Source: Cantharellus purpuraceus
Lineage: Eukaryota > Basidiomycota > Agaricomycetes > Cantharellales > Hydnaceae
Assembly: GCA_025174535.1 (NCBI GenBank)
Contig: JALBUN010000010.1
Location: 2,108,001-2,172,000, forward strand
Direction of reading: 5' to 3'
DNA: 64,000 nucleotides
The notes under the pieces: generated by a model
The model's input: only the letters and a program-made list of their open reading frames with translations
Database searches by the model: none
What the model was told of the DNA's origin: nothing
Position numbers and translations under genes: made by a program
In this document: positions 1 to 64,000 of the stretch, piece after piece
Position numbering within the stretch: position 1 is the first letter of the stretch
Layout of the letters: each line of letters opens with the position of its first letter

Positions 1-1838
1 TAGCGTGCCATCCCAAGTGTCGTCCTTATATATCTATCGAGATAGAAGACTCTCAGGCCGCGTGTAAGGGACTTGGGCGCCGGTGAGTTGCCGGCGGGCG
101 CTCTCACACTTTGGACAAGAGGCGATCATACCACGAGTGTCTGTATAATCATCAGCGACGACATCACAACAAGGAGCATAATGCGACTTGCTCGCACGCA
201 TCGAGATAAAAGACTTCTACTATAGGGTGTTACGAGAGGCGGATAAGTAATGGCCAGCAGTGAATATGCCATAATAACTGCCAAGGTCATCTATTGGACA
301 TATTGTGCGCGGAAGACAACCAAGACGTAAGCGTGCGCTCGCAACACAATGTCAAGGTGTAGATGGTCCCTGAGCTTGGGCACAACGGCAAATTATTAGA
401 TCTTATTGCGCCGATAACACATACCAGCACTTGGCGATGCTGCAGATGCTGCAAGCGCGACGTTCCTGACTCACACGCGAGCCCACCTCAACACAAGCGC
501 GACAACATATTCGCAGCAAGTCTTGCAATCTCATAAATATCACTCAAATACATCTCTGGCAAACATATATTGAGGGGATACCGCAGGGAATTGGATTGGA
601 ATTCCAAATTTCAATTAGGACTTGGCCAAATGATACTTGGCGCTCACTGCACGTGGATTTCCACCACACGAATCGAGCTTCACCAAAGCCTTTTGGATCC
701 TGCCCGGCAATGTCTGCACGTGGATTGGCAGATGCTTTCCGGACGAAACGAGATCTCCATCAACATATTCTCAGCACCGTAAATCCACTAGACGACCACT
801 GCCCCATCAAAAAAAAAACACAACAGACAACCATGGTCTCGTAGACCTGGACGCCGGATCTGATGTCAGTGTCCACCCGTTACGTTCGCCGGTTGCGGAA
901 AACAAGTGCAGGTTTATCCAGTGGTCATGCTGATGAACGAGCGTGCTGGGTCGTTCTTCGTAGCCTGGCAGTGCTTATCTGCACCTTGAATCTCATGTGA
1001 TCACATACCTCCAGGTCCACGATCATGGACCCATGATGGTGAGTTCTGGACTCACCGTTGATTAATCGCAACCATACCTTCGGCCCGACCCGCTCTGCAG
1101 CACTGCAGTGCTCGAGTCGACACCGATTTCAAAGGGTCACTTGACGAGTGGCGTCGCAGCTTTCATTTGCATAGTGGCGCAATGGCCAGCGTCGCTACTC
1201 CGGGATCAGACACTCAGCCAAATACTGACAGATCGAAGTAGTTTGAAACCCCCATAACCTCTTCATGAAACCATCATGTATCTAAAACCCAGATGCCTGT
1301 CCAGTCCCTTGCATACAATGATGGCAGGCTCGTCGTGCCACCATATTCCGAGCCTGAACCTTGCAGTAGAATCATGACCTATCATAGAGGTTACAGTCGT
1401 CCAAGCTCCAGAAGGAAAGTAAGGGGTATCATGATGGTGATCACATGAAATACCATCAGACCCGGGATCTTAAACTTTTGGATGATTTGAGGAATACAAC
1501 AGGAGGCCTAATAACTTACCATACCAATAATTACATCTGGTGAAAAGTCTGAAAAGTCCCTGAATGGGCTTGCGCAAGGGGGATCCGATCAGTGTACACC
1601 GGGAATCTGATCGTTTTTCCGACGGGTTTGTCACGCTTTTCGTCACATCGGCACACTGGCAATGCTGCGTTTGAACTCGGGAGGAAGCATACGGCACACC
1701 CGTCATAATACTACTAGATTAACCAAAACTATATCCAATAAAAAACCACCATCTACACATAAAATAAATACCCCCTTTTCTCTATCGAAAATAAGAATGA
1801 AAAGCAAGCCATCTCCCCCTCTCGGCCCGCCCACACAC
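1..1838. other. No recognisable gene
   Basis: Both strands hold only short overlapping open frames with no family motif and no convincing splice pattern. There is no tRNA-like or transposon-like sequence I can recognise. The last ~200 bases are the AT-rich 3' flank of the minus-strand GDA1 gene. Confidence 0.5.
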
Positions 1839-3866
1839 TCACGCCGTACACTCCAAGCTCCCCTCCAACAACGCAATCGTCGCCCCCAAACACCACCCCA
1901 ACTCCGTCTCATCCACCTTCTTCCCAATCCTCACCTCCCGCCCCGCCGCAAACTCATACCCCAGCCTCAGCAACGCATGCATAAACGTCAGATCGAGACA
2001 ATGCTCCGGCCGGCCCTGAAGCTCCTCCATCGCCGCGCGGTTATCGTTGCTAATGTCGTCGCCGCCGCCGCCCCAGTGCGTCGCCCACGAGGACGGACCC
2101 ATGCACACGCGCTCGGCAAGGCTGGCGATGGTCGAGATGGGAAATGTCCGGTTGTTGGCGGGGAGGAGCGGCGCGAGGCGGTCGTAGAAATATGAGAGGA
2201 GGAGGATCTTGCCAGAGGGGAACGTGTCCAGCAACGAGGGCTGGTACACCCCGTTGAACGAGCACGGCTTTACATGACATATCCTGTCCCACCAAAAAAA
2301 AAGAAAACATGAATTCTCAGCCGTCACGCTGTCCACAATCAGACAAACGTACGCATTCTTGGCCATGACGAGCTCCACCACCCGGTTACACGCCTCAAAG
2401 CTGCCCACATCCGCACCCACCATCACAACACGACGCTTGGCCCTCTCGTCGCGCGGGTCCTCAATCTCCACCTCGCGCCTCGTCCCCCTCGCCAAACACG
2501 GATTCGCCACCTCCCGATCCGCATCCACCCCGGGCCAGTGCATGAAATCCACCAGCCGATGCACGCTCTGCCGCGCACGCATCAGGCCGTACCCCAGGTA
2601 CGAATGCTGGTACAGCACGTGCTCCCGCCCGCTAAAGTCCAGACGGTACGTGTGCTCGCCCTCCTCCAGCGTCGAGCCCGGCTGCGAAAACGTGGGCTGG
2701 AACACGATTTGCGTGGATGCGCCGCCGAGGTCTAGCACGGCGTAACTTGGGGTATCGCTAGGCGTAGTCGACCGAATTGTATTCAATAAATAGTTGGCCG
2801 TAATCCACGCATAAACACCTAGAGTGCACATGAGCCACGCCCACGGGGCACGAGACACGCCATACCTTCGTCCTTTCCATCCATAATAACCACCCCATCC
2901 TTCTTCACCACCGGAAACGGATACCGCGTCTCCAACCTCGCCCTCACCGCCTCCAAAATCTCCCTACTCTGCTCCACACCCAACAGCCTCAGCCCCGCCG
3001 TCGCCTTCACAGCCACGGGCGTGCACCGCCTCAGCCCCTCCGGCACCACACGCACCGCCTCCTCCATCAACACATCCAAACTCCCCGCCGCGCCCGCGGG
3101 GTCCCCCGCATACCGCGACAGCCCCGGCTGCGTCATCTTGAACACCTCGTACTCGTACTCGGGCGCCGCACGGCAGTTGTGGAACTTGTAAATGTGGATG
3201 CGCGACCCCGTCGAGCCGGCGTCGATCATGAGCGCCCATTGCACGAGGGGCGGCGTCGTGGTGGTGGTGGACGTCGTGGGCGGCGTCGTGCAGTGGATCG
3301 TGTTGGCGGGGTCGGGGTCGGTCTCGAATGTGAGAGGCGCAGCGGGGGGCGCGGTGTCGTCCGTATTAGGCTTGGTATTGTGAGGAGGGCGCGAGACCCC
3401 CGTCGTCGTCAACGGCAGCTCGTCAAACTCAAACGTACTGGGAGGAACTACAAAAGAACGGTCATCAGAAAAAAAACACATACACACACACCATCACCAC
3501 CACCACCACACCATACAGAATACACTCACCGGGACGTGGATAGGGGTTCTTCACGACACCCAACACGCGCCTCCGTCGCTCCCTCGGCCCCAACGCCCAC
3601 ACCCCCAGAAACAGCAGCACAACACCCACACCGAGGAGCTTCCACCTAAACCTCCCCCTCCTCGTTTTCCCGCCGCCATCCACCGCCCTGCCATACGCCG
3701 GGTGGTCGTCGTGGTCGTCGTCGCGCGCGAGGCGGGGAAGAATCTGCAGTGCGTGACTCGCGTTCCGCATGCGGGTCGTGGGCGTACTGGTACTGTGTTG
3801 ATGCGAAAGCGCTGTGGATGCCGCGTCCAGCGAGTTACTTATCCCGTGTAGCAGCCCCCTGCTCAT
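1839..3866 (-). CDS. GDA1: Golgi guanosine/nucleoside diphosphatase, GDA1/CD39 family
   Basis: Likely a type II Golgi membrane enzyme that hydrolyses GDP or UDP released by glycosyltransferases, so that nucleotide-sugar import can continue. Seen: an ATG at 3866, a basic N-terminus, and one hydrophobic segment near residues 70-90 (LLGVGVVLLFLGVWALG). The apyrase-conserved regions follow in order: DAGSTGSRIHIY (ACR1), VKATAGLRLLG (ACR2), a DGKDEG then YAWITANYLL block (ACR3), LDLGGASTQIVF (ACR4) and a later LGYGLM. The C-terminal part has CHVKPCSFNGVYQPSL, usual for fungal GDA1. At least three introns are needed: near 3447-3530, near 2820-2868, and 2284-2352. The last joins the KNA of one exon to ICHVKPCSF of the next. 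The C-terminus ends LLEGSLECTA. The frame looks intact. YND1-type apyrase is the alternative; the single N-terminal anchor favours GDA1. Confidence 0.9.
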
Positions 3867-4218
3867 TCATTAATCGACGCTCGGTTCGTAGGATCAATTA
3901 AGTCAGAGCGAAGAAGGTCGTGCCGCCAAAATTTAGGCGGAACAAGGCAGGTAGGCGACTTCAAAACATATGCATTCATGGTTACGGCACATGGAAGGGT
4001 AAGTACTTGTGGTATAGCTAGCTTCATGGTTAAAACTACTTGTCAGTGAAGGTAGGGGGAGTGGATAAAGGTGTCTCTGATTCAATTGGTGGGGTGGGGA
4101 ATGGGGATGGGGGGAATTAAACTACAAAGAGACACCTGGAACGAATGAAAGAAAAGAAAAAATAGCAACTTAAGCAAGATAGCACACGAGATAGATATAA
4201 ACGACGGAAGCGACGCGC
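3867..4218. other. Intergenic: GDA1 5' side and bZIP 3' side
   Basis: This gap lies upstream of GDA1 and downstream of the bZIP gene, both on the minus strand. It holds a G-rich stretch near 4090-4115 and an A-rich stretch near 4144-4160 that could carry the bZIP 3' end signal. No gene is visible. Confidence 0.4.
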
Positions 4219-5814
4219 TCATGCAAGTCCATTGTCACGTAGCCTCGCTTCGGCGTCGTATGCGCGCGCCATCCACAAGTCGCGATCCTGTGTGATGCGC
4301 TCGACAGCGCCCTCCAGCTCCCGAACATGCTCGAGCTTGCGCTGTCGGCTGCGTCGTGCAGCGAGTGTGTTCTGCCGACGCTTGGCCTCGATGGCTTCTT
4401 GGGTATTAGGGTCTAATCCGTCTTCAAGTAACTGGTCATCGTCGGCGCCTTCTACCTCCGAGTGGGCGCGCTTCTTGCCCTTTACGAATGCTGCCGGAAT
4501 CACCTTGCGCGATGTCGCCGACGGCGTCACATACTGCCGTGGCTGAGTGGGGGCATCAAGCGGAACGAGTGATCCAGGTGTGATATGGCGGCGGGTACCG
4601 GTTGGCATGGGCTTGCTGGGTCGCGACGAGTTGGATGTTTCAACGGCGGAGGATGAGGGTGTAGATGACGATGCCGCGGGAAGCGTAGACGGCACATGAG
4701 AGGGGGTGTACAGTGATGCGGGTTCAATGGCAGGGGTTGGAGGGTAGGCACACATGGTCGCCAAGTCGAGTGGGTCCATGACAGGCGTCACCGAGTCCAT
4801 TTTTGAAGACTCGAATGTAGATGGGGCTGCGGGCTCCAACGGCGTGTACAGCTGCAACAGACCGAGAATGTCGAGTGACTCGGAATTCTTGACGTCGCTA
4901 GACTCCCGACGCTTCACTTCGGCACCGAATAGTGGCATCTCGCCACATCCAAACGAGTCATCCGCAGGGTGGACCATAGGAGAACCGCACGGCGCGTCTC
5001 CCGGTGTCTCAAGGAAACCAGAGAAAGGGGTTTCCTCAGGAGAGTCCTCCAGGAGAGGCGAGGTAAGGAACTCGGCGTTGAGGTAGTCAGCGCGGAAGAT
5101 ATCGTCCAGGGAAAATTCGGCTAAGGGGGGTAGTGGCGAGCAACGCCAGCGCGGAGCAGGAGGGCACACGTCTATTGAGGCAGTGCAATGCGGTACAGCG
5201 CAAAGTGACTCACCTCCCGGAGGGAGTTCCGGAGCCGAAGTCGGAGGAGAAGATTCTGATTTTATCGACAACATTTGGGAATACGAGCGGCGTAGCATAG
5301 AGTCAAAGAGTGAAGCTATAGTATCGCCTTCAGGAACTGGCTCTTGGGGTGGTATCTGAGGATTGGAGCAAAAGGTTGTACGCGGAGGCGGGGGCAGTGA
5401 TTGTGGAAGGCCATGGTGAGTGAAGAGGTTGGGCTGGGTTACGGGAACCGAGTATGTCCAGGGACGGGGGTGGGGGTTTTCTAGCGGAACATGGTGCGAG
5501 AAGGGGCTTGTAAGATAACTCGAGGGCGGGCCGTCGTGTTGTGCGAGAGTGGGGAAGCCATGTGAGTGGGGGAGCCGAGAACGGGTGGTTGCTGACGGAT
5601 TGACGGTATCGGACGGGACACTTAGTTCGCGAACGACATCTTCGTCGTAGTGATGCAGTGAGGTATTCTGGAGAGGCGAAATGTCGGGAAAGCGAGACGG
5701 GTCGCTGGGCAAGTTTGTATCTACAGGCTGCGACAAGCTTGGCAACCTGGGAGGGGCACTGTGACCAGCGGAAGGACTGGTAAGGACGGTGCTACTTGCG
5801 CCGACACTGGGCAT
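4219..5814 (-). CDS. bZIP transcription factor, Gcn4/CPC1 type
   Basis: A 531-residue protein with a C-terminal basic leucine zipper starting near residue 465. The basic region reads RRQNTLAARRSRQRKL, matching the N-x2-AA-x2-S-R-x-R-K core that reads TGACTCA in Gcn4-family proteins. A short zipper follows (LEHVRELEGAVERITQDR). The rest is low-complexity, rich in Ser and Pro, with acidic patches such as LLEDSPEETPFSGF that could be activation regions. In this family the role is general control of amino-acid biosynthesis and starvation response. The ATG at 5814 is real and the whole frame is open. A GT-AG pair at 5213-5172 bounds a 42-base in-frame segment, so a very small intron is possible but not needed. 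The upstream leader has several small ORFs (separate entry), as expected for this family. Functional assignment is by homology only. Confidence 0.85.
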   Translation of the reverse strand: MPSVGASSTVLTSPSAGHSAPPRLPSLSQPVDTNLPSDPSRFPDISPLQNTSLHHYDEDVVRELSVPSDTVNPSATTRSRLPHSHGFPTLAQHDGPPSSYLTSPFSHHVPLENPHPRPWTYSVPVTQPNLFTHHGLPQSLPPPPRTTFCSNPQIPPQEPVPEGDTIASLFDSMLRRSYSQMLSIKSESSPPTSAPELPPGGESLCAVPHCTASIDVCPPAPRWRCSPLPPLAEFSLDDIFRADYLNAEFLTSPLLEDSPEETPFSGFLETPGDAPCGSPMVHPADDSFGCGEMPLFGAEVKRRESSDVKNSESLDILGLLQLYTPLEPAAPSTFESSKMDSVTPVMDPLDLATMCAYPPTPAIEPASLYTPSHVPSTLPAASSSTPSSSAVETSNSSRPSKPMPTGTRRHITPGSLVPLDAPTQPRQYVTPSATSRKVIPAAFVKGKKRAHSEVEGADDDQLLEDGLDPNTQEAIEAKRRQNTLAARRSRQRKLEHVRELEGAVERITQDRDLWMARAYDAEARLRDNGLA

Positions 5815-6412
5815 GTTCAGAGTGACTCACAGTTTCAGGCAGCGGACGACTCGGTGAGACGCACGCCGCAATGGATGATGTTCAGTCAGATGGGGGTAGG
5901 GAAACAGGAGGACGCGTGGTGACTCGGACACTTATAAACGCTCCAGGTCGCTTAGCGGAGTTGGAATATCAGATTTGACTCATGCGTCCACTGCCCGGCA
6001 CCGCCCCCTGAGCATCGCTATATACTCGCTAGCGCTAATCAACCAGTGTCTGGTACCCAATCCCAGCCCGAGTCCAGTTAGACCGCCAGGCGTCGCAGTG
6101 CTCCCGATGGCTTTAGCAGACGAGGCGCTCGGTGCCTCGATTGCCGATGGACCAGACGCAGCCGGCGCAGAGAGATACGTGTCGAGGCTGCGCTGCGTAG
6201 GGAGGACACGTAGCTCCACGGCGCTATGAACACTGACACGCGCACCGCCTCGCCGTCCCGTGACCGCGCCCTACGCCCAAGGTCGCACCCTACACCCTGG
6301 GTAGAGGGCAGCCACAACCGCGGGAATCTGCACCTTTGCTTTCGGCCGCCACGGCCCGCTCCCACAGACCCCTTCGTTCCTGGGGCCATCCCACGGCGTG
6401 ACTTTACCGCAT
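5815..6412 (-). promoter_or_regulatory. bZIP leader/promoter with upstream ORFs and a Gcn4-type site
   Basis: Reading the minus strand toward the bZIP ATG, true ATG upstream ORFs occur at 6412-6404 (two codons), 6389-6078 (103 codons), 6015-5980 (11 codons) and 5983-5969 (four codons). The last two overlap as ATGA, a stop-start arrangement that can favour reinitiation. TGACTCAT at 5976-5983 is a consensus Gcn4-family site, and TGACTCA recurs at 5823-5829, where it also reads as GTGAGT on the gene's strand. GCN4, cpc-1 and cpcA messages are controlled through upstream ORFs, so similar control plus autoregulation is inferred. The transcription start is not known, so the outermost ORFs may lie outside the mRNA. 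Confidence 0.5.
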
Positions 6413-8757
6413 GAGCGTGCCTCAGCCAGACAGCCAGAACGCGTCATTCATCAAATGTGGACGTGCCCAAGCAGCGGCCGCGGACCCTCCAGCCAATCCT
6501 GTGCACGACTTCCGTTTTCCGCCGAAATGGTGGAATGTCTGTCAAAAGCCGCACCACCGGCCGTGGAAGACGTGAGCACTGTGATGACAAGGCCCGGCGA
6601 CCGTCGGCGGCGTCAGCGATGCGGCCATAAGGAGCTGCACACGTCCAAACACAAAAGTCAGTGACTGGTAAGCATGTGGCCGGATTAGGGCAAAAGCGGT
6701 GTGGAAACAGCCAATACACCACTCGCAAAGCCAGAGAGAGCCAGAGCTGTCGCGTCCAGAAGCGAGGCAGGGGGAAGGGAAGGAACTCCCAAGGGCAGAA
6801 AAAGGCAAAGTGTCCCATCTGGGGGCTCATTATATACCTGACAGGCGCCAGAGAGTCACCGCGATGGCGCACAACGGAGATTGAAAAAAATTGTGAAACA
6901 CCGCCCAAAAAGGAAAACACTCGGTGTGTCACACCGTGTCACATGGCGTTGCGGTGAGTCACCCCGCCTCTTGGCTTCGGCCACCATCACACGCGCCATG
7001 GCCCCTGTCTCCGCTACTGCTTTCCTGGTGCTCAGGAGCCTGCCGTGTAACCACTCGTGACGGCAGCACAATTTCTGGCCTCTAGAAGGCTTTACCCACA
7101 TACCAAAACGAATCACTGGTTCACATCCTATCATAAGAATACTGCTTGTGACCCACACCGGATCCGATGGCATTAACATAGCCAAGCAACGATACCATCA
7201 CAAGTACGCTGACTCGAGAAGCCCAGATCTCGCGTACGTATTTTTGGTCGACATGGCTGGCTGGCTACTTGTGAGTCCGGAAAGTGAACGAAACCGAAGG
7301 CACATTACTCGCTGCGAGTAGCATATCCCCGATGCCATCCAGTAAATTGTAGACAGGCTTGTGGCTCGTGGCAGATCACACCTAGACATTCATCAATCAT
7401 CGAACCACTGATTATCAAGCACTTACGAAGCTCTGGCTTTGGCTCTGTCTCCGGCTTTGGCTCTAGCTTTGGCTCTGGCGCAATCACGGCATGGGTGGAT
7501 GTCGGCTCCGCCAGCATACAAGCTTGGTGAGTCAACATCAAACTCAAAACTCGCCTACGAATTGGATTGATTATGTTAACGTCCACCTCTGTTTTTGTGC
7601 AGGTGTGCACACACGGTGCGCTGACCAATTGTGTGGCGTAGAATGCACCATGGGGGGGAGGGTGTTGGTGGGTTGGACGCGCGGCCGGTAGATAGTTGTG
7701 TACTGCCTGCCGTCTACTGTCCCGCGCGCTCGTCACTGCGTGGGATTCGAAGATCTGGGGATTTTCACCGTATGTGACTATGTGGATCGGGATGCCGTCA
7801 ATATGCGGCGTGTCAGCTTGGTTGGTGTGGCCTCGAGACGTTTCATCAGTCGCTTAGGGCTCGTGGAGTCATGCACGTCCATGTTGTTGGACTAGACACC
7901 AGAGGTGCTCGATACAGCCGTATGATAGAGGAGAACCAACGTTGTGGACTTGTTGTGCCCTCGTAGGAGGGCATGCCATTCGCATGTTCTATTCTGAGGG
8001 TCCTGGCTTGATGATGGGACGCGCTGTGTTTCAGCCTTGTTCTCCTATTGTCCGTCGTGCAGGATTGGCTATGGGCCCGCACGCGCCCGTGGTGATGATA
8101 TCTGACTGCAGGATCTATGTTTCTGGGTAAGATATATCGGCAAGTAAGTTGGGGCAGTGGTGGTGACTGGGACTCGGGTGTACCCTCAGAACTGACAGCT
8201 GTGAGAGCTGAAAAAGCTGCGGCGCGGTCTGCGGTCTGTGGTAAAACCATTGTGTTCTGGGTTCTTGGATAGTGTCTTGTCTCGTCTCGCTCTTCCCCCT
8301 TTCCCCCCCAGGAGTCGGAAGGCTTTGGATGTTGGTGCTTTTGAGGGGGTTTTTGCGCTGTTATGGTGCAGCGCTGGGTGGTGTTGGTGTGAGTCATGCT
8401 GGACGCGCTGCGCACGCGATAATATGCCGGACACAAACTCGGGGTATGTATGGTACGCCCACTGCTACATTCAGTCTAGTCTGACAGGCTTGGTAGAACC
8501 GCGCTGGAGCTTGATGATTGAGGAACGACATTTTCCCCCCCCGGTTATTTCGTATTCATTGGCATGGGATGGTCTAGCGATCATCCAGTGTAATGCATTT
8601 TTTAGATATGGTCGTGTGGTGGTGTTTCTGGTCATCATTTGTTGGCATGTCTGGATGGCATGCAAAAAATGGAAGCCAACGTATTAAAAGGATTTTGGTA
8701 CAGTACAATGACGAGGTTCAGACTATGCTGTGTGCCATGTGCGGTGGCAAGGTCTTT
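6413..8757. other. No confident gene; possible minus-strand gene fragments
   Basis: No family motif is recognisable. On the minus strand an ATG at about 8252 follows a pyrimidine-rich stretch and opens MVLPQTADRAAAFSALTAV. A further minus-strand stretch near 7440-7490 encodes a short Pro-Glu-Lys repeat (EPKLEPKPETEPKPEL) from a 12-base tandem repeat GGCTTTGGCTCT. These could be exons of one small unknown gene, but the intervening splice sites are not convincing. Confidence 0.25.
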
Positions 8758-9420
8758 GGAGGCATCTGTGGTCGTCCGTACCTGCTGAAGGGCATGGATC
8801 CGCTTGCGTGATGGATATTGACATTCACCATGTCATCGGGGCTTGGACGCCTTTGCTTCTCAACAGTGATGTTCTGCTTCTTGTTGCCCTAGACACCAGG
8901 ATATATAATCTTGTCAAAGTTTGCCTGCTGCTTCCTTGGGAGAATTTAACGTTCATGTGAGTCAAGATATGAAATCGAGTGGGCCGGCATCACGGCTAGC
9001 CTCACAGATTTTCAATTGAGGATAGTGGTCCGTCGTCGGGTATGATATAGAGCGTGTCGAATGGCTATGCACAGAGAGACACACATACGGAGAAGCAATT
9101 CTACATTCTGAAATCGCGTCTGACACCGCACAGGAGACTTGTGATTTGGCGTCCAACGGGCACGGTAGCAGCTGCCTTCTTGCCCTTCGATATTGGAATT
9201 CAAGAACCTCCAGGGCGTCGTTGGTCCTGTTATATTTGAGGGGAAAATTTTGTACGAGTGTTGACGTCTCAAAGTGACAAAGCGTGTCGCCCCCGCATGT
9301 TTGTCGTTCGCCGTATTTGGCTCTGGCGCAGTTGCAAGAGCATTATTTTGTTCACCCCTTTCTTCTTATTGTTCTGGAAAAGATTATATAGTACCTACAT
9401 TCGCGTCCCCTCTTCCTCAG

Positions 9421-9560
9421 TGGTTTGACACCGTTTGTGCAAACGCTAAGGCAAGATACTTACTATCTATCTTGTATTGATTCTTACTTATCTGTACGCT
9501 CTGGTAGTTTATCCGTACAGGTAAATTAGATAGAGTGGTTTGACACCGCTTGTGCAAGCG
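9421..9560. repeat. Duplicated 25-base motif with a compensated hairpin
   Basis: TGGTTTGACACCG occurs at 9421 and 9536. It is followed by the hairpin CGTTTG-TG-CAAACG in the first copy and CGCTTG-TG-CAAGCG in the second, so a T-A pair became C-G on both arms. TTATCCGTACAG is likewise repeated near 9509 and 9569. The block lies in the part of copy 1 that copy 2 lacks. Confidence 0.7.
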
Positions 9561-9655
9561 ATGAGATTATCCGTACAGTCTCGTTATTCTTGCCCAGCTA
9601 CATCCATCCCGATAAGAGCGCTAGTCCCGTCCTGACGGGTTCAGCCCACTGGGAC

Positions 9656-9668
9656 CACCTTATAAGCT
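9656..9668 (+). promoter_or_regulatory. TATA-like element of P450 copy 1
   Basis: CTTATAAGC lies about 35-40 bases before the ATG at 9699. The same element precedes P450 copy 2 at 28,098-28,106. Its conservation in both copies is the main support. Confidence 0.4.
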
Positions 9669-9698
9669 GGTGCGCTTGTGGTAATACGGAAGGTCACA

Positions 9699-12269
9699 AT
9701 GTTTTCCCTCTACCTTTCAGCACTACTAGTCGTCGTCGTTCTATCCCGCATTTTTCTCCGTCGCCTTCGAACGCACTCCATTAAGCATCTTCCGGGGCCA
9801 CCGACAGGCCCATGGCTCGTCGGTATGCACTCCTATTGTTTTTCCTTGTCCAACACCGACTCATGACCATCGTCAGGCAATATGCCAGCGTTGCTTCGGC
9901 CAAAGGAGAGTAGCGAGGCTGATTTCGCATGGACGAAAGAATATGGCACTGCATTGTGCATCAAGGGAACATTTGGCGTGAGTACACCGTGTACTTGTGT
10001 GCTATATAGACGTCTTACTGAAGGTCTGCTGTCACTAACAGAGGGACATACTATTTACCTCAGACCCCAAGGTAGGATTTATATACTCCTATTCCATCAT
10101 CAACTAACAGCTCATTACAGGCACTGCACCATATTCTCAACACCTCTGCATACAATTTCTTTAAGCCCCCTGAAGCCCGCGCAGCCATCTCACTCACTGC
10201 CGGGAAAGGCGTCGGCTGGGCTGAAGGTCGTCACGTCTTTGCCCGCTGTGCTGATCATCTCACCTATTCGTCGTTTTTCCGCAGGAATTCAACATGCACG
10301 CCAGAGAAAGATCATGAATCCCGCGTTTTCGTACAGTGCACTTCGAGGGTTCCTTCCCGTCTTTCATTATACTGCGCAAAAGGTACGTTCCGCACTCGTC
10401 CACGCTCGTTCACGCCTTCTAGACTTGACGCATATGTATGTGCGTTTGGTAGACCGTAGCAAAGTTGAAGGAGCATGTGAACCAAACTGGAAAGACATCC
10501 GCGGTCGTGGATATCCCTTCCTGGCTCGCTCGCGCGACTCTTGATGCAATTGGCATCGGTGAGGAATGTCTTGTCGTATACCCAAGAAACGGTGCTAACC
10601 TGCATTTTCAGCGGTGTTTGATTATCAATTCAGAGCAATTGACGAAGGCGGTAGTGGAAAACTCTCCAAAGCTTACAGCAACCTCTTGTCCGTCTCTCTC
10701 TATATTAGCTAGCACGGATGCGCATATAACGAATTCTCACAGTGCCGATGTATTCATGGATCGCTCAGACGGGGTGATATTATTCGAGGCGCTCTGTGGT
10801 CTGGTTCCGGGCTGGCTCTTCGCGCTGCTGAATCGCATACCAACACGGCGGTTACAGAGGCTGCGGAATTATATGGACGCGTCAGAGGAAGTGGGACGAA
10901 CGCTGTTGGATCGTCAGGTAGCATCGCAAGCGCAGGGAAAGGAAGGGCCGAAGGATGTTATGAGTATCTTGAGTAAGCTCCTTGAGTTCTCGGAGTGGTA
11001 GCGGTATGTGCTGACAAGGTTGGTTTTTTTTCTTCTTTCGATTAGTTAGAGCGAACCTTTCTGAGAATCCAAAGTTGAAGCTTCGGGACGATGAAATTTT
11101 GCCTCAGCTCACGTAAATATCTAGTTCAATCACATCGATAGAGGGTTTGTTTGACTAACAATGCTCTCTCCTCGCTCAGAACGCTATTCCTCGCTGGGAA
11201 CGAGACCACCTCTTTGACGCTCTCATGGGCTTTATACGAGCTGTCTCGACATCTTGACTTTCAAGCAAAGGTTCGCGAGGAGATCAAGGCAACGCGTGCG
11301 CAAGCGGCGCAAAGGGGAGATAGTGAGCTGACTGTGGCTGATTTGGACGGTATGAAGACTCTCCTTGCGCTTGTGAAGGTAGATACCTGTCTTATCTTTT
11401 AATGCCCCTTGAACGGACGTGCCTCTGTTCTGGTTGTTTCTATCCGTTAGGAGACTCTCCGCTTTCACCCTATTTCTATTGCGATTGCGCGGGTGGCGGG
11501 CCATGATGACGTTATCCCGCTCGCGACATCTCAGAAGACGAAGACGGGGGAGACCATCACAAGTATTCCCATTAGCAAGGGACAACGTATACACATCTCT
11601 ATCTCTGCCTACAACAGGTGAGCCCTCACGCCACTTTGGCTGATGATGCTCAAATATGGATATGTGCAATGCGTAGGCTCAAGTCGGTGTGGGGAGAAGA
11701 TGCGGATCAGTGGAGACCTGAAAGGTTCATTGAAGAGGGTGAGGGTATGCAGAAGACTAACTTGGGGGTCATTGGGAATATGTACGAGAGTTGTTGTGTA
11801 GACATGTTAATGCTAACCTGGACGTGGTTTTAAGTGTAACGTTCAGCAGTGGCCAGCGTAGTTGTATTGGGTGTGTGCACATCACTGCCTGGCGCTTAAT
11901 ACATTCAATACTAACACCGCTGATTTCACTTTAGGTGGCGATTTGCGTGCGTCACGAGTCTATCTCCACTCGGCTTCTGCGCCGACTGACGCTTTCTTTT
12001 TTGAACGGCCACAGTATGCTCGAAATGCAAGCCATCCTCATCGAATTACTCGAGAGCTTCGAGTTCTCTCCTCCTCCTGGCAATATCGAGATCCTCCGTG
12101 TCTCTGCGAGCATTATGACGCCGGTGTGAGTCTTGTATTCTTGACAAATTCGTCGGTTTTTTTTTTCACACCCCCATTTTGAACTGTGGGATTTCGTTTG
12201 TTTAGGGTAAAGAATTCAAAGTCACGTCGCACGGAGTTGCCGATTACGATCACACCGATTTCCTACTGA
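9699..12269 (+). CDS. Cytochrome P450 monooxygenase, copy 1
   Basis: A microsomal P450 with an N-terminal membrane anchor (MFSLYLSALLVVVVLSRIF) and the proline-rich hinge LPGPPTGPWLVG. Splicing about twelve short introns gives the family landmarks in order: EADFAWTKEYGTALCIKG, ILFTSDPKALHHIL, ARQRKIMNPAF, the I-helix FLAGNETTSLTLSW, the K-helix ETLRFHP, WRPERF, the haem loop FSSGQRSCIG then WRFA, and a C-terminus ending LPITITPISY. FSSGQRSCIG fits FxxGxRxCxG with the haem cysteine present. The exon after WRFA begins MLEMQAILIELLESF. I found no frameshift. Substrate is unknown; the haem-loop and I-helix wording resembles basidiomycete CYP5144/CYP5136-like families, but I cannot assign one. The pair with 28,142-30,711 is the product of a segmental duplication. 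Confidence 0.85.
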
Positions 12270-12636
12270 CCTCGGATGTTCCCCCACCTCACCCATTTTT
12301 TCTTTTTTGTATGTGTCACAGCGTATGTGTCGGTCTGCTGAGCGGTCCCGATGACTGGAGTAAAGAGAGTATCAACCATTACCGTCTCGTTTTGATGTCC
12401 CTGTATGAATAGATCTTGAAGTTGAGGACCTTGGTGGAAAACGTGAAATGCTCTTCCCACGTGGGACAATACGGACCCAGGCTCCATGTCCGTGCATCTA
12501 ACAAACTTGTGATGAGCCTCATTGAACTGCATAAACTGACACCATGCTCAAACTAAATCGAATGGAGATGGGATGTAGACATGGTTGGTGATCAACTGGG
12601 CAGGGATAGAGTGCAAGATTGAGTGTTGGGGTATTT

Positions 12637-12959
12637 TAAGTACCCTAGGTTCTTACTTACATGTAGCATAATATACAGTGCATATAGCAATACAGCACCC
12701 CCCGTAGGAATGCTGTCTTTCCTGGTAGAAATATGTGTCAAGAATTGAAGCTACCATACCTATACACACTGACAAGCAAATGAAGATTCAGCCAGCAAAG
12801 GCATTATTTGAGCCAGGACCAGTATATGTGCAGTGTACACAAGAAACCCCACAGTGACACCACAAGGCCATGATTGCCACACAAGACTTGGATGTTTTGG
12901 AAAACCTCTTGGGCAAGGTGTAAGGCATGATGTCACACTATGGAGATGGGCAGGCCAAG
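12637..12959. other. Unassigned transposon-nest edge
   Basis: Sequence between the end of duplicated P450 flank and the first recognisable LTR. It begins near TGTTGGGG, CpG is scarce, and no coding motif is visible. It is probably a fragment of another repeat, because it interrupts the homology shared by the two P450 blocks. Confidence 0.35.
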
Positions 12960-13419
12960 TGTTACATCCTGTAACACCAATTCTGAACTCTGGATCTCCC
13001 CTTACTCCATCTCCACTGACTCCTTATCCCATCCACCTCCATCAACTCTGAACTCCTTTTATTGTTCTCTTGTTAAGTCTTATCCCCTTCAAGGTTATAA
13101 CAACCTTTATCATTTCACATTGATGAGTATTTTGTCCTGGATCAAGTCCAAACTCCAAACTCCTTTCCATATTGTACTCCATATCCAGCTTATTGTTCTC
13201 CTCCTGATTAGGACACTTCTCCTAATCTAGTTTTTACATTCAATTCTCATGATACTGATACAGGCTATTTTCTGTATGTTACAGTAGTTTGTATATCAAC
13301 AAAGTTTGACACCTGCTGCTCTTCTTGGTTGCTAGCTTCTTGACAAGTCCAACTCCAGATCCTTGATCCAACTCTGTACTCCAAACTCTGAAATATTGGA
13401 CAGACAATTTAAGGGGGTG
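12960..13419 (-). mobile_element. Truncated LTR, related to the LTR at 22,721-23,299
   Basis: Starts TGTTACATCCTGTAACACC, the same terminus that bounds the chromovirus block on its right (there in opposite orientation). The shared tract runs to CTCCAAACTCTGAAATATTG near 13,380-13,400. It stops at AAGGGGGTG, where the copia LTR begins, so copia seems to have landed in it. The remainder was not found on the far side of the copia remnant. Confidence 0.6.
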
Positions 13420-13615
13420 TGTTGGGGGTGGAACTATACTGAAGTTAGGCTAGGGTATAGGCATATGTGAGTACAGTAAGACAGTAACTGAGTAAGATAT
13501 CTCACCTCAGTCTACACAATATCAGTGTAAAGACTGAGGGGAAAAAGATGGAGGTATTATGTCTGAATATACTACTTGTTATGGGTGTATGTGGACTCAT
13601 GATCTATTTCCAACA
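13420..13615 (-). mobile_element. Ty1/copia 3' LTR
   Basis: A 196-base unit with TGTTGG and CCAACA ends (6-base inverted termini). On the minus strand it is directly preceded by the purine tract GAGGGGGAG, the expected polypurine primer site next to a 3' LTR. The pol coding remnant lies just beyond on the same strand. Confidence 0.75.
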
Positions 13616-13754
13616 CTCCCCCTCAGTGAGATGAAGTCATGTTATCCCACTCTGAACTCCCCCTCAATCCAAGCATTGGTATGAATTTCCAGTGCTTGTA
13701 CCTCAGAAGTCCTTTTGTGAGAATATTGGCTGGCTTCTCTGTGCCTGGTAGGTG

Positions 13755-14830
13755 TCAGAATGTGATATCACCATCATCCACACGTTCATGAGTGTAATGG
13801 TATTGTACATCAATGTGCTTTGAGCATGCATGGAATGATGGGTTGCATGTGAGGGAAATTGAGCTGTTGTTGTCACTGTAAATGCAGGTGGGTGTTTGTG
13901 GATATCCAAAGGACATCAGGAGTTGATGTAGCCAGATAGTTTCTTTTGTGGTGTGACAGCTAGCAACATATTTGGCTTCACAACTGGATGTCATGACACA
14001 GCTCTGATGTTTCACACTCCAGGATATAGTGCTGGATCCAAGCATGAAAAGGTAGCTGGATGTGGATCGACAGGAGTCTTTGCAGCCAGCATAATCAGAG
14101 TCAGTGTATGTGGTGAGCAGCTGTGGTATGACCACTGAGGACAAGGTGGAGATCCTTTGTACCATGCAGATACCTAATGACATGCTGTACAGCCATCCAG
14201 TGGGCAGGTGGTTGGTGTTAAATTGACTCAATTTATTGACTGCAAATGTGATGTCAGGACACATTGAGATAGAAGGTCACATGAGAGAGCTGATGGCCAC
14301 ACAGTAGTGGATACATACCATGGCAGATTTTTCAGCATTCATGGTGGGGGACAACTTGCAACTAAGAACATTTAAGTCCATTGGTGTTGAGACAACATAA
14401 CCATCTTTGAGTCCATATTTTGCAACCAATGCCTCAACATATGCAGTCTGTGATAGAGATATGGTATGTCTGGAGTGATTGCATGAGATGGCCATGCCAA
14501 GGAACCATTTGATATTGCTGAGGTTCACAATCTTGAAGGCTTTTCTGAGGTTGTTGATTAGTGCATCAATTGCAGTTTTGGAGGTTGCAGCTATGGCCAT
14601 GTCATCTACATGGACAGCAAGCATGCATTCTCCCAGTGTTGTCTTGTGGCTGTAAACGCCATGAGTCACATGAAACCAATCTTGGTTAGCTCATCATGCA
14701 GACATGTGTACCAGCAATGTCCTCCCTGTTTCAACTTGTACAGGGACTTATTCATATGGCACACCCAGTCTTCTAAGTCATGTATGAATGAATTAAAAGA
14801 TGAAACAGGGGTGAGTCATATAAAAGAACA
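13755..14830 (-). pseudogene. Ty1/copia pol remnant: reverse transcriptase and RNase H
   Basis: In minus-strand order: a frame with NKSLYKLKQGGHCW (RT fingers), then HVDDMAIAATSK (the copia VDD catalytic box), WFLGMAISCNHSRHTISLSQ, and finally an RNase H region with TDSDYAGCKDSCRSTSSYLF and SCEAKYVASCHTTKE. The parts lie in different frames with stops between them, so the element cannot encode an active enzyme. Integrase and gag are not visible upstream. The 3' LTR is at 13,420-13,615. The 5' side gives way to an unassigned stretch at about 14,830. Confidence 0.85.
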
Positions 14831-15439
14831 ATAGAAACATCCACCAATACCATCTTCCCTACAGCTCCAAAGGTAAGTTGACCCTGAGTCACATGAGGAC
14901 TTCAGTCAGCAACCACAACAAATACTCCTTATTGTCTTAGTGATCTGTCTCCATTCCAAGGGTATTTGGTCCCTTTGCCTGACTCAATGTAACCTGAGTT
15001 GGATTGAAGTGGGAGGATAGGTTGGTGATGGTGACTGAAACTCTACCTCACATTCAACTCCTTTATCCATGTTACGATATAGAGGTGAAATGCCAAGGAA
15101 TGTATATGGTTCAATGGAATCATGAAAGAATATGAGATCGCCAATGGCATAAGAGAGACGTGGTGGGGACCTTGGACATTGAAAGAGTTTTGGAAGTATT
15201 TTGACACATGGAGGTGGCTTAACATGCCCGTGGAGCTTGGCATATTTATGATAGTCCTCCATGTCCAGAGACTAGTGTGACATATTATTAGAAGAGATGT
15301 TGGAGAGAGGAATAGAATTGGAAGCCATGTGAATGATGATGAAAGGATCGGTGTGAATAGAGGGCTGATAATGATCAATAATGATAAAACACAAATGATG
15401 ATCAATGGCTAGAAATAGAGACTGAGGTGGAAAGGGAGT
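14831..15439. other. Transposon-derived sequence, not assigned
   Basis: Minus-strand open frames exist (for example around 14,984-15,262) but match no domain I recognise. The stretch sits between the copia RT remnant and the 3' end of the gypsy integrase, and may be a copia leader or a filler fragment. Confidence 0.3.
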
Positions 15440-15499
15440 TGCAGTGCTATTTAAAAGCTTGATACAAAAGACACTGGTGGAGTTTGACTGTCAAAGTGG

Positions 15500-16091
15500 T
15501 TTGATATACATCCTCGGTGCGTCCTGGCTTGTCAGCAAATCATTTGACACCCTTGAATTTGGTGTCATTGTTCATGGGCATGCCTACTCTAGGCATATAC
15601 TGGTAGTTAAGCTCAAATGGAGTAAACCCCATTGTTGAGCTTATGTTGGAGTTTAGTGTGAACTCCACCATTGGACACTGATGTGCCCAATCTTTCTGAT
15701 CACTTCATACAACTGTACAAAGTATCTGGCCAATGGAACAATTTGCTTGTTCCATTGCTCTATCATTTGTGGATGGAATGCTGTGGACATGAGGAGTTTC
15801 ACTCCCATTATCTGCTGTAGTTCACACCAAAAGATAGATGTGAAGTTTGAGTCTCGATCAGACACGATTGAGTCTGGTACACTGTGAAGGCATACAACTT
15901 CTCTAAGGAATAGCCATGCTACTCCTTTTGCTGTTACACATGTATCCATAGGTATTATATGTACCTGTGATGTGAAGTGATCTATGACTACCAGTAGGTA
16001 GTCATAGTCATTCGATTTTGGTAATGGACCCATAAAGTCCATACCTATCGATTGCCAGGGCTGTTCTGGTACTGGCAAGCTATGAAGAAGC
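15500..16091 (-). pseudogene. Gypsy integrase catalytic core and C-terminus
   Basis: Contains LLHSLPVPEQPWQSIGMDFM, a DYLLVVIDHFT strand, SIVSDRDSNFTSIFWCEL and a later E region (FHPQMIEQWNKQ), i.e. the D, D and E of a retroviral-type integrase. Downstream is ELNYQYMPRVGMPMNNDTK, the usual post-core motif. Stops interrupt the frame after residue ~150. The zinc-binding half lies at 17,496-17,690, separated by a solo LTR. Confidence 0.85.
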
Positions 16092-17490
16092 TGTTTTGGA
16101 ACCTGCAAAATTATGGTGTTAGGGCAAACTCTAAATCACCACAATTCCATGAATGAACAGCTGAGAAGAATATCAGACCCTGCTGCAGCACAACTCCAGA
16201 AACAATTTAACATTTGTACTTTGGTTACAATCCTTTGTATTGGTCAATGCAGACTATATGCAGAAAAGCAATACATTTCTTAGCAGCAAGAAATGAAAAT
16301 AAGACTTCCAGAGTCTAGAGTTCATGGACACTTAGGGGTCCAGATATTCTGAAATGAGGGGAATGCACTTAGAGGCTAAAGGAAGTAGGTGGATGAATCT
16401 GACCGTCCAACCAGTGACACTCTGAAGTGGGTAACAGCAATGTGTGAAGTAGTCTACAATTGCTTCACATGAGTTGTCCAAGCTTCTAATGCTTTGCAAA
16501 GGCAGTACACACTAGTTACTTAAAACTAACGGCAGGACTATCGACAGACAATCTCACCCTGTAGATTCATAGTCATGTGAGGTAGATACTACACTCATGC
16601 CCAAAGCAGGACAATCACTACTTCAAGTGCAATCAAATACAGTTACACAACTGTAAAAGATCCTTGAACTGGTAATCAACAGTTACTGAGATAGAGGATG
16701 ACACTGTATGTCACTCTAGTCACACTGGTGTGCAGAAGATGGGTAGAAGTGGTAGAATATGTTATTATTTCAGAGGCAGAATGACCTCTTTATATATTGT
16801 ATTTACAGGGGCTGACTAATGCTTCTGGAATATTTGATAGATGGAAACTACTGGAAGGTAGTGGAAGGTGGAAGAAAGGGGTAGAATATTCCAAGCCAAT
16901 CACAGGTTCTGATCACTGGACTAACACTGATCAGGAGCTGAATAATGCTTCTGGAATGTTCTATCTAATAATAGAAGGAAACAGCTAGAATGTTATGGAA
17001 AGGGATAGAATATTCCAAGGCAATCACCTGATCTGATCCTTGAACTAGGCACTGATCAGGCAAAAAGGAGGGTATTCACCCTATTTTCTGTACTGGTTTG
17101 CATAGTCATGGATAGCCACATCTCAGATCATGATCTCCATGGAAATTTGTGCCCTGAGAGGCTGTGGTTGTCAAGTTACAGATTATTTATTGATCAGAGA
17201 CATCTGACCTTGAATTCAGGCCAAAAATGCCTGATCCAGAGGTGGAGTGCTGACTGTGTGAAGGTTTGTGGGCACCTATGGGTCCACAACTGTAACACAG
17301 CAGAATAAGAGTATTCTGGGCCAAGTTCTGCATGGAATATTCCTGAAAAAATATGGAAAAATAGAGAATATTTGAATAAGTCCATTCCAGGCACAAGCAC
17401 CATGTATATGCTGTTATTTAGGAAAAGTGAAATAGAGCACATTGGTGTTGCATAAATAGAATTTGATAGGGAAAAGATGATTCCCATACA
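16092..17490 (-). mobile_element. Solo LTR (1.4 kb) inserted in gypsy integrase
   Basis: On the minus strand it begins TGTATGGGAA and ends CCAAAACA. The 5-base target duplication GAAGC lies on both sides (16,087-16,091 and 17,491-17,495). Removing it rejoins the zinc domain (CQMNKDSTKKPIG) to LLHSLPVPEQPW. It is the same family as the LTR at 61,839-63,316 (opposite orientation), with shared tracts around ATTCAAATATTCTCTATTTT and the whole promoter-to-end half. A TATA-like ATATATAAAG lies near 16,790. Confidence 0.9.
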
Positions 17491-17495
17491 GAAGC

Positions 17496-17690
17496 CCTAT
17501 GGGTTTCTTAGTACTGTCTTTATTCATTTGGCACTTCATGCACAAAGTGCAGAATGATTTGACATTGGTGGCCATGCCTGGCCACCAGTACAACCATTGA
17601 ATGTAATTTGTGGTCTTTAGTTAACCAAAATGGCCAACTACTTGGTGCGCATGCTCGATTATTATCTCAGCCAGCCTCCTCCCCTTCAAA
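17496..17690 (-). pseudogene. Gypsy integrase zinc-binding (HHCC) domain
   Basis: The minus strand encodes an IIEHAHQVVGHFG stretch, then TTNYIQWLYWWPGM and a CTLCMKCQMNKD end. These supply the His-His and Cys-x2-Cys ligands of the integrase N-terminal domain. An in-frame stop follows HFG. It continues across the solo LTR into the catalytic core. Confidence 0.8.
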
Positions 17691-19167
17691 AGTGCTGAGC
17701 AGGGTATACAGACAACATCATGTCTGTATATATTTTTGGTCCATATTAGACCATCATGCACACCAAATTGTGCATGCTCTTTAGGTGCTTCCAGCACCTT
17801 AGAAAGGACAGTATCCTTTCTATATGCACCTCATACAATCTGCACAAGGTTGATCCCATGCTCAACATGGGATCGCAATGGTGTTCCATCATCATCTGAT
17901 GACATCACTCTGATGTCCTCTATTTCTTTAGAGGACTTAGAATCATTGTTTCAATGATTCTGTTTGAACATCGAGTGCTTCAGCTTCCAGCACTCTGTTC
18001 TCTTTTTTCTCAAGCAGTCGCCTTTGGGTGACTGCTGCTGTCCTGATCTCAATGAATCATTCCATAGGGAGCAGTTCTCCTTCAGGGTTGAGATGTACAT
18101 CTGTGCTCATGTAGATGTAGTTGGGATGACTCTCTGTTGGGGAGTCATCAGCATAGTAGTGTGACAGACAGTCCGCTACTTTGTTCTCTACCCCGTCTAC
18201 ATGCAGGGTAATAAAGTTGAAGCAGGATAAGAACTCCCACTACCTAATCTGTCTAGGAGACAGGTTCTTTTGGGTCTCAAAGTATTTGAGACCCTTGTGG
18301 TCAGTTACTAGGACAAACTTTCATCCTAGTAGCTTTTCTTCCCATTTCATTAGGGCTTCAAGCACAGCTATAGTCTCATGCTCGTAAGTCTTATAGTGCT
18401 GTTGTGTAGCACTGAATTTCTTGGATAGGAATCTGGCAAGCTGACAGGTCTGCCAATCTTTTCCTTGTCCATAGATGGCTCTGACTCCAGTCTTGGAGCC
18501 ATCAGTAATAACCCAAATAGTATTGGGGTTATTGACATTGATGGGCTTCAATATTGGAGCCCTACACACTAGGAGCTTAATGCTTTCAAAGCATCTCTCC
18601 AGCAGCAGCATCCATAAGAATGGATAATTATTATGAGCACAACCCAATGAAGGGGTTGTGTATGCAGTTATATCTGGCATATAGTGTGCCAGATACTGCA
18701 CTAGTCCAAGGAAATGTTGGACTTCGTGGTACAACCTAGGTCATCTCCACTCTCATATTTGTTGCATTTTGTCAATGTCTGCATGCATGCCTTGGTCATC
18801 TATTATGTGACCAAGGCAATCCATACTTGTTGAGTATAGATCAATCTTATCCTTGCTCAGGAACATATGTGCTTTCCTGAGCTTGGTGAACACCATCTCT
18901 AGGTGGTGTTCATGCTCTCATATAGTATGAGAGTACACAAATATGTCATCCAGATATACATGGACAAATCTTCTGATATATTCTCAGAAGATGGTGATCA
19001 TGAGCCACTGAAATGTCAAGGGGGCATTACAGCCCCCTTGCTGCATGACTTGGCTGATGAATGTCCCCAAGATGGTCCAAATGCCATCTTGGGTATATCC
19101 ATCAGCCTGACACATATCTGTTCATACACTTCAGACATATCAAGTTTAGATTGATATGTACAGCAGG
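17691..19167 (-). pseudogene. Gypsy reverse transcriptase (palm) and RNase H
   Basis: Starts within the palm with LKLDMSEVYEQI (first catalytic Asp), then MQQGGCNAPLTFQWLM, FVHVYLDDIFVYS (catalytic YLDD box), MDCLGHIIDDQGMHAD, HFLGLVQYLAHYMPDI, VITDGSKTGVRAIYGQG (RNase H) and YKTYEHETIAVLEAL. A TGA follows YSHTI in the palm, and further stops occur upstream of HFLGL. The RT fingers are missing, replaced by the block starting at 19,168. This is the segment with the densest hairpins. Confidence 0.85.
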
Positions 19168-19684
19168 TGTTATGCACTAGGTCCGATTGGGGGTTGGAGA
19201 TTGGATCGGAGGTCGGGTCGGAGTCGGAGCATGTCGTGGGGGTCGGAACGGACTTGGCTTCAGCTTATGTGCTGCGCCCTCACTAATACCAGTGTCCGAG
19301 ATTTCAGAGACGGAGTACGACTTAGAGAGTTAGGATCGGACTTAGGAGCTAGGCGTGATTTGATATTTGAACTGGGGAATGAAGTCCCCAGTTGGGCAAC
19401 TTAAATACATATTTTGAAATCTAATAATAATTACTCCGGTGATGGGTCTCCGAGGCCAACGGCCTTACATGAGTATGTCCAAGTCCGATGGGGACAGATG
19501 TCCGGGTTCCTATGGTGATGCTGATGCATCAATCGGAACCGGAGACGGATGGGCGGAATCGGCAGTGACAATCGGACAGGCAAATGGAGATGTAGCGGTT
19601 TCCAAATGGAGTATAGATTTCATATGCGCAGGGATCTGAGTGGATCAGATGGGGATCTGGTCATTAATGAATATAGTCATAACA
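19168..19684. mobile_element. LTR, family B, copy 1
   Basis: Begins TGTTATGCACTAGG and ends ATAGTCATAACA, giving 7-base inverted termini TGTTATG/CATAACA. It matches the two solo LTRs at 25,421-25,954 and 26,038-26,561. It keeps the most CpG of the three, so it looks youngest. For the chromovirus block it would be the 3' LTR. Confidence 0.85.
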
Positions 19685-19801
19685 GTATCTCTCCATTTAA
19701 GGCCAAGCCCCTGAGGCCTCATGTCCATGGATTGAATAGGTGAGACGATTGGGCGCGGTCGGAGTTATACTGGGGGTCTGGAGACATATAAAAGGAGGGG
19801 C

Positions 19802-21439
19802 ATGATTGAGGTCTTATCCTCAACGATGTCAAACCCTTTGGCAAGCATGAGCGTGGCTGAGCTTGAGCAGCTGCTCTTGGCCCGATGGAAAGAAGAGGAG
19901 GAGGAGCGGAAATGGAAAGAGGAAGAGGAAGCAGAACAGAGACGGAAGGAGGAGGAGGAGGCGGAACGGAGATGGAAGGAGGAGGAGCAGAGGCAGAAAG
20001 AGGCGGTGGAGATGGAATGGAGACGGAAGGAGGAGGAGGCAAAAGCTGAGAGAGCTCGCAGGGTAAAAGAACTTGCGGCAGCGATGGAGGCCACGAGACT
20101 GAAGGAAGTGGAGGAGCAGGCACACAAGCTAGAGGCAGCCATGGAGGTAGAGGAGGAGGTGACCGGGGCAGGGGGAACCAGCCACCCAGGAAGTCCAAGT
20201 GTGCCAATACGGCCAGGGACCCCAGAAGTCGCCATCATCTCTGTTACACGGATGGAGACGACTTGTTCGAGGACTGTCACTGTGGAGGACTCACCGTTAC
20301 GTCCGTGGGCATGGCCCTTATTTGAGTTGGGGGCAGCTGAGGAAGATGATGCGGTGGAGACGGAGAGGGCAGAGGTGGAAGCGGATCCCGATGCCAATGT
20401 GGATCTCGATGCAAATGTGGAGCCTGAGGCGGGCATGGATGTTGGGATGGATGTGGAGCTGGATCCCACTTCGAATTCCTATGAGGAGATGGTTTGGGTA
20501 GCTGTGGTCGAGGCTTGCAAAAGAGCAGAGCTCTATGCCACTACCACCAAGAAGAATCTCAATGTCGCGGTCTTTTCATTGAAGGCCTACCCGAGTGCTG
20601 ATACGGAGAAGTGAGAGGCGGACCAGAGGGTCATATGGTGCAAGGCGGAGAGTCGCGTGTTGGCGACCCATAAGAAGGAGCTGCATGTCGCGAGGTCGGT
20701 GATCCAGCTTCACAAGCGCGAGATGGAGAAGGTGGCAGCAGAACAGCAGGACAAGGAGGAGGAGAGGGAATGCTTGGAGGCCGCAGTGAGAAGGGGCGGA
20801 CCACCCAAGGCTCTGGCTCCAACGGAGCCATTTGGTGGACCCAGTGTAACTTGCAACTTATGTCGTGATGTGGGTGTGGAGTGGGTGTGGCCTACTGGCC
20901 CAACTCGCCGACTTCGGTCCTGCGATTGTTGTCGGGGTCAGAAAGGAGGGTGTAGGATCGATGGGAAGTTTGATCCCCGGAGTCGGAGTGTCAAGCCCCA
21001 ACTAGTGGTACAAGGAGGGGCAGAGAAGGAATCAGAGGGTCGTCTGACCAAAAAGAGGTGGACGGAGACGGGTGCTGTGGCAGCCGGGGGTAGCGGCGTC
21101 GGATCGGAAGGGGCGACGACTGGTGCAGGTACAGGGTGCGTTTCGGCACCCAATAGCACCATGGGCCAGCTTATCCGGCTGGTTCACCTGCAGTCGGAGC
21201 ACCTTTGGTGGACGGATGGGTTGTTAGTAGACTTGGTGAGGACGATGAAACGGAAGGAGGTTCTAGAGGGTCATCAGACAGCCAAGTTATGTCGGTTGCG
21301 GAAGTTCATGGCCCTGTTGGACGAGGATTCAGACATGGGAGATGAGAAGGATTGGGTGTCGGATGTAGAGAGTGATGAGGAGTCAGAAACGGAGCCTGAG
21401 GTAGATAAGGGAAAGGGAAAAAGGAAATGCGATGTATAA
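19802..21439 (+). pseudogene. Antisense accessory ORF of the chromovirus block (coiled coil plus Cys cluster)
   Basis: A single reading frame broken by one TGA at 20,612-20,614. The N-terminal ~100 residues after AELEQLLLARWK are an almost pure Glu/Lys/Arg coiled coil. A Pro/Glu/Val linker follows, then (after the stop) another helical stretch (HKREMEKVAAEQQDKEEERE), a cysteine cluster CNLC...CDCCRGQKGGC, and an acidic tail ending KGKGKRKCDV. Proteins of this layout are common beside gypsy elements in mushroom genomes; their function is unknown to me. The first half of the cluster reads GVEWVWP where such proteins often have a Cys, so one ligand may be lost. It lies opposite and convergent to the chromodomain end of pol, both ending within 150 bases. 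Confidence 0.6.
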
Positions 21440-21588
21440 AATAAAAATGAAAATGATTATAAATTTCGGAACAGAGAAGAATGAGGTGGAGTGATTCCTT
21501 CGGAGCTTTTTTGGGCAGGCATGTAATTTCCTTTGACTTGTAATAAAATGATGATGCAAAATAATAGAATTAGCATTAGTAATCGAAC

Positions 21589-22470
21589 TTAAAGATTCAT
21601 AAGAGGGCCAGGTTTGTCTGGATAAGTGGAGTGGAAGTCAGAGACGGATTCGGATGCATGATCGAGTTCGGACGTGGAGATCCATGAGGACTCTTCGTCG
21701 GTGCCTTCATACCCAGTCCATTTGACTAAGTACTGGAGCTTGCACTTGTATCGACAGTCAATCTTCGAGTCCAGGATCTTGGATATCTCATATTCATTGT
21801 CTCCTTCGATGATGATCAGGGGAGGTGGGGGTTGCATGCAACCGGAGATCTCATTCATGGTAGCGGGTTCGAGCATTGAGATGTGAAAGACCGGATGAAC
21901 TGCTTGGAAGTGGTCCGGGAGGCGGAGGGTGAAAGACCTGCTGCCTGCGTGAGCAATGACCTCATAAGGACCTAAGTATTTCTCAGAGAGTTTCTTCGAT
22001 GGACAGGTGGTCCGGAAGTGTTCAGCCTTAACGAATACTTTGTCTCCGATTTGCAGGTCCGGAGCTGGAATGCGGCGTCAGTCTGTGGAGACTTGATATT
22101 GTTTCTGAGCATCGGAGATGGTCTCTCAGAGATGTTGGTGTAGTTGATCGAGGTCGGTTACGAATTGGTGGGCTTTGGTGGAGGCAAGTTCTTTCTCAGG
22201 GTGGATGGAGATGTTCGGATGGTAGCCTTTATTAGCGAAGAACGGAGAGATGCCGGTAGTCACGTTCGGAGCGTTGTTGTAGGCAAACTCTGCGATCGGA
22301 AGTAGATCAGCCCAGTTGTCTTGTTGATAGTTACAATAGATTCGGAGATATTGTTCCAGGGACTGATTCATTTGTTCTGTTTGTCCGTCTCCTTCAGGAT
22401 GGTATCCGGAGGTGAAATGAAGCTTCATGTCGAGAGCCTTTCCTAATGTGCGGAAGAAGGAGGTATCTGG
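21589..22470 (-). pseudogene. Chromovirus integrase C-terminal half with chromodomain
   Basis: On the minus strand: SFFRTLGKALDMKLHFTSGYHP, then GDGQTEQMNQSLEQYLR (the integrase Glu region), WADLLPIAEFAYNNAPN, and at the C-terminus EYEISKILDSKI with LQYLVKWTGYEGTDEESSW, a chromodomain. In chromoviruses this domain directs integration to marked chromatin. The catalytic N-terminal part, RT and protease are absent. The frame is broken between the core and the chromodomain (near 22,080-22,126). Confidence 0.85.
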
Positions 22471-22690
22471 TTCTTGGACCTTGGTCTGAGCAGAAGACTT
22501 CTTCAGAGATGATATGGAGTTAGCCAACATACTGAGGGCTTCCACAAGGTTAGGGATTGGCTGGAGGAGTGCCTTCCTGGAGGTTAGCCTTGAGCTCCTG
22601 GTCGGATGATGGTGCTTCTCCAGGGACTTCCTCAATGGTAGCGGGTGGTACTCCTGCTTGGATGGAGGTCTGGGTGCTTCGGGGTGGCAT
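22471..22690 (-). pseudogene. Chromovirus gag N-terminus fused to integrase by deletion
   Basis: An ATG at 22,690 opens MPPRSTQTSIQAGV with an acidic, Pro-rich leader. After a frame change it continues PNLVEALSMLANSISSLKK and VQEPDT, typical of gag just before the capsid. This runs directly into integrase (SFFRTLGKALD) at about 22,470, so a large internal deletion removed capsid to mid-integrase. Confidence 0.65.
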
Positions 22691-22720
22691 GACGATTTGA
22701 GGGTGTAAGTTCATATATAC

Positions 22721-23299
22721 TGTTAAGTGCTGAAAACTCAGAGTTTAAAGGAGTAGCTGGTGTTTGGATACTAGTGAGGAAGGGGATGGGACTTTACTGT
22801 TCCAGTTCAACCGGAGACAGATGGGGACAAATAACTATTGAGTCAGATTGAGTGGACTTGGCTTCAACTTATGTGTTGCGCCCCCTCAAAATCGTCGGTC
22901 CAATATTTCGGAGTTTGGAGTATGGAGTTGGATCAAAGATCTGGAGTTTGACTTGTCAAGAAGATACTTGTCAAGAAGCTAGTAACCAAGAAGCTGATGG
23001 GGAATCTTAGTCGATATACAAACTACTGTAACATACAAGAAGTAGCCTGTATAAGTATGTAGAGAATTGAATGGTAAAACTAAAAGCAATAAGACAATAA
23101 GACTAATATGGAATACAACATGGAAAGGAGTTTGGAGTTTGGACTCATGTCTGAACTAATACTAAACAATTAGAAAGTATACGGTTGTTGTAACCCATAA
23201 GAAGAAGACTACTAATGAGGAGAACAATGGCAGGGTCTGGAGTTGATGGAGGTGGAGATGGAATCCAGAGATCGGAACTCGGTGTTACAGGATGTAACA
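22721..23299 (-). mobile_element. LTR, family E (right LTR of the chromovirus block)
   Basis: On the minus strand it starts TGTTACATCC (at 23,299) and probably ends CACTTAACA (22,721). It shares a GACTTGGCTTCAACTTATG tract and the neighbouring TGTTGCGCCC with family B LTRs but is otherwise diverged. A second, truncated copy is at 12,960-13,419. The left end is inferred from the TAACA terminus and is less certain. Confidence 0.55.
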
Positions 23300-23449
23300 G
23301 GGGGGTCCTTTACTGAGTCTAGTCCTTCTTTTGGGAGGGACTGTGTTGTGGGTAGTTCATGTTTAGAGTTACCCCCTTGGCGTCATTTATTCATGCCAAT
23401 ACTCCTTCTTTGTATTAAATTTGTACCCTGGGACAGGGTATGAAGAGCA

Positions 23450-23982
23450 TTGGTATTATACTCTTCATTGGTGGGGACTTCTTCAGTTCCCATCATGATT
23501 TGGCCTGGGCCATTGAAGTCCAGGCATATTCCTAGCTTTCATAGGAATGGGATACTGAGTATTACATCATATGACTCAATGTTGGTGACATTGAAGTATT
23601 CTTCAATGTCCCAACTACCAAACTTTATGGTAGTGTGAGTACCATAATTTATGGTACTCCTGCTCCCAACACACACTAATTGCAGTGCAATGGGTTGCTC
23701 TAGCATGAAGGTTTTCATACCTGTCATGTACATGAATTCAGGGGATATCATTATCCCCTTGCTCCCACTGTCTAATAGATGGTGAGCAAGTGTTCCACCA
23801 ATCTCCCAATACCCAGAGATTGTTTTATTATTTATGCGCAGCCTATTGGGTTGCACTGTCGATTTCTGTCTACTCCTATGATTATACATAGGTTTGGCTG
23901 ATCTGTTGATGCTGACAGCAGCTATATGCAGCTGTTGTGATTCCCTGCTTGTCAGGAATCTTATTGCACTACAGAAATGCAC
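23450..23982 (-). pseudogene. Gypsy retropepsin (aspartic protease)
   Basis: Contains AHHLLDSGSKGIMISPEF, the D-S-G active site of a retropepsin, and YDVILSIPFLRKLGICLDFN, the conserved flap-to-end stretch. Upstream residues link to gag. A short linker toward RT continues to about 23,310, where the inserted block begins. Hairpins are very dense here, for example an 11-base near-palindrome at 23,637-23,659. Confidence 0.8.
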
Positions 23983-25420
23983 TGCATAGGTGCATTTTGA
24001 TGGAATTCGATCATTGGGTCAAATTCATATTGCATTAGAGCGATACATTGGCATAGCCTCCTCTTTGGGGGCATCATCTTGGTCATCCCATTTGTATGGG
24101 GCAATCCCCTCATTCCATTTGTCAGCTACTTCTATAGCTGGCATTTTTTCCTCTAGATGGTCCTTGGGATCATCCATCACTTCTTCATGTTCTCCCTCTA
24201 TCAGGGAGAACCTGTCTACATTGTCCTCCACTATATGTGAGGACACATCCTTTCGGACTGCAGCTGACCTTACATTGCCCTTTAGTTTGGGGCAGCTGGG
24301 TCGCATGTGACCTGTCTGGCCACATTCATAGCATACAACATTACTGGTAATGTTGTTTGGTCGATCACCACTCACATGTGCTGGTGACTTCGATTGATAA
24401 TTACCTCTAAAGGAGTAATTGTTGGAATTGAACCTGGAGCCTCCACTACAGGGTTCCAGCCTTGGCACACTCACTTGTCATGAGTGTGTATTGGGAGCCA
24501 TATATACATGTCCATAGGGCATGGGTCAACTCCCTGCATTCATCATATCAGTAGTTCTATTGACTACTGGTCTATGGGTTGAGGAGGACACATTAGTCAT
24601 GTTTTCCAGGTGTTGCATACCATGGTGGTATCGTGTCACTTCCTCTATCATTCAAGCAGTTTTGTACAACTGCTCAATGCTGCTAAACTCAGCATTGAAG
24701 CCCTTCTTGAGGACTTCTTGCCTCAGAGGTTTGCACATTGCAGTTACAAACCTCTTCCTGTATGTGTATGCAGCCCACATACTTATCTAGATCATTTATT
24801 AATTCATGAATGGTCCTTTGACCCTGTGTTACAGAGTCAAATTTATTTGACACATGATGATGCATCAGGGTGTAGGAATCTATGCTGGAATCCTTGGATT
24901 GCAGTTTCCAGGGTCCAGTCTTGGACTGCCCTGTCATAGTGTTCTACATTTCTGTAGAACCATTCCTGGGCCTCACCTTTAAGGCAAGTGCCTAAGTACA
25001 ATAGTTGAAACTCTGTACTTGATGGCCCTAGAAGATCATTCATCTTCAGCCATCATAGCATACCTGCTACAAAGATCTTGAACTCTTCAAGATCTGCACC
25101 TCCTGCATATTGCTCAGGAGGGGATACTTTAATGCCCACCTTGGCAAGGACAGACTTCTCTAGGTCTGTATCTCTACTATCGACTATGGCTACTTGCACT
25201 ATATGAGTAATGCCATTGATAGGATCAATTGTATCCAATTGATCTGGTATGCCTTGACCTTCTAGGGTCAATGGCGCTGATTGTTCCCTGTTATGGGGAA
25301 CATCTTCTTGAGGTACCCATTAGGTATCTTGTTGCTCATGTTGGGTGTCTCCTGAAAGGCCTGCCACTCATACACACTGATAACTGTTCAGTGCATGTCG
25401 CAACTGTTGGTTTAAGTCAA

Positions 25421-25954
25421 TGTTATGACTATATTCATTTATGCCCAGATCCCCATCCAATCCACTCAGATCCCCATGCACATGAAATCTATACTCCATT
25501 TAGAAACCATCACATCTCCATTAGCCTGTCTGATTGTCACAGTCGATCTTGCTCATCTGCCTCCAGTTCCAATTGAAGCATCACCATAGGAACCCAGACA
25601 TCCATCCCCATCAGACTCGGACATACTCATGTAAGGCCATTGGCCTTGGAGACCCATCACCGGAGTAATTATTATAAGATTTCAAATATGTATTTAAGTT
25701 GCCTGACTGGGGACTTCATTCCCCAGTTTGAATATTGAATCATGCCTAGCTCCTAAATCCAATCCAAACTATCTAAGTCATACTCTGTCTCTGAAATCTC
25801 AGACACAGGTATTAGTGAGGGTGCAGCACATAAGCTGAAGCCAAGTCCATTCTGACCCCACGATGCACCTCAATTCCTGCTCAGACTCCAACCATCGACT
25901 CCAACCCAATCTCTGACCCAATCCCCAACCCCCAATCAGACCTAGTGCATAACA
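25421..25954 (-). mobile_element. Solo LTR, family B, copy 2
   Basis: Inverted relative to the copies at 19,168 and 26,038. Plus-strand ends are TGTTATGACT and GTGCATAACA. The 5-base target duplication GTCAA flanks it exactly (25,416-25,420 and 25,955-25,959). Many CpG sites of copy 1 appear here as TpG or CpA. Confidence 0.9.
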
Positions 25955-26037
25955 GTCAACAGCCACATTGAACTCTTGCTGGGGCCACTGCTCTCTAAAC
26001 AGCTGGCCGAGCTCCTGCTCTGCATGTTTAGCCTTCT

Positions 26038-26561
26038 TGTTACGCACTAGGTCCAATTGGGGGTCGGAGATTCGGTTGGAGGTTGGGTTGGAGGTTGGGT
26101 CAGAGTCGGAGAGGGAGTCAGGGTACATCATGGGGGTCGGAACAGACTTGGCTTCAGCTTATGTGCTGCGCCCTCACTAATACCTGTGTCTGAGATTTCA
26201 GAGACAGAGTATGACTTAGATAGTTAGGAACTAGGCATGATTCGATATTCAAACTGGGGATGAAGTCCCCAGTCAGACAACTTAAATACATATTTGAAAT
26301 CTAATAATAATTACTCCGGTGATGGGTCTCTGAGGCTGACGGCCTTATGTGAGTATGTCTGAGTCTGATGGGGATGGATGTCCAGGTTCCTATGGTGATG
26401 CTGATGCATCAATTGGAACCGGAGACAGATGAGATTCGGTGGTGACAATTGGACAGATGAATGGAGACATGACAGTTTCCAAATGGAGTATAGATTTCAT
26501 ATGCGCAGGGATCTGAGTGGATTGGACGGGGATCTGGGCATTAATGAATATAGTCATAACA
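26038..26561 (+). mobile_element. Solo LTR, family B, copy 3
   Basis: Starts TGTTACGCACTAGG and ends ATAGTCATAACA, 524 bases. The 5-base target duplication CTTCT flanks it exactly (26,033-26,037 and 26,562-26,566). It is 83 bases from copy 2 in opposite orientation, both inside gag of the older gypsy element. Confidence 0.9.
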
Positions 26562-27593
26562 CTTCTGTTCAAGGGCTAATCTGTGTTTACAAGAAGCCTC
26601 AACTTCTCATTGTTTCCATAGCTTGAGCTCTTGATTGAGCTCCTTTGCCATAGATTGGGGAGTTTCTTCCTCAATCTGGATCAGTAATCCTTGCCTTATG
26701 GAGATTACTGGGTCTCTGATTCCCTCCATTGGGGGGATCTCATTTCCTCTGTCCAACTGATCATTTGGTTGGATCCTCTCACTCCAGGGAGATCCAGGCT
26801 CTCTGGATTCAGATTCTCATCAAGAATCTGATCTTCAGTGACATGACTTGTGTTGCTCAGAGTTCTCTTGGAGCAATTTTAACATTGTTCCTAGCTCTGC
26901 AATTTGCCGCCCCATAGTAGTGGCAGCATGCCCTGCTTCAGCAGCCATCTTGGCTGCCTGAGCACTAGCTTTGCTAATGCTCTTCATCTCATGTTGATTA
27001 CACATGAGTTGTTCGGTCAATCTTGCAATTGACCTGTGGGTTTCATGCCACTCCATGCTGCATGATTCCCTAGTAGAAGTATTGCTACTTCTACTTGTGC
27101 TCATATATTGAGCACATTCCTTTCCTTTAGGAATGTTGGAGGCAGTTAATGACTGTCTCCTCCTTTCTTCTCTAATCAGAGAACCACTCGATGAGGGGTT
27201 CCTGTTTGACAGATGATCTATTGTGCGATCATCTGTGCAGTCTCACAACCTCAAAGACTCTCTCCTAGAGTCCTCCTTACAAGAAGTCCCTATGACTTCT
27301 CTAGGGTTTTTAATGGTGTAAGCACCAGATGATACATGTGCCCGGCTGGTTCACCGGTGTTCAGCTTGATGCACCCAACATCACGAGATATAACAGCTCA
27401 CCTGGAATTTCTCTTCATTCCCTGGAATAACAGCCGGAATAGATACACCACGGCTAAAGGCGGGTTAGATTGGGACTACATGTGTGGTCAGCGGCTGACT
27501 GGCTATGAATCGGATGATATACAGGTGAACACCACCTGGTCAACGAAGGCACGTGACGCCGTACCTGTGGCTGGGTGCAATCATGACACATTC

Positions 27594-30500
27594 GGAGGCA
27601 CCTGTGGTCGTCCATGCCTGCTGAAGGACATGGATAATCCGCTTGTGTGATGGACACTAACATTCACCATGTCACCAGGACTTCGACGCCTTTGCTTCTC
27701 AACAGTGATGTCCTGCATCTTGCAGTCATGTTGCCCTAGACACCAGGATATAATCTCTTCGAAGTTTGCCTGCTGCTTCCTTAGGAGAGTTTAACGTTCA
27801 TGTGAGCCAGACATGAAAACGAGTGGGCCGGCATCACGGCTATCCTCGCAAATTTTCAATTGAGGATAGTGGCCGGTCGTCGGGTATTATATGGAGCGTG
27901 TCGATGGCCACACAGAGAGACACAAATGGAAGTTCTATTCCGCAATTCTACATCCTGAATCGACGCACAGGAGGCTTGTGATTGCTGTCTGACGGGTACG
28001 GTGCCAGTTGCATTCTTGCCCCTATGTTGCCCTTCGGTATTGAAATTCAAGAACTTCCAGGGCGTCGCATCCCGGCGGGTTCAGTCCACTGGGACCACCT
28101 TATAAGCTAGTGCGCTCGTGGTAGGAATACGGCAGTTCACAATGTTTTCCCTCTACATTTCAGCAGCACTGTTGGTCGTCGTCGTTCTATTCCGAATTTT
28201 CCTCCGTCACCTTCGAGCGCACTCCATTAAGCATCTTCCGGGGCCACCGACAGGCCCATGGCTCGTCGGTATATTTTCCTATTGTTTTTTCCTTGTTCAA
28301 CACCGACTCGTGACCCTCGTCAGGCAATATGCCAGCGTTGATTCGGCCAAAAGAGAGTGGCGAGGCTGATTTCGCATGGACGAAAGAATATGGCACTGCG
28401 TTGTGCATCAAGGGAACATTTGGCGTGAGTGCACCCTGTAATTGTATGCTATACACGTCTTATTGAAGATATGCTATCACTAACAGAGGAACATACTATT
28501 TACCTCAGACCCCAAGGTAGCATTTCAACACTTCTATTCTATCATCTACTGACAACTCATTACAGGCACTGCAACATATTCTCAACACCTCTGCATACAA
28601 TTTCCCCAAACCTTCTGAAGCCCGCGCATCCATCACACTCACCACCGGAAAAGGCATCCTCTGGGCTGAAGGTCGTCGCGTCCTTGCCCGCCGTGCTGAA
28701 CATCTCACCTATTCGTCAATTTTCCGCAGGAATTCAACATGCACGCCAGAGAAAGATCATGAATCCCGCGTTTTCGTACAGTGCACTTCGAGGGTTCCTT
28801 CCCGTCTTCCACTGTACTGCGCAACAGGTACGTTCCGCACTCGTCCACCCTTGTTCACGCTTTTTAGAGTTGACGCACATGTATGTGCGCTTGGTAGACC
28901 ATAGCAAAGTTGAAGGAGTATATAAGCCAAACTGGAAAGACATCCGCTGTCGTGGATATCCCTCCTTGGCTCGCTCGCGCGACTCTTGACGCCATTGGTA
29001 TTGGTGAGGAATGTCTTGTCATATACCCAAGAAACGGTGCTAACCTGCATTTGCAGCGGCGTTTGACTATCAATTCAGAGCGATCGACGAAGGTGGTAGC
29101 GGAAAACTCTCCAAAGCCTACAGCAACCTCTTGTCCGTCTCCCTCTATATTAGCCAGCATGTATACGCATATAACGAGTTCTCAGTGTCGATGCATTCCT
29201 GGATCGCTCAGACGGGGTGATATTATTCGAGGCGCTCTGGGGTCTGGTTCCGGAATGGCTCTTCGCGCTGCTGAATCACATGCCAACAAGGCGGTTACAG
29301 AGGCTGCGGAATTTTATGAACGTGTCAGAGGAAGTGGCACGAACGCTGTTGGATCGTCAGGCAGCATCTCAAGCGCAGGGAAAGGAAGGGTCGAAGGATG
29401 TTATGAGTATCTTGAGTAAGTTCCTTGAGTCCTCGGAGTGGTAGAAGTATGTGCTGACAAGATTGATTTTTTTCTTCTTTTAACTAGTTAGAGCGAACCT
29501 TTCTGAGAATCCAAAGTTGAAACTTCGGGACGACGAAATTTTGCCTCAGCTCACGTAAATATCTAGCTCGATCACATCGACAGAGAGGATTTGCTTGGCT
29601 TACAAAGGTTCTCCTCGCTCAGAACGCTATTCCTCGCTGGGCACGAGACGACCGCTTCGACGCTCTCATGGACTTTATACGAGCTGTCTCGACATCCCGA
29701 CTTTCAAACGAAGGTTCGCGAGGAGATCAAGGCAACTCGTGCGCAAGCAGCGCAAAGGGGGGATAGTGAGCTGACTGTGGCTGATTTGGATGGTATGAAG
29801 GCTCTCCTTGCGCTTGTGAAGGTGGATACATGTCCTATCTTTTACTGTCCCTTGAACTGACGTCCCTCTGTTCTGGTTGTTTCTATCCGTTAGGAAACGC
29901 TTCGCTTTCACCCTATTATTAATGTGCTTGTGCGGGTGGCGGGCCGTGATGACGTCATCCCGCTCGCGACATCTCAGAAGACGAAGACGGGGGAGACAAT
30001 CACAACTATTCCCGTGAGCAAGGGACAACATATACACATCTCTATCTCTGCCTACAACAGGTGAGTCTTCACCCTACTTTGGCTGATGATACTCAAATAT
30101 GGATATGTGCAATGTGTAGGCTCAAGTCGGTGTGGGGAGAAGATGCGGACCAGTGGAGACCTGAGAGATTCATTGAAGGGGTCGAGGGTATGCAGAAGAC
30201 TAACTTGGGGGTCATTGCGAACGTGTACGAGAGTTGTTGGGTAGGTATGTTGATGCTAACATGGACATGGGTTTCAGTGCAACGTTTAGCAGTGGCCTGC
30301 GTAGTTGTATTGGGTGTGTGCACAACACTGCCTGGCGGTAAATACATTCAATACTAACACCGCTGATTTCACTCTAGGTGGCGATTTGCGTAGGTCACGA
30401 AGGTATAACCACTCGGCTCCTGCGCTGACTGACGCTTTCTTTTTTGAACGGCCACAGGATGATCGAAATGCAAGCCATCCTCATCGAATTACTCGAGAGC

Positions 30501-31050
30501 CTCCAGTTCTCTCCTCCTCCTGGCAATATCGAGATCCTCCGTGGCGCTGCGGGTATTCTGACGCCAATGTGAGTCTTGTATTCTTGACAAATTCGTCGGG
30601 TTTTTTTTTTCGCCCCCATTTTGAACTGTGGGGTTTCGTTTGTTTAGGGTGAAGAATTCAAAGTCACGTCGCACGGAGTTGCCGATTACGATCACGCCGA
30701 TCTCCAACTGATGCCTCCTCATCTCAGCCATCGTTTCTTCTTTATGTGTTACAGCGTATGTGTCGGTCTACTGAGCGGTCCCGATGACTGGAACAAAGAG
30801 AGTATTAACTAGTTACTGTCTCGTTTTGATGTCCGGGTATGACTAGACCTTGAAGTCGAGTTTCATTTGAAGACCTTGGATGGAAAACATGAAATGCCCT
30901 TCCCACGTGAGGCAATACGGACCCAGGCTCCATGCAACTCTCCGTCCATCCAACAAACTTGTGATGAGCCTCATTGAACTGCGTAAACTGACACCATGCT
31001 GTGAACTAAGCAGAGTGGAGATGGGATGTAGACACGGTTTTGACCTTGGT
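27594..31050. repeat. Segmental duplication, copy 2 (P450 and flanks)
   Basis: Same orientation as 8,758-12,636 and collinear with it through both P450 exons and introns, ending near 31,050. The 283 bases before it (27,311-27,593) are unique to this side and show no gene. Confidence 0.85.
28142..30711 (+). CDS. Cytochrome P450 monooxygenase, copy 2
   Basis: Paralogue of 9,699-12,269 with the same intron positions. Spliced landmarks: anchor MFSLYISAALLVVVVLFRIF, LPGPPTGPWLVG, ILFTSDPKALQHIL, ARQRKIMNPAF, I-helix FLAGHETTASTLSW, K-helix ETLRFHP, WRPERF, haem loop FSSGLRSCIG then WRFA, and C-terminus LPITITPISN. The I-helix here has the more usual GHETTA where copy 1 has GNETTS, so the copies may differ in activity. 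The exon after the haem loop starts MIEMQAILIELLESLQF. I saw no frameshift or stop. Substrate unknown. A TATA-like element lies ~38 bases upstream of the ATG, as in copy 1. Confidence 0.85.
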
Positions 31051-31986
31051 GATCAATTGTGCAGGGATAGCATGATCGACTATTGGGGTATGAGCTTCCC
31101 AAGGCACATCTGTATAAACCCAATCAGAAGAGGAATAAACGCTCGCAGGAGAACTGTGTGCTTGAGTTATCGTTGGGTCAGCGTTCGGTAATACATTTTG
31201 TCGGGAGATTTGTGTGTTGGCCTGAATATCTACAGGTTAAAAAAGGGTGGAACTAGCCTTGCCAGTAAGGAGTTTGCTGAGGAACTTCCTGGTGGGGCAA
31301 GCCTAGATGTCAAGTTACCAGGAAATTTGTTATGTTCAGGTTTGGGTGCGGCTATTGTGGTTGGTCTATCTGCAGCGGGATTGTTGGTGTTGGCTTATAC
31401 GAATCGTGGATGGACCGACTACGAACTCCAGGAACTCACGGTATGCTCCGTTCCTTCGTGTCCATCGGACATAGGATGACCGCGCTGCAGCAGTTGAGAA
31501 AGCATCTAAGTGTCCGCACATCTATGCAAGGGTAGAGCACCATGCCGCCGTCCGGGATGGAGATTTGTGGGGCTCTACGTCCTGTCTCCTGCCATCAAAT
31601 GCACGTCACATTCCGAAATAGATGTGTGTGTAATTCTGTCATGAGCGTTGGCAAAGTAGGAACATATTCTATACTTACATTGATGAAGGTTTAAACGTCT
31701 TGTCAGCCTGAGAGCACTAGATGTTGGTGCTTTGACGCTGGAGGCTATGTGGAGGAACGCCACAGCATATAATAGAAGGGACAAATCTTGTCCACTCAGT
31801 GTTACTTAGATCTTGCCTAGATCTAATAGAGAAAATCATCAGGACGATCTTATATAATGCGATCTGGAAGTGCCTTGAACTAAGCCATATCGAGTCTAGA
31901 AAGAGCCTGGTTAGGTACACGTGCGCATTACGTTACATCATGGCCACTTCGGTCACAATGACTGTTGGTAGTAACGTACACCCCAA

Positions 31987-32485
31987 TAGAGAGTATTTGT
32001 TACCAATAATTATTGGCTCCGGCGTATGCCGAGCAGAATAATAGTTACTAGTAGACTGTGGGAAGTTAATAGTAAAGAACGCGTCCTCTAACACACCGCG
32101 TCTCACCTCACATGGCTGCCATCCCACCTGAGCTGTTCTACGGTCCTTTATACCTTCTACACCCCTCCATTGTTGTCACTGGCTGACCTGACTTTTCATT
32201 TGGACCTCTCAAACTCAGCACACCTCCCCCAGCTCGCCTCTCACCCTCGGCACACCTTCCCCCAGCCGGCTCACCTCTCTCTCACCGCCTCACCACAGCC
32301 AGCCTCCCTTCCACGCAAGCCACGTGAAAAGTTATCAACTGCTCAGCGCAGTGCCAATTGAGGTCTATGTTACGTTCCTGTCACGTGTAGACCTTTGTGA
32401 ATTATTAGTGACCTTGGCGCTTGTATTATTAGTTTATAAAACTTCCTTAGCCGTCCTAATAAATATTGGTAACAAATACTCTCTA
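31987..32485. mobile_element. MITE-like element with 22-base perfect terminal inverted repeats
   Basis: The 22 bases at 31,987-32,008 (starting TAGAGAGTATTT) are the exact reverse complement of 32,464-32,485. The 499-base unit begins and ends with TA, so a TA target duplication of Tc1/mariner type is possible, with 20-base inverted repeats inside it. The interior has no transposase frame, as expected for a non-autonomous element. Confidence 0.7.
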
Positions 32486-32659
32486 GTCCCAAGTGAGATT
32501 TAAATTTACGCTTGGCGGTGAAAGAATGAATACCGAATGTGGGACCCTACCATAACAACGCGTCAACACGGGTTGTCATAATGTAGGACGTTGTTCATCC
32601 GATCCACATGACAACATCCCATCATATCTTAATCTATTTATTCCGCTAGTAATTACTTC

Positions 32660-32727
32660 ACAGCTGCGATGGTAAGGGAGTCGCAGCTGTCTCCTTTCCT
32701 CAGTCGTGTTCAATACACACGCTGAGG
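32660..32727. repeat. Double-hairpin repeat, copy 1
   Basis: Hairpin one has arms ACAGCTGCGA and TCGCAGCTGT (32,660-32,690). Hairpin two has arms CCTCAG and CTGAGG around an inner CGTGT/ACAC(A)CG stem (32,698-32,727). Related pairs occur at 49,050-49,119 and, inverted and partly degraded, at 57,331-57,408. Confidence 0.6.
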
Positions 32728-33243
32728 CGCCGTTATTCATTCTTTGATCATTCGCTAACAACTTCTGCCGACAGGCGACAAGTCAGTCTGTCAAAAAGAA
32801 CCGCGACGTTTCTATTGCCGGTGAATCTAGTGGCATGGTCTAAATTTGCCAGGGAAAAAAAAAAAACAAAAGTTAGATTGGTTATCTCCAGTGCTAAGTG
32901 TGGCGTTTCTTTTGGCGGCTTCTTTACTCTCGTCTCGCAGTCATGCTACTTCAGGTTAAAACGGGCCTATATGACCATTTTTCCATAATCGGATCGGCGG
33001 TGATGTGAGAGCGATGGTGAAGTATTGCATAATTCAGCTGGGTTTGAGCTTGCACCCACCGGTCAAAGTGGCGTACGCATGACATTAAATGGGGTCAGGG
33101 ATGACCCTGATAAGACCCCTGGGTGCATCAGGGTGCATAGCTTTATAGCCCTTTTCAGGGGCCCCCCACATCCATCCTCCCTGCCGCCCTCCCAGCGAGC
33201 GACGCTTCAATCACAACCGTTGCTTCAACTCGTCCAGCCTGCC

Positions 33244-36200
33244 ATGCCTGCCTTCTCAGAGACGATATTAAATGTCTCACGTGCGGCATACTCTCGTTTA
33301 TTGAAGCGAGTAGCCCCAGATCAAGGTGGATTGCTCAGCGGTAAAGATCCGTCCGCTTTCAATTCTACGGACCCCCTGCGCATATGGATTATCCAAGTTG
33401 GTTCGTAACACGTTGACACGTTCTCTGCATGGAGGCCAACCTTTGTCTAGGCGTGATAATGCTAACCACGCAGCTGCTTTCTTTGCCTTTAAGAAAGTTA
33501 CGCCAGCCACGCGTCATTGCAGAGGTGCTTGGCGGCATCCTCCTGGGCCCCACGGCGTTTGGGAGGATACCTGGGTTTACTAAACATGTATTCCCAAGCC
33601 AATCAATTCCTTATCTTTCTCTTGTGGCCAATATTGGGCTCGTCCTGTTCCTCTTCCTGGTCGGCCTCGAGATCGATGGGAGCATCATAAAACGCAATGC
33701 GCGACTCTCAGCGTCAATAGCATTAGGGGGTATGCTTCTTCCCTTCGGGCTCGGCTCTGCATTCTCTGCCGCGTTGTACAAGGAATTCGTGGACCCAAAT
33801 ACAAACTTCACTCATTTTTTGCTCTTTGTTGGTGTTGCATTTTCCATCACGGCCTTCCCCATCCTGTGTCGTATCCTGACTGGTATGTCGTTGTTGGCTA
33901 GTGCGGGTGTACAACATAGGTCTCATTCCCTTTGACCCAGAACTGAAATTGCTCGACACCACTGTGGGCATCGTGGTTCTCAGTGCAGGTATAGCCAATG
34001 ATCTTGCCGGGTGGACGCTCTTGGCCCTCAGTATAGCGTTAGTGAATGCAGCGTCAGGCCTTACGGCTTTATGGATTCTCTTGACATGTGTTGGGTGGGC
34101 ATTGTTCCTCCTCTTTCCCGTGCGGAGGGCATTCTTGTGGCTTGCGCGTCGTACGGGTTCTATCGATAATGGCCCTACAACGTTTTTCATGACGGTGAAT
34201 ATTTATTATGACGTAAAAGTGACCTATGGCGAGAGTCTGCTTTTCAGGCTACGATTCTCCTGGTTTTAGGTTCTGCATTCTTCACGGATGTCATCGGTAT
34301 GTCTTCAAACAATCATCTTATAATACAACGAAGTCATTACGACTAGTGAATTAACACAGGTGTTCACGCAATCTTCGGTATGCTTGGCAGCATTTCAACT
34401 AAACCCTCGTCACTCAATCCATTAACCAGGTGGTTTTCTTGCTGGACTTATTATTCCACGAGACGGAGGACTTGCCATTGCTCTCACCGAAAAGCTTGAA
34501 GATATGGTTTTAGTTATTTTCCTTCCACTAGTAAGCTTCATTACCCTAGTAACCCCCAAAAAAACTCACCTCCAGCCTATCCGTTAGTATTTCACGCTAT
34601 CAGGTTTATCCACTGACCTTGGTTTACTCAACAATGGTGTTACATGGGGGTACACAATTGGGATCATTACTCTGGGTGTGTTCTCATGTAACTTTCTTTT
34701 CGTATTCAATAAGCTCAGATCCGCCCGATAGCGTACCTTGGAAAGTTTGGTGGCTGTACCATCGCAGGTCGAATTTCTGGTTTCAACTGGCGTGAGGCTA
34801 CTTCCATAGGGACACTAATGAGTTGCAAAGGGTGTGTAAATGCCAAAATGTTCAGGAGAAAGGCTGTGTTTTTAAACATTGTATTACTGTTGCAGCCTCA
34901 TTGAGTTGATTGTACTGAACGTTGGGTTGGCAGCTGGGATCTTGGACACGGTACGTTATTTTCCTCTTGTTAACATAAGGACTACTCTGACGGTGTCCAT
35001 TAGCGCGTGTTTTCAATGTTTGTCCTTGAAGCTCTGGTGCTCACCTTTATGACTTCCCCGGTGATCATCAAACTCTATCCCCCCAAGTACCACAAGCGTG
35101 CCGTGGCCATTGGCACCAACTTTGACGGCGTGGAGGAGAGTGTCCTTGAGAAGGACGGAAGCCTGACAGGAGGAATCGCAGGAGAACAGGACAGCTGGAA
35201 GACGCGTTTCACGGTCGTCTTGGACAAGATGGAGCATTTACCTAGTATCATGACAGTTACACAGCTCCTTCATCCATTCACGCCTCACCATACACATCGA
35301 ACCGAGGGACTAGGAGGTTCACGCGCGAGTTCGTCCTCTTCCACGTCTTCTGCACAGCTCCCTACGACCCTCCCGGTGATTGACGCGTTGCGCCTGATTG
35401 AGCTGTCAGACCGAACCAGTGATGTGATGAAATCCAGCGTGTCAGACTCACTCATACACGCTGATCCACTCCTGAACGTGTTCCGAACGTTCAGCGAGCT
35501 GAATAACGTCCCCATGTCGGCATCGCTGTCCATAGTGCCCTTTGACGGACGTGCGGGTAGGGTGGCGGAGCACGCCAAGGAGAACCACTCGCAGCTGATC
35601 CTCGTCCCATGGCTCCCGCATACTGTGCCTGTGTCGCACGCATCCGGGCATACAAGTGTAGGCGAGCATTACCCGCACACGCCTGTGACACCCAGTGGCG
35701 GGGGGACGAACCCCTTTGATGTGCTGTTTAATTTCGGGATCGCGGAGCAGTCATCGTCGGTGATGCACTCGCATTTTGTGTGTGGGATATTTGCACAGTC
35801 GAGTGTGGATGTGGCGTTGTATGTGGACCGTGGGCGCTCAGGAGGGCCTGCGACGCACTATGGGAAGCAACATATATTCTTGCCGTTTTTTGGTGGACCG
35901 GATGATCGGTTGGCACTGTCCATGGTGGTGCAGTTATGTGGGAATCCGGGAACGACGGCGAAGGTGTTCCGGGTGATGAAGCGGGAGCTTGTGGTTGAGC
36001 AACCAGAAGTTCCAGAGCTGGTCCATACCACGGATAAGGAGAAGCATGGTGAGGCACTTGTAGCAGCCTTGTGGGACAGCGGGCTTTCTCATAATTCGGT
36101 ACGTTGTCCAGCCGCTCATGGGGTTCTTGGCCTCTGATCATACTTGCATTTGTTCTGCTCTTGCCACAGGCCTCCGTATTGCCTGACACTGTGTACGGAA

Positions 36201-36622
36201 ACGCCAGCACACAGACCCGGCTCCAATCCGAAACCGCGGATAACCTCGCATGGGAGAGCCTTGCCTCACCCTCCTCTTCGTCTTCCTTATCCCCCGCGAT
36301 CCGCGCAGCACTCGCACGCGTGAAATTTATCGAGTTCACCTCCCCCACGCCGCTGCGCGACATTATTGCGCGGGCAGAGGCAGAGCATGAGGTGGCGATA
36401 CAACGAAAGGAACGGCCGTTTGTGGTGGTAGGACGTGCGCGGCGACTGGCTGCCGAATCGCATCATGCGGAGCTGGATCAACTGTTGGAGGGGAATGGAC
36501 ATGTCGTGGGGTCTGAGGTGAGGAAGACGATGGGGGAGGTGGCGACGGCGTTGGTGGTGTCGGCGAGTACGGCGGGATTGGTGATTGTGCAGGCTGCTGA
36601 AACGTCGTCGGCAAGTGATTGA
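33244..36622 (+). CDS. K+/H+ antiporter, CPA2 family (KHA1-like)
   Basis: A polytopic monovalent cation/proton exchanger; in yeast Kha1 this type acts in endomembranes for K+ and pH homeostasis. Seen: start MPAFSETILNVSRAAYSRL and GGLLSGKDPSAFNSTDPLRI, then after a ~50-base intron the exchanger core: LRQPRVIAEVLGGILLGPTA, GLVLFLFLVGLEID, FSITAFPILCRIL, VVLSAGIANDLAGWTLLAL, GVHAIFGGFLAGLIIPRDG and YFTLSGLSTDLG. Next come LGKFGGCTIAGRISGFNWRE and SPVIIKLYPPKYHKRAVAIG. The cytosolic C-terminal part (from ~35,040) contains FGGPDDRLALSMVVQLCGNP, as in other fungal KHA1 proteins. About nine introns are needed, the last near 36,099-36,170. The frame is intact to the TGA at 36,620. Confidence 0.9.
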
Positions 36623-36816
36623 GACTGCTCCAATCGCGTTTGATTTCCTTTAAGATGATTCACTGGCATGTGTACACATTGTATTGCGTGGGTAATTTGT
36701 ATACTATACCATCACGAGATTTTTGCGTTCCAGAGCTGTTGGGTGGCTGAAGTGTCTGAAAAGTATCGCAGACAGCGACAAGAGAAGGCCGTAAATGATC
36801 AGTGTACATCCCATTC

Positions 36817-37048
36817 ACGCATCTTGTGAAGTGTGTAATGGACAGTTGCGAGGCCCGTATCATTGCATAGTGTATCATGGTTAGACACGAGAGCCTGCTG
36901 AAGCAAAGCGAAAGTGAGGTATCTGATCATCTACGCATCTTTGTGAAGTGAGTAAAGGATAGTTGCGAGGCCCGCATCATTGCATAGCATATCATGGTTA
37001 GACGCGAGAGCCTAATGAAGTGAAGCGAAAGCGAGGTATTACGTGTAG
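36817..37048. repeat. Tandem duplication, two ~116-base units
   Basis: ACGCATCTTGTGAAGTG at 36,817 and ACGCATCTTTGTGAAGTG at 36,933 start two collinear units that also share TTGCGAGGCCC, ATCATGGTTAGAC and GCGAAAG. Differences are mostly C/T or G/A changes. It lies between the convergent 3' ends of the antiporter and the glycosidase gene. Confidence 0.75.
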
Positions 37049-37146
37049 TGGAAATCTGAAATCCAAGCAAAGACGATCGATGTTCGGAGTCAAGTGCGAG
37101 GTCATGGTAATGTGATCAACCTTAATAAGGTAGTGATCACAGGTTC

Positions 37147-38648
37147 TCATTGAGTCGCCATCCACGCGTCCCATGCAGCGAGAAGCATCAGGCCAAACGA
37201 CTGTCCTTCAGTAGACAGTTTACCCTGCTGTGACCAATTCAACGGATCAACCAAGGGGGACATCACCCCAAGGTCATCCACACCCCGAGTCACTGCTTCC
37301 CGGATTTTTGAAGCGACATTAGTATAATTCGCGCCGAACACAGTGGGGTTCAGTACGGCGGACCGATACGCCACTGAGGCTAATGCGGCCGACGACGCCG
37401 CGTCGCCGAATGTGGGCCCACCTTGGATGTAGTCTGGAACGAGGTTTTCAGGCGTCTGTGGAGAGGTGGGTTAGATGGATTGAGATGAAGTACTTATTTG
37501 ACATCCGAGGTCATACCAGTGCCGCAAATGCGCCGTCGAGGATTTCCTTGATCCAGGATGTGAGGTTGCTGATTTCGGAGGAAAAGCTGGATGCGAAAGA
37601 TGATCTATGGAGAGTAGCTTGAACACGCAGCATACCAAGTGCTGCCCATGCGTTCCCTGATCCAGCGTCGTCAGACCACCGTGTAGTATTCAATATTGGG
37701 TAATAACAAACCGGTGGCCCAAAGACCTTGATCAACGAATGTGCCGTTATCGTCCACAATATGAGCCCAAAGCGGTCCAGTCGGGCCCTGTTGAAGAAGC
37801 GCGCTGCGGTACAGTTTACACTGCGTGTAGGCTTCCGTCAACAGTGTCTTATTAGATGTGACGGCGCCATACGCCGCAATGAAGGGAAATCCCATATAAA
37901 CACCGTCAGCCCTGGGGAACAAACGCGCAGTTGTGAGGCAGTGAGATGACGGTGAATGTGATTTACGGCACTTACCAGTACTGTTTACTGTCAATGCGAT
38001 GCGATATGGCGCCCGTTGAAGTGCGAGGCGCTATATTTAACACCTATATATTCAGATGTTTTTTGTGTGCGCTGCATTGTCGAACCTAAGAAATACGAAC
38101 GAAGTTTAACTGCGCATCCGCTGCGTGTTGCCAGAAAGCCTTTCGAGCGGGGTCTGTGTAGGTCCCTAATGTTCCACGCTAGCTTGTGAATACATGTCCT
38201 GTCATTGATTGTACGAGTACTTCACCCAGGAGGACTGCAGAGCCCGCTGAAGCACCATCTAATGCAGCACCATCCAAGGCATCGTTGATCTGTTGACTCA
38301 GCCTTCCATCACTGGTCTGTCGCACAGCTGCACTGAAAGCCAGTTGAAGCGCTGGAGCAGGAAGGCCATGCGACTGAAAGGGCGAGCTCGCAAAGACGGA
38401 ATACTCTGGGTTATCTGTCTCTATTATAGCGCCGGCAGCAGTCCCTTGTTCCCAGCTACAAAGAACACAATGGTCAATGTAGGTCGTCTGCGAATACGTA
38501 GTATATTATATTTGAAGGACCTGGTTCGAATAGAAGCCAGCATGGCGCCTTTAATTCCATCTACGAGAGAGCTGTTGCCCGCGGCTCCCGCCTGGCAGAG
38601 TATGAACAAGAACACAAGCCACAGTAGGCCAATTGAGGGGGAGAACAT
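37147..38648 (-). pseudogene. Secreted six-hairpin glycosidase-like protein with an in-frame stop
   Basis: Starts at ATG 38,648 with a signal peptide (MFSPSIGLLWLVFLFILCQA). Splicing gives ASIRTSWEQGTAAGAIIETD, LQLAFSAAVRQTSDGRLSQQ, VLLGEVLVQSMTGHVFTS, then a TAG, then RGTLGTYTDPARKAFWQHAA, RIDSKQYWADGVYMGFPF, GPLWAHIVDDNGTFVDQGLW, TGNAWAALGMLRVQATL, TPENLVPDYIQGGPTFGD and LSTEGQSFGLMLLAAWDAW. The fold resembles GH88/GH105 six-hairpin enzymes, with ADGVYMG as the probable active-site region; the substrate is unknown. The TAG at 38,179-38,181 sits where a Trp (TGG) would fit and cannot be spliced out simply. Everything else is in frame, so this is either a recent null allele, readthrough, or a sequence error. 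Confidence 0.75.
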
Positions 38649-40205
38649 GAGGGACAAGGAGAAGGTCACGATGCAATATCAATATAGAGCATATGCAGGG
38701 GCACTCAGCAGAGTGCCCATGCCCAACAAAGATCCGGCACCCTCGGCAGATCAACGAACTGGCTAGGAAGGTCTTGCAGGTGAGCCTTGCCGCGGAGGCA
38801 AATTGCACTTCTGGTGCGTGGACGTGCATAAATGGCATGCAGTGCAACTCGGCAATCAGCCTTTATATAAAGGAAGACTGTCCAGCGCTACAGGAGAACT
38901 CCCAATGGTGGCAAAAGCAATGGAATGGTAACGAGTCAGGTACATAGAGATGACCAAATACCATGAGCACCCTGACGGTCAAGTGCAAGAGCAAAGTCAT
39001 AGGAGGCAAAGTCATAGGTTTATAAGAAGGAAGCGGTTGCTAATCCGCCTTCAACATGAAAAGAACAATGTCATCTCCCACTACTCTAAGCTAAGCCCCT
39101 CGAAGATGGTTTGGACCTCGATGAAAACGCTACGAGGTGTGACCTTCCATCGAAATTGGTGACAACTCTGTGCCAGCTTCGCGATGTCTTTGCTGCATAT
39201 GAAACCAACGGAAAATGTGCGGCGCCTCGTAAGGTTGAAGTGCCCATAGCAATTAAACTGGGCCCAACCGAATTAACGCTGTCAACAGTTGCTATACCCT
39301 GGTTCCGCATTCACACCACATTCTCTGCTGTAACGGAAGTACATAGCAGAGAGTGGGTTGGCAGGGAAGTAGGAAGTTGGTATGAAAAGCTTGCGGTACG
39401 TGACAAAGATGATATGGAACCGACTGGCGGAAGTGTTCTTCGTAGTAGTCGGGAGGTTGACGTCTAATTTGCATCACTAGGCCAAGAGCGAGAAGCGTAA
39501 AGAAAAATTTTTCGCAGGCGTCTCGCTGTCAGTCACACAAGTGTCACGCGCGTTGTCACCTCAACAAGACAGTCTTGAGATAGTGGTGATACAGACTCGG
39601 AGGCCCATCCTGCTGCAGCAAGAGCCTGTTCCTTCAGCACAGATCGCCCGTTTGGGATATTTATTGTCAAGGTCTAGAATCTAGGTAATAATGCCGTACG
39701 CCGTACTTCATACCTTGGAAAACCGCCAGCAGTTGAATCGTATAAAGGCACCCGTCGTCGTAAAAACGTAAAGCATCCCGAGAAAGTCAATCGGACATGA
39801 ATGCCGTCCATGGCTTAGCTTCCTCTGCCTGCGGCATGGTAACAACATACATGTCTTGAGGACTGGGATTATGAGTAGAAATGGAAAGGATTACAGCCGC
39901 ATGGCCAGAGCACATGCTCGGGTGAGTTGAGGTGATGCTGTATCCTGAGAACCGCCAGGTTCAGAAGGGAAAGAGTATAACATAACTTGCCAGTTGACAT
40001 GCAATTGTCCAAAGTGCTTGTCTATCGACAGCTATAATCGACTTGTTGAGTCTCGATCGAGGGTGAAGTCAACGTTTGGAGATTTGAGTGTCTGGCCGTG
40101 ATGGTTGTCATAACAGATTCGCAACACTAGGACAGAGTCTTTGCAGCAGATGTTCAGCGGTGAAATGGCCAGAATGAGATGCCATGCCTGCGGACATTCA
40201 GCCGT
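38649..40205. other. No confident gene
   Basis: Contains the promoter side of the glycosidase gene and a plus-strand frame near 39,111-39,467 with no recognised motif. I see no splice pattern, repeat or RNA gene that I can defend. Confidence 0.35.
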
Positions 40206-40727
40206 TCAGTTCTGGAGAACGTGGTGTGAGGCTGGAAAGGCCATAATCAGAGGCGGCCGAGAAAAGCATGGGCAGAAATGACGACCGCCCGTTATCTTCG
40301 GCAGCCAATAATGAATGACATTTTGAAATGCCATGTAGTCAAAGTAGTCAAAGTCACCAATGACGGGAGTATGCCGAATAAGGGCCTTCAGGAAGCGACC
40401 CGCATGTAGACTTTTGACGTCTCTGATGCACAACTCGATGTGGTTTTGATAAGAGTTTTCGCCACAGCTCGGGCAGTACGATGCGTCGTACCTTGGAGGA
40501 AGCCTTCTACTTTGGATCAACGCCTCAGGGGCCACGAACACTTTTAGAAGGTGCAGTGAGTGCAATACCAATCTTGACCCTCTTGTTCGGTATCCCATTG
40601 CAACATGGAACTGTTTGTCAGGCCTGCCTCGTAGGTGTTTGAAGTGCACGCGTGTATGGGGGTCATGCGGAAGATTACTTGATGCGAGCACGTTAGCCGC
40701 TCTCACGACCCTTTCCCACAAGTTCAT
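40206..40727 (-). CDS. Hypothetical protein with a possible CCHC zinc motif
   Basis: A 173-codon uninterrupted frame with a true ATG at 40,727, divergent from the kinase gene (140 bases between start codons). The product is basic and His-rich. It contains YCPSCGENSYQNHIELC, a C-x2-C-x8-H-x3-C arrangement that could bind zinc. No family is recognised. The length is modest and a chance frame is possible; the spacing from the kinase promoter is in its favour. Confidence 0.35.
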   Translation of the reverse strand: MNLWERVVRAANVLASSNLPHDPHTRVHFKHLRGRPDKQFHVAMGYRTRGSRLVLHSLHLLKVFVAPEALIQSRRLPPRYDASYCPSCGENSYQNHIELCIRDVKSLHAGRFLKALIRHTPVIGDFDYFDYMAFQNVIHYWLPKITGGRHFCPCFSRPPLIMAFPASHHVLQN

Positions 40728-40866
40728 CTCTGAACCGCTCAGCTCGACTAACGCTCCTTACTTTGTTTGTTATCGTGAGCATCTTCGTCTTGTGTACCAA
40801 CTGCTCAAACAATATCATACAGAATATCAACAACTTGTACTTTTATGTGTCTCAAGGAATAGCGGA

Positions 40867-43800
40867 ATGGCTGCCCAGGGACATAAGCATTCAGCTTCGC
40901 TCACAGTGAATCAAAAGGCTCAATTAGCCAATGCGTATAACGAGCTTGGGAAGGAACTGTCGTCACAGAAGATTAGAGTAGTTGGCAACTACACGTTAGG
41001 AAGGGTCATTGGCGAGGGTGAGCACCTATCCGGGGTGTCTAACTAAGCACGCAGCCTCATTTTTCGTGTACAGGCTCGTTCGGTACGGTTCGCATGGGGA
41101 CTCATCGACTTACCTCGACTCGCGTTGCCATAAAGCAGGTCCCGAAGGCTATGTCTGCACAGCTCACGCGTGAGATACATCACCACCGCCGTTTGCACCA
41201 CCCCCACGTCACGCAGCTGTATGAGGTCATTGCAACGGAGAACTACATCTGGCTTGTCACTGAACTATGCTCTGGCGGTGAATTGTATGATTATCTTATC
41301 GAGAAGGGTCGCTTGTCCGAAGAAGAGACACGCATCATTTTCGGTCAGTTATGTCTTGCAGTGGGCTACACACATGACAAGGGTGTCGTCCACCGTGACC
41401 TTAAACTCGAAAACGTTTTGCTGGACGAGCGATGCCGCGTCAAACTTAGTGATTTCGGTTTTACTCGTGAATATGAAAGGGGCAATTTCATGGAAACTTG
41501 GTGCGGTACGACAGGGTAAGCGATGTTCATTCATCATGCACAATGGACTCTCGTTGACACCCTACAAGTTACGCTGCCCCTGAGATGTTACTTTGCCAAA
41601 AGTACTTGGGTCAAGGTACGCAGACTTTCCTCTGAATTGAGCGACACATGTTGAAGCCAGGGACAGAGGTCGATGTGTGGTCTTTAGGTATTATACTATA
41701 CACACTTCTAACTGGTGCTTTACCCTTCGACCACGATGATGAGATCATTCAGAAGGAGCTGATTATACAAGCAGAGTACGAAGATCCAGAATGGCTATCA
41801 TCAGGTAACGTGGGCAGGTCACTTTGTGAGTCATCCTGGCTGACATCGTAGCAGAGGCTCGAGATCTAATAAGAAGAATTTTGCAACGGGAACCATCGAA
41901 ACGACTTACTATCAAACAGATTCTCAGCCATGCCTGGTTTGCAACTCCTAAACCTGTCTCATCCCCCCTGGTCCTCTCCCCTGAGGCTATAGAGGAGCCG
42001 GACCCACCTCACCAATCTACCCATGCGTCCATGTCTTCGGAAGCCTCGGACTCAACATACACTACATTCCACTCCGCGACTTCAGACTTCTCGCAATCCG
42101 CGCCAACGACGCCCGACGAAGCTGTCTCACAAGAGGATGACTTGACGCTTCTACATCTTAATTTGAGCCAAAGCACCATAAAAAGGCTTGGTGCAGAGGC
42201 TGACTATGCGCCTCCTTTGTTCACTCCTCCTAGAAGCGGTTCGAGGACACACCAAATAATTACGGAGGAGCCTCTGCCTATACCCTCTTCTGTACCCTCT
42301 GCCTATATTGGTAGCAAAGCTCCACCGGCGCATCCTATGCGAACACCAGCTAGGACAAAACGTCGCTCTGTTTCTTCAACCTTATCCACACCCTCATCTC
42401 CTGCATCTCCGACACATCCTAATGCTCAGCCGCCTCAGGACTTCGTTTCTACTCTCAATACGCCAGCCCCCATTGTATTCTCTACTCCACTCGAACGCGA
42501 GCTGCTCAACAACCTAAGCGCCCTTGGGTTCGACACTGGCCAAATGGTGCACTCAGTGCTGACAGACGCCTGTGATAGCTCTGGTGCCCTTTGGTGGATG
42601 ATGCGCAAGAAAGCAGAGAGGCGAGCGTTGGAGGAGGCTACCAGAAAGACTGAAACGAAGAAGGATGATCTTCTCCGAGCGCTGGACGCAAGAGCATCCC
42701 TGGTGCATTCGGAATCATCCGAGTCTGGGCTAGAAATGAGCGGCGCAAACCAACACTCGGTGCCAGTGCACTTGACACCAGCAGGACTAGGGATTGCGCC
42801 GGATGTTGGGATTGTACCCCCTACACCTACAGTACCCGAATCAAAAGCTTCAATGACGCCGCCTCAAGTCACGTCTCCGGTATTGCTATCGCCTACTCCG
42901 TCACAAGCGGAACTTCAGCAGCGTTCCACCCTTAGCTCTCCAAGCAGTCAGAATGGCAAAAGTCGCGTGACCAAACCGCGCTCTGCGAGTGTTAGCATCA
43001 TGCAACGGGCGACGACAGCTCTTGAGGCTGCCGGCCTTGTCCGTAAGAAGTCAGAGGAGAAGGTTCGCAAGGAAGAACTTGATAAAGAGCGCGAACGTGA
43101 TAAGGAGAGGGACAATCACAAGCCTAGAGAGCGGGAGGAAAAGGAGAAGCGGGCGACAAGTGGAGAAGACTCGCGCTCGTCCGGAGCTTCCCACCATAAA
43201 CTGACCAAGTCTCCGCCTTCCAAGCCCAAGGATGGAATGCCCACTACACCTGATATGGAGCTCTCGTCATTAACCGGGTTGCCTTCTGCCACATCGCCAT
43301 GGGTTATTCATCCATCTGCATCCACCTCATCGCATGTGGCGCCTACACCCGCTAATTCACCTGGAGACGGTCCCTCAGCAGTGCCTAATCCGTCACCCAT
43401 TGGCTCCGCCGGCGGGAAACAACAAGGAAGGACGCGAGCCAGCATTCTGCACGCGTTCCGTATGTGGTTTAACGATGATCGCAAGGGAAAGCGGAAAGCT
43501 CCACCAGTCACACACCCGCTCTCACACCCACATCACCATGTAGCTCATTCGATCACTACACCGACTTCTGCAGGTTCTATACGAGGCGGACGCACCAAGC
43601 GACGAAGTGGCAGTGGATCAGCACCCATGAGACGTGGGGGGCATCAGAAGCGCCCGTCAGCATCTTCACGGAGATCTAGTAGCGTGAATTCCCGACGATC
43701 ATCTGTCGCGTCGGTCCAAAAGATCGCCATGGAGTATCAGCATCCGGATGACCCTTTTAATTCGAGACGGCGCTCGTTTGGCACTAGAACGCCAACTTCA

Positions 43801-44757
43801 GAGCGAGGCGATTTCCCTTCGCGACCATCATCTATTCGTAGCTTCCAGGTAACTACACCAGGACTGCCGCCTATCCGTCGGCGATCACATTCACCCTCAG
43901 ACAGCTCCACTGGCTCGGGACGTCGCAGTATACGTCGTACAGATTCACCCTTGCAGCGGTATCATCGCAGAGGTGGATCGGGTTCCTCCACGCGAGTAGT
44001 GAGACAGATTAAAACGGTTCATCCTCATGTTCGGTCTGATTCTGTGGCGTCTTCTCACCAATCTGCTCCATCATCTCGTCCTGGTTCATACCATGAAGGT
44101 AGTGAAGCGGAAGTTCCGGCTCGAAACAGTTCACCATTTCGACCCTCATCACGGCAAAGCGATGACACGCCGCGCAGGGCTCCATATAGTACTACGGTTC
44201 TTGTAGCTCATAAGAGGCAGACCCCATTCCGCCAGCCATCTTTGAGCAGATCAAGCTGGAAGAAGGCGTGGGGCGTGGAACCTCCAGGCTGGAAGTCGCG
44301 GTCGACGGAAGCGCCCTTCGAAGTGTTGTTTACCGATGACCCTCGAACGAGCGTCCGTGACGTTTTTTCTGGGCGCCCGTCTCTCAACCTCGGCGATGAG
44401 GATGACTGGATTGACGAAGACGACGAAGTACCGTTTGCAGGAGGGCTTGGACAAGTGCCGATATCAAATTCTCATCCTCCTCCAACGTCCTTGGAGACTT
44501 ATCATAAACCTGAACCCATTGTCTTGTCCCCTCCTCCCCGAAGCTCGTCTCGTCCATCCGCAATTTCAAAACGTGCAGGCAACCGGAGTAATGGGAGAAA
44601 AGCTTCACACTCGCCCGTGGCTTGCACAAGTCCTCTACCTCAAACGGTAGAGCATAGTCAGCCTGAGAGTAGAGGTGCAAGAAGACAGCTTCCTGCGCGA
44701 GCCGAGCCAGCATTCCGACACCCTATTCAAGAAGAAGACGAAGATGAAGATGAATGA
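40867..44757 (+). CDS. Serine/threonine protein kinase, CAMKL group (Kin4-like)
   Basis: The N-terminal kinase domain starts near residue 40: YTLGRVIGEG then SFGTVRMGTH (glycine loop split by an intron), VAIKQVPKA (ATP-binding Lys), VHRDLKLENVLLDE (catalytic loop), LSDFGF (DFG), CGTTGYAAPEML (activation loop end) and DVWSLGIILYTLLTGALPF. It ends at RLTIKQILSHAWF. Four short introns lie between about 41,018 and 41,850. A long C-terminal exon follows (from about 41,850 to 44,757), disordered and rich in Ser, Pro and Arg, with a helical charged stretch (KEELDKERERDKERD) and an acidic end. Basidiomycete kinases of this layout are usually labelled Kin4-like, acting in spindle-position and polarity control. 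HSL1/GIN4-type is the alternative. The whole frame is intact. Confidence 0.85.
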
Positions 44758-47134
44758 CATTACAATAGTTTTTTTTTTTTCTTCTTTCTTTCTATTTTAT
44801 TTTATTTACTGAATACCCCATTTCTGCGTTTTGTTCCTATACCATCCCGCTTATGGATCGTATGTTATTACGGACTGGGCTTCGACGAACGCTTGCATGA
44901 GAGGATTGTGTCTGTACATTTGGATATGTGTTCCTACCAGCGGCCTGATGTTTTACTTACGCTTGAGAATGAAATTCATTTAGAATATACTGACACCATC
45001 TGGAAGACCTGAAATCGACCGTTAGCACATTTTGCTGTAATGAAAGTAAATCAAACTTCTTGGGAGTTACACGACAAGCTCATATGGTGACGTCATATAT
45101 CCCCAGGTTCTCTAGTCAGGAACAAGAAATAATTGGCAAAGACTCTTCCTCTTGGACTTTTCCCTCCGCGCGTGCCCAAAAAAGCAATCAGAATACATGG
45201 CACTAGACATTTTAAAGACACAGCAAGGAGAATGACCAGCAAGCATACAGTAAATTCATACAGTTATCCACGTTTCATTTCTGGACTGACGACAATGGTT
45301 ATCCCTGTCGAGTAGTAGGCCTGATCCTGATAAGAAACTTCATCCTCGAGCACTGGAGCAATTGCGTGACTCTTGTAACGGCGCCGAACCCCGCTGCTAA
45401 CGTGGCCCACGACGTGTCATATGTTTCAAATCGATCCCAGCCCCTGAGGCCGGAGCGATAGACTAGCCATCCTTACTCCTGGGATAAATAAGCCTTGACA
45501 TGGGCGCGAAATAGGACGCTTATGGCCGGTGAAATGCACTGGTACTGATCTGTCTTACTTCATAGCTCAACGGATCCATCGAGCACGGATGACGGATACC
45601 TCGACGCGCAACACTAGTGGAGAACTTCACCTAGGCACCACAAGACCCATCATGAGCGACACCAAATATCCGGAGCCGCCCACCCATCATATGGCATCTC
45701 ATGTTGTTACATCAAACAACCTTGTCTTGATTTGTTGTATATCAAACCTATGATACAAGTGCGATTCTCATGACAACTTTGCAAAACACGTTATGTTCAG
45801 ACACTGATGATTTACCAGCATATAAGCTCGAGCGAGGGCTTATAACCCTATACTGTTCTAGTTCCAGTCACGAGTCATGGTGTCCGCACGCCGAAGGGAC
45901 CGCGAAGCCAAAGAGGTGTAACATAGCTGTTACAAAAACAGACAGGAGCAAGACACGACGGTGTTAAGCGCAGTAATAATATATTAGAGTGAACCCGAAT
46001 AATATCTGGGATTCGTGGAGGTAGTTCGTGAGAACTAGTACAATCCCGCACATCGTCCGTACTCCTCCGACCAAACCACAACAGATTGATGACACGTCGC
46101 GTCATCATCCAACAGAGGCGACAACACCGATGTGGTGGTTGAGTGACAAATCCATGAGGCATTTACTTTACTAGAGCAGCTGTATAATGTGCAATCGCAT
46201 ACGTCGCTGCCACATTCCAACACTAAATCTATATTGGCTCCGCATAAAAAATGTCGACGAAGGTCGCATATATACGCAACCTTGGGCTCTCCACACGACT
46301 GCGGGCGATTCCCATATGTAGCACATCCTGATTGCTACTCGATCGTTGGTCATCTCACCTGTGAATTATTGTTCTCTCTCGCAGACGTCCGCTCCATTGG
46401 ATTCGCGATTCGACAAACAGACTCTGTTTTTCCTGATCTTGTCCTTACGGGTCGGCCTGCGCAAAAAAAATTTTAAAAATCGGTTCGTCTTTGCCTTGCC
46501 ATGGTTGTACGGATGTGTAGTAAGACGAGGGACTGCTCCGAGAGCTAAGAGTATTGGAACACCTCCTTCCGAGACTGCAGCCTCCTGCGTTCCTTGGCCA
46601 TGACCAGCGGTACGACACAGACCCACAACACACTGTTTCTTTCGCTGTTTGCTCCTTCACGGATCAGAGACGAGCCATTTCCAGGATTACGAGGTTACAA
46701 ATTTCCTTTTGACGACAACCTGAATTGGAATGAAGAAGCTCGCTCGGGGGACTCAGATGCCTAGTCACTGTTGTAAGGGTTTCCAAACAGGCGGATGAGC
46801 CTCGTCCAGTCTCCGCACGACTGGAGGGTGTTCATCAACTGGAGCGGCCTGCTGAAGCTCCTTCGTGTTTAGTTTTCTTAACTGTCAAACCGTCTCGGGC
46901 AAGGCAAACAGATATAGTTCTTGAACATGGCGTGTAGCTGTGCTGTCCGTATCGAATTTCAACATGAAATCATTTGTAACTGAACTATCCATAGGCTCTT
47001 ATCCCCGACACGACAGATCTGGTTGATGTGAACAGCTGTTGCAGACTGCAGAGATCTGATTCCCTGACAGCAGAACGATGAGATCAGCATGGCGTAGTCA
47101 TGATAAGACTTACAATGGTTTCAATAAATCCTGA
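44758..47134. other. No confident gene; degraded BTB flank at the right end
   Basis: The first ~150 bases are the T-rich 3' flank of the kinase. Beyond that, only short frames without motifs are seen on either strand. From about 47,020 the sequence resembles the 3' flank of the BTB genes (shared GCAGAACGATGAGATCAGCA with 50,152-50,170). Confidence 0.4.
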
Positions 47135-47315
47135 TTGCGCTCTGTAAGTTCAACTCAGGGCCGACCGGCGGAAGATCGAAGTCGGCCGAGATGTTTTCCC
47201 ATACTTCCTCCTGAACCTTGTTCTTCAGAATGTACCAGTCCTTGCATGTACTGCAAGCAGTCGCTATCACATCGCATTAGAACAGGAACTGTAAACATTC
47301 CATCAAATAGACACC
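47135..47315 (-). pseudogene. C-terminal fragment of a BTB protein gene
   Basis: The plus-strand sequence matches the 3' coding ends of the BTB genes at 47,647 and 50,202: the last ~60 codons with LMRCDSD and the Asp-Leu-rich end, but with indels and a lost frame. It ends abruptly at 47,315 where the tandem-duplicated flank begins. It marks a third, truncated tandem copy. Confidence 0.6.
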
Positions 47316-47646
47316 AGATCGCGGAAGTAGTGTTATGACACTAGATCCTGTGCGGATTGCATTGATGGTATTCTTCAAGACGTATATTACTTCGGGAAAA
47401 GACCTTTCTAGTTCAGCCAACATGCTGTGAAAAGAGGAGGGGGGGCGAGAAAATGTATCTAGGGACGAGAGCGTGCGCAAGTACGAAGCCTACACATGCC
47501 ACATCTTCCAAGGGCGTCATATTGCCGACACGACAAAGTTAAACATTTGAATTTCTATCACAAACTGCAGGGATCCCATTTCCCCAGCTCTGAGGGCAGA
47601 ACGGTGAGATCGGCATGACAAAGTCACGATATAACTCACAATGTTT

Positions 47647-48684
47647 TCAAAGAATCCTGATTGTGCTCTTTGAGTACAACTCAAGGTCGACCGCTGGAAG
47701 ATCAAAGTCAGCTGGGATGTTTTCCCATACTTCCTGAACCTTGTTATTCAGAATGTCCATGTACCAATCCTTGCATCCAAGGCAAGCGCTTGTCAAGCTG
47801 TCGCTATCACATCGCATTAGAGCAGGAAGTGTAAACATTCCATCAAATAGACATTTAGAGAGTTTGCTTCGAAGTGCCAAAGATTCATGAACACAATAAC
47901 TTGCACCGGGTTTTAGACATTGCCTGAATGATCTGCGGTGTTTGAAGATCGTTTTTGACGGCGGTGACGCATTCCACATTGGTAGGTCGCTAGGGGGCGA
48001 TTTGAGTACTGCGAGTGCTCTCAATCGATCCTGAGAGCGCGCAAGCCCCTTGGTCAGTCGGACCACATTTTCAGGGGAGAGCACGTTTGAAATCTCCATC
48101 CACCGTGTCCCCCATGCACAGGCAAGTTCATAAAATGCGGTTGGGAGGAGCTCGTTAATGTGGCAGCGCTGCGCAGTCTCGATCAGCTTTATTGCCTGAA
48201 GGACTCTATATTCAGGAGAGCCAAGGTATGTGATACGTGCGAAGTAGTCGGAGCGATTGACTGGCCAGTGCTCCAGTAGACGTTGCTGCATTTCCTGCTG
48301 CAGCCATTCAATCTGATATTTATGAGAGAGTCGCATGATTCCTAACACAGCATCAAGCGTCTGTGTTTGTGGTTTTCTTAAGAAACAGTGAATGAGAATT
48401 TCATAGAAGACGTCAGATTCAACGGACTGTTTATGATAAACCGCTCCCAGGAGTGCTTTCAGGTCGTGGATTGAATCATCTCGGAGAGGGACTGACGGAT
48501 TCCCGTACTCCTCTGAAGGCTGTGGCATCGTGAGCATGTCACGAAAGACAGGGCTCGCCATGCTTAGGATGGTGCGGTGAACGCGAAAGTGGTATTCGAC
48601 GCCATCCTCTGTGACGCTCAATACAATGTCACCGTCTTCGAACCAAAAGTCTTCAGATCTGATGGGGGATGAAGGCTCGCTCAT
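47647..48684 (-). CDS. BTB/POZ domain protein, paralogue 1
   Basis: A 345-codon open frame from ATG 48,684. Residues ~10-105 form a BTB domain: EDFWFEDGDIVLSVTEDGVE, YHFRVHRTILSMASPVFRDM and LKALLGAVYH. Residues after that contain LSHKYQIEWLQQEM, AIKLIETAQRCHINELLPTA and a C-terminal Cys pair (ACLGCKDWYMDIL). This layout is common in large BTB families of Agaricomycetes, where function is mostly unknown; BTB domains mediate dimerisation and can recruit Cul3. A GT-AG bounded 51-base in-frame segment (48,361-48,411) lies where paralogue 2 needs an intron, so the true protein may lack 17 residues. Terminal residues are STIRIL, shared with paralogue 2. Confidence 0.8.
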   Translation of the reverse strand: MSEPSSPIRSEDFWFEDGDIVLSVTEDGVEYHFRVHRTILSMASPVFRDMLTMPQPSEEYGNPSVPLRDDSIHDLKALLGAVYHKQSVESDVFYEILIHCFLRKPQTQTLDAVLGIMRLSHKYQIEWLQQEMQQRLLEHWPVNRSDYFARITYLGSPEYRVLQAIKLIETAQRCHINELLPTAFYELACAWGTRWMEISNVLSPENVVRLTKGLARSQDRLRALAVLKSPPSDLPMWNASPPSKTIFKHRRSFRQCLKPGASYCVHESLALRSKLSKCLFDGMFTLPALMRCDSDSLTSACLGCKDWYMDILNNKVQEVWENIPADFDLPAVDLELYSKSTIRIL

Positions 48685-49049
48685 AGGAGATGGAGGAAAC
48701 GAGTGTTTGACTTGCTGAAGGAGGTGAAGGGCGACGTCCCTCGAGGGTAGAGGTTCGAAAGTATAGACACGTGCAAACCATGGACTGTGTAATATAGTAC
48801 TCCACGTGCTTCACCTTCAGGCTGTCACAGTGTCGGTGATACAATCGCAGGCTGGAAACTTGACAGTCATATCACTATCATGCACGGTGCTATTGGAATA
48901 TTGAGCGGGTCACATATATTGAACGGGTCATATATGTGGATTTATCCACATATGTGAAATGGACACACATCGATGACACATCACGGCGACATCACCGACA
49001 TGTTTCAGGTGTTGCCTTATTAAATGTTTTCATTCAATATTTTAACCAT

Positions 49050-49119
49050 CACAGACATATATAACACGTCTGTGAGTGTTCGTCCTTCCTCAGCCGTATT
49101 CACAATATCCGGACTGAGG
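49050..49119. repeat. Double-hairpin repeat, copy 2
   Basis: Hairpin one has arms CACAGAC and GTCTGTG (49,050-49,074). Hairpin two has arms CCTCAG and CTGAGG with an inner CCGTAT/ATATCCGG stem (49,088-49,119). A lone inner hairpin CCGTAT/ATACGG recurs at 49,551-49,569. The surrounding 48,685-50,201 interval otherwise holds no gene, only AT-rich sequence and the duplicated BTB flank. Confidence 0.55.
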
Positions 49120-50201
49120 TGAAGAGCACTAATACCTTTTCACATTTTACATTCAACTTATACCTTCTATCATGTAGTCCTCATGGAAGATATGGATGTG
49201 AAGAGGGACAAGATATATAAACTTCAGTTGTGCGGGGAGCAATCAACTGTAGATTCAGTAGCTACCTAGATATATAACTACAGAGCTCACGGTTAATGTA
49301 GTTAGACATATGAGAATGAAATGGAACGTACACTTCAGTTGTGCGGGGAGCAATCAACTGAAGTGTCCGATAGAACGATATTGAACTTATATACTATCAA
49401 GTCAGGTGGGCAAAATAAAATGAGTATCGCCGTACTCGACCGCTATGCCTATGTATTTGCGCCTGTTGAACTGTGTGGTACCTCAACTATGCTTCCGTGT
49501 TCGTCGGCCTCGATACTCCAACACCTCATTCTTCAGGTATCTACATAAGCCGTATTCACAATATACGGACTGAGCGAGATTGTAGCTTGTTGGCTCCCTC
49601 ATGTTCCTCGAACGTAGATTTCATGAAATGTCGCGGCTTATGTAGTGTTGAAATTGAAATTCCTCCGCGGCAAAGATTCTGTGATGTCGCGGAATCTCCG
49701 TATATAAACCAGAGTGAACTGTCGCATCGTGAAAACCTTTGTCACGAATGGCTATATCGACATAGCAGCGGTGTCATCGATAGACCAAGAAGTTGAGCCA
49801 GTGCGTGCACTTCGTTGACTTTAGACAAGCATCTCATTAGCCGTCCGGTCATATGGCCAGGTCGCGGAAGTAGTGTTATGACACTAGATCCTGTGCGGAT
49901 TGCCTTGATGGCACTCTTCAAGAGACGCATATTTCCTCGAGAAAACACCTTTCCAGTTCAGCCGACATACTTGTGAAAAAAGGAAGGGGAGGGGGGGGGG
50001 GCGAGAAAATGTATCTAGAGACGAGAGCATTCGCAAGTACGAAGCCTACACATGCCACATCTTCAAGGGCGTCATATTGCCGACACGACAAAGTTAAACA
50101 TTTGAACTTCTATCACAAACTGCTGGGATCCCATTTCCCCAGCTCTGAGGGCAGAACGATGAGATCAGCATGACAAAGTCACGATATAACTCACAATGTT
50201 T

Positions 50202-51253
50202 TCAAAGAATCCTGATTGTGCTCGTTGAGTACAACTCAGGGTCAACCGCTGGAAGATCAAAGTCGGCTGGGATGTTTTCCCATACTTCCTGAACCTTGTT
50301 CTTCAAGATGTCCTTGTACCACTCCTTGCATGTAACGCAAGTGTCTTTCAAGCCGTTGCTATCACATCGCATTAGAGCAGGAAGCGTAAACATTCCATCA
50401 AAGAGATATTCGGAGAGTTGGCTTCGAATTCCCAAAGATCCGCCACAGTAACATACACCGTAAGCGATATATGTGCGACGTTGACATTCCCCAAATGATT
50501 TACGGTGCCCGAAGATCGTTTTTGACGGCGATGACGTATTCCACATTGGTGGGTCAGTGGACAATTTCTTGAACTCTGCGAGCACTCTCGATCGCTGCTG
50601 AGAGCGCTCAAGCCCATTGATCAATCTGACCAAATTTCCATGAGAAAGGACATTTGAAATCTCCGCCCACTGTGTCCCCCATGCACAAGCAAGCTCATAA
50701 AACGCTGTCGGAAGGAGCTCGTCGACCTGGCAGTGTTGCGCGGTCTCGATCAGCTTAATCGCCTGAGAGACTCTATCTCCAGAAAGGCCGACGACCGTTC
50801 GACGCTTGACGTAGTCAGAGTGATTGAGTGGCCAATCCTTCTGCAGCTTCCACAGCATCTCCCGTTGCAATCCTTCTACTTGATATTTATGCGAGAGTCG
50901 CAAGATCCCCAAAGACATGTCAAATGTCGTTATCTGTGCTTTTCTTAAAAGATATCAATGAGGAATCTTACGCAAGCCCCCCTCTCGACGCACCGTGCGT
51001 GGTAGAGAGCACCCAAGAATGCTTTCAGGTCGTGGACTGGATCACCTAGGAGAGGGACTGCTGGTGGCGGATTCTCGCGCTCCGAAGGCTGTGGCATCGT
51101 GAGCATGTCATGAAAGACAGGGCTTGCTATGCTTAGGATGGCGCGGTGAACGCGAAAGTGGTGTTCGACGCCGTCCTCTGTGACACTCAATACAATGTCA
51201 CCGTCTTCGAACCAAAAGTCTTCAGATCTGATGGGGGATGAAGGTTCACTCAT
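50202..51253 (-). CDS. BTB/POZ domain protein, paralogue 2
   Basis: ATG at 51,253 in the same position as paralogue 1 (both start MSEPSSPIRSEDFWFEDGDI). The BTB half ends ALYHARCVERGAC; the second half resumes ITTFDMSLGILRLSHKYQVE in another frame. A GT-AG pair at 50,971-50,934 joins them in phase, but that intron would be only 38 bases, shorter than its neighbours. The C-terminal half aligns throughout with paralogue 1 (AIKLIETAQHCQVDELLPTA, TCVTCKEWYKDIL, STIRIL). Either the intron is unusually small or a deletion has damaged this copy; I favour a functional gene slightly. Function unknown. Confidence 0.6.
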
Positions 51254-51948
51254 TGGAGAGGGTGATGAAAATAGGTTAACTCCTTGGAGAATGAGAGGAT
51301 CGGTGATCTTCCTCGAGGGTGTAGTTGGTTGACCAGAGGCGGACCGCGACAAATCGCACGACTATATGTGAGTACTGTTTCCACGTCTGCATTTCACCCT
51401 GTCAGTGTCAATCACATGATTGTTTACGCCGAGCATTCGTCAGTCATTATTCGGAATACAGGGAAATCCATCATACATGACGTCAAGGATCAAAAGTTCA
51501 TAGGAGACATTATCCGACGAGGTGCAGTCACATCCTATAGATCACGGGGCTTTCTTCACACGTGAAATGTAGAGTTCGACTTACAAAACAAATGTTACGT
51601 TGAAAAACGCGGTTTCGATAGCGATATACTGCTGCCAATATGGAGGGACCCCCAAAGTACCGTGATGTTCAGTAAGCACTGCCCCGAGCCTGCACTTCAC
51701 TCCATGACCTTGGACCTTGACCAACTCCAATCGATGATCTAGAACAAAAGTACAACTATTACGGATCTTCCCATCCCAGCCGACATACCGTATTGTTATT
51801 ATTGTCAACTTGCAGGGTTCCATCGGCCAGATCCATATGGACCCATAGATTACGTTACTCGAATGTTCTCGCGCGTCGTAGAAGCCGGGCTTATAGAGCG
51901 CCACCTGTCCGTTCTCAGCCAGCTCGTTGCTCATCCAGCCTTTCTTTC

Positions 51949-53997
51949 ATGGACCACCACGACAACCCCTCGGAAAATGACGACGGACACGTATACCAGA
52001 CAGAAACTTTCGTTTTTACCGGCAATGGTGGACCGGCACTCCTTGCGACCATGCAGAACCTCATGAACAGAATAATGCATGGTCAACAGCAGCAGCAACA
52101 GCAGCAGCAGCAGCAGCAGCCAGCTCAATCAGAGCAATCCGAACAATTGGAGCAGCAGGTTCAACCAGAGCAATTACCACATCCTCATAGTGAAGATGCC
52201 GATATGCCTGGTGCAGATGACCCTCCAGTACCTGAACTTCCCCCCGCCAACGACGAGAACATGCCACCATCGGATCCGCTTTCGAACGATGGAGCGCCTC
52301 CTGGATCCCGCCCCATCCGTCCTCTTCCACGCCCTCACGCCCATTTCCATGCTCACACTCCGGGCGGCATTATCGATTTATTCACTTTCAACCTCGGCGT
52401 ACTCCCTCCCGCATCTCCGCCGGGCGCCGCAACCTTCACGTTCAACGTCGGACCTGACGTCTTCGCAGGCTTCGAGGCTTTTTTCCTAGGTGGAATGCAG
52501 AAAGACCGCGAGCCGGATCCAGAACGTGCCAAAGTGCTTTTAAAAGGCATGGAGGTCGTGCCTGAGGGCCTCGTGCGCCGCCTCGAGCGTGCGGGCGGGG
52601 TTCCGGGTGGGCAGAGCAATGAGGATGGCGCAGGCTGTGCAGTGTGCTGGGGCCCCCTCCTTGATGAGGTCGACCCCGGCGAGTGGGATACATCCAAAGA
52701 GAAGGAAGACAAGGCTAGAATGGCGGCAGATGATAAAGAACATAGCGATCATGACGACAATGAGCTACACGGTCGCATCGTCGCATTGCCGTGTGCTCAT
52801 GTATACCACGCCGACTGTTTACTCCCGTGGTTCTCTCGCAATACAACTTGCCCCATGTGTAGATTCGATGTCGACCCCGAATCATTAACTTGGACACCAC
52901 GGCCACCTGCTACTGAGCCTCCGCCGCCACCCCCACCAGCGAACGACATTCCACCAGAGAATCCGTCCGAATTTCCACCTCCGCCGCTCGGAACTCAGGA
53001 CTCTCCCAATGGGCCAACGGACCAGCATCGTCAGTTGAATGCTGCTCAGGCGGCTCGTTTCAATAGTTTTATTAACACATTCCTCCGCGGTGCGCCGTTT
53101 ACACCACGACACCCAAATCAGCCTGCGCCGCAGACTCAACATCAACAGCAGCCGCAACATCCACCTCAGGCTCAGGCCCAGCCGCAGCCGCAGCCGCAAC
53201 CGCAGAATCCACTGCAGCTACAGAATCCACTACAGCCACAGAATCCACCGCAGCTATTGAATCCCAATGAGCTTCCCGCCTTTGGCCTTGCGCCACCACA
53301 TCCACCTCCTCCCAATCCATTCGTCCTTCCGCCATTGTTCCCGTTTCCAATGCCTCTATTTACTGTTCCGCAACCCGCGCAACCTAATGCTACTGGAGCT
53401 GACGCCCACGCCGTACCACCCCCACCCCCTCTTCCATTCAACATCCCCAATGTTCCCTCTAATATCCACCCTCAAACCCACCCACTCGCGTTCCATTGGT
53501 CACCTGAAAATGGTCTTCCCACTATGGCACCGCCTCCACAAACACACCCCCGATCTTCCTCACCATCCCCACCACCACTCCGTGAGCGCAAAAAGTGGAC
53601 ACCACCTGAGCCGGTGGGAAAGACACTTCGTCAGCGAGTTGAGGAGAAGGAGCGCGAACTTGGCCTGCGCTGTGACGATATGGTGTGCGGGGTGGCACCT
53701 TCGGATGAAGACCCTACCCCAATTGCGTTGCAATCCGCGTCTGGAACGAAGAGGACTACTATTAGAGCAGCGTATGATACACACGGCAAGGCGTGTGAGC
53801 ATTCGTTCCACCCGGCGTGTCTTGTGACAAGCGCGCGAGTGGCGGGGGTGACTGGAGATGAGGATGAGATTAAAGAGGAGGAGAATGTTGTGCAGGACGA
53901 GCTGCAGGTAGCTTGTCCGGTGTGTAGAGCGGTTGGCTCGCTAAGCCGCGTGGAATGGGATCAGGGTGTGCAAGCATCTGAAGCAGAGATGGCTTGA
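51949..53997 (+). CDS. RING-H2 finger protein, probable E3 ubiquitin ligase
   Basis: An uninterrupted frame of ~682 codons from the first ATG that follows a plausible leader (MDHHDNPSENDDGH); the frame stays open further upstream to 51,793. It has a glutamine run near residue 45 (about 13 Q), then Pro/Glu-rich sequence. A RING-H2 follows: CAVCWGPLLDE, a long charged insert, then LPCAHVYHADCLLPWF and TTCPMCRFDVD. The middle is a very Pro/Gln-rich disordered region. Near the C-terminus is a second RING-like arrangement (MVCGVAP, CEHSFHPACL, ACPVCRAVG). RING-H2 domains bind E2 enzymes, so substrate ubiquitination is the likely role; the target is unknown. Basidiomycetes have many such proteins. 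Confidence 0.85.
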   Translation: MDHHDNPSENDDGHVYQTETFVFTGNGGPALLATMQNLMNRIMHGQQQQQQQQQQQQPAQSEQSEQLEQQVQPEQLPHPHSEDADMPGADDPPVPELPPANDENMPPSDPLSNDGAPPGSRPIRPLPRPHAHFHAHTPGGIIDLFTFNLGVLPPASPPGAATFTFNVGPDVFAGFEAFFLGGMQKDREPDPERAKVLLKGMEVVPEGLVRRLERAGGVPGGQSNEDGAGCAVCWGPLLDEVDPGEWDTSKEKEDKARMAADDKEHSDHDDNELHGRIVALPCAHVYHADCLLPWFSRNTTCPMCRFDVDPESLTWTPRPPATEPPPPPPPANDIPPENPSEFPPPPLGTQDSPNGPTDQHRQLNAAQAARFNSFINTFLRGAPFTPRHPNQPAPQTQHQQQPQHPPQAQAQPQPQPQPQNPLQLQNPLQPQNPPQLLNPNELPAFGLAPPHPPPPNPFVLPPLFPFPMPLFTVPQPAQPNATGADAHAVPPPPPLPFNIPNVPSNIHPQTHPLAFHWSPENGLPTMAPPPQTHPRSSSPSPPPLRERKKWTPPEPVGKTLRQRVEEKERELGLRCDDMVCGVAPSDEDPTPIALQSASGTKRTTIRAAYDTHGKACEHSFHPACLVTSARVAGVTGDEDEIKEEENVVQDELQVACPVCRAVGSLSRVEWDQGVQASEAEMA

Positions 53998-55374
53998 TTG
54001 TTGTCCAATTTGCCTGTAATTTTCTTGTTCTTGGTGGGTCAATTCTACGTTCCTCAAGAGTTGTTTCGGGTGCTAACGAAGCGTTTTCGTTGCATACTTG
54101 CAGTTGTCTCTCGTCACTCCCATGCAGATACAAGATCATCTCTAGCAGTGTCTTCGTACTGAATGTTTCAGTTTCATTTTCCTCTTCTGTTTCTCTATTC
54201 TGCATTCCACATGTCCAGTCTCTTAAAACCACGCAATCAGCTAATTTATTCCCGCAAGTTATACTGCCATCTCCCTCTAGTATACATGTCGTCACGCGCA
54301 AGTCAAAACGTGCCTAACATCGATACAATTTCTCCGCAGTACAACGATACGATTGTCACCAGCCTATCTAGCAAACACAACTCTTCTAGCGACGGTGGCA
54401 TGCCAAACTGATTCTTCACAAGAAACCCACTAATTCCCCTCTATGCCTATCCAAGCAAACAGTGTCAGTTGTTTCGAGTTGAACCAAAACAAAAAGGAAC
54501 GGATAAAACATTTGGTCTCTCAGTGTACAGGGTGAATATGTCGTCAAGCGCTGCCAGATGACAGCGTTGGGCTCATTAAATCATTAGTTATAAGAATCAT
54601 TGAGAAAGGAGGTAGTAGTAGGATGAAAAGTAGACAAGGAAGGATGGGGGACAAAACTCACCGCATGACGAGATCGTCTGGAGAACTACAAAACGAGTAC
54701 CTAGCCATAGCATAGCATCAACGGATAGAAGCCAATAGCCACTCAAGAAAAGCGAGCGAGAATAAGAAGTCTAGAGATGAGAACATGTCCCAGTACAAAG
54801 TCGACATGCCGCGTCCTCAAAAGCGTCGATCGCGACATTTCCTAGGCATGGGAAAAGATACCATTCATCTCGAGGTCATCAGTGACTCTGAAGAGTCAAT
54901 GGCACTGACTCGACGGTGGAGGAATTTGTGTTCGTCGGTCAGCGTGGCAAGTCCTCTGAAGAAAAAAGCGTGAGACAATTTCCCGTGCGACATATATAGT
55001 AAGTTGAGGTGAAGCTCCGCTTGAAAATGTCAGGAATGAGCGCTTGAGCACTGGTAGAGCTCGGGTATGTCCTGTTATTGGCTGAGTAGTCGCTAGTGCT
55101 GTTGGAATGTGGAATGTGGAATATATCCACATCGACGGCCCCCGTGTGGCACTAGCTGTAGTGGGCTGCACCTATGGCTAGTTTAAACCTAATCATAGAC
55201 AAACTCGCCTGGCGAGACACGCCGCTCTCTTGTGTAAGAGTGCTGTGAAGTCATAATCGCAATGAATATAATGACATAATAGGCATATAGAGGAGCACAA
55301 CTCTAAAACCCAGCTTCTTCCGGTTTAAAATTGGAACTTCATCCACAAGGGACGCCTCACTATCGTTTTCCATC
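53998..55374. other. Intergenic with a copy of the BTB-flank sequence
   Basis: No gene is recognised. Around 54,770-54,820 the sequence (CTAGAGATGAGAACATG, then GTACAAAGTCGACATGCC) resembles the BTB 3' flank at 50,014-50,064, which suggests an old rearranged copy near the inverted BTB pseudogene. A short frame at 54,785-54,973 lies in this stretch and is probably not a gene. Confidence 0.4.
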
Positions 55375-56363
55375 ATGAGTGACGTTCCACCCGTTGTAAA
55401 ACCTGGGGATTTCTGGTTCGAAGACGGTGACATTATACTGAGTGTCAGAGTGGACGACGTCGAACACCACTTTCGCGTTTACCGCACCGGTCTTTCGTGA
55501 CATGTTCTTGATGCCACAGCCTGTGGAATGCGAAACTCTTGTAGTCCCTCTACGAGGCGATTCAGCCCATGACTTGAAAGCACTCTTAGGTGCTCTCTAC
55601 TATGCACGGTATGTTGAGAGAAGCATGTTTCAATTATTGATGCCTCTCAAGAAAAGTGCAGCTCTTGACATTTGACACAACGTTGGGAATTATGCGACTT
55701 TCACAAATATCAGATAGGGGGGTTGGAACAAGGATGAGGTGGAAACTGCGGAAGGATTGGCCACTCAATTATTCCGATTATCTTGCACGCCTGAAGGCTC
55801 TCGGTTCTCCCCAGTATAGAATCACACAGGCAATTAAAGTGATCGAGACTGCACAACACCACCAGGCCAACGAGCTCCTCCCGACGGCGTTCTACGAGCT
55901 TGCCTGTGCATGGGGAACACAATGGGAGAACATTTATGGAACTTTGTCCTCCGAAAATGTGGCCCGACTGTCGGTTGGACGTGCGCGCTCTGAGCAGCGA
56001 TTACGAGCACTTATAGATGACAACAATGTCTCGAAGTCGAAGTCGAAGTCGTCGGAATCATGGCCAACTGGTCTCCTTATCAGTACCTATGCGTCACCTG
56101 GGCAATATGTCAATCATCCAGACCCAAGCTGCGATGGCTGTCCCGCCATGTTTCCAGCGTTCCGAATGAGAATTTCCTCGCTCCTTTTCAATGGGGTATT
56201 CGCAATTGCTGCGATAAAGCAATGCAGTGGTGCTGACTTGGGTAACGCATGCTCTTTTTGCAAGAACAAGTTCATGGACGTCCTGAGGAATATGTTTCAA
56301 GATTTGTGGGAAAGCATACCGACCCTCTTTGATCTCCCCGAAGTTAACCCTTACTCTAACTAA
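55375..56363 (+). pseudogene. BTB/POZ domain gene, inverted and frameshifted paralogue
   Basis: Starts MSDVPPVVKPGDFWFEDGDI and HHFRVYRT. About 20 bases encoding the usual TILSMAS are then missing, and the frame shifts before PVFRDMFLMPQP. The donor matching the intron of the paralogues reads AT instead of GT. A single-base loss sits at LSHKYQ, compensated within 17 codons. The rest is open: LNYSDYLARLKALGSPQYRI, AIKVIETAQHHQANELLPTA and CSFCKNKFMDVLRN. The N-terminal half is dead; the C-terminal half could still be transcribed. Confidence 0.75.
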
Positions 56364-57714
56364 GGTGTCATCACAAAGTGTCAACACATCTTGGAGGGTC
56401 CTAGAGTAAATATGTCACCCCTTTCAGTCCTTAGAGTGAGACAGGGAAATTTTTGTGGTCTGCGGTGGCTTGTTCACATTGTGCAGGGTTAGGTCTATGG
56501 GATCGCAAGTTGGTGAAGAGGTGTTATTGACGGAAACCAAGATGGAACATATCCTTAGTTTCCAAGGACGAGCGTAGCTACTGCCCAGGGGGCAGCACGC
56601 GTACAGGCTCTGTATTTACACAATGTTGATTAGGACGCAATCAACAGAACAGGCAATTTTATTCACTGCTAACATCCCGTCGTCCCTACCGTCGACTACG
56701 AGGCATTGCTCAAACCATATACATTACCTCAGAGTCAAAATAGAGGACTTATCGCTGTCTGAACTTGTCGGTTATCAAGTCAGCCAGCAAAGACAGTGCA
56801 AAAAGCTATGTGAAATGTACAATAGCCTCAGGTCTCCTACTTCGGCCCGAAGGTAGATATGACTCGCTATTATTACAATAACTCAATACTGAAGACTAAG
56901 CAGTGGGGAGGTAGGAGTCGTTAGCCAGTCCAAGTCATTTCCAATATCTACGACCCCAACATATAATCTAAAACCGGATGTAGGAGCAAGATGCTGCAAC
57001 ATATATAGCCCTTTAACTAGAGCGGTTTCAAACCACTAGTGATTCTCCCGGCGGCCGACCGCAACCTCCGCATCTGCGGTTTGCTAGTGACGCTCCCAAC
57101 AATATATTTGCATTCAAGTTGCTGATAACTATTCGTAGCAAAAACTTATGTGTTCTGGCTAGCCAGAAGACTACGCTTGGAATGGACTTCAGTTTTATTG
57201 TAATTGATGACTCGCCTCTGCAAAAAGATCACTGCTTACTTGTAACCCAGTGTTTAAGTCTGTACAGGATATATCTAACAATGTTTAATCAGATGCAACA
57301 ACATTTGTTAGACGAACAAATAGGCTCCTCACCTCAGTGTGTATAATAAAGGAAAAAGGAGCCAGCTGCGACGCATATGCATACAGTATGTATGTATAGA
57401 CGCAGCTGCGAAACATTACTATACAAAAGATGTGTCGATCATCAAGCATGAAACATAGTTACGGTGATATATGAATGATCATTTCCCATGTGGGAATGTG
57501 AGATCATCTAAGACAGGCGAATTTTGAGTTGTTCTCTCGGCATGTGTGGTGTACTAAACAGGGATTGTTTGTTACTGTGCGAGAATGCAGCTTCACATTC
57601 ATGTAATGTCAACGATGAACGACCTAGTGAGGACCGAGAGCCAGGTCGCCAGTTGTTGTGGATTTACGGCAATGGTAGGGCACCGTGGGAACTTCAGGTC
57701 ACAGAACGCTTGAA
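56364..57714. other. No gene recognised; repeats present
   Basis: Short frames only. The segment at 57,030-57,095 has a direct repeat CTAGTGAnnCTCCC. A hairpin-rich repeat at 57,275-57,408 is listed separately. Confidence 0.4.
57331..57408. repeat. Double-hairpin repeat, copy 3 (inverted, partly degraded)
   Basis: Arms CAGCTGCG (57,363-57,370) and CGCAGCTG (57,401-57,408) enclose a second ATGCATAC/GTATGTAT stem. The reverse complement shows the ACACACTGAGG end of hairpin two, but its partner arm is lost. Just upstream, TCTAACAA and TTGTTAGA arms form a further hairpin near 57,273-57,312. Confidence 0.5.
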
Positions 57715-58790
57715 ATGAACGACGCGTTTGTCGAACTGGCCGAGTCTGGGAGTTCAGAGTCTGAAACAGTTCAGGTTCATAACCCTTGTATGCGCCACCC
57801 AAATCATACTTTGAGTGTAGGTTCTGACACACGGATACAGCACTTTTCTCGCATCATGCCACAGTCGAGGATCTCATCGACTCTTTCCGCAGACACATTA
57901 TAGGTCCTCTCGCAGGCATTGACATTAAGGAGGACTCGTCGGCCACTTCTGGTGCCAACTCTGTCATTGTCATTCCCGATGCTGGTTCCCAAAAGTCCCT
58001 TGATTGCACCCTGGAGAAGTGGAGAGTGGAGCAGGAAGAGAAGGAGCTTGAGATGAGGTGGCGAGCAACCAAGAGGGTCTCGGAGAATTGGCTGACAAAG
58101 GTGGAGGCCGTGCGGGAGAGGCATAAAGAGAGGCGCGAAAAAATCGCGTGTGAGAGGGACTTGAAGCAAAAGAAGGCCGGGAGCGGTGCTGCAGGTGGTT
58201 TGGTGGCCAAGGGCCCATCAACATCGCAGGATGTCCCTCAAGTCGCACCCACTCCTCAACTACACCTTTCAATCCAGCAGCCACAACCACCATACGCGGT
58301 GCCACATGCAAGTTTGTCGCCGTCGCAGCTAGACGTTACAGCGTGCCACCCTTCCATCTTAGCATCACAGCTGGTAAATAACACTGTTTTCACATTCGTT
58401 CCTCCGCAGGCGCCTTCGCCCCTCTCGGCTTTCCTACCCGTCGCCATTTCCAAAGATCCTTCTTCCACACAAACAGCTACTTCCCTGGAGCATGCATCTT
58501 CTGCCAGTGCAAGATGTTCACATGCGTCTTATGACCCACGTTCTCCAGATTTGACGCTGGACGACGTCATCCGTGATGTGATAGAGTTGGGGCTGCCTAG
58601 CCCTCTGCCCCTTCCAGAGAGGCTTATCGACTTCAAAGATTCGGAAAGCATGGGTGGCATGACTATGGCGGAATCCATCCTCGCTCAGCAAGCAGCGATT
58701 CCGGACTACCTTCAGCATTATATAGATGCAGATGTTTCCAAGTTCATTACTTCCCCATTCGTGTTGACGCATGAATCTCCCAGATTTTAA
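57715..58790 (+). CDS. Unknown coiled-coil protein
   Basis: Two-exon model: ATG 57,715 opens MNDAFVELAESGSS; a GTATGC-CACAG intron at 57,788-57,864 joins in phase to EDLIDSFRRHIIGPLAGIDI. The frame is then open for ~300 codons to the TAA at 58,788. Residues ~80-130 form a charged helix (EQEEKELEMRWRATKRVSEN then LTKVEAVRERHKERREKI). The rest is Pro/Ser-rich with a C-terminal VIELGLPSPLPLPERLIDF. No family is recognised. It sits between BTB relics in the same orientation. The strong coding bias of the second exon supports a gene; the first exon is less certain. Confidence 0.5.
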
Positions 58791-58828
58791 CATCCAGCGA
58801 GCCATCAACCATCTCCAACCGTCTCCCA

Positions 58829-59070
58829 TCAGTGAACCTTCGCTTCCAATAAATCCAAGGACTTCTGGTTTGAAGGCGGTGACATAATACAAAAGTGTCA
58901 TAGAGGGCAACCTCAAGCATCACTTTTGCATTACCGCACCATCTTAACCATATCAAGCTTTCGTGACATGCTTTCGATACAGTCTCCTGAGTGCAAGGAT
59001 CTGCCGTAGTCTCAGCTCACAACCTGAGAGCGCTTTCAGGTGCTCTAATCTATTATGTACGACCAGTCCA
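58829..59070 (+). pseudogene. Degraded BTB domain fragment
   Basis: Encodes SKDFWFEGGDI, then a scrambled stretch, then HYRTILTISSFRDMLSI, matching the BTB N-terminal half of the paralogues (EDFWFEDGDI, VHRTILSMASPVFRDML) with indels. A stop follows. It is the fifth BTB-related copy in the window. Confidence 0.6.
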
Positions 59071-59513
59071 TTGCGAATGAATTGTTTTAAACATCTCACC
59101 GACACCTAATGTTTTCCTAAAACTGCAATTCCTTGTAGTTCCCTGATTTCCCGTTGACCCTGCTGCCACTGTTTAACTTCCTATATATCGCGCAGCTATA
59201 TAAAGCTATCCTGACATTGACAAAGCTCCGATAGCTGCACCTCTCTTTAAAAAACCCCCTCTATGTTGATTTGTCACATATTTCGACGTAATGCAGCGGT
59301 CTCATAACAGGCCATTCGTCGGCCCTGACTGCCATGTCTGTTCATGCCTGAAGTGCACCGGTCCCCGCGCAGATCTTGAATTCAAAGTCTTCCGCATTTC
59401 ACTGTATCCCCTTCTAGGCCGGTTGTCGGACACTGCCTATGGCAACGCAGGGCAGGATAGGTAACGGCCTGTCATCGGATTAATAGTAGTATAGACTGAT
59501 GATTGTTATTCAG

Positions 59514-59685
59514 TGTCCTTGAGATGCAAACAGTCTTGATAACGCTCATAGAACAGTTCACAATTTCTCCACCTCCTGAAAATCATACCATTTTACAAGC
59601 GTCAGCACCGACATTAGTTCCTATAGTAGAGGGCCAAGAGGAACGCGGGGCATATATGCCACTGACGATCACACCAATTATCTAA
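59514..59685 (+). pseudogene. Cytochrome P450 C-terminal exon relic
   Basis: After an acceptor-like CAG it encodes VLEMQTVLITLIEQFTISPP, then a diverged tail ending MPLTITPII. This corresponds to the last two exons of the P450 genes (MLEMQAILIELLESF ... LPITITPI). No haem loop or earlier exon was found upstream, so this is a fragment. Confidence 0.65.
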
Positions 59686-61838
59686 ACTAACCTATTAACA
59701 AGTTCAAGCGCTTGCTTATGCATTTTATTTATCAAGAACCACCTATCATTTGCAATTACAAGAACTATCTACTACCTAATAGCAAGAAATGGCTTGGGGA
59801 GGAAGAGCAGCATTGCGATAAAGATGTAGCGATTAGGACGAGTCTAATACATAATAAATCTCCCCTTCATGAACCCCAATACCTACGTATAATGGATGGG
59901 CTCAGTTTTTCGGTGACTCTCTCCCGGAATACGCCATCGCCATCGGTTTTATCGAACATGAAGACTATGTACAGACTTGATGTACCGTCCCTTTCCCTGC
60001 ACAAGCATCGACCTTGCGACGAAAATTATGGAGGGCGACGAGTCTGCGATGATGATTTAGCTGCAGGGCTTCTGCGGGTCACCGGCTATGAAACGGATGA
60101 GAGAGAGAGAGAGGAATCAATATAGGTACTCGAAGCGCTAAGCGCTTATGGTGCACCATGTCTATGGTAGTTACAGGGATATCCAACTCGACATGATACG
60201 TGTGTTATAGCAATTTCCGGGTGATTGAGTTTAAGGATCATGGAGGAACGCCTGGCTTCTCGGGGTGAGATAGCAGGAGATACGGTTCTAAACCTTCCAT
60301 GCTTATTAGACTGTCTGGTAGTCTGGGCTTTGCCTCTTGCCATGGAGGAACCCCATTCTCAGTTCCCTGAGTCTGGTCAAAACTCCCCGTATTTCCGGCG
60401 TTGGTGTCCATGACCGTATAATACAGTATTTGGATATGGGTATCTATTTGTAGGATGAAATGGATGAGACGGTCGTGCGCACGCGGCAAAGCTCCTGGCT
60501 GAACATGTGCGGTCAGGTCGTGATCGTGTTTGCGGAGACTGACGTTTGTGTCGTAAACGTTTCTTCCAGAATATTATTTTCGTCCAAGAGGATAAGTCGG
60601 TATACGGCGAGCAAGGTGTCCGCACTGCCGGGGATGGGTGCAACGGCGTCAAAAGCGTGTGGGAGCCAGGCGCGCTGACTCTTTTCACTCATCTCTATAC
60701 CTCAAGGCCTCAGTGAAGACTCAGTACTCAGGCATGAATGTGTTCATGCGTTTAACGCCGGCCAAGCACAAATGCTTCTCCCGCTTTGTGAATAATATGG
60801 GCACGCAGCCTGCACTGGACACACGGATTGTATGATATATTCCAGGGTATGGCTTGTAAGTGCAGAAAGGTAAACTCAACGCAGGCGACTCGGAGTGGGC
60901 ACATTCGAAATCGACCTCATAATAAGAGGTTTTACTGTTAATTGTTCCTAGAATGTCACGGCAACAACTGCCGATCGTATCGTGTACGTATGCACTTACT
61001 TCCGGTCAATACCTCCATTGATGAGGTCGCTCAAATCTTGAAGCATTAAAAAGTAAGCGGCCAACTAGCCAATCTGACTTCAAGTCGCTGCTAATGTCTG
61101 CTAATGTCCCCTCTACATCGGAGCCTGCCACCCCAGCCTATGCGTCGCCTCGTCGGAGAGTCTCCAAACTGCCCCTTCGGAGAAGACGTCCTGGGAAAAA
61201 TAGCGCAGGTGGCGGAAATTCTCCATCCGAGAGAACGTTTTGAGGCAGCCCGCCGGTCATATCAGCCCAACCACCAGCTTGTTTTTTCGCCTGCTACTCT
61301 TTACACCATGTACTTTGTCCTCCTCACGTTATTGCATCCTACTCGTTTCCAAAGGAGCATGAAATGATGCTGAGTGCTTTTGAAAGTTGCGGGCGACGAC
61401 GCGACCGCAGACTTAGCCATTGGCGTCGACAACACCACATTGTCGGACTTTGGGGGAGCGTGGACGTCTTTTTGACGACGCTTTCCTCGATGAGCCTGCT
61501 TTCATTGCGTCTTGGGCGGGAGTGTGCTGCTGATGCAGCCGGCGCCGGCTGTGATGCCGAGGCTACCGGCCATGGCCCTGGGGTCGGTCCATCCTGCCAT
61601 GAGGAGGCTGATGATGACGCAGCTGGGTATCCGCCCTGGTGCGCGTATCCAGTATTCGCTGGCTGTGGGGGTGTCGTGGATTTCCACGCCATCCCCTGGT
61701 TGTGAACTTTAGAATATGTGCTGTCAGGGTGATGCCCACCCCATGTGTGCCAAGCTGATTCAGTTGGAGATTGGCCTGGACAAACCAAGTGAGCTCCAAC
61801 ATGAAGACTTCCTGATGTTATTTTGTCAATGCCACATG
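59686..61838. other. No confident gene
   Basis: Several short frames occur on both strands, but none shows a family motif or consistent splice sites. GGCTATGAAACGGATGA near 60,085 resembles GGCTATGAATCGGATGA near 27,502, beside P450 copy 2, so part of this may be degraded P450 flank. Confidence 0.3.
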
Positions 61839-63316
61839 TGTATGGGAACTGGTTTTCCCTTAAAAAGATCTTGTTTAAAGTCCCAAAACTGTACAATTTC
61901 GCTTCATGGCCTTAAAATATCAGCATATATCTGCTGCTTTCTCTTGATTCAGGGCCATTCAAATATTCTCTATTTTTTCATATTTTTTTGGGAATTTTCC
62001 ATGCAGAAATGAGTCTACAAACTTATTGTTCTGCTGGGCGAAGTTTTGGGACCCACATGGACCCACAAACCTTCGCAGATGTCAGCAGCCTCAAAGTCAG
62101 CCGGAGTCACCCGGACAACTGACTCATTGTCGATCACATGACTCATTTCAATCTCCGACTCAATCTGGTCACCACTGCCAGTAAATGCTCAATATCTTCG
62201 CAACCACTGCACCTCCTGACTCCATTTTCAGTGGAGAGTTCAATAGAAGCCATGCCTACCCATAGCTGTGCTAATCAGCCTGGGAAACGAAGTATTGACC
62301 GAGTTATTTGAGTAATGGTGACTCATGCAATGACTCCTGCCATGACTCATGCAATGACTCCTGCCATGACTCATGCTATGACTCCTTCCATGACTCATAC
62401 CATGACTCCTGTGATTACTCATACTATGACTCCTGCTCTGAGTCACACTATGACTCCATCCATGACTCATGCCATGAGTCAGAGCAAATCAAGCAGCTCA
62501 TTGGCTAGGAAACTTCCACCCCCTTCTCACATATTCCACTAGCTTCCAGTAGTTTCCATCTATTAATAGGTAGAAGTTTCCAGTAGTATTAGTCAGCTCC
62601 TGTAAATACAATATAAAAGGAGCCCATTCTGCCTCTGAATAAATAACCATTTTTCTACCCCATCATTTGCACATCAGTGTGACTAGAGTGACATACAGTG
62701 TCATCCTCTATATCTCAGTAACTGTTGATTGTCCAGTTCAAGGGTCGCTTACAGTTGTGTAACTGTATTCGATTGCACTCGAAGTAGTGATTGTCCTGCT
62801 TTGGGCGTGAGTGTAGTATCTACCTCGCGTGACTACGAATCTACAGGGTGAGATTGTCTGTCGATAGTCCTGCCATTAGTGCTCTTGTTTAAGTTACTAG
62901 TGTGTACTGCCTTTGCAGAGCATTAGAATCTTGAACTCGTGTGAAGCAGTTGCTAGACTACTTCACACATCGCTGTTACCCGCTTCAGAGTGTCACTGGT
63001 TGGACGGTCGGATTCATCCACCTACTTCCTCTAGCCTCTAAGTGCATTCCCCTCTTTTTGGAATATCTGGACCCCTAAGTGTCCGTGAACTCTAGACTCT
63101 GGAAGTCTTATTCATTCCCTACTGCTAAGAAACGTATTACCTTCCTGCGTATCGTCTGCATTGACCATTACAACGGATTGTAACCAAAGTACAAACGTTA
63201 AATCGTTTCTGGAGTTGTGCTGCAGTAGGATTTGATATTCTTCTCAGCTGTTCATTCACGGAATTGTGGTGATTTAGAGTTTGCCCTAACACCATAATTT
63301 TGCGGGTTCCAAAACA
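61839..63316 (+). mobile_element. Long LTR (1.48 kb) of a gypsy element
   Basis: Starts TGTATGGGAA and ends CCAAAACA, the same termini proven by target duplication in the solo copy at 16,092-17,490. A TATA-like ATATAAAAGG is at 62,611-62,620 and an AATAAA at 62,638-62,643. Bases flanking the two ends (ACATG and ATCCC) do not match. So it is not a simple solo LTR; it is followed directly by pol sequence. Confidence 0.8.
62318..62485 (+). repeat. Fourteen 12-base tandem units with Gcn4/AP-1 core
   Basis: Units follow ATGACTCATGCA / ATGACTCCTGCC in alternation, with scattered changes, over exactly 14 x 12 bases. Four units contain the full 9-base palindrome ATGACTCAT, and units 11 and 14 contain TGAGTCA. 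Two more TGACTCAT sites lie upstream near 62,122 and 62,139. The array lies in the U3 part of the LTR, ~125 bases before its TATA box. Confidence 0.9.
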
Positions 63317-64000
63317 ATCCCCGACATCACCAGCAACTTTAGGTGTGAAACTATCTTCCACCTCCGCTGACTCTGCTCTGATAGATACTCCGTCTACCCT
63401 GCCGTTTATATCACTGGTGGACGCTATGGTCTTTGCCAGACTGAGCAAACTGGATGGTTCTCACACATTCCAGGTTCACCTCTCCAACCCGATATTCCTC
63501 GCCGCTCGTTCCGCCCGATCAACTCCACCAGACCTATCTATGGTTCCTAAGGAGTATCATGAGTTCACCAATGTGTTCAGCAAGTCTAAAGCCGACTCCC
63601 TAGCAGAACACCGACCATACGATCTCAAGATCGAACTGGATGACAACTCCGCCCCTCTGCTTGGCCCTATCTACTCGCTATCCCAAAAAGAGCTACTGGC
63701 CCTCCAAACATTCATAGATGAGAACTTGGCTACGGGCTTCATCTGCCCATCCCTATCTCCTCATGGAGCTCCGGTCCTATTTGTCCGCAAAAAGGACAGA
63801 TCACTCTGTCTATGCGTCGACTTCTGTAGACTCAACAAGATCACCAAGAAAGACCGATACCCAATACCCCGCACCACAGACCTACTTGAGAGTCCTCGAA
63901 AGGCTAAGATCTATTCCAAAATAGATCTCCAACATGCCTACCACCTAGTCCACATCCGAGAAGGCAACAAATGGAAAATGACCTTCCACACATGATATGG
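63317..64000 (+). pseudogene. Gypsy pol fragment: pre-RT linker and reverse transcriptase, runs off the window
   Basis: Encodes PFISLVDAMVFARLSKLDGS, VPKEYHEFTNVFSKSKADSL, PLLGPIYSLSQKELLALQTF, SPHGAPVLFVRKKDRSLCLC, VDFCRLNKITKKDRYPIPRT and KIDLQHAYHLVHIREG (first catalytic Asp). A TGA at 63,993-63,995 falls where the family has TRYG, consistent with CGA to TGA. Gag and protease are missing between the LTR and this point. Confidence 0.8.

Follow-up and report, generated by a model that had tools for sequence, protein, structure and literature searches.

Some RNA viruses have genome-scale ordered RNA structure, an excess of folding that runs through the genome and takes in coding regions. The retrotransposon family described here is like these viruses in having a folding excess along the whole element, but unlike them it folds equally on both strands, is built of local stems and shows no preference for sense G-U pairs. 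The closest analogue that we found lies outside retroelements. The mitochondria of Nematomorpha (hairworms) are described as having perfect coding palindromes, with arms of up to 142 bp that evolve in concert, and in the accessible text the authors raise template switching and leave the function open (Mikhailov et al. 2019, PMC6649704). These coding palindromes are the subject of a follow-up from 2023 (PMC10380579). From what the accessible texts report, the two systems share perfect inverted repeats inside conserved protein genes, retention of the protein and a proposal of template switching, and in long hairworm repeats the codon phase is biased, third positions being paired with each other less often. 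By the same accounts, the hairworm repeats are in mitochondrial DNA, whereas ours are in a retrotransposon, with stems (of at least 8 bp) mostly of 8-11 bp and coding and 3' parts alike; and the hairworm arms change in concert, whereas here there is little concerted change and the arms decay after insertion. In yeast genes, spacer inversion and arm homogenisation are reported, in the text available, as results of template switching between the arms of inverted repeats (Abraham and Hazkani-Covo 2021, PMC8604942). Judged by the accessible text of that paper and of a second one (Monttinen and Loytynoja 2022, PMC8794818), template-switch or quasipalindrome mutation resembles our case in its perfect arms, short loops and loop inversion between intact arms. 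The reports concern single events in host and RNA genes, whereas here a whole 9.6-kb element is packed.

The window, by which we mean the whole stretch of 64,000 nucleotides that was analysed (C10:2108001-2172000), carries one copy of this element. The hairpin element belongs to a Ty3/Gypsy LTR retrotransposon family; it measures about 9.6 kb, and dozens of copies lie in one genome. This genome looks fungal, judging by the appearance of the window's genes and a resemblance to mushroom Gypsy proteins; the Pfam matches obtained (BTB, kinase, bZIP and GDA1_CD39) are not decisive on this point. In the genome searched (40.15 Mb, 50 contigs), the pol piece gave at least 48 matches, nearly all of 87-92% identity (best 40 of 175 candidates scored). 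A 137-aa RNase H piece gave at least 142 matches, of at least 61% identity except for the last eleven, at 24-28% (best 150 of 617 candidates). The mean identity of 21 aligned pol copies is 91%. The preliminary description had read a Gypsy pol, and this reading held, with the pol on the minus strand. The homologous open frames of another copy, at locus L013, match RVT_1 (8e-20) and Integrase_H2C2 (4e-18). The same frames match Ty3_capsid (E 1e-5, below the Pfam cut-off), RVP_2 (5e-5) and SH3_Tf2-1 (6e-12), and PF17919/PF17917 occur in relatives of the RNase H piece. The order is the usual Ty3/Gypsy one of gag, protease, RT, RNase H and integrase, as in Ty3/Gypsy elements with an SH3_Tf2-1 integrase tail. 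No chromodomain was found after the integrase in the L013 frames scanned, where L013:6483-6875 matched SH3_Tf2-1 only, and the two frames further downstream had no Pfam match at E 0.01. In the 3' part of the element, of 2.2 kb, the longest open frame is 123 aa; the two frames scanned there are without Pfam match, and we provisionally treat this part as non-coding. A terminal repeat of about 560 bp closes the element in L013, L009, L025 and L026, and part of its direct 5' counterpart is visible in L016. The end repeats L013:76-578 and 9107-9620 are related, about 77% alike, and inverted rather than direct. The top protein relatives are 71, 79 and 81% identical. At the DNA level, no relative was found in phages and none was confirmed in viral contigs or prokaryote genomes.

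Set against 20 other loci, the window copy proves to be a single element broken into five pieces, with inserts between them; some other copies are without the inserts. The domain names of the main pol piece come from the homologous L013 open frames and from relatives of the ORF 18321-18734. The features are as follows, in window coordinates, and those listed without a strand are unstranded.
15535-16091, minus strand: integrase piece of the hairpin element, matching locus L013 and named as integrase through relatives of the L013 counterpart; it has 7 stems of at least 7 bp, two of them of 11 bp (15731-15757 and 15982-16007).
16092-17489: insert in the element, a repeat of about 1.4 kb; 16091 and 17490 are adjacent in other copies, e.g. 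L013 and L012.
17490-19168, minus strand: main hairpin-packed pol piece, with reverse transcriptase, RNase H and integrase zinc domain; 28 stems of at least 7 bp.
17566-17587: hairpin, 9-bp stem and 4-nt loop; a stem of at least 6 bp is at this centre in 15 of 21 copies.
17939-17961: hairpin, 10-bp stem and 3-nt loop; 8 bp in most copies.
18013-18036: hairpin with flipped loop, TTCG-type in most copies and TGAA in L015 and L024.
18272-18294: hairpin, 10-bp stem and 3-nt loop; 10 bp in 5 of the 20 copies having it.
18394-18414: hairpin with flipped loop; most copies read TTGTG, L036-L039 and L041 read CACAG, and L040 has a third state, CTGAG.
18788-18818: hairpin, 11-bp stem and 9-nt loop; stem of at least 6 bp in 20 of 21 copies.
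18855-18882: hairpin, 9-bp stem and 10-nt loop; the stem has its 9 bp in 19 of 21 copies.
19017-19040: hairpin, 9-bp stem, overlying the RT motif read as QGGCNAPL, which we take to be an important one.
19066-19093: hairpin, 10-bp stem and 8-nt loop; stem of at least 6 bp in only 7 of 21 copies.
19169-23299: insertion or insertions, LTR-like at 19169-19684 and followed by further elements, without hairpin excess.
23300-25420, minus strand: gag, zinc-knuckle and protease piece, hairpin-packed, with 26 stems of at least 7 bp; Ty3_capsid and RVP_2 matches in the homologous L013 frames are weak.
25956-26036, minus strand: short element piece between LTR-like inserts.
26572-27307, minus strand: 5' part of the element, upstream of gag, with 10 stems of at least 7 bp.
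The insert at 16092-17489 has 5 stems of at least 7 bp and 1 of at least 8, a mild hairpin excess at 7 bp only; its repeat also occurs separately in loci such as L010, L012, L014, L021, L022 and L026. Elsewhere in the window, 9882-11669 and 28429-30037 have similar ORF translations and are one coding-like repeat in two copies.

Stems were counted as perfect Watson-Crick stems with loops of 3-14, thresholds of our own choice. Fifteen hairpins had been listed with coordinates in the preliminary description, and all 15 are perfect inverted repeats with the arms given; some are 1-2 bases longer, such as that listed at 18,789-18,817, whose stem is 11 bp at 18,788-18,818. In the segment 17,566-19,160 there are 33, 28 (maximal stems), 22, 14 and 5 stems of at least 6, 7, 8, 9 and 10 bp, respectively. 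The means of 200 dinucleotide shuffles are 5.28, 1.45, 0.31, 0.10 and 0.04, with maxima of 13, 7 and 2 for the first three classes. The RT-RNase H frame has 18 stems, while synonymous-codon shuffling gives a mean of 1.01 (maximum 5, 300 shuffles) and codon-order shuffling a mean of 0.79. The excess density suspected at the outset is thus borne out, both dinucleotide and codon-preserving shuffles falling far below the observed counts, and chance is rejected as the source of the hairpins. Of the stems of at least 8 bp with loops to 14, 67 of 68 in L013 and all 22 in the window pol are 8-11 bp long; longer stems occur in single copies, e.g. one of 14 bp in L027. The stem excess fades at loop lengths above 14 and is absent at 21-30.

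The texture is wider than first noted, and recurs at 23,300-25,420, 26,572-27,307 and 15,535-16,091, the other pieces of the same element. Outside 15.5-27.9 kb the window is near chance, save for a mild excess of stems of at least 8 bp in 28-64 kb. Positions 1-15,000 have 11 stems against 10.2 in shuffles, and 28,001-64,000 have 28 against 22.2, with 14 against 5.7 at 8 bp and above (20 shuffles each). Within the insertions, 19200-23000 has 2 stems of at least 7 bp where 2.0 are expected. Neighbouring elements had been said to be without the texture, and the ORFs 13,755-14,264, 14,277-14,669 and 22,126-22,635 agree, with 1, 0 and 0 stems. The names copia for the first two and integrase-like for the third are the earlier reader's labels; 13,755-14,264 and 22,126-22,635, the two scanned, have no Pfam match. 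One non-family stretch of the window, 48701-49500, has 4-5 stems of at least 7 bp per 600 bases.

The hairpin array spans the whole element, LTR included. In L013, stems of at least 7 bp number 12.4 per kb in the 5' part upstream of gag, 13.9 in gag-PR, 12.5 in RT-RH-IN, 14.1 in the 2.2-kb 3' part, which has no recognised gene, and 23.2 in the LTR. Each of the 21 aligned pol copies has 17-28 such stems. In pol, 38 helices are shared, with centres 20-90 bases apart and 23 of the 37 gaps at 25-50, which makes about one hairpin per 40 bases; 658 of 1,674 alignment columns are in stems found in at least 6 of the 21 copies. The preliminary description had asked if the density is specific to the family, and it is: in 27 scanned sequences (the window, L009-L028 and L030-L035), there are 12.26 stems per kb in family sequence (1,482 in 120,920 bases) versus 1.33 elsewhere (219 in 164,303). 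Four distant Gypsy-like loci sampled in the same genome (25-26% protein identity), unlike the family, are without the texture, with 0, 3, 0 and 0 stems per 2.5 kb. Of the two outcomes that the preliminary description had named as refuting it, similar counts in shuffles and equal density in neighbouring remnants, neither occurred. A 545-bp LTR-like repeat outside the matched element (L035:19-561, L035:4001-5000 and L011:8801-9500) has 4-5 stems of at least 7 bp per 600 bases, and is perhaps the LTR of a related hairpin family.

The hairpins common to the copies were already present in their common source, and are older than the spread. Among the differences listed between copies, alternation of TG with CA predominates, at sites that were probably once CpG. 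These sites are mostly TG or CA, independently per copy, as seen at 18915-18933 of the window compared with L009-L028. This suggests cytosine methylation of the hairpin family in the host. Transversion variation averages about 0.4% per column over the 21 pol copies, and 6,143 of 6,820 stem cells are still Watson-Crick. The mismatches comprise 318 sense G-U, 303 sense A-C and 56 others, and column variation among the copies is alike in paired (0.057) and unpaired (0.066) columns. Pairing is not maintained in inserted copies, and the arms decay evenly after insertion. Covariation among the young copies was uninformative, since most of the 25 stem pairs that occur in two Watson-Crick types look like CpG sites that decayed independently.

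Changes that separate the older from the younger lineage, on the other hand, avoid stems. Older copies are at a transversion distance of 1.3-2.3% from the window copy in matched pieces. Eight of them, first picked by transversion distance and few per column, were compared with 30 younger copies, without L036 (intermediate) and L051; a stem was counted when either group had it, which keeps stems that one lineage has lost. The 1,559 columns with at least 3 older copies contain 53 non-CpG lineage differences. At third codon positions, these fall at 7 of 226 paired and 29 of 283 unpaired columns (odds ratio 0.28, p=0.0016), and over all columns at 11 of 688 and 42 of 871 (p 0.0004). At codon positions 1-2 the figures are 4 of 442 and 12 of 580 (p 0.2, not significant). 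With stems taken from older copies only, third positions give 5 of 140 paired and 31 of 369 unpaired (p 0.079, not significant); stems from younger copies only give 3 of 213 and 33 of 296, the strongest contrast, but one favoured by construction. Changes confined to one younger copy, most of which should postdate insertion, are even at third positions (38 of 236 paired, 52 of 307 unpaired). In the 3' part (L013 6,876-8,689) and the integrase end (L013 6,276-6,875), L035 alone represents the old lineage and its later mutations dilute the contrast with the younger copies, which is 48 of 699 paired to 99 of 745 unpaired (p 5.6e-5) in the former and 18 of 187 to 33 of 277 (p 0.55, not significant) in the latter. 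Single-copy changes in the 3' part fall at 81 of 885 paired and 98 of 929 unpaired columns. The contrast between lineage and single-copy changes has p 0.023 at third positions, p 0.0012 over all columns and p 0.023 in the 3' part.

The texture is shown to be compatible with a mostly open protein frame, and the protein is kept. In three pieces, where the relatives are conserved, stem codons of the family deviate no more often than the rest (7 of 69 versus 31 of 197). In the window, third-with-third codon phase is found in 6 of 38 helices, which is below one third. In L013 it is found in 12 of 61 stems of at least 6 bp, versus 263 of 877 in shuffles; for stems of at least 8 bp there is no depletion (6 of 22 versus 6 of 52), and we base no argument on this phase.

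Some copies have intact arms around a loop that reads as the reverse complement of the usual one. Thus GCAGAACTTTC-AGA-GAAAGTTCTGC has TCT in L010, CCTA-GAA-TAGG has TTC in L051, AACTC-AAA-GAGTT has TTT in L027 and L050, and CACC-GCTTC-GGTG has GAAGC in L025; GCTG-TTGTG-CAGC has CACAG in five copies, one base off the exact inverse. Counted over clusters with at least 2 transversions, loop inversions are found at 6 of 254 hairpin centres versus 5 of 14,262 other centres, from which centres near a hairpin centre were excluded (Fisher p 1.2e-8). In copy-by-centre cells with a two-transversion cluster, inversions make up 12 of 30 at hairpin centres versus 6 of 920 elsewhere; these cells come from related copies and hence are not independent. 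A stricter version, in which both window ends must differ, gave no loop inversion and two windows elsewhere, and it was relaxed after missing known cases. Some early candidates were dropped, being explained by CpG decay of self-complementary loops. Three of the six loop inversions occur in one copy only, and such single-copy inversions may have arisen in host DNA replication. Among the copies compared there is no clean event in which one arm is plainly rewritten as a copy of the other. In L013 6,276-8,689, 4 pairs are doubly changed and still paired (0-3 in slid controls), beside 57 single changes. At L013-coordinates 7083-7111, L009 has 12-bp perfect arms with a 1-base loop where other copies have a shorter stem; this extension consists of four clustered changes across both arms and is derivable from neither arm of the common form.

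Since stems were defined as Watson-Crick, the test of strand is whether G-U pairs extend or replace them, and selection on sense-RNA folding alone would be expected to put up with G-U on that strand. Stem cells, lineage differences and stem ends all show no preference for sense G-U. The lineage differences in pol stems, as read from the list, are 1 sense G-U versus 10 sense A-C. This sense A-C lean, 10 to 1, amounts to G-U on the antisense strand, and it is possible from it that the antisense strand or the first cDNA strand is what matters. Lineage differences outside CpG in the 3' region are 17 G-U and 22 A-C. Stem ends have 26 G-U versus 53 A-C, where composition predicts about 0.10 to 0.14-0.15 of ends. 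In 120-nt windows over the coding and 3' parts, folding energy has a mean z of -2.7 to -3.7, with controls at -0.8 to 0.2, and the two strands are similarly extreme (z about -3). The lack of a sense G-U preference and the equal folding of the strands fit copying between arms.

The best explanation, to which we give about an even chance, is that the arms are perfected by template switching and kept by selection while the element lives. A polymerase copying the element would switch template between arms, and imperfect local inverted repeats would become perfect. We infer that the switching most likely takes place while the element is reverse-transcribed, since the texture goes with this family rather than with other elements of the host. 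Selection would favour copies in which protein and pairing are both retained, so that stems would persist in the living lineage. With template switching alone, the columns of a stem should diverge pairwise and as fast as neutral sites. The few double changes imply that it cannot by itself explain stem conservation, and that selection for pairing is also needed.

Selection for nucleic-acid structure could instead have built and kept the hairpins alone, either as in the RNA viruses with ordered structure or as a shield against siRNA or antisense RNA, with template switching incidental; we hold this possible, though on the whole doubtful. In its favour are the stem columns conserved while the lineage was alive, both at third codon positions and over the 3' part, the folding z of about -2.7 to -3.7 given above, the fewness of converted pairs, and a coverage that takes in the LTR. 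It sits poorly with sense G-U being unfavoured (318 versus 303 A-C cells, 26 versus 53 ends, 1 versus 10 lineage differences) and with an antisense strand that folds as well as the sense strand, and the loop inversions require another process. A host-wide DNA process, either replication template switching or repair, might make hairpins that the family merely displays, which we regard as quite improbable. As far as the accessible text of PMC8604942 goes, template switching between inverted-repeat arms is known in chromosomal genes of yeast, and three of our loop inversions are in single copies. The non-family sequence in the scanned loci, at 1.33 stems per kb, also has about twice the density of shuffles of the window's other parts (10.2 per 15 kb). 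Against such a process stand the 12.26 stems per kb of the family, the 0, 3, 0 and 0 stems of the distant Gypsy-like loci, and the even, unmaintained loss of pairing in inserted copies. That CpG decay made the hairpins, through C to T changes after methylation that turn CG into the mutually pairing TG or CA, is very unlikely. Nearly all the between-copy differences listed are of the TG/CA kind and a few copy-specific stems do arise in this way, e.g. the 17901-17917 stem of the window; yet many stems are common to most copies whatever their decay pattern, and the decay mainly breaks pairs, evenly, with about 10% of stem cells unpaired and 621 of 677 of these G-U or A-C. An origin in the codon usage or amino-acid composition of pol has next to no likelihood, as synonymous and codon-order shuffles give about 1 stem versus 18 and the 3' part and LTR are as dense or denser.

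For the combined reading, template switching with selection for pairing, the benefit can only be guessed at: compact folding of the single-stranded nucleic acids might hinder pairing with antisense RNA or siRNA. Shielding of this kind would be a guess that fits the pattern of local, short stems on both strands over the whole length. We tentatively propose, as a possibility rather than an expectation, that template switching in the element's own replication has turned its whole length, both LTRs and both strands included, into an array of perfect short hairpins close to saturation, and that the array is held by selection as a shield.

The preliminary description knew of no described retroelement with this texture, and the open-licence PMC papers, judged mostly from listings, do not contradict it. 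Protein-coding sequence with a second, element-wide pairing code on both strands is unusual. If the proposal is true, self-folded nucleic acid used as a shield would mean that a mobile element can live by its structure, a mode of life that we did not find described in open-licence PMC papers as far as they were accessible. This is a multi-copy element with many dead copies, which makes changes during its life separable from changes after insertion. It therefore makes two questions testable: can template switching give structure to an entire element, and do mobile elements fold along their full sequence as a defence against silencing?
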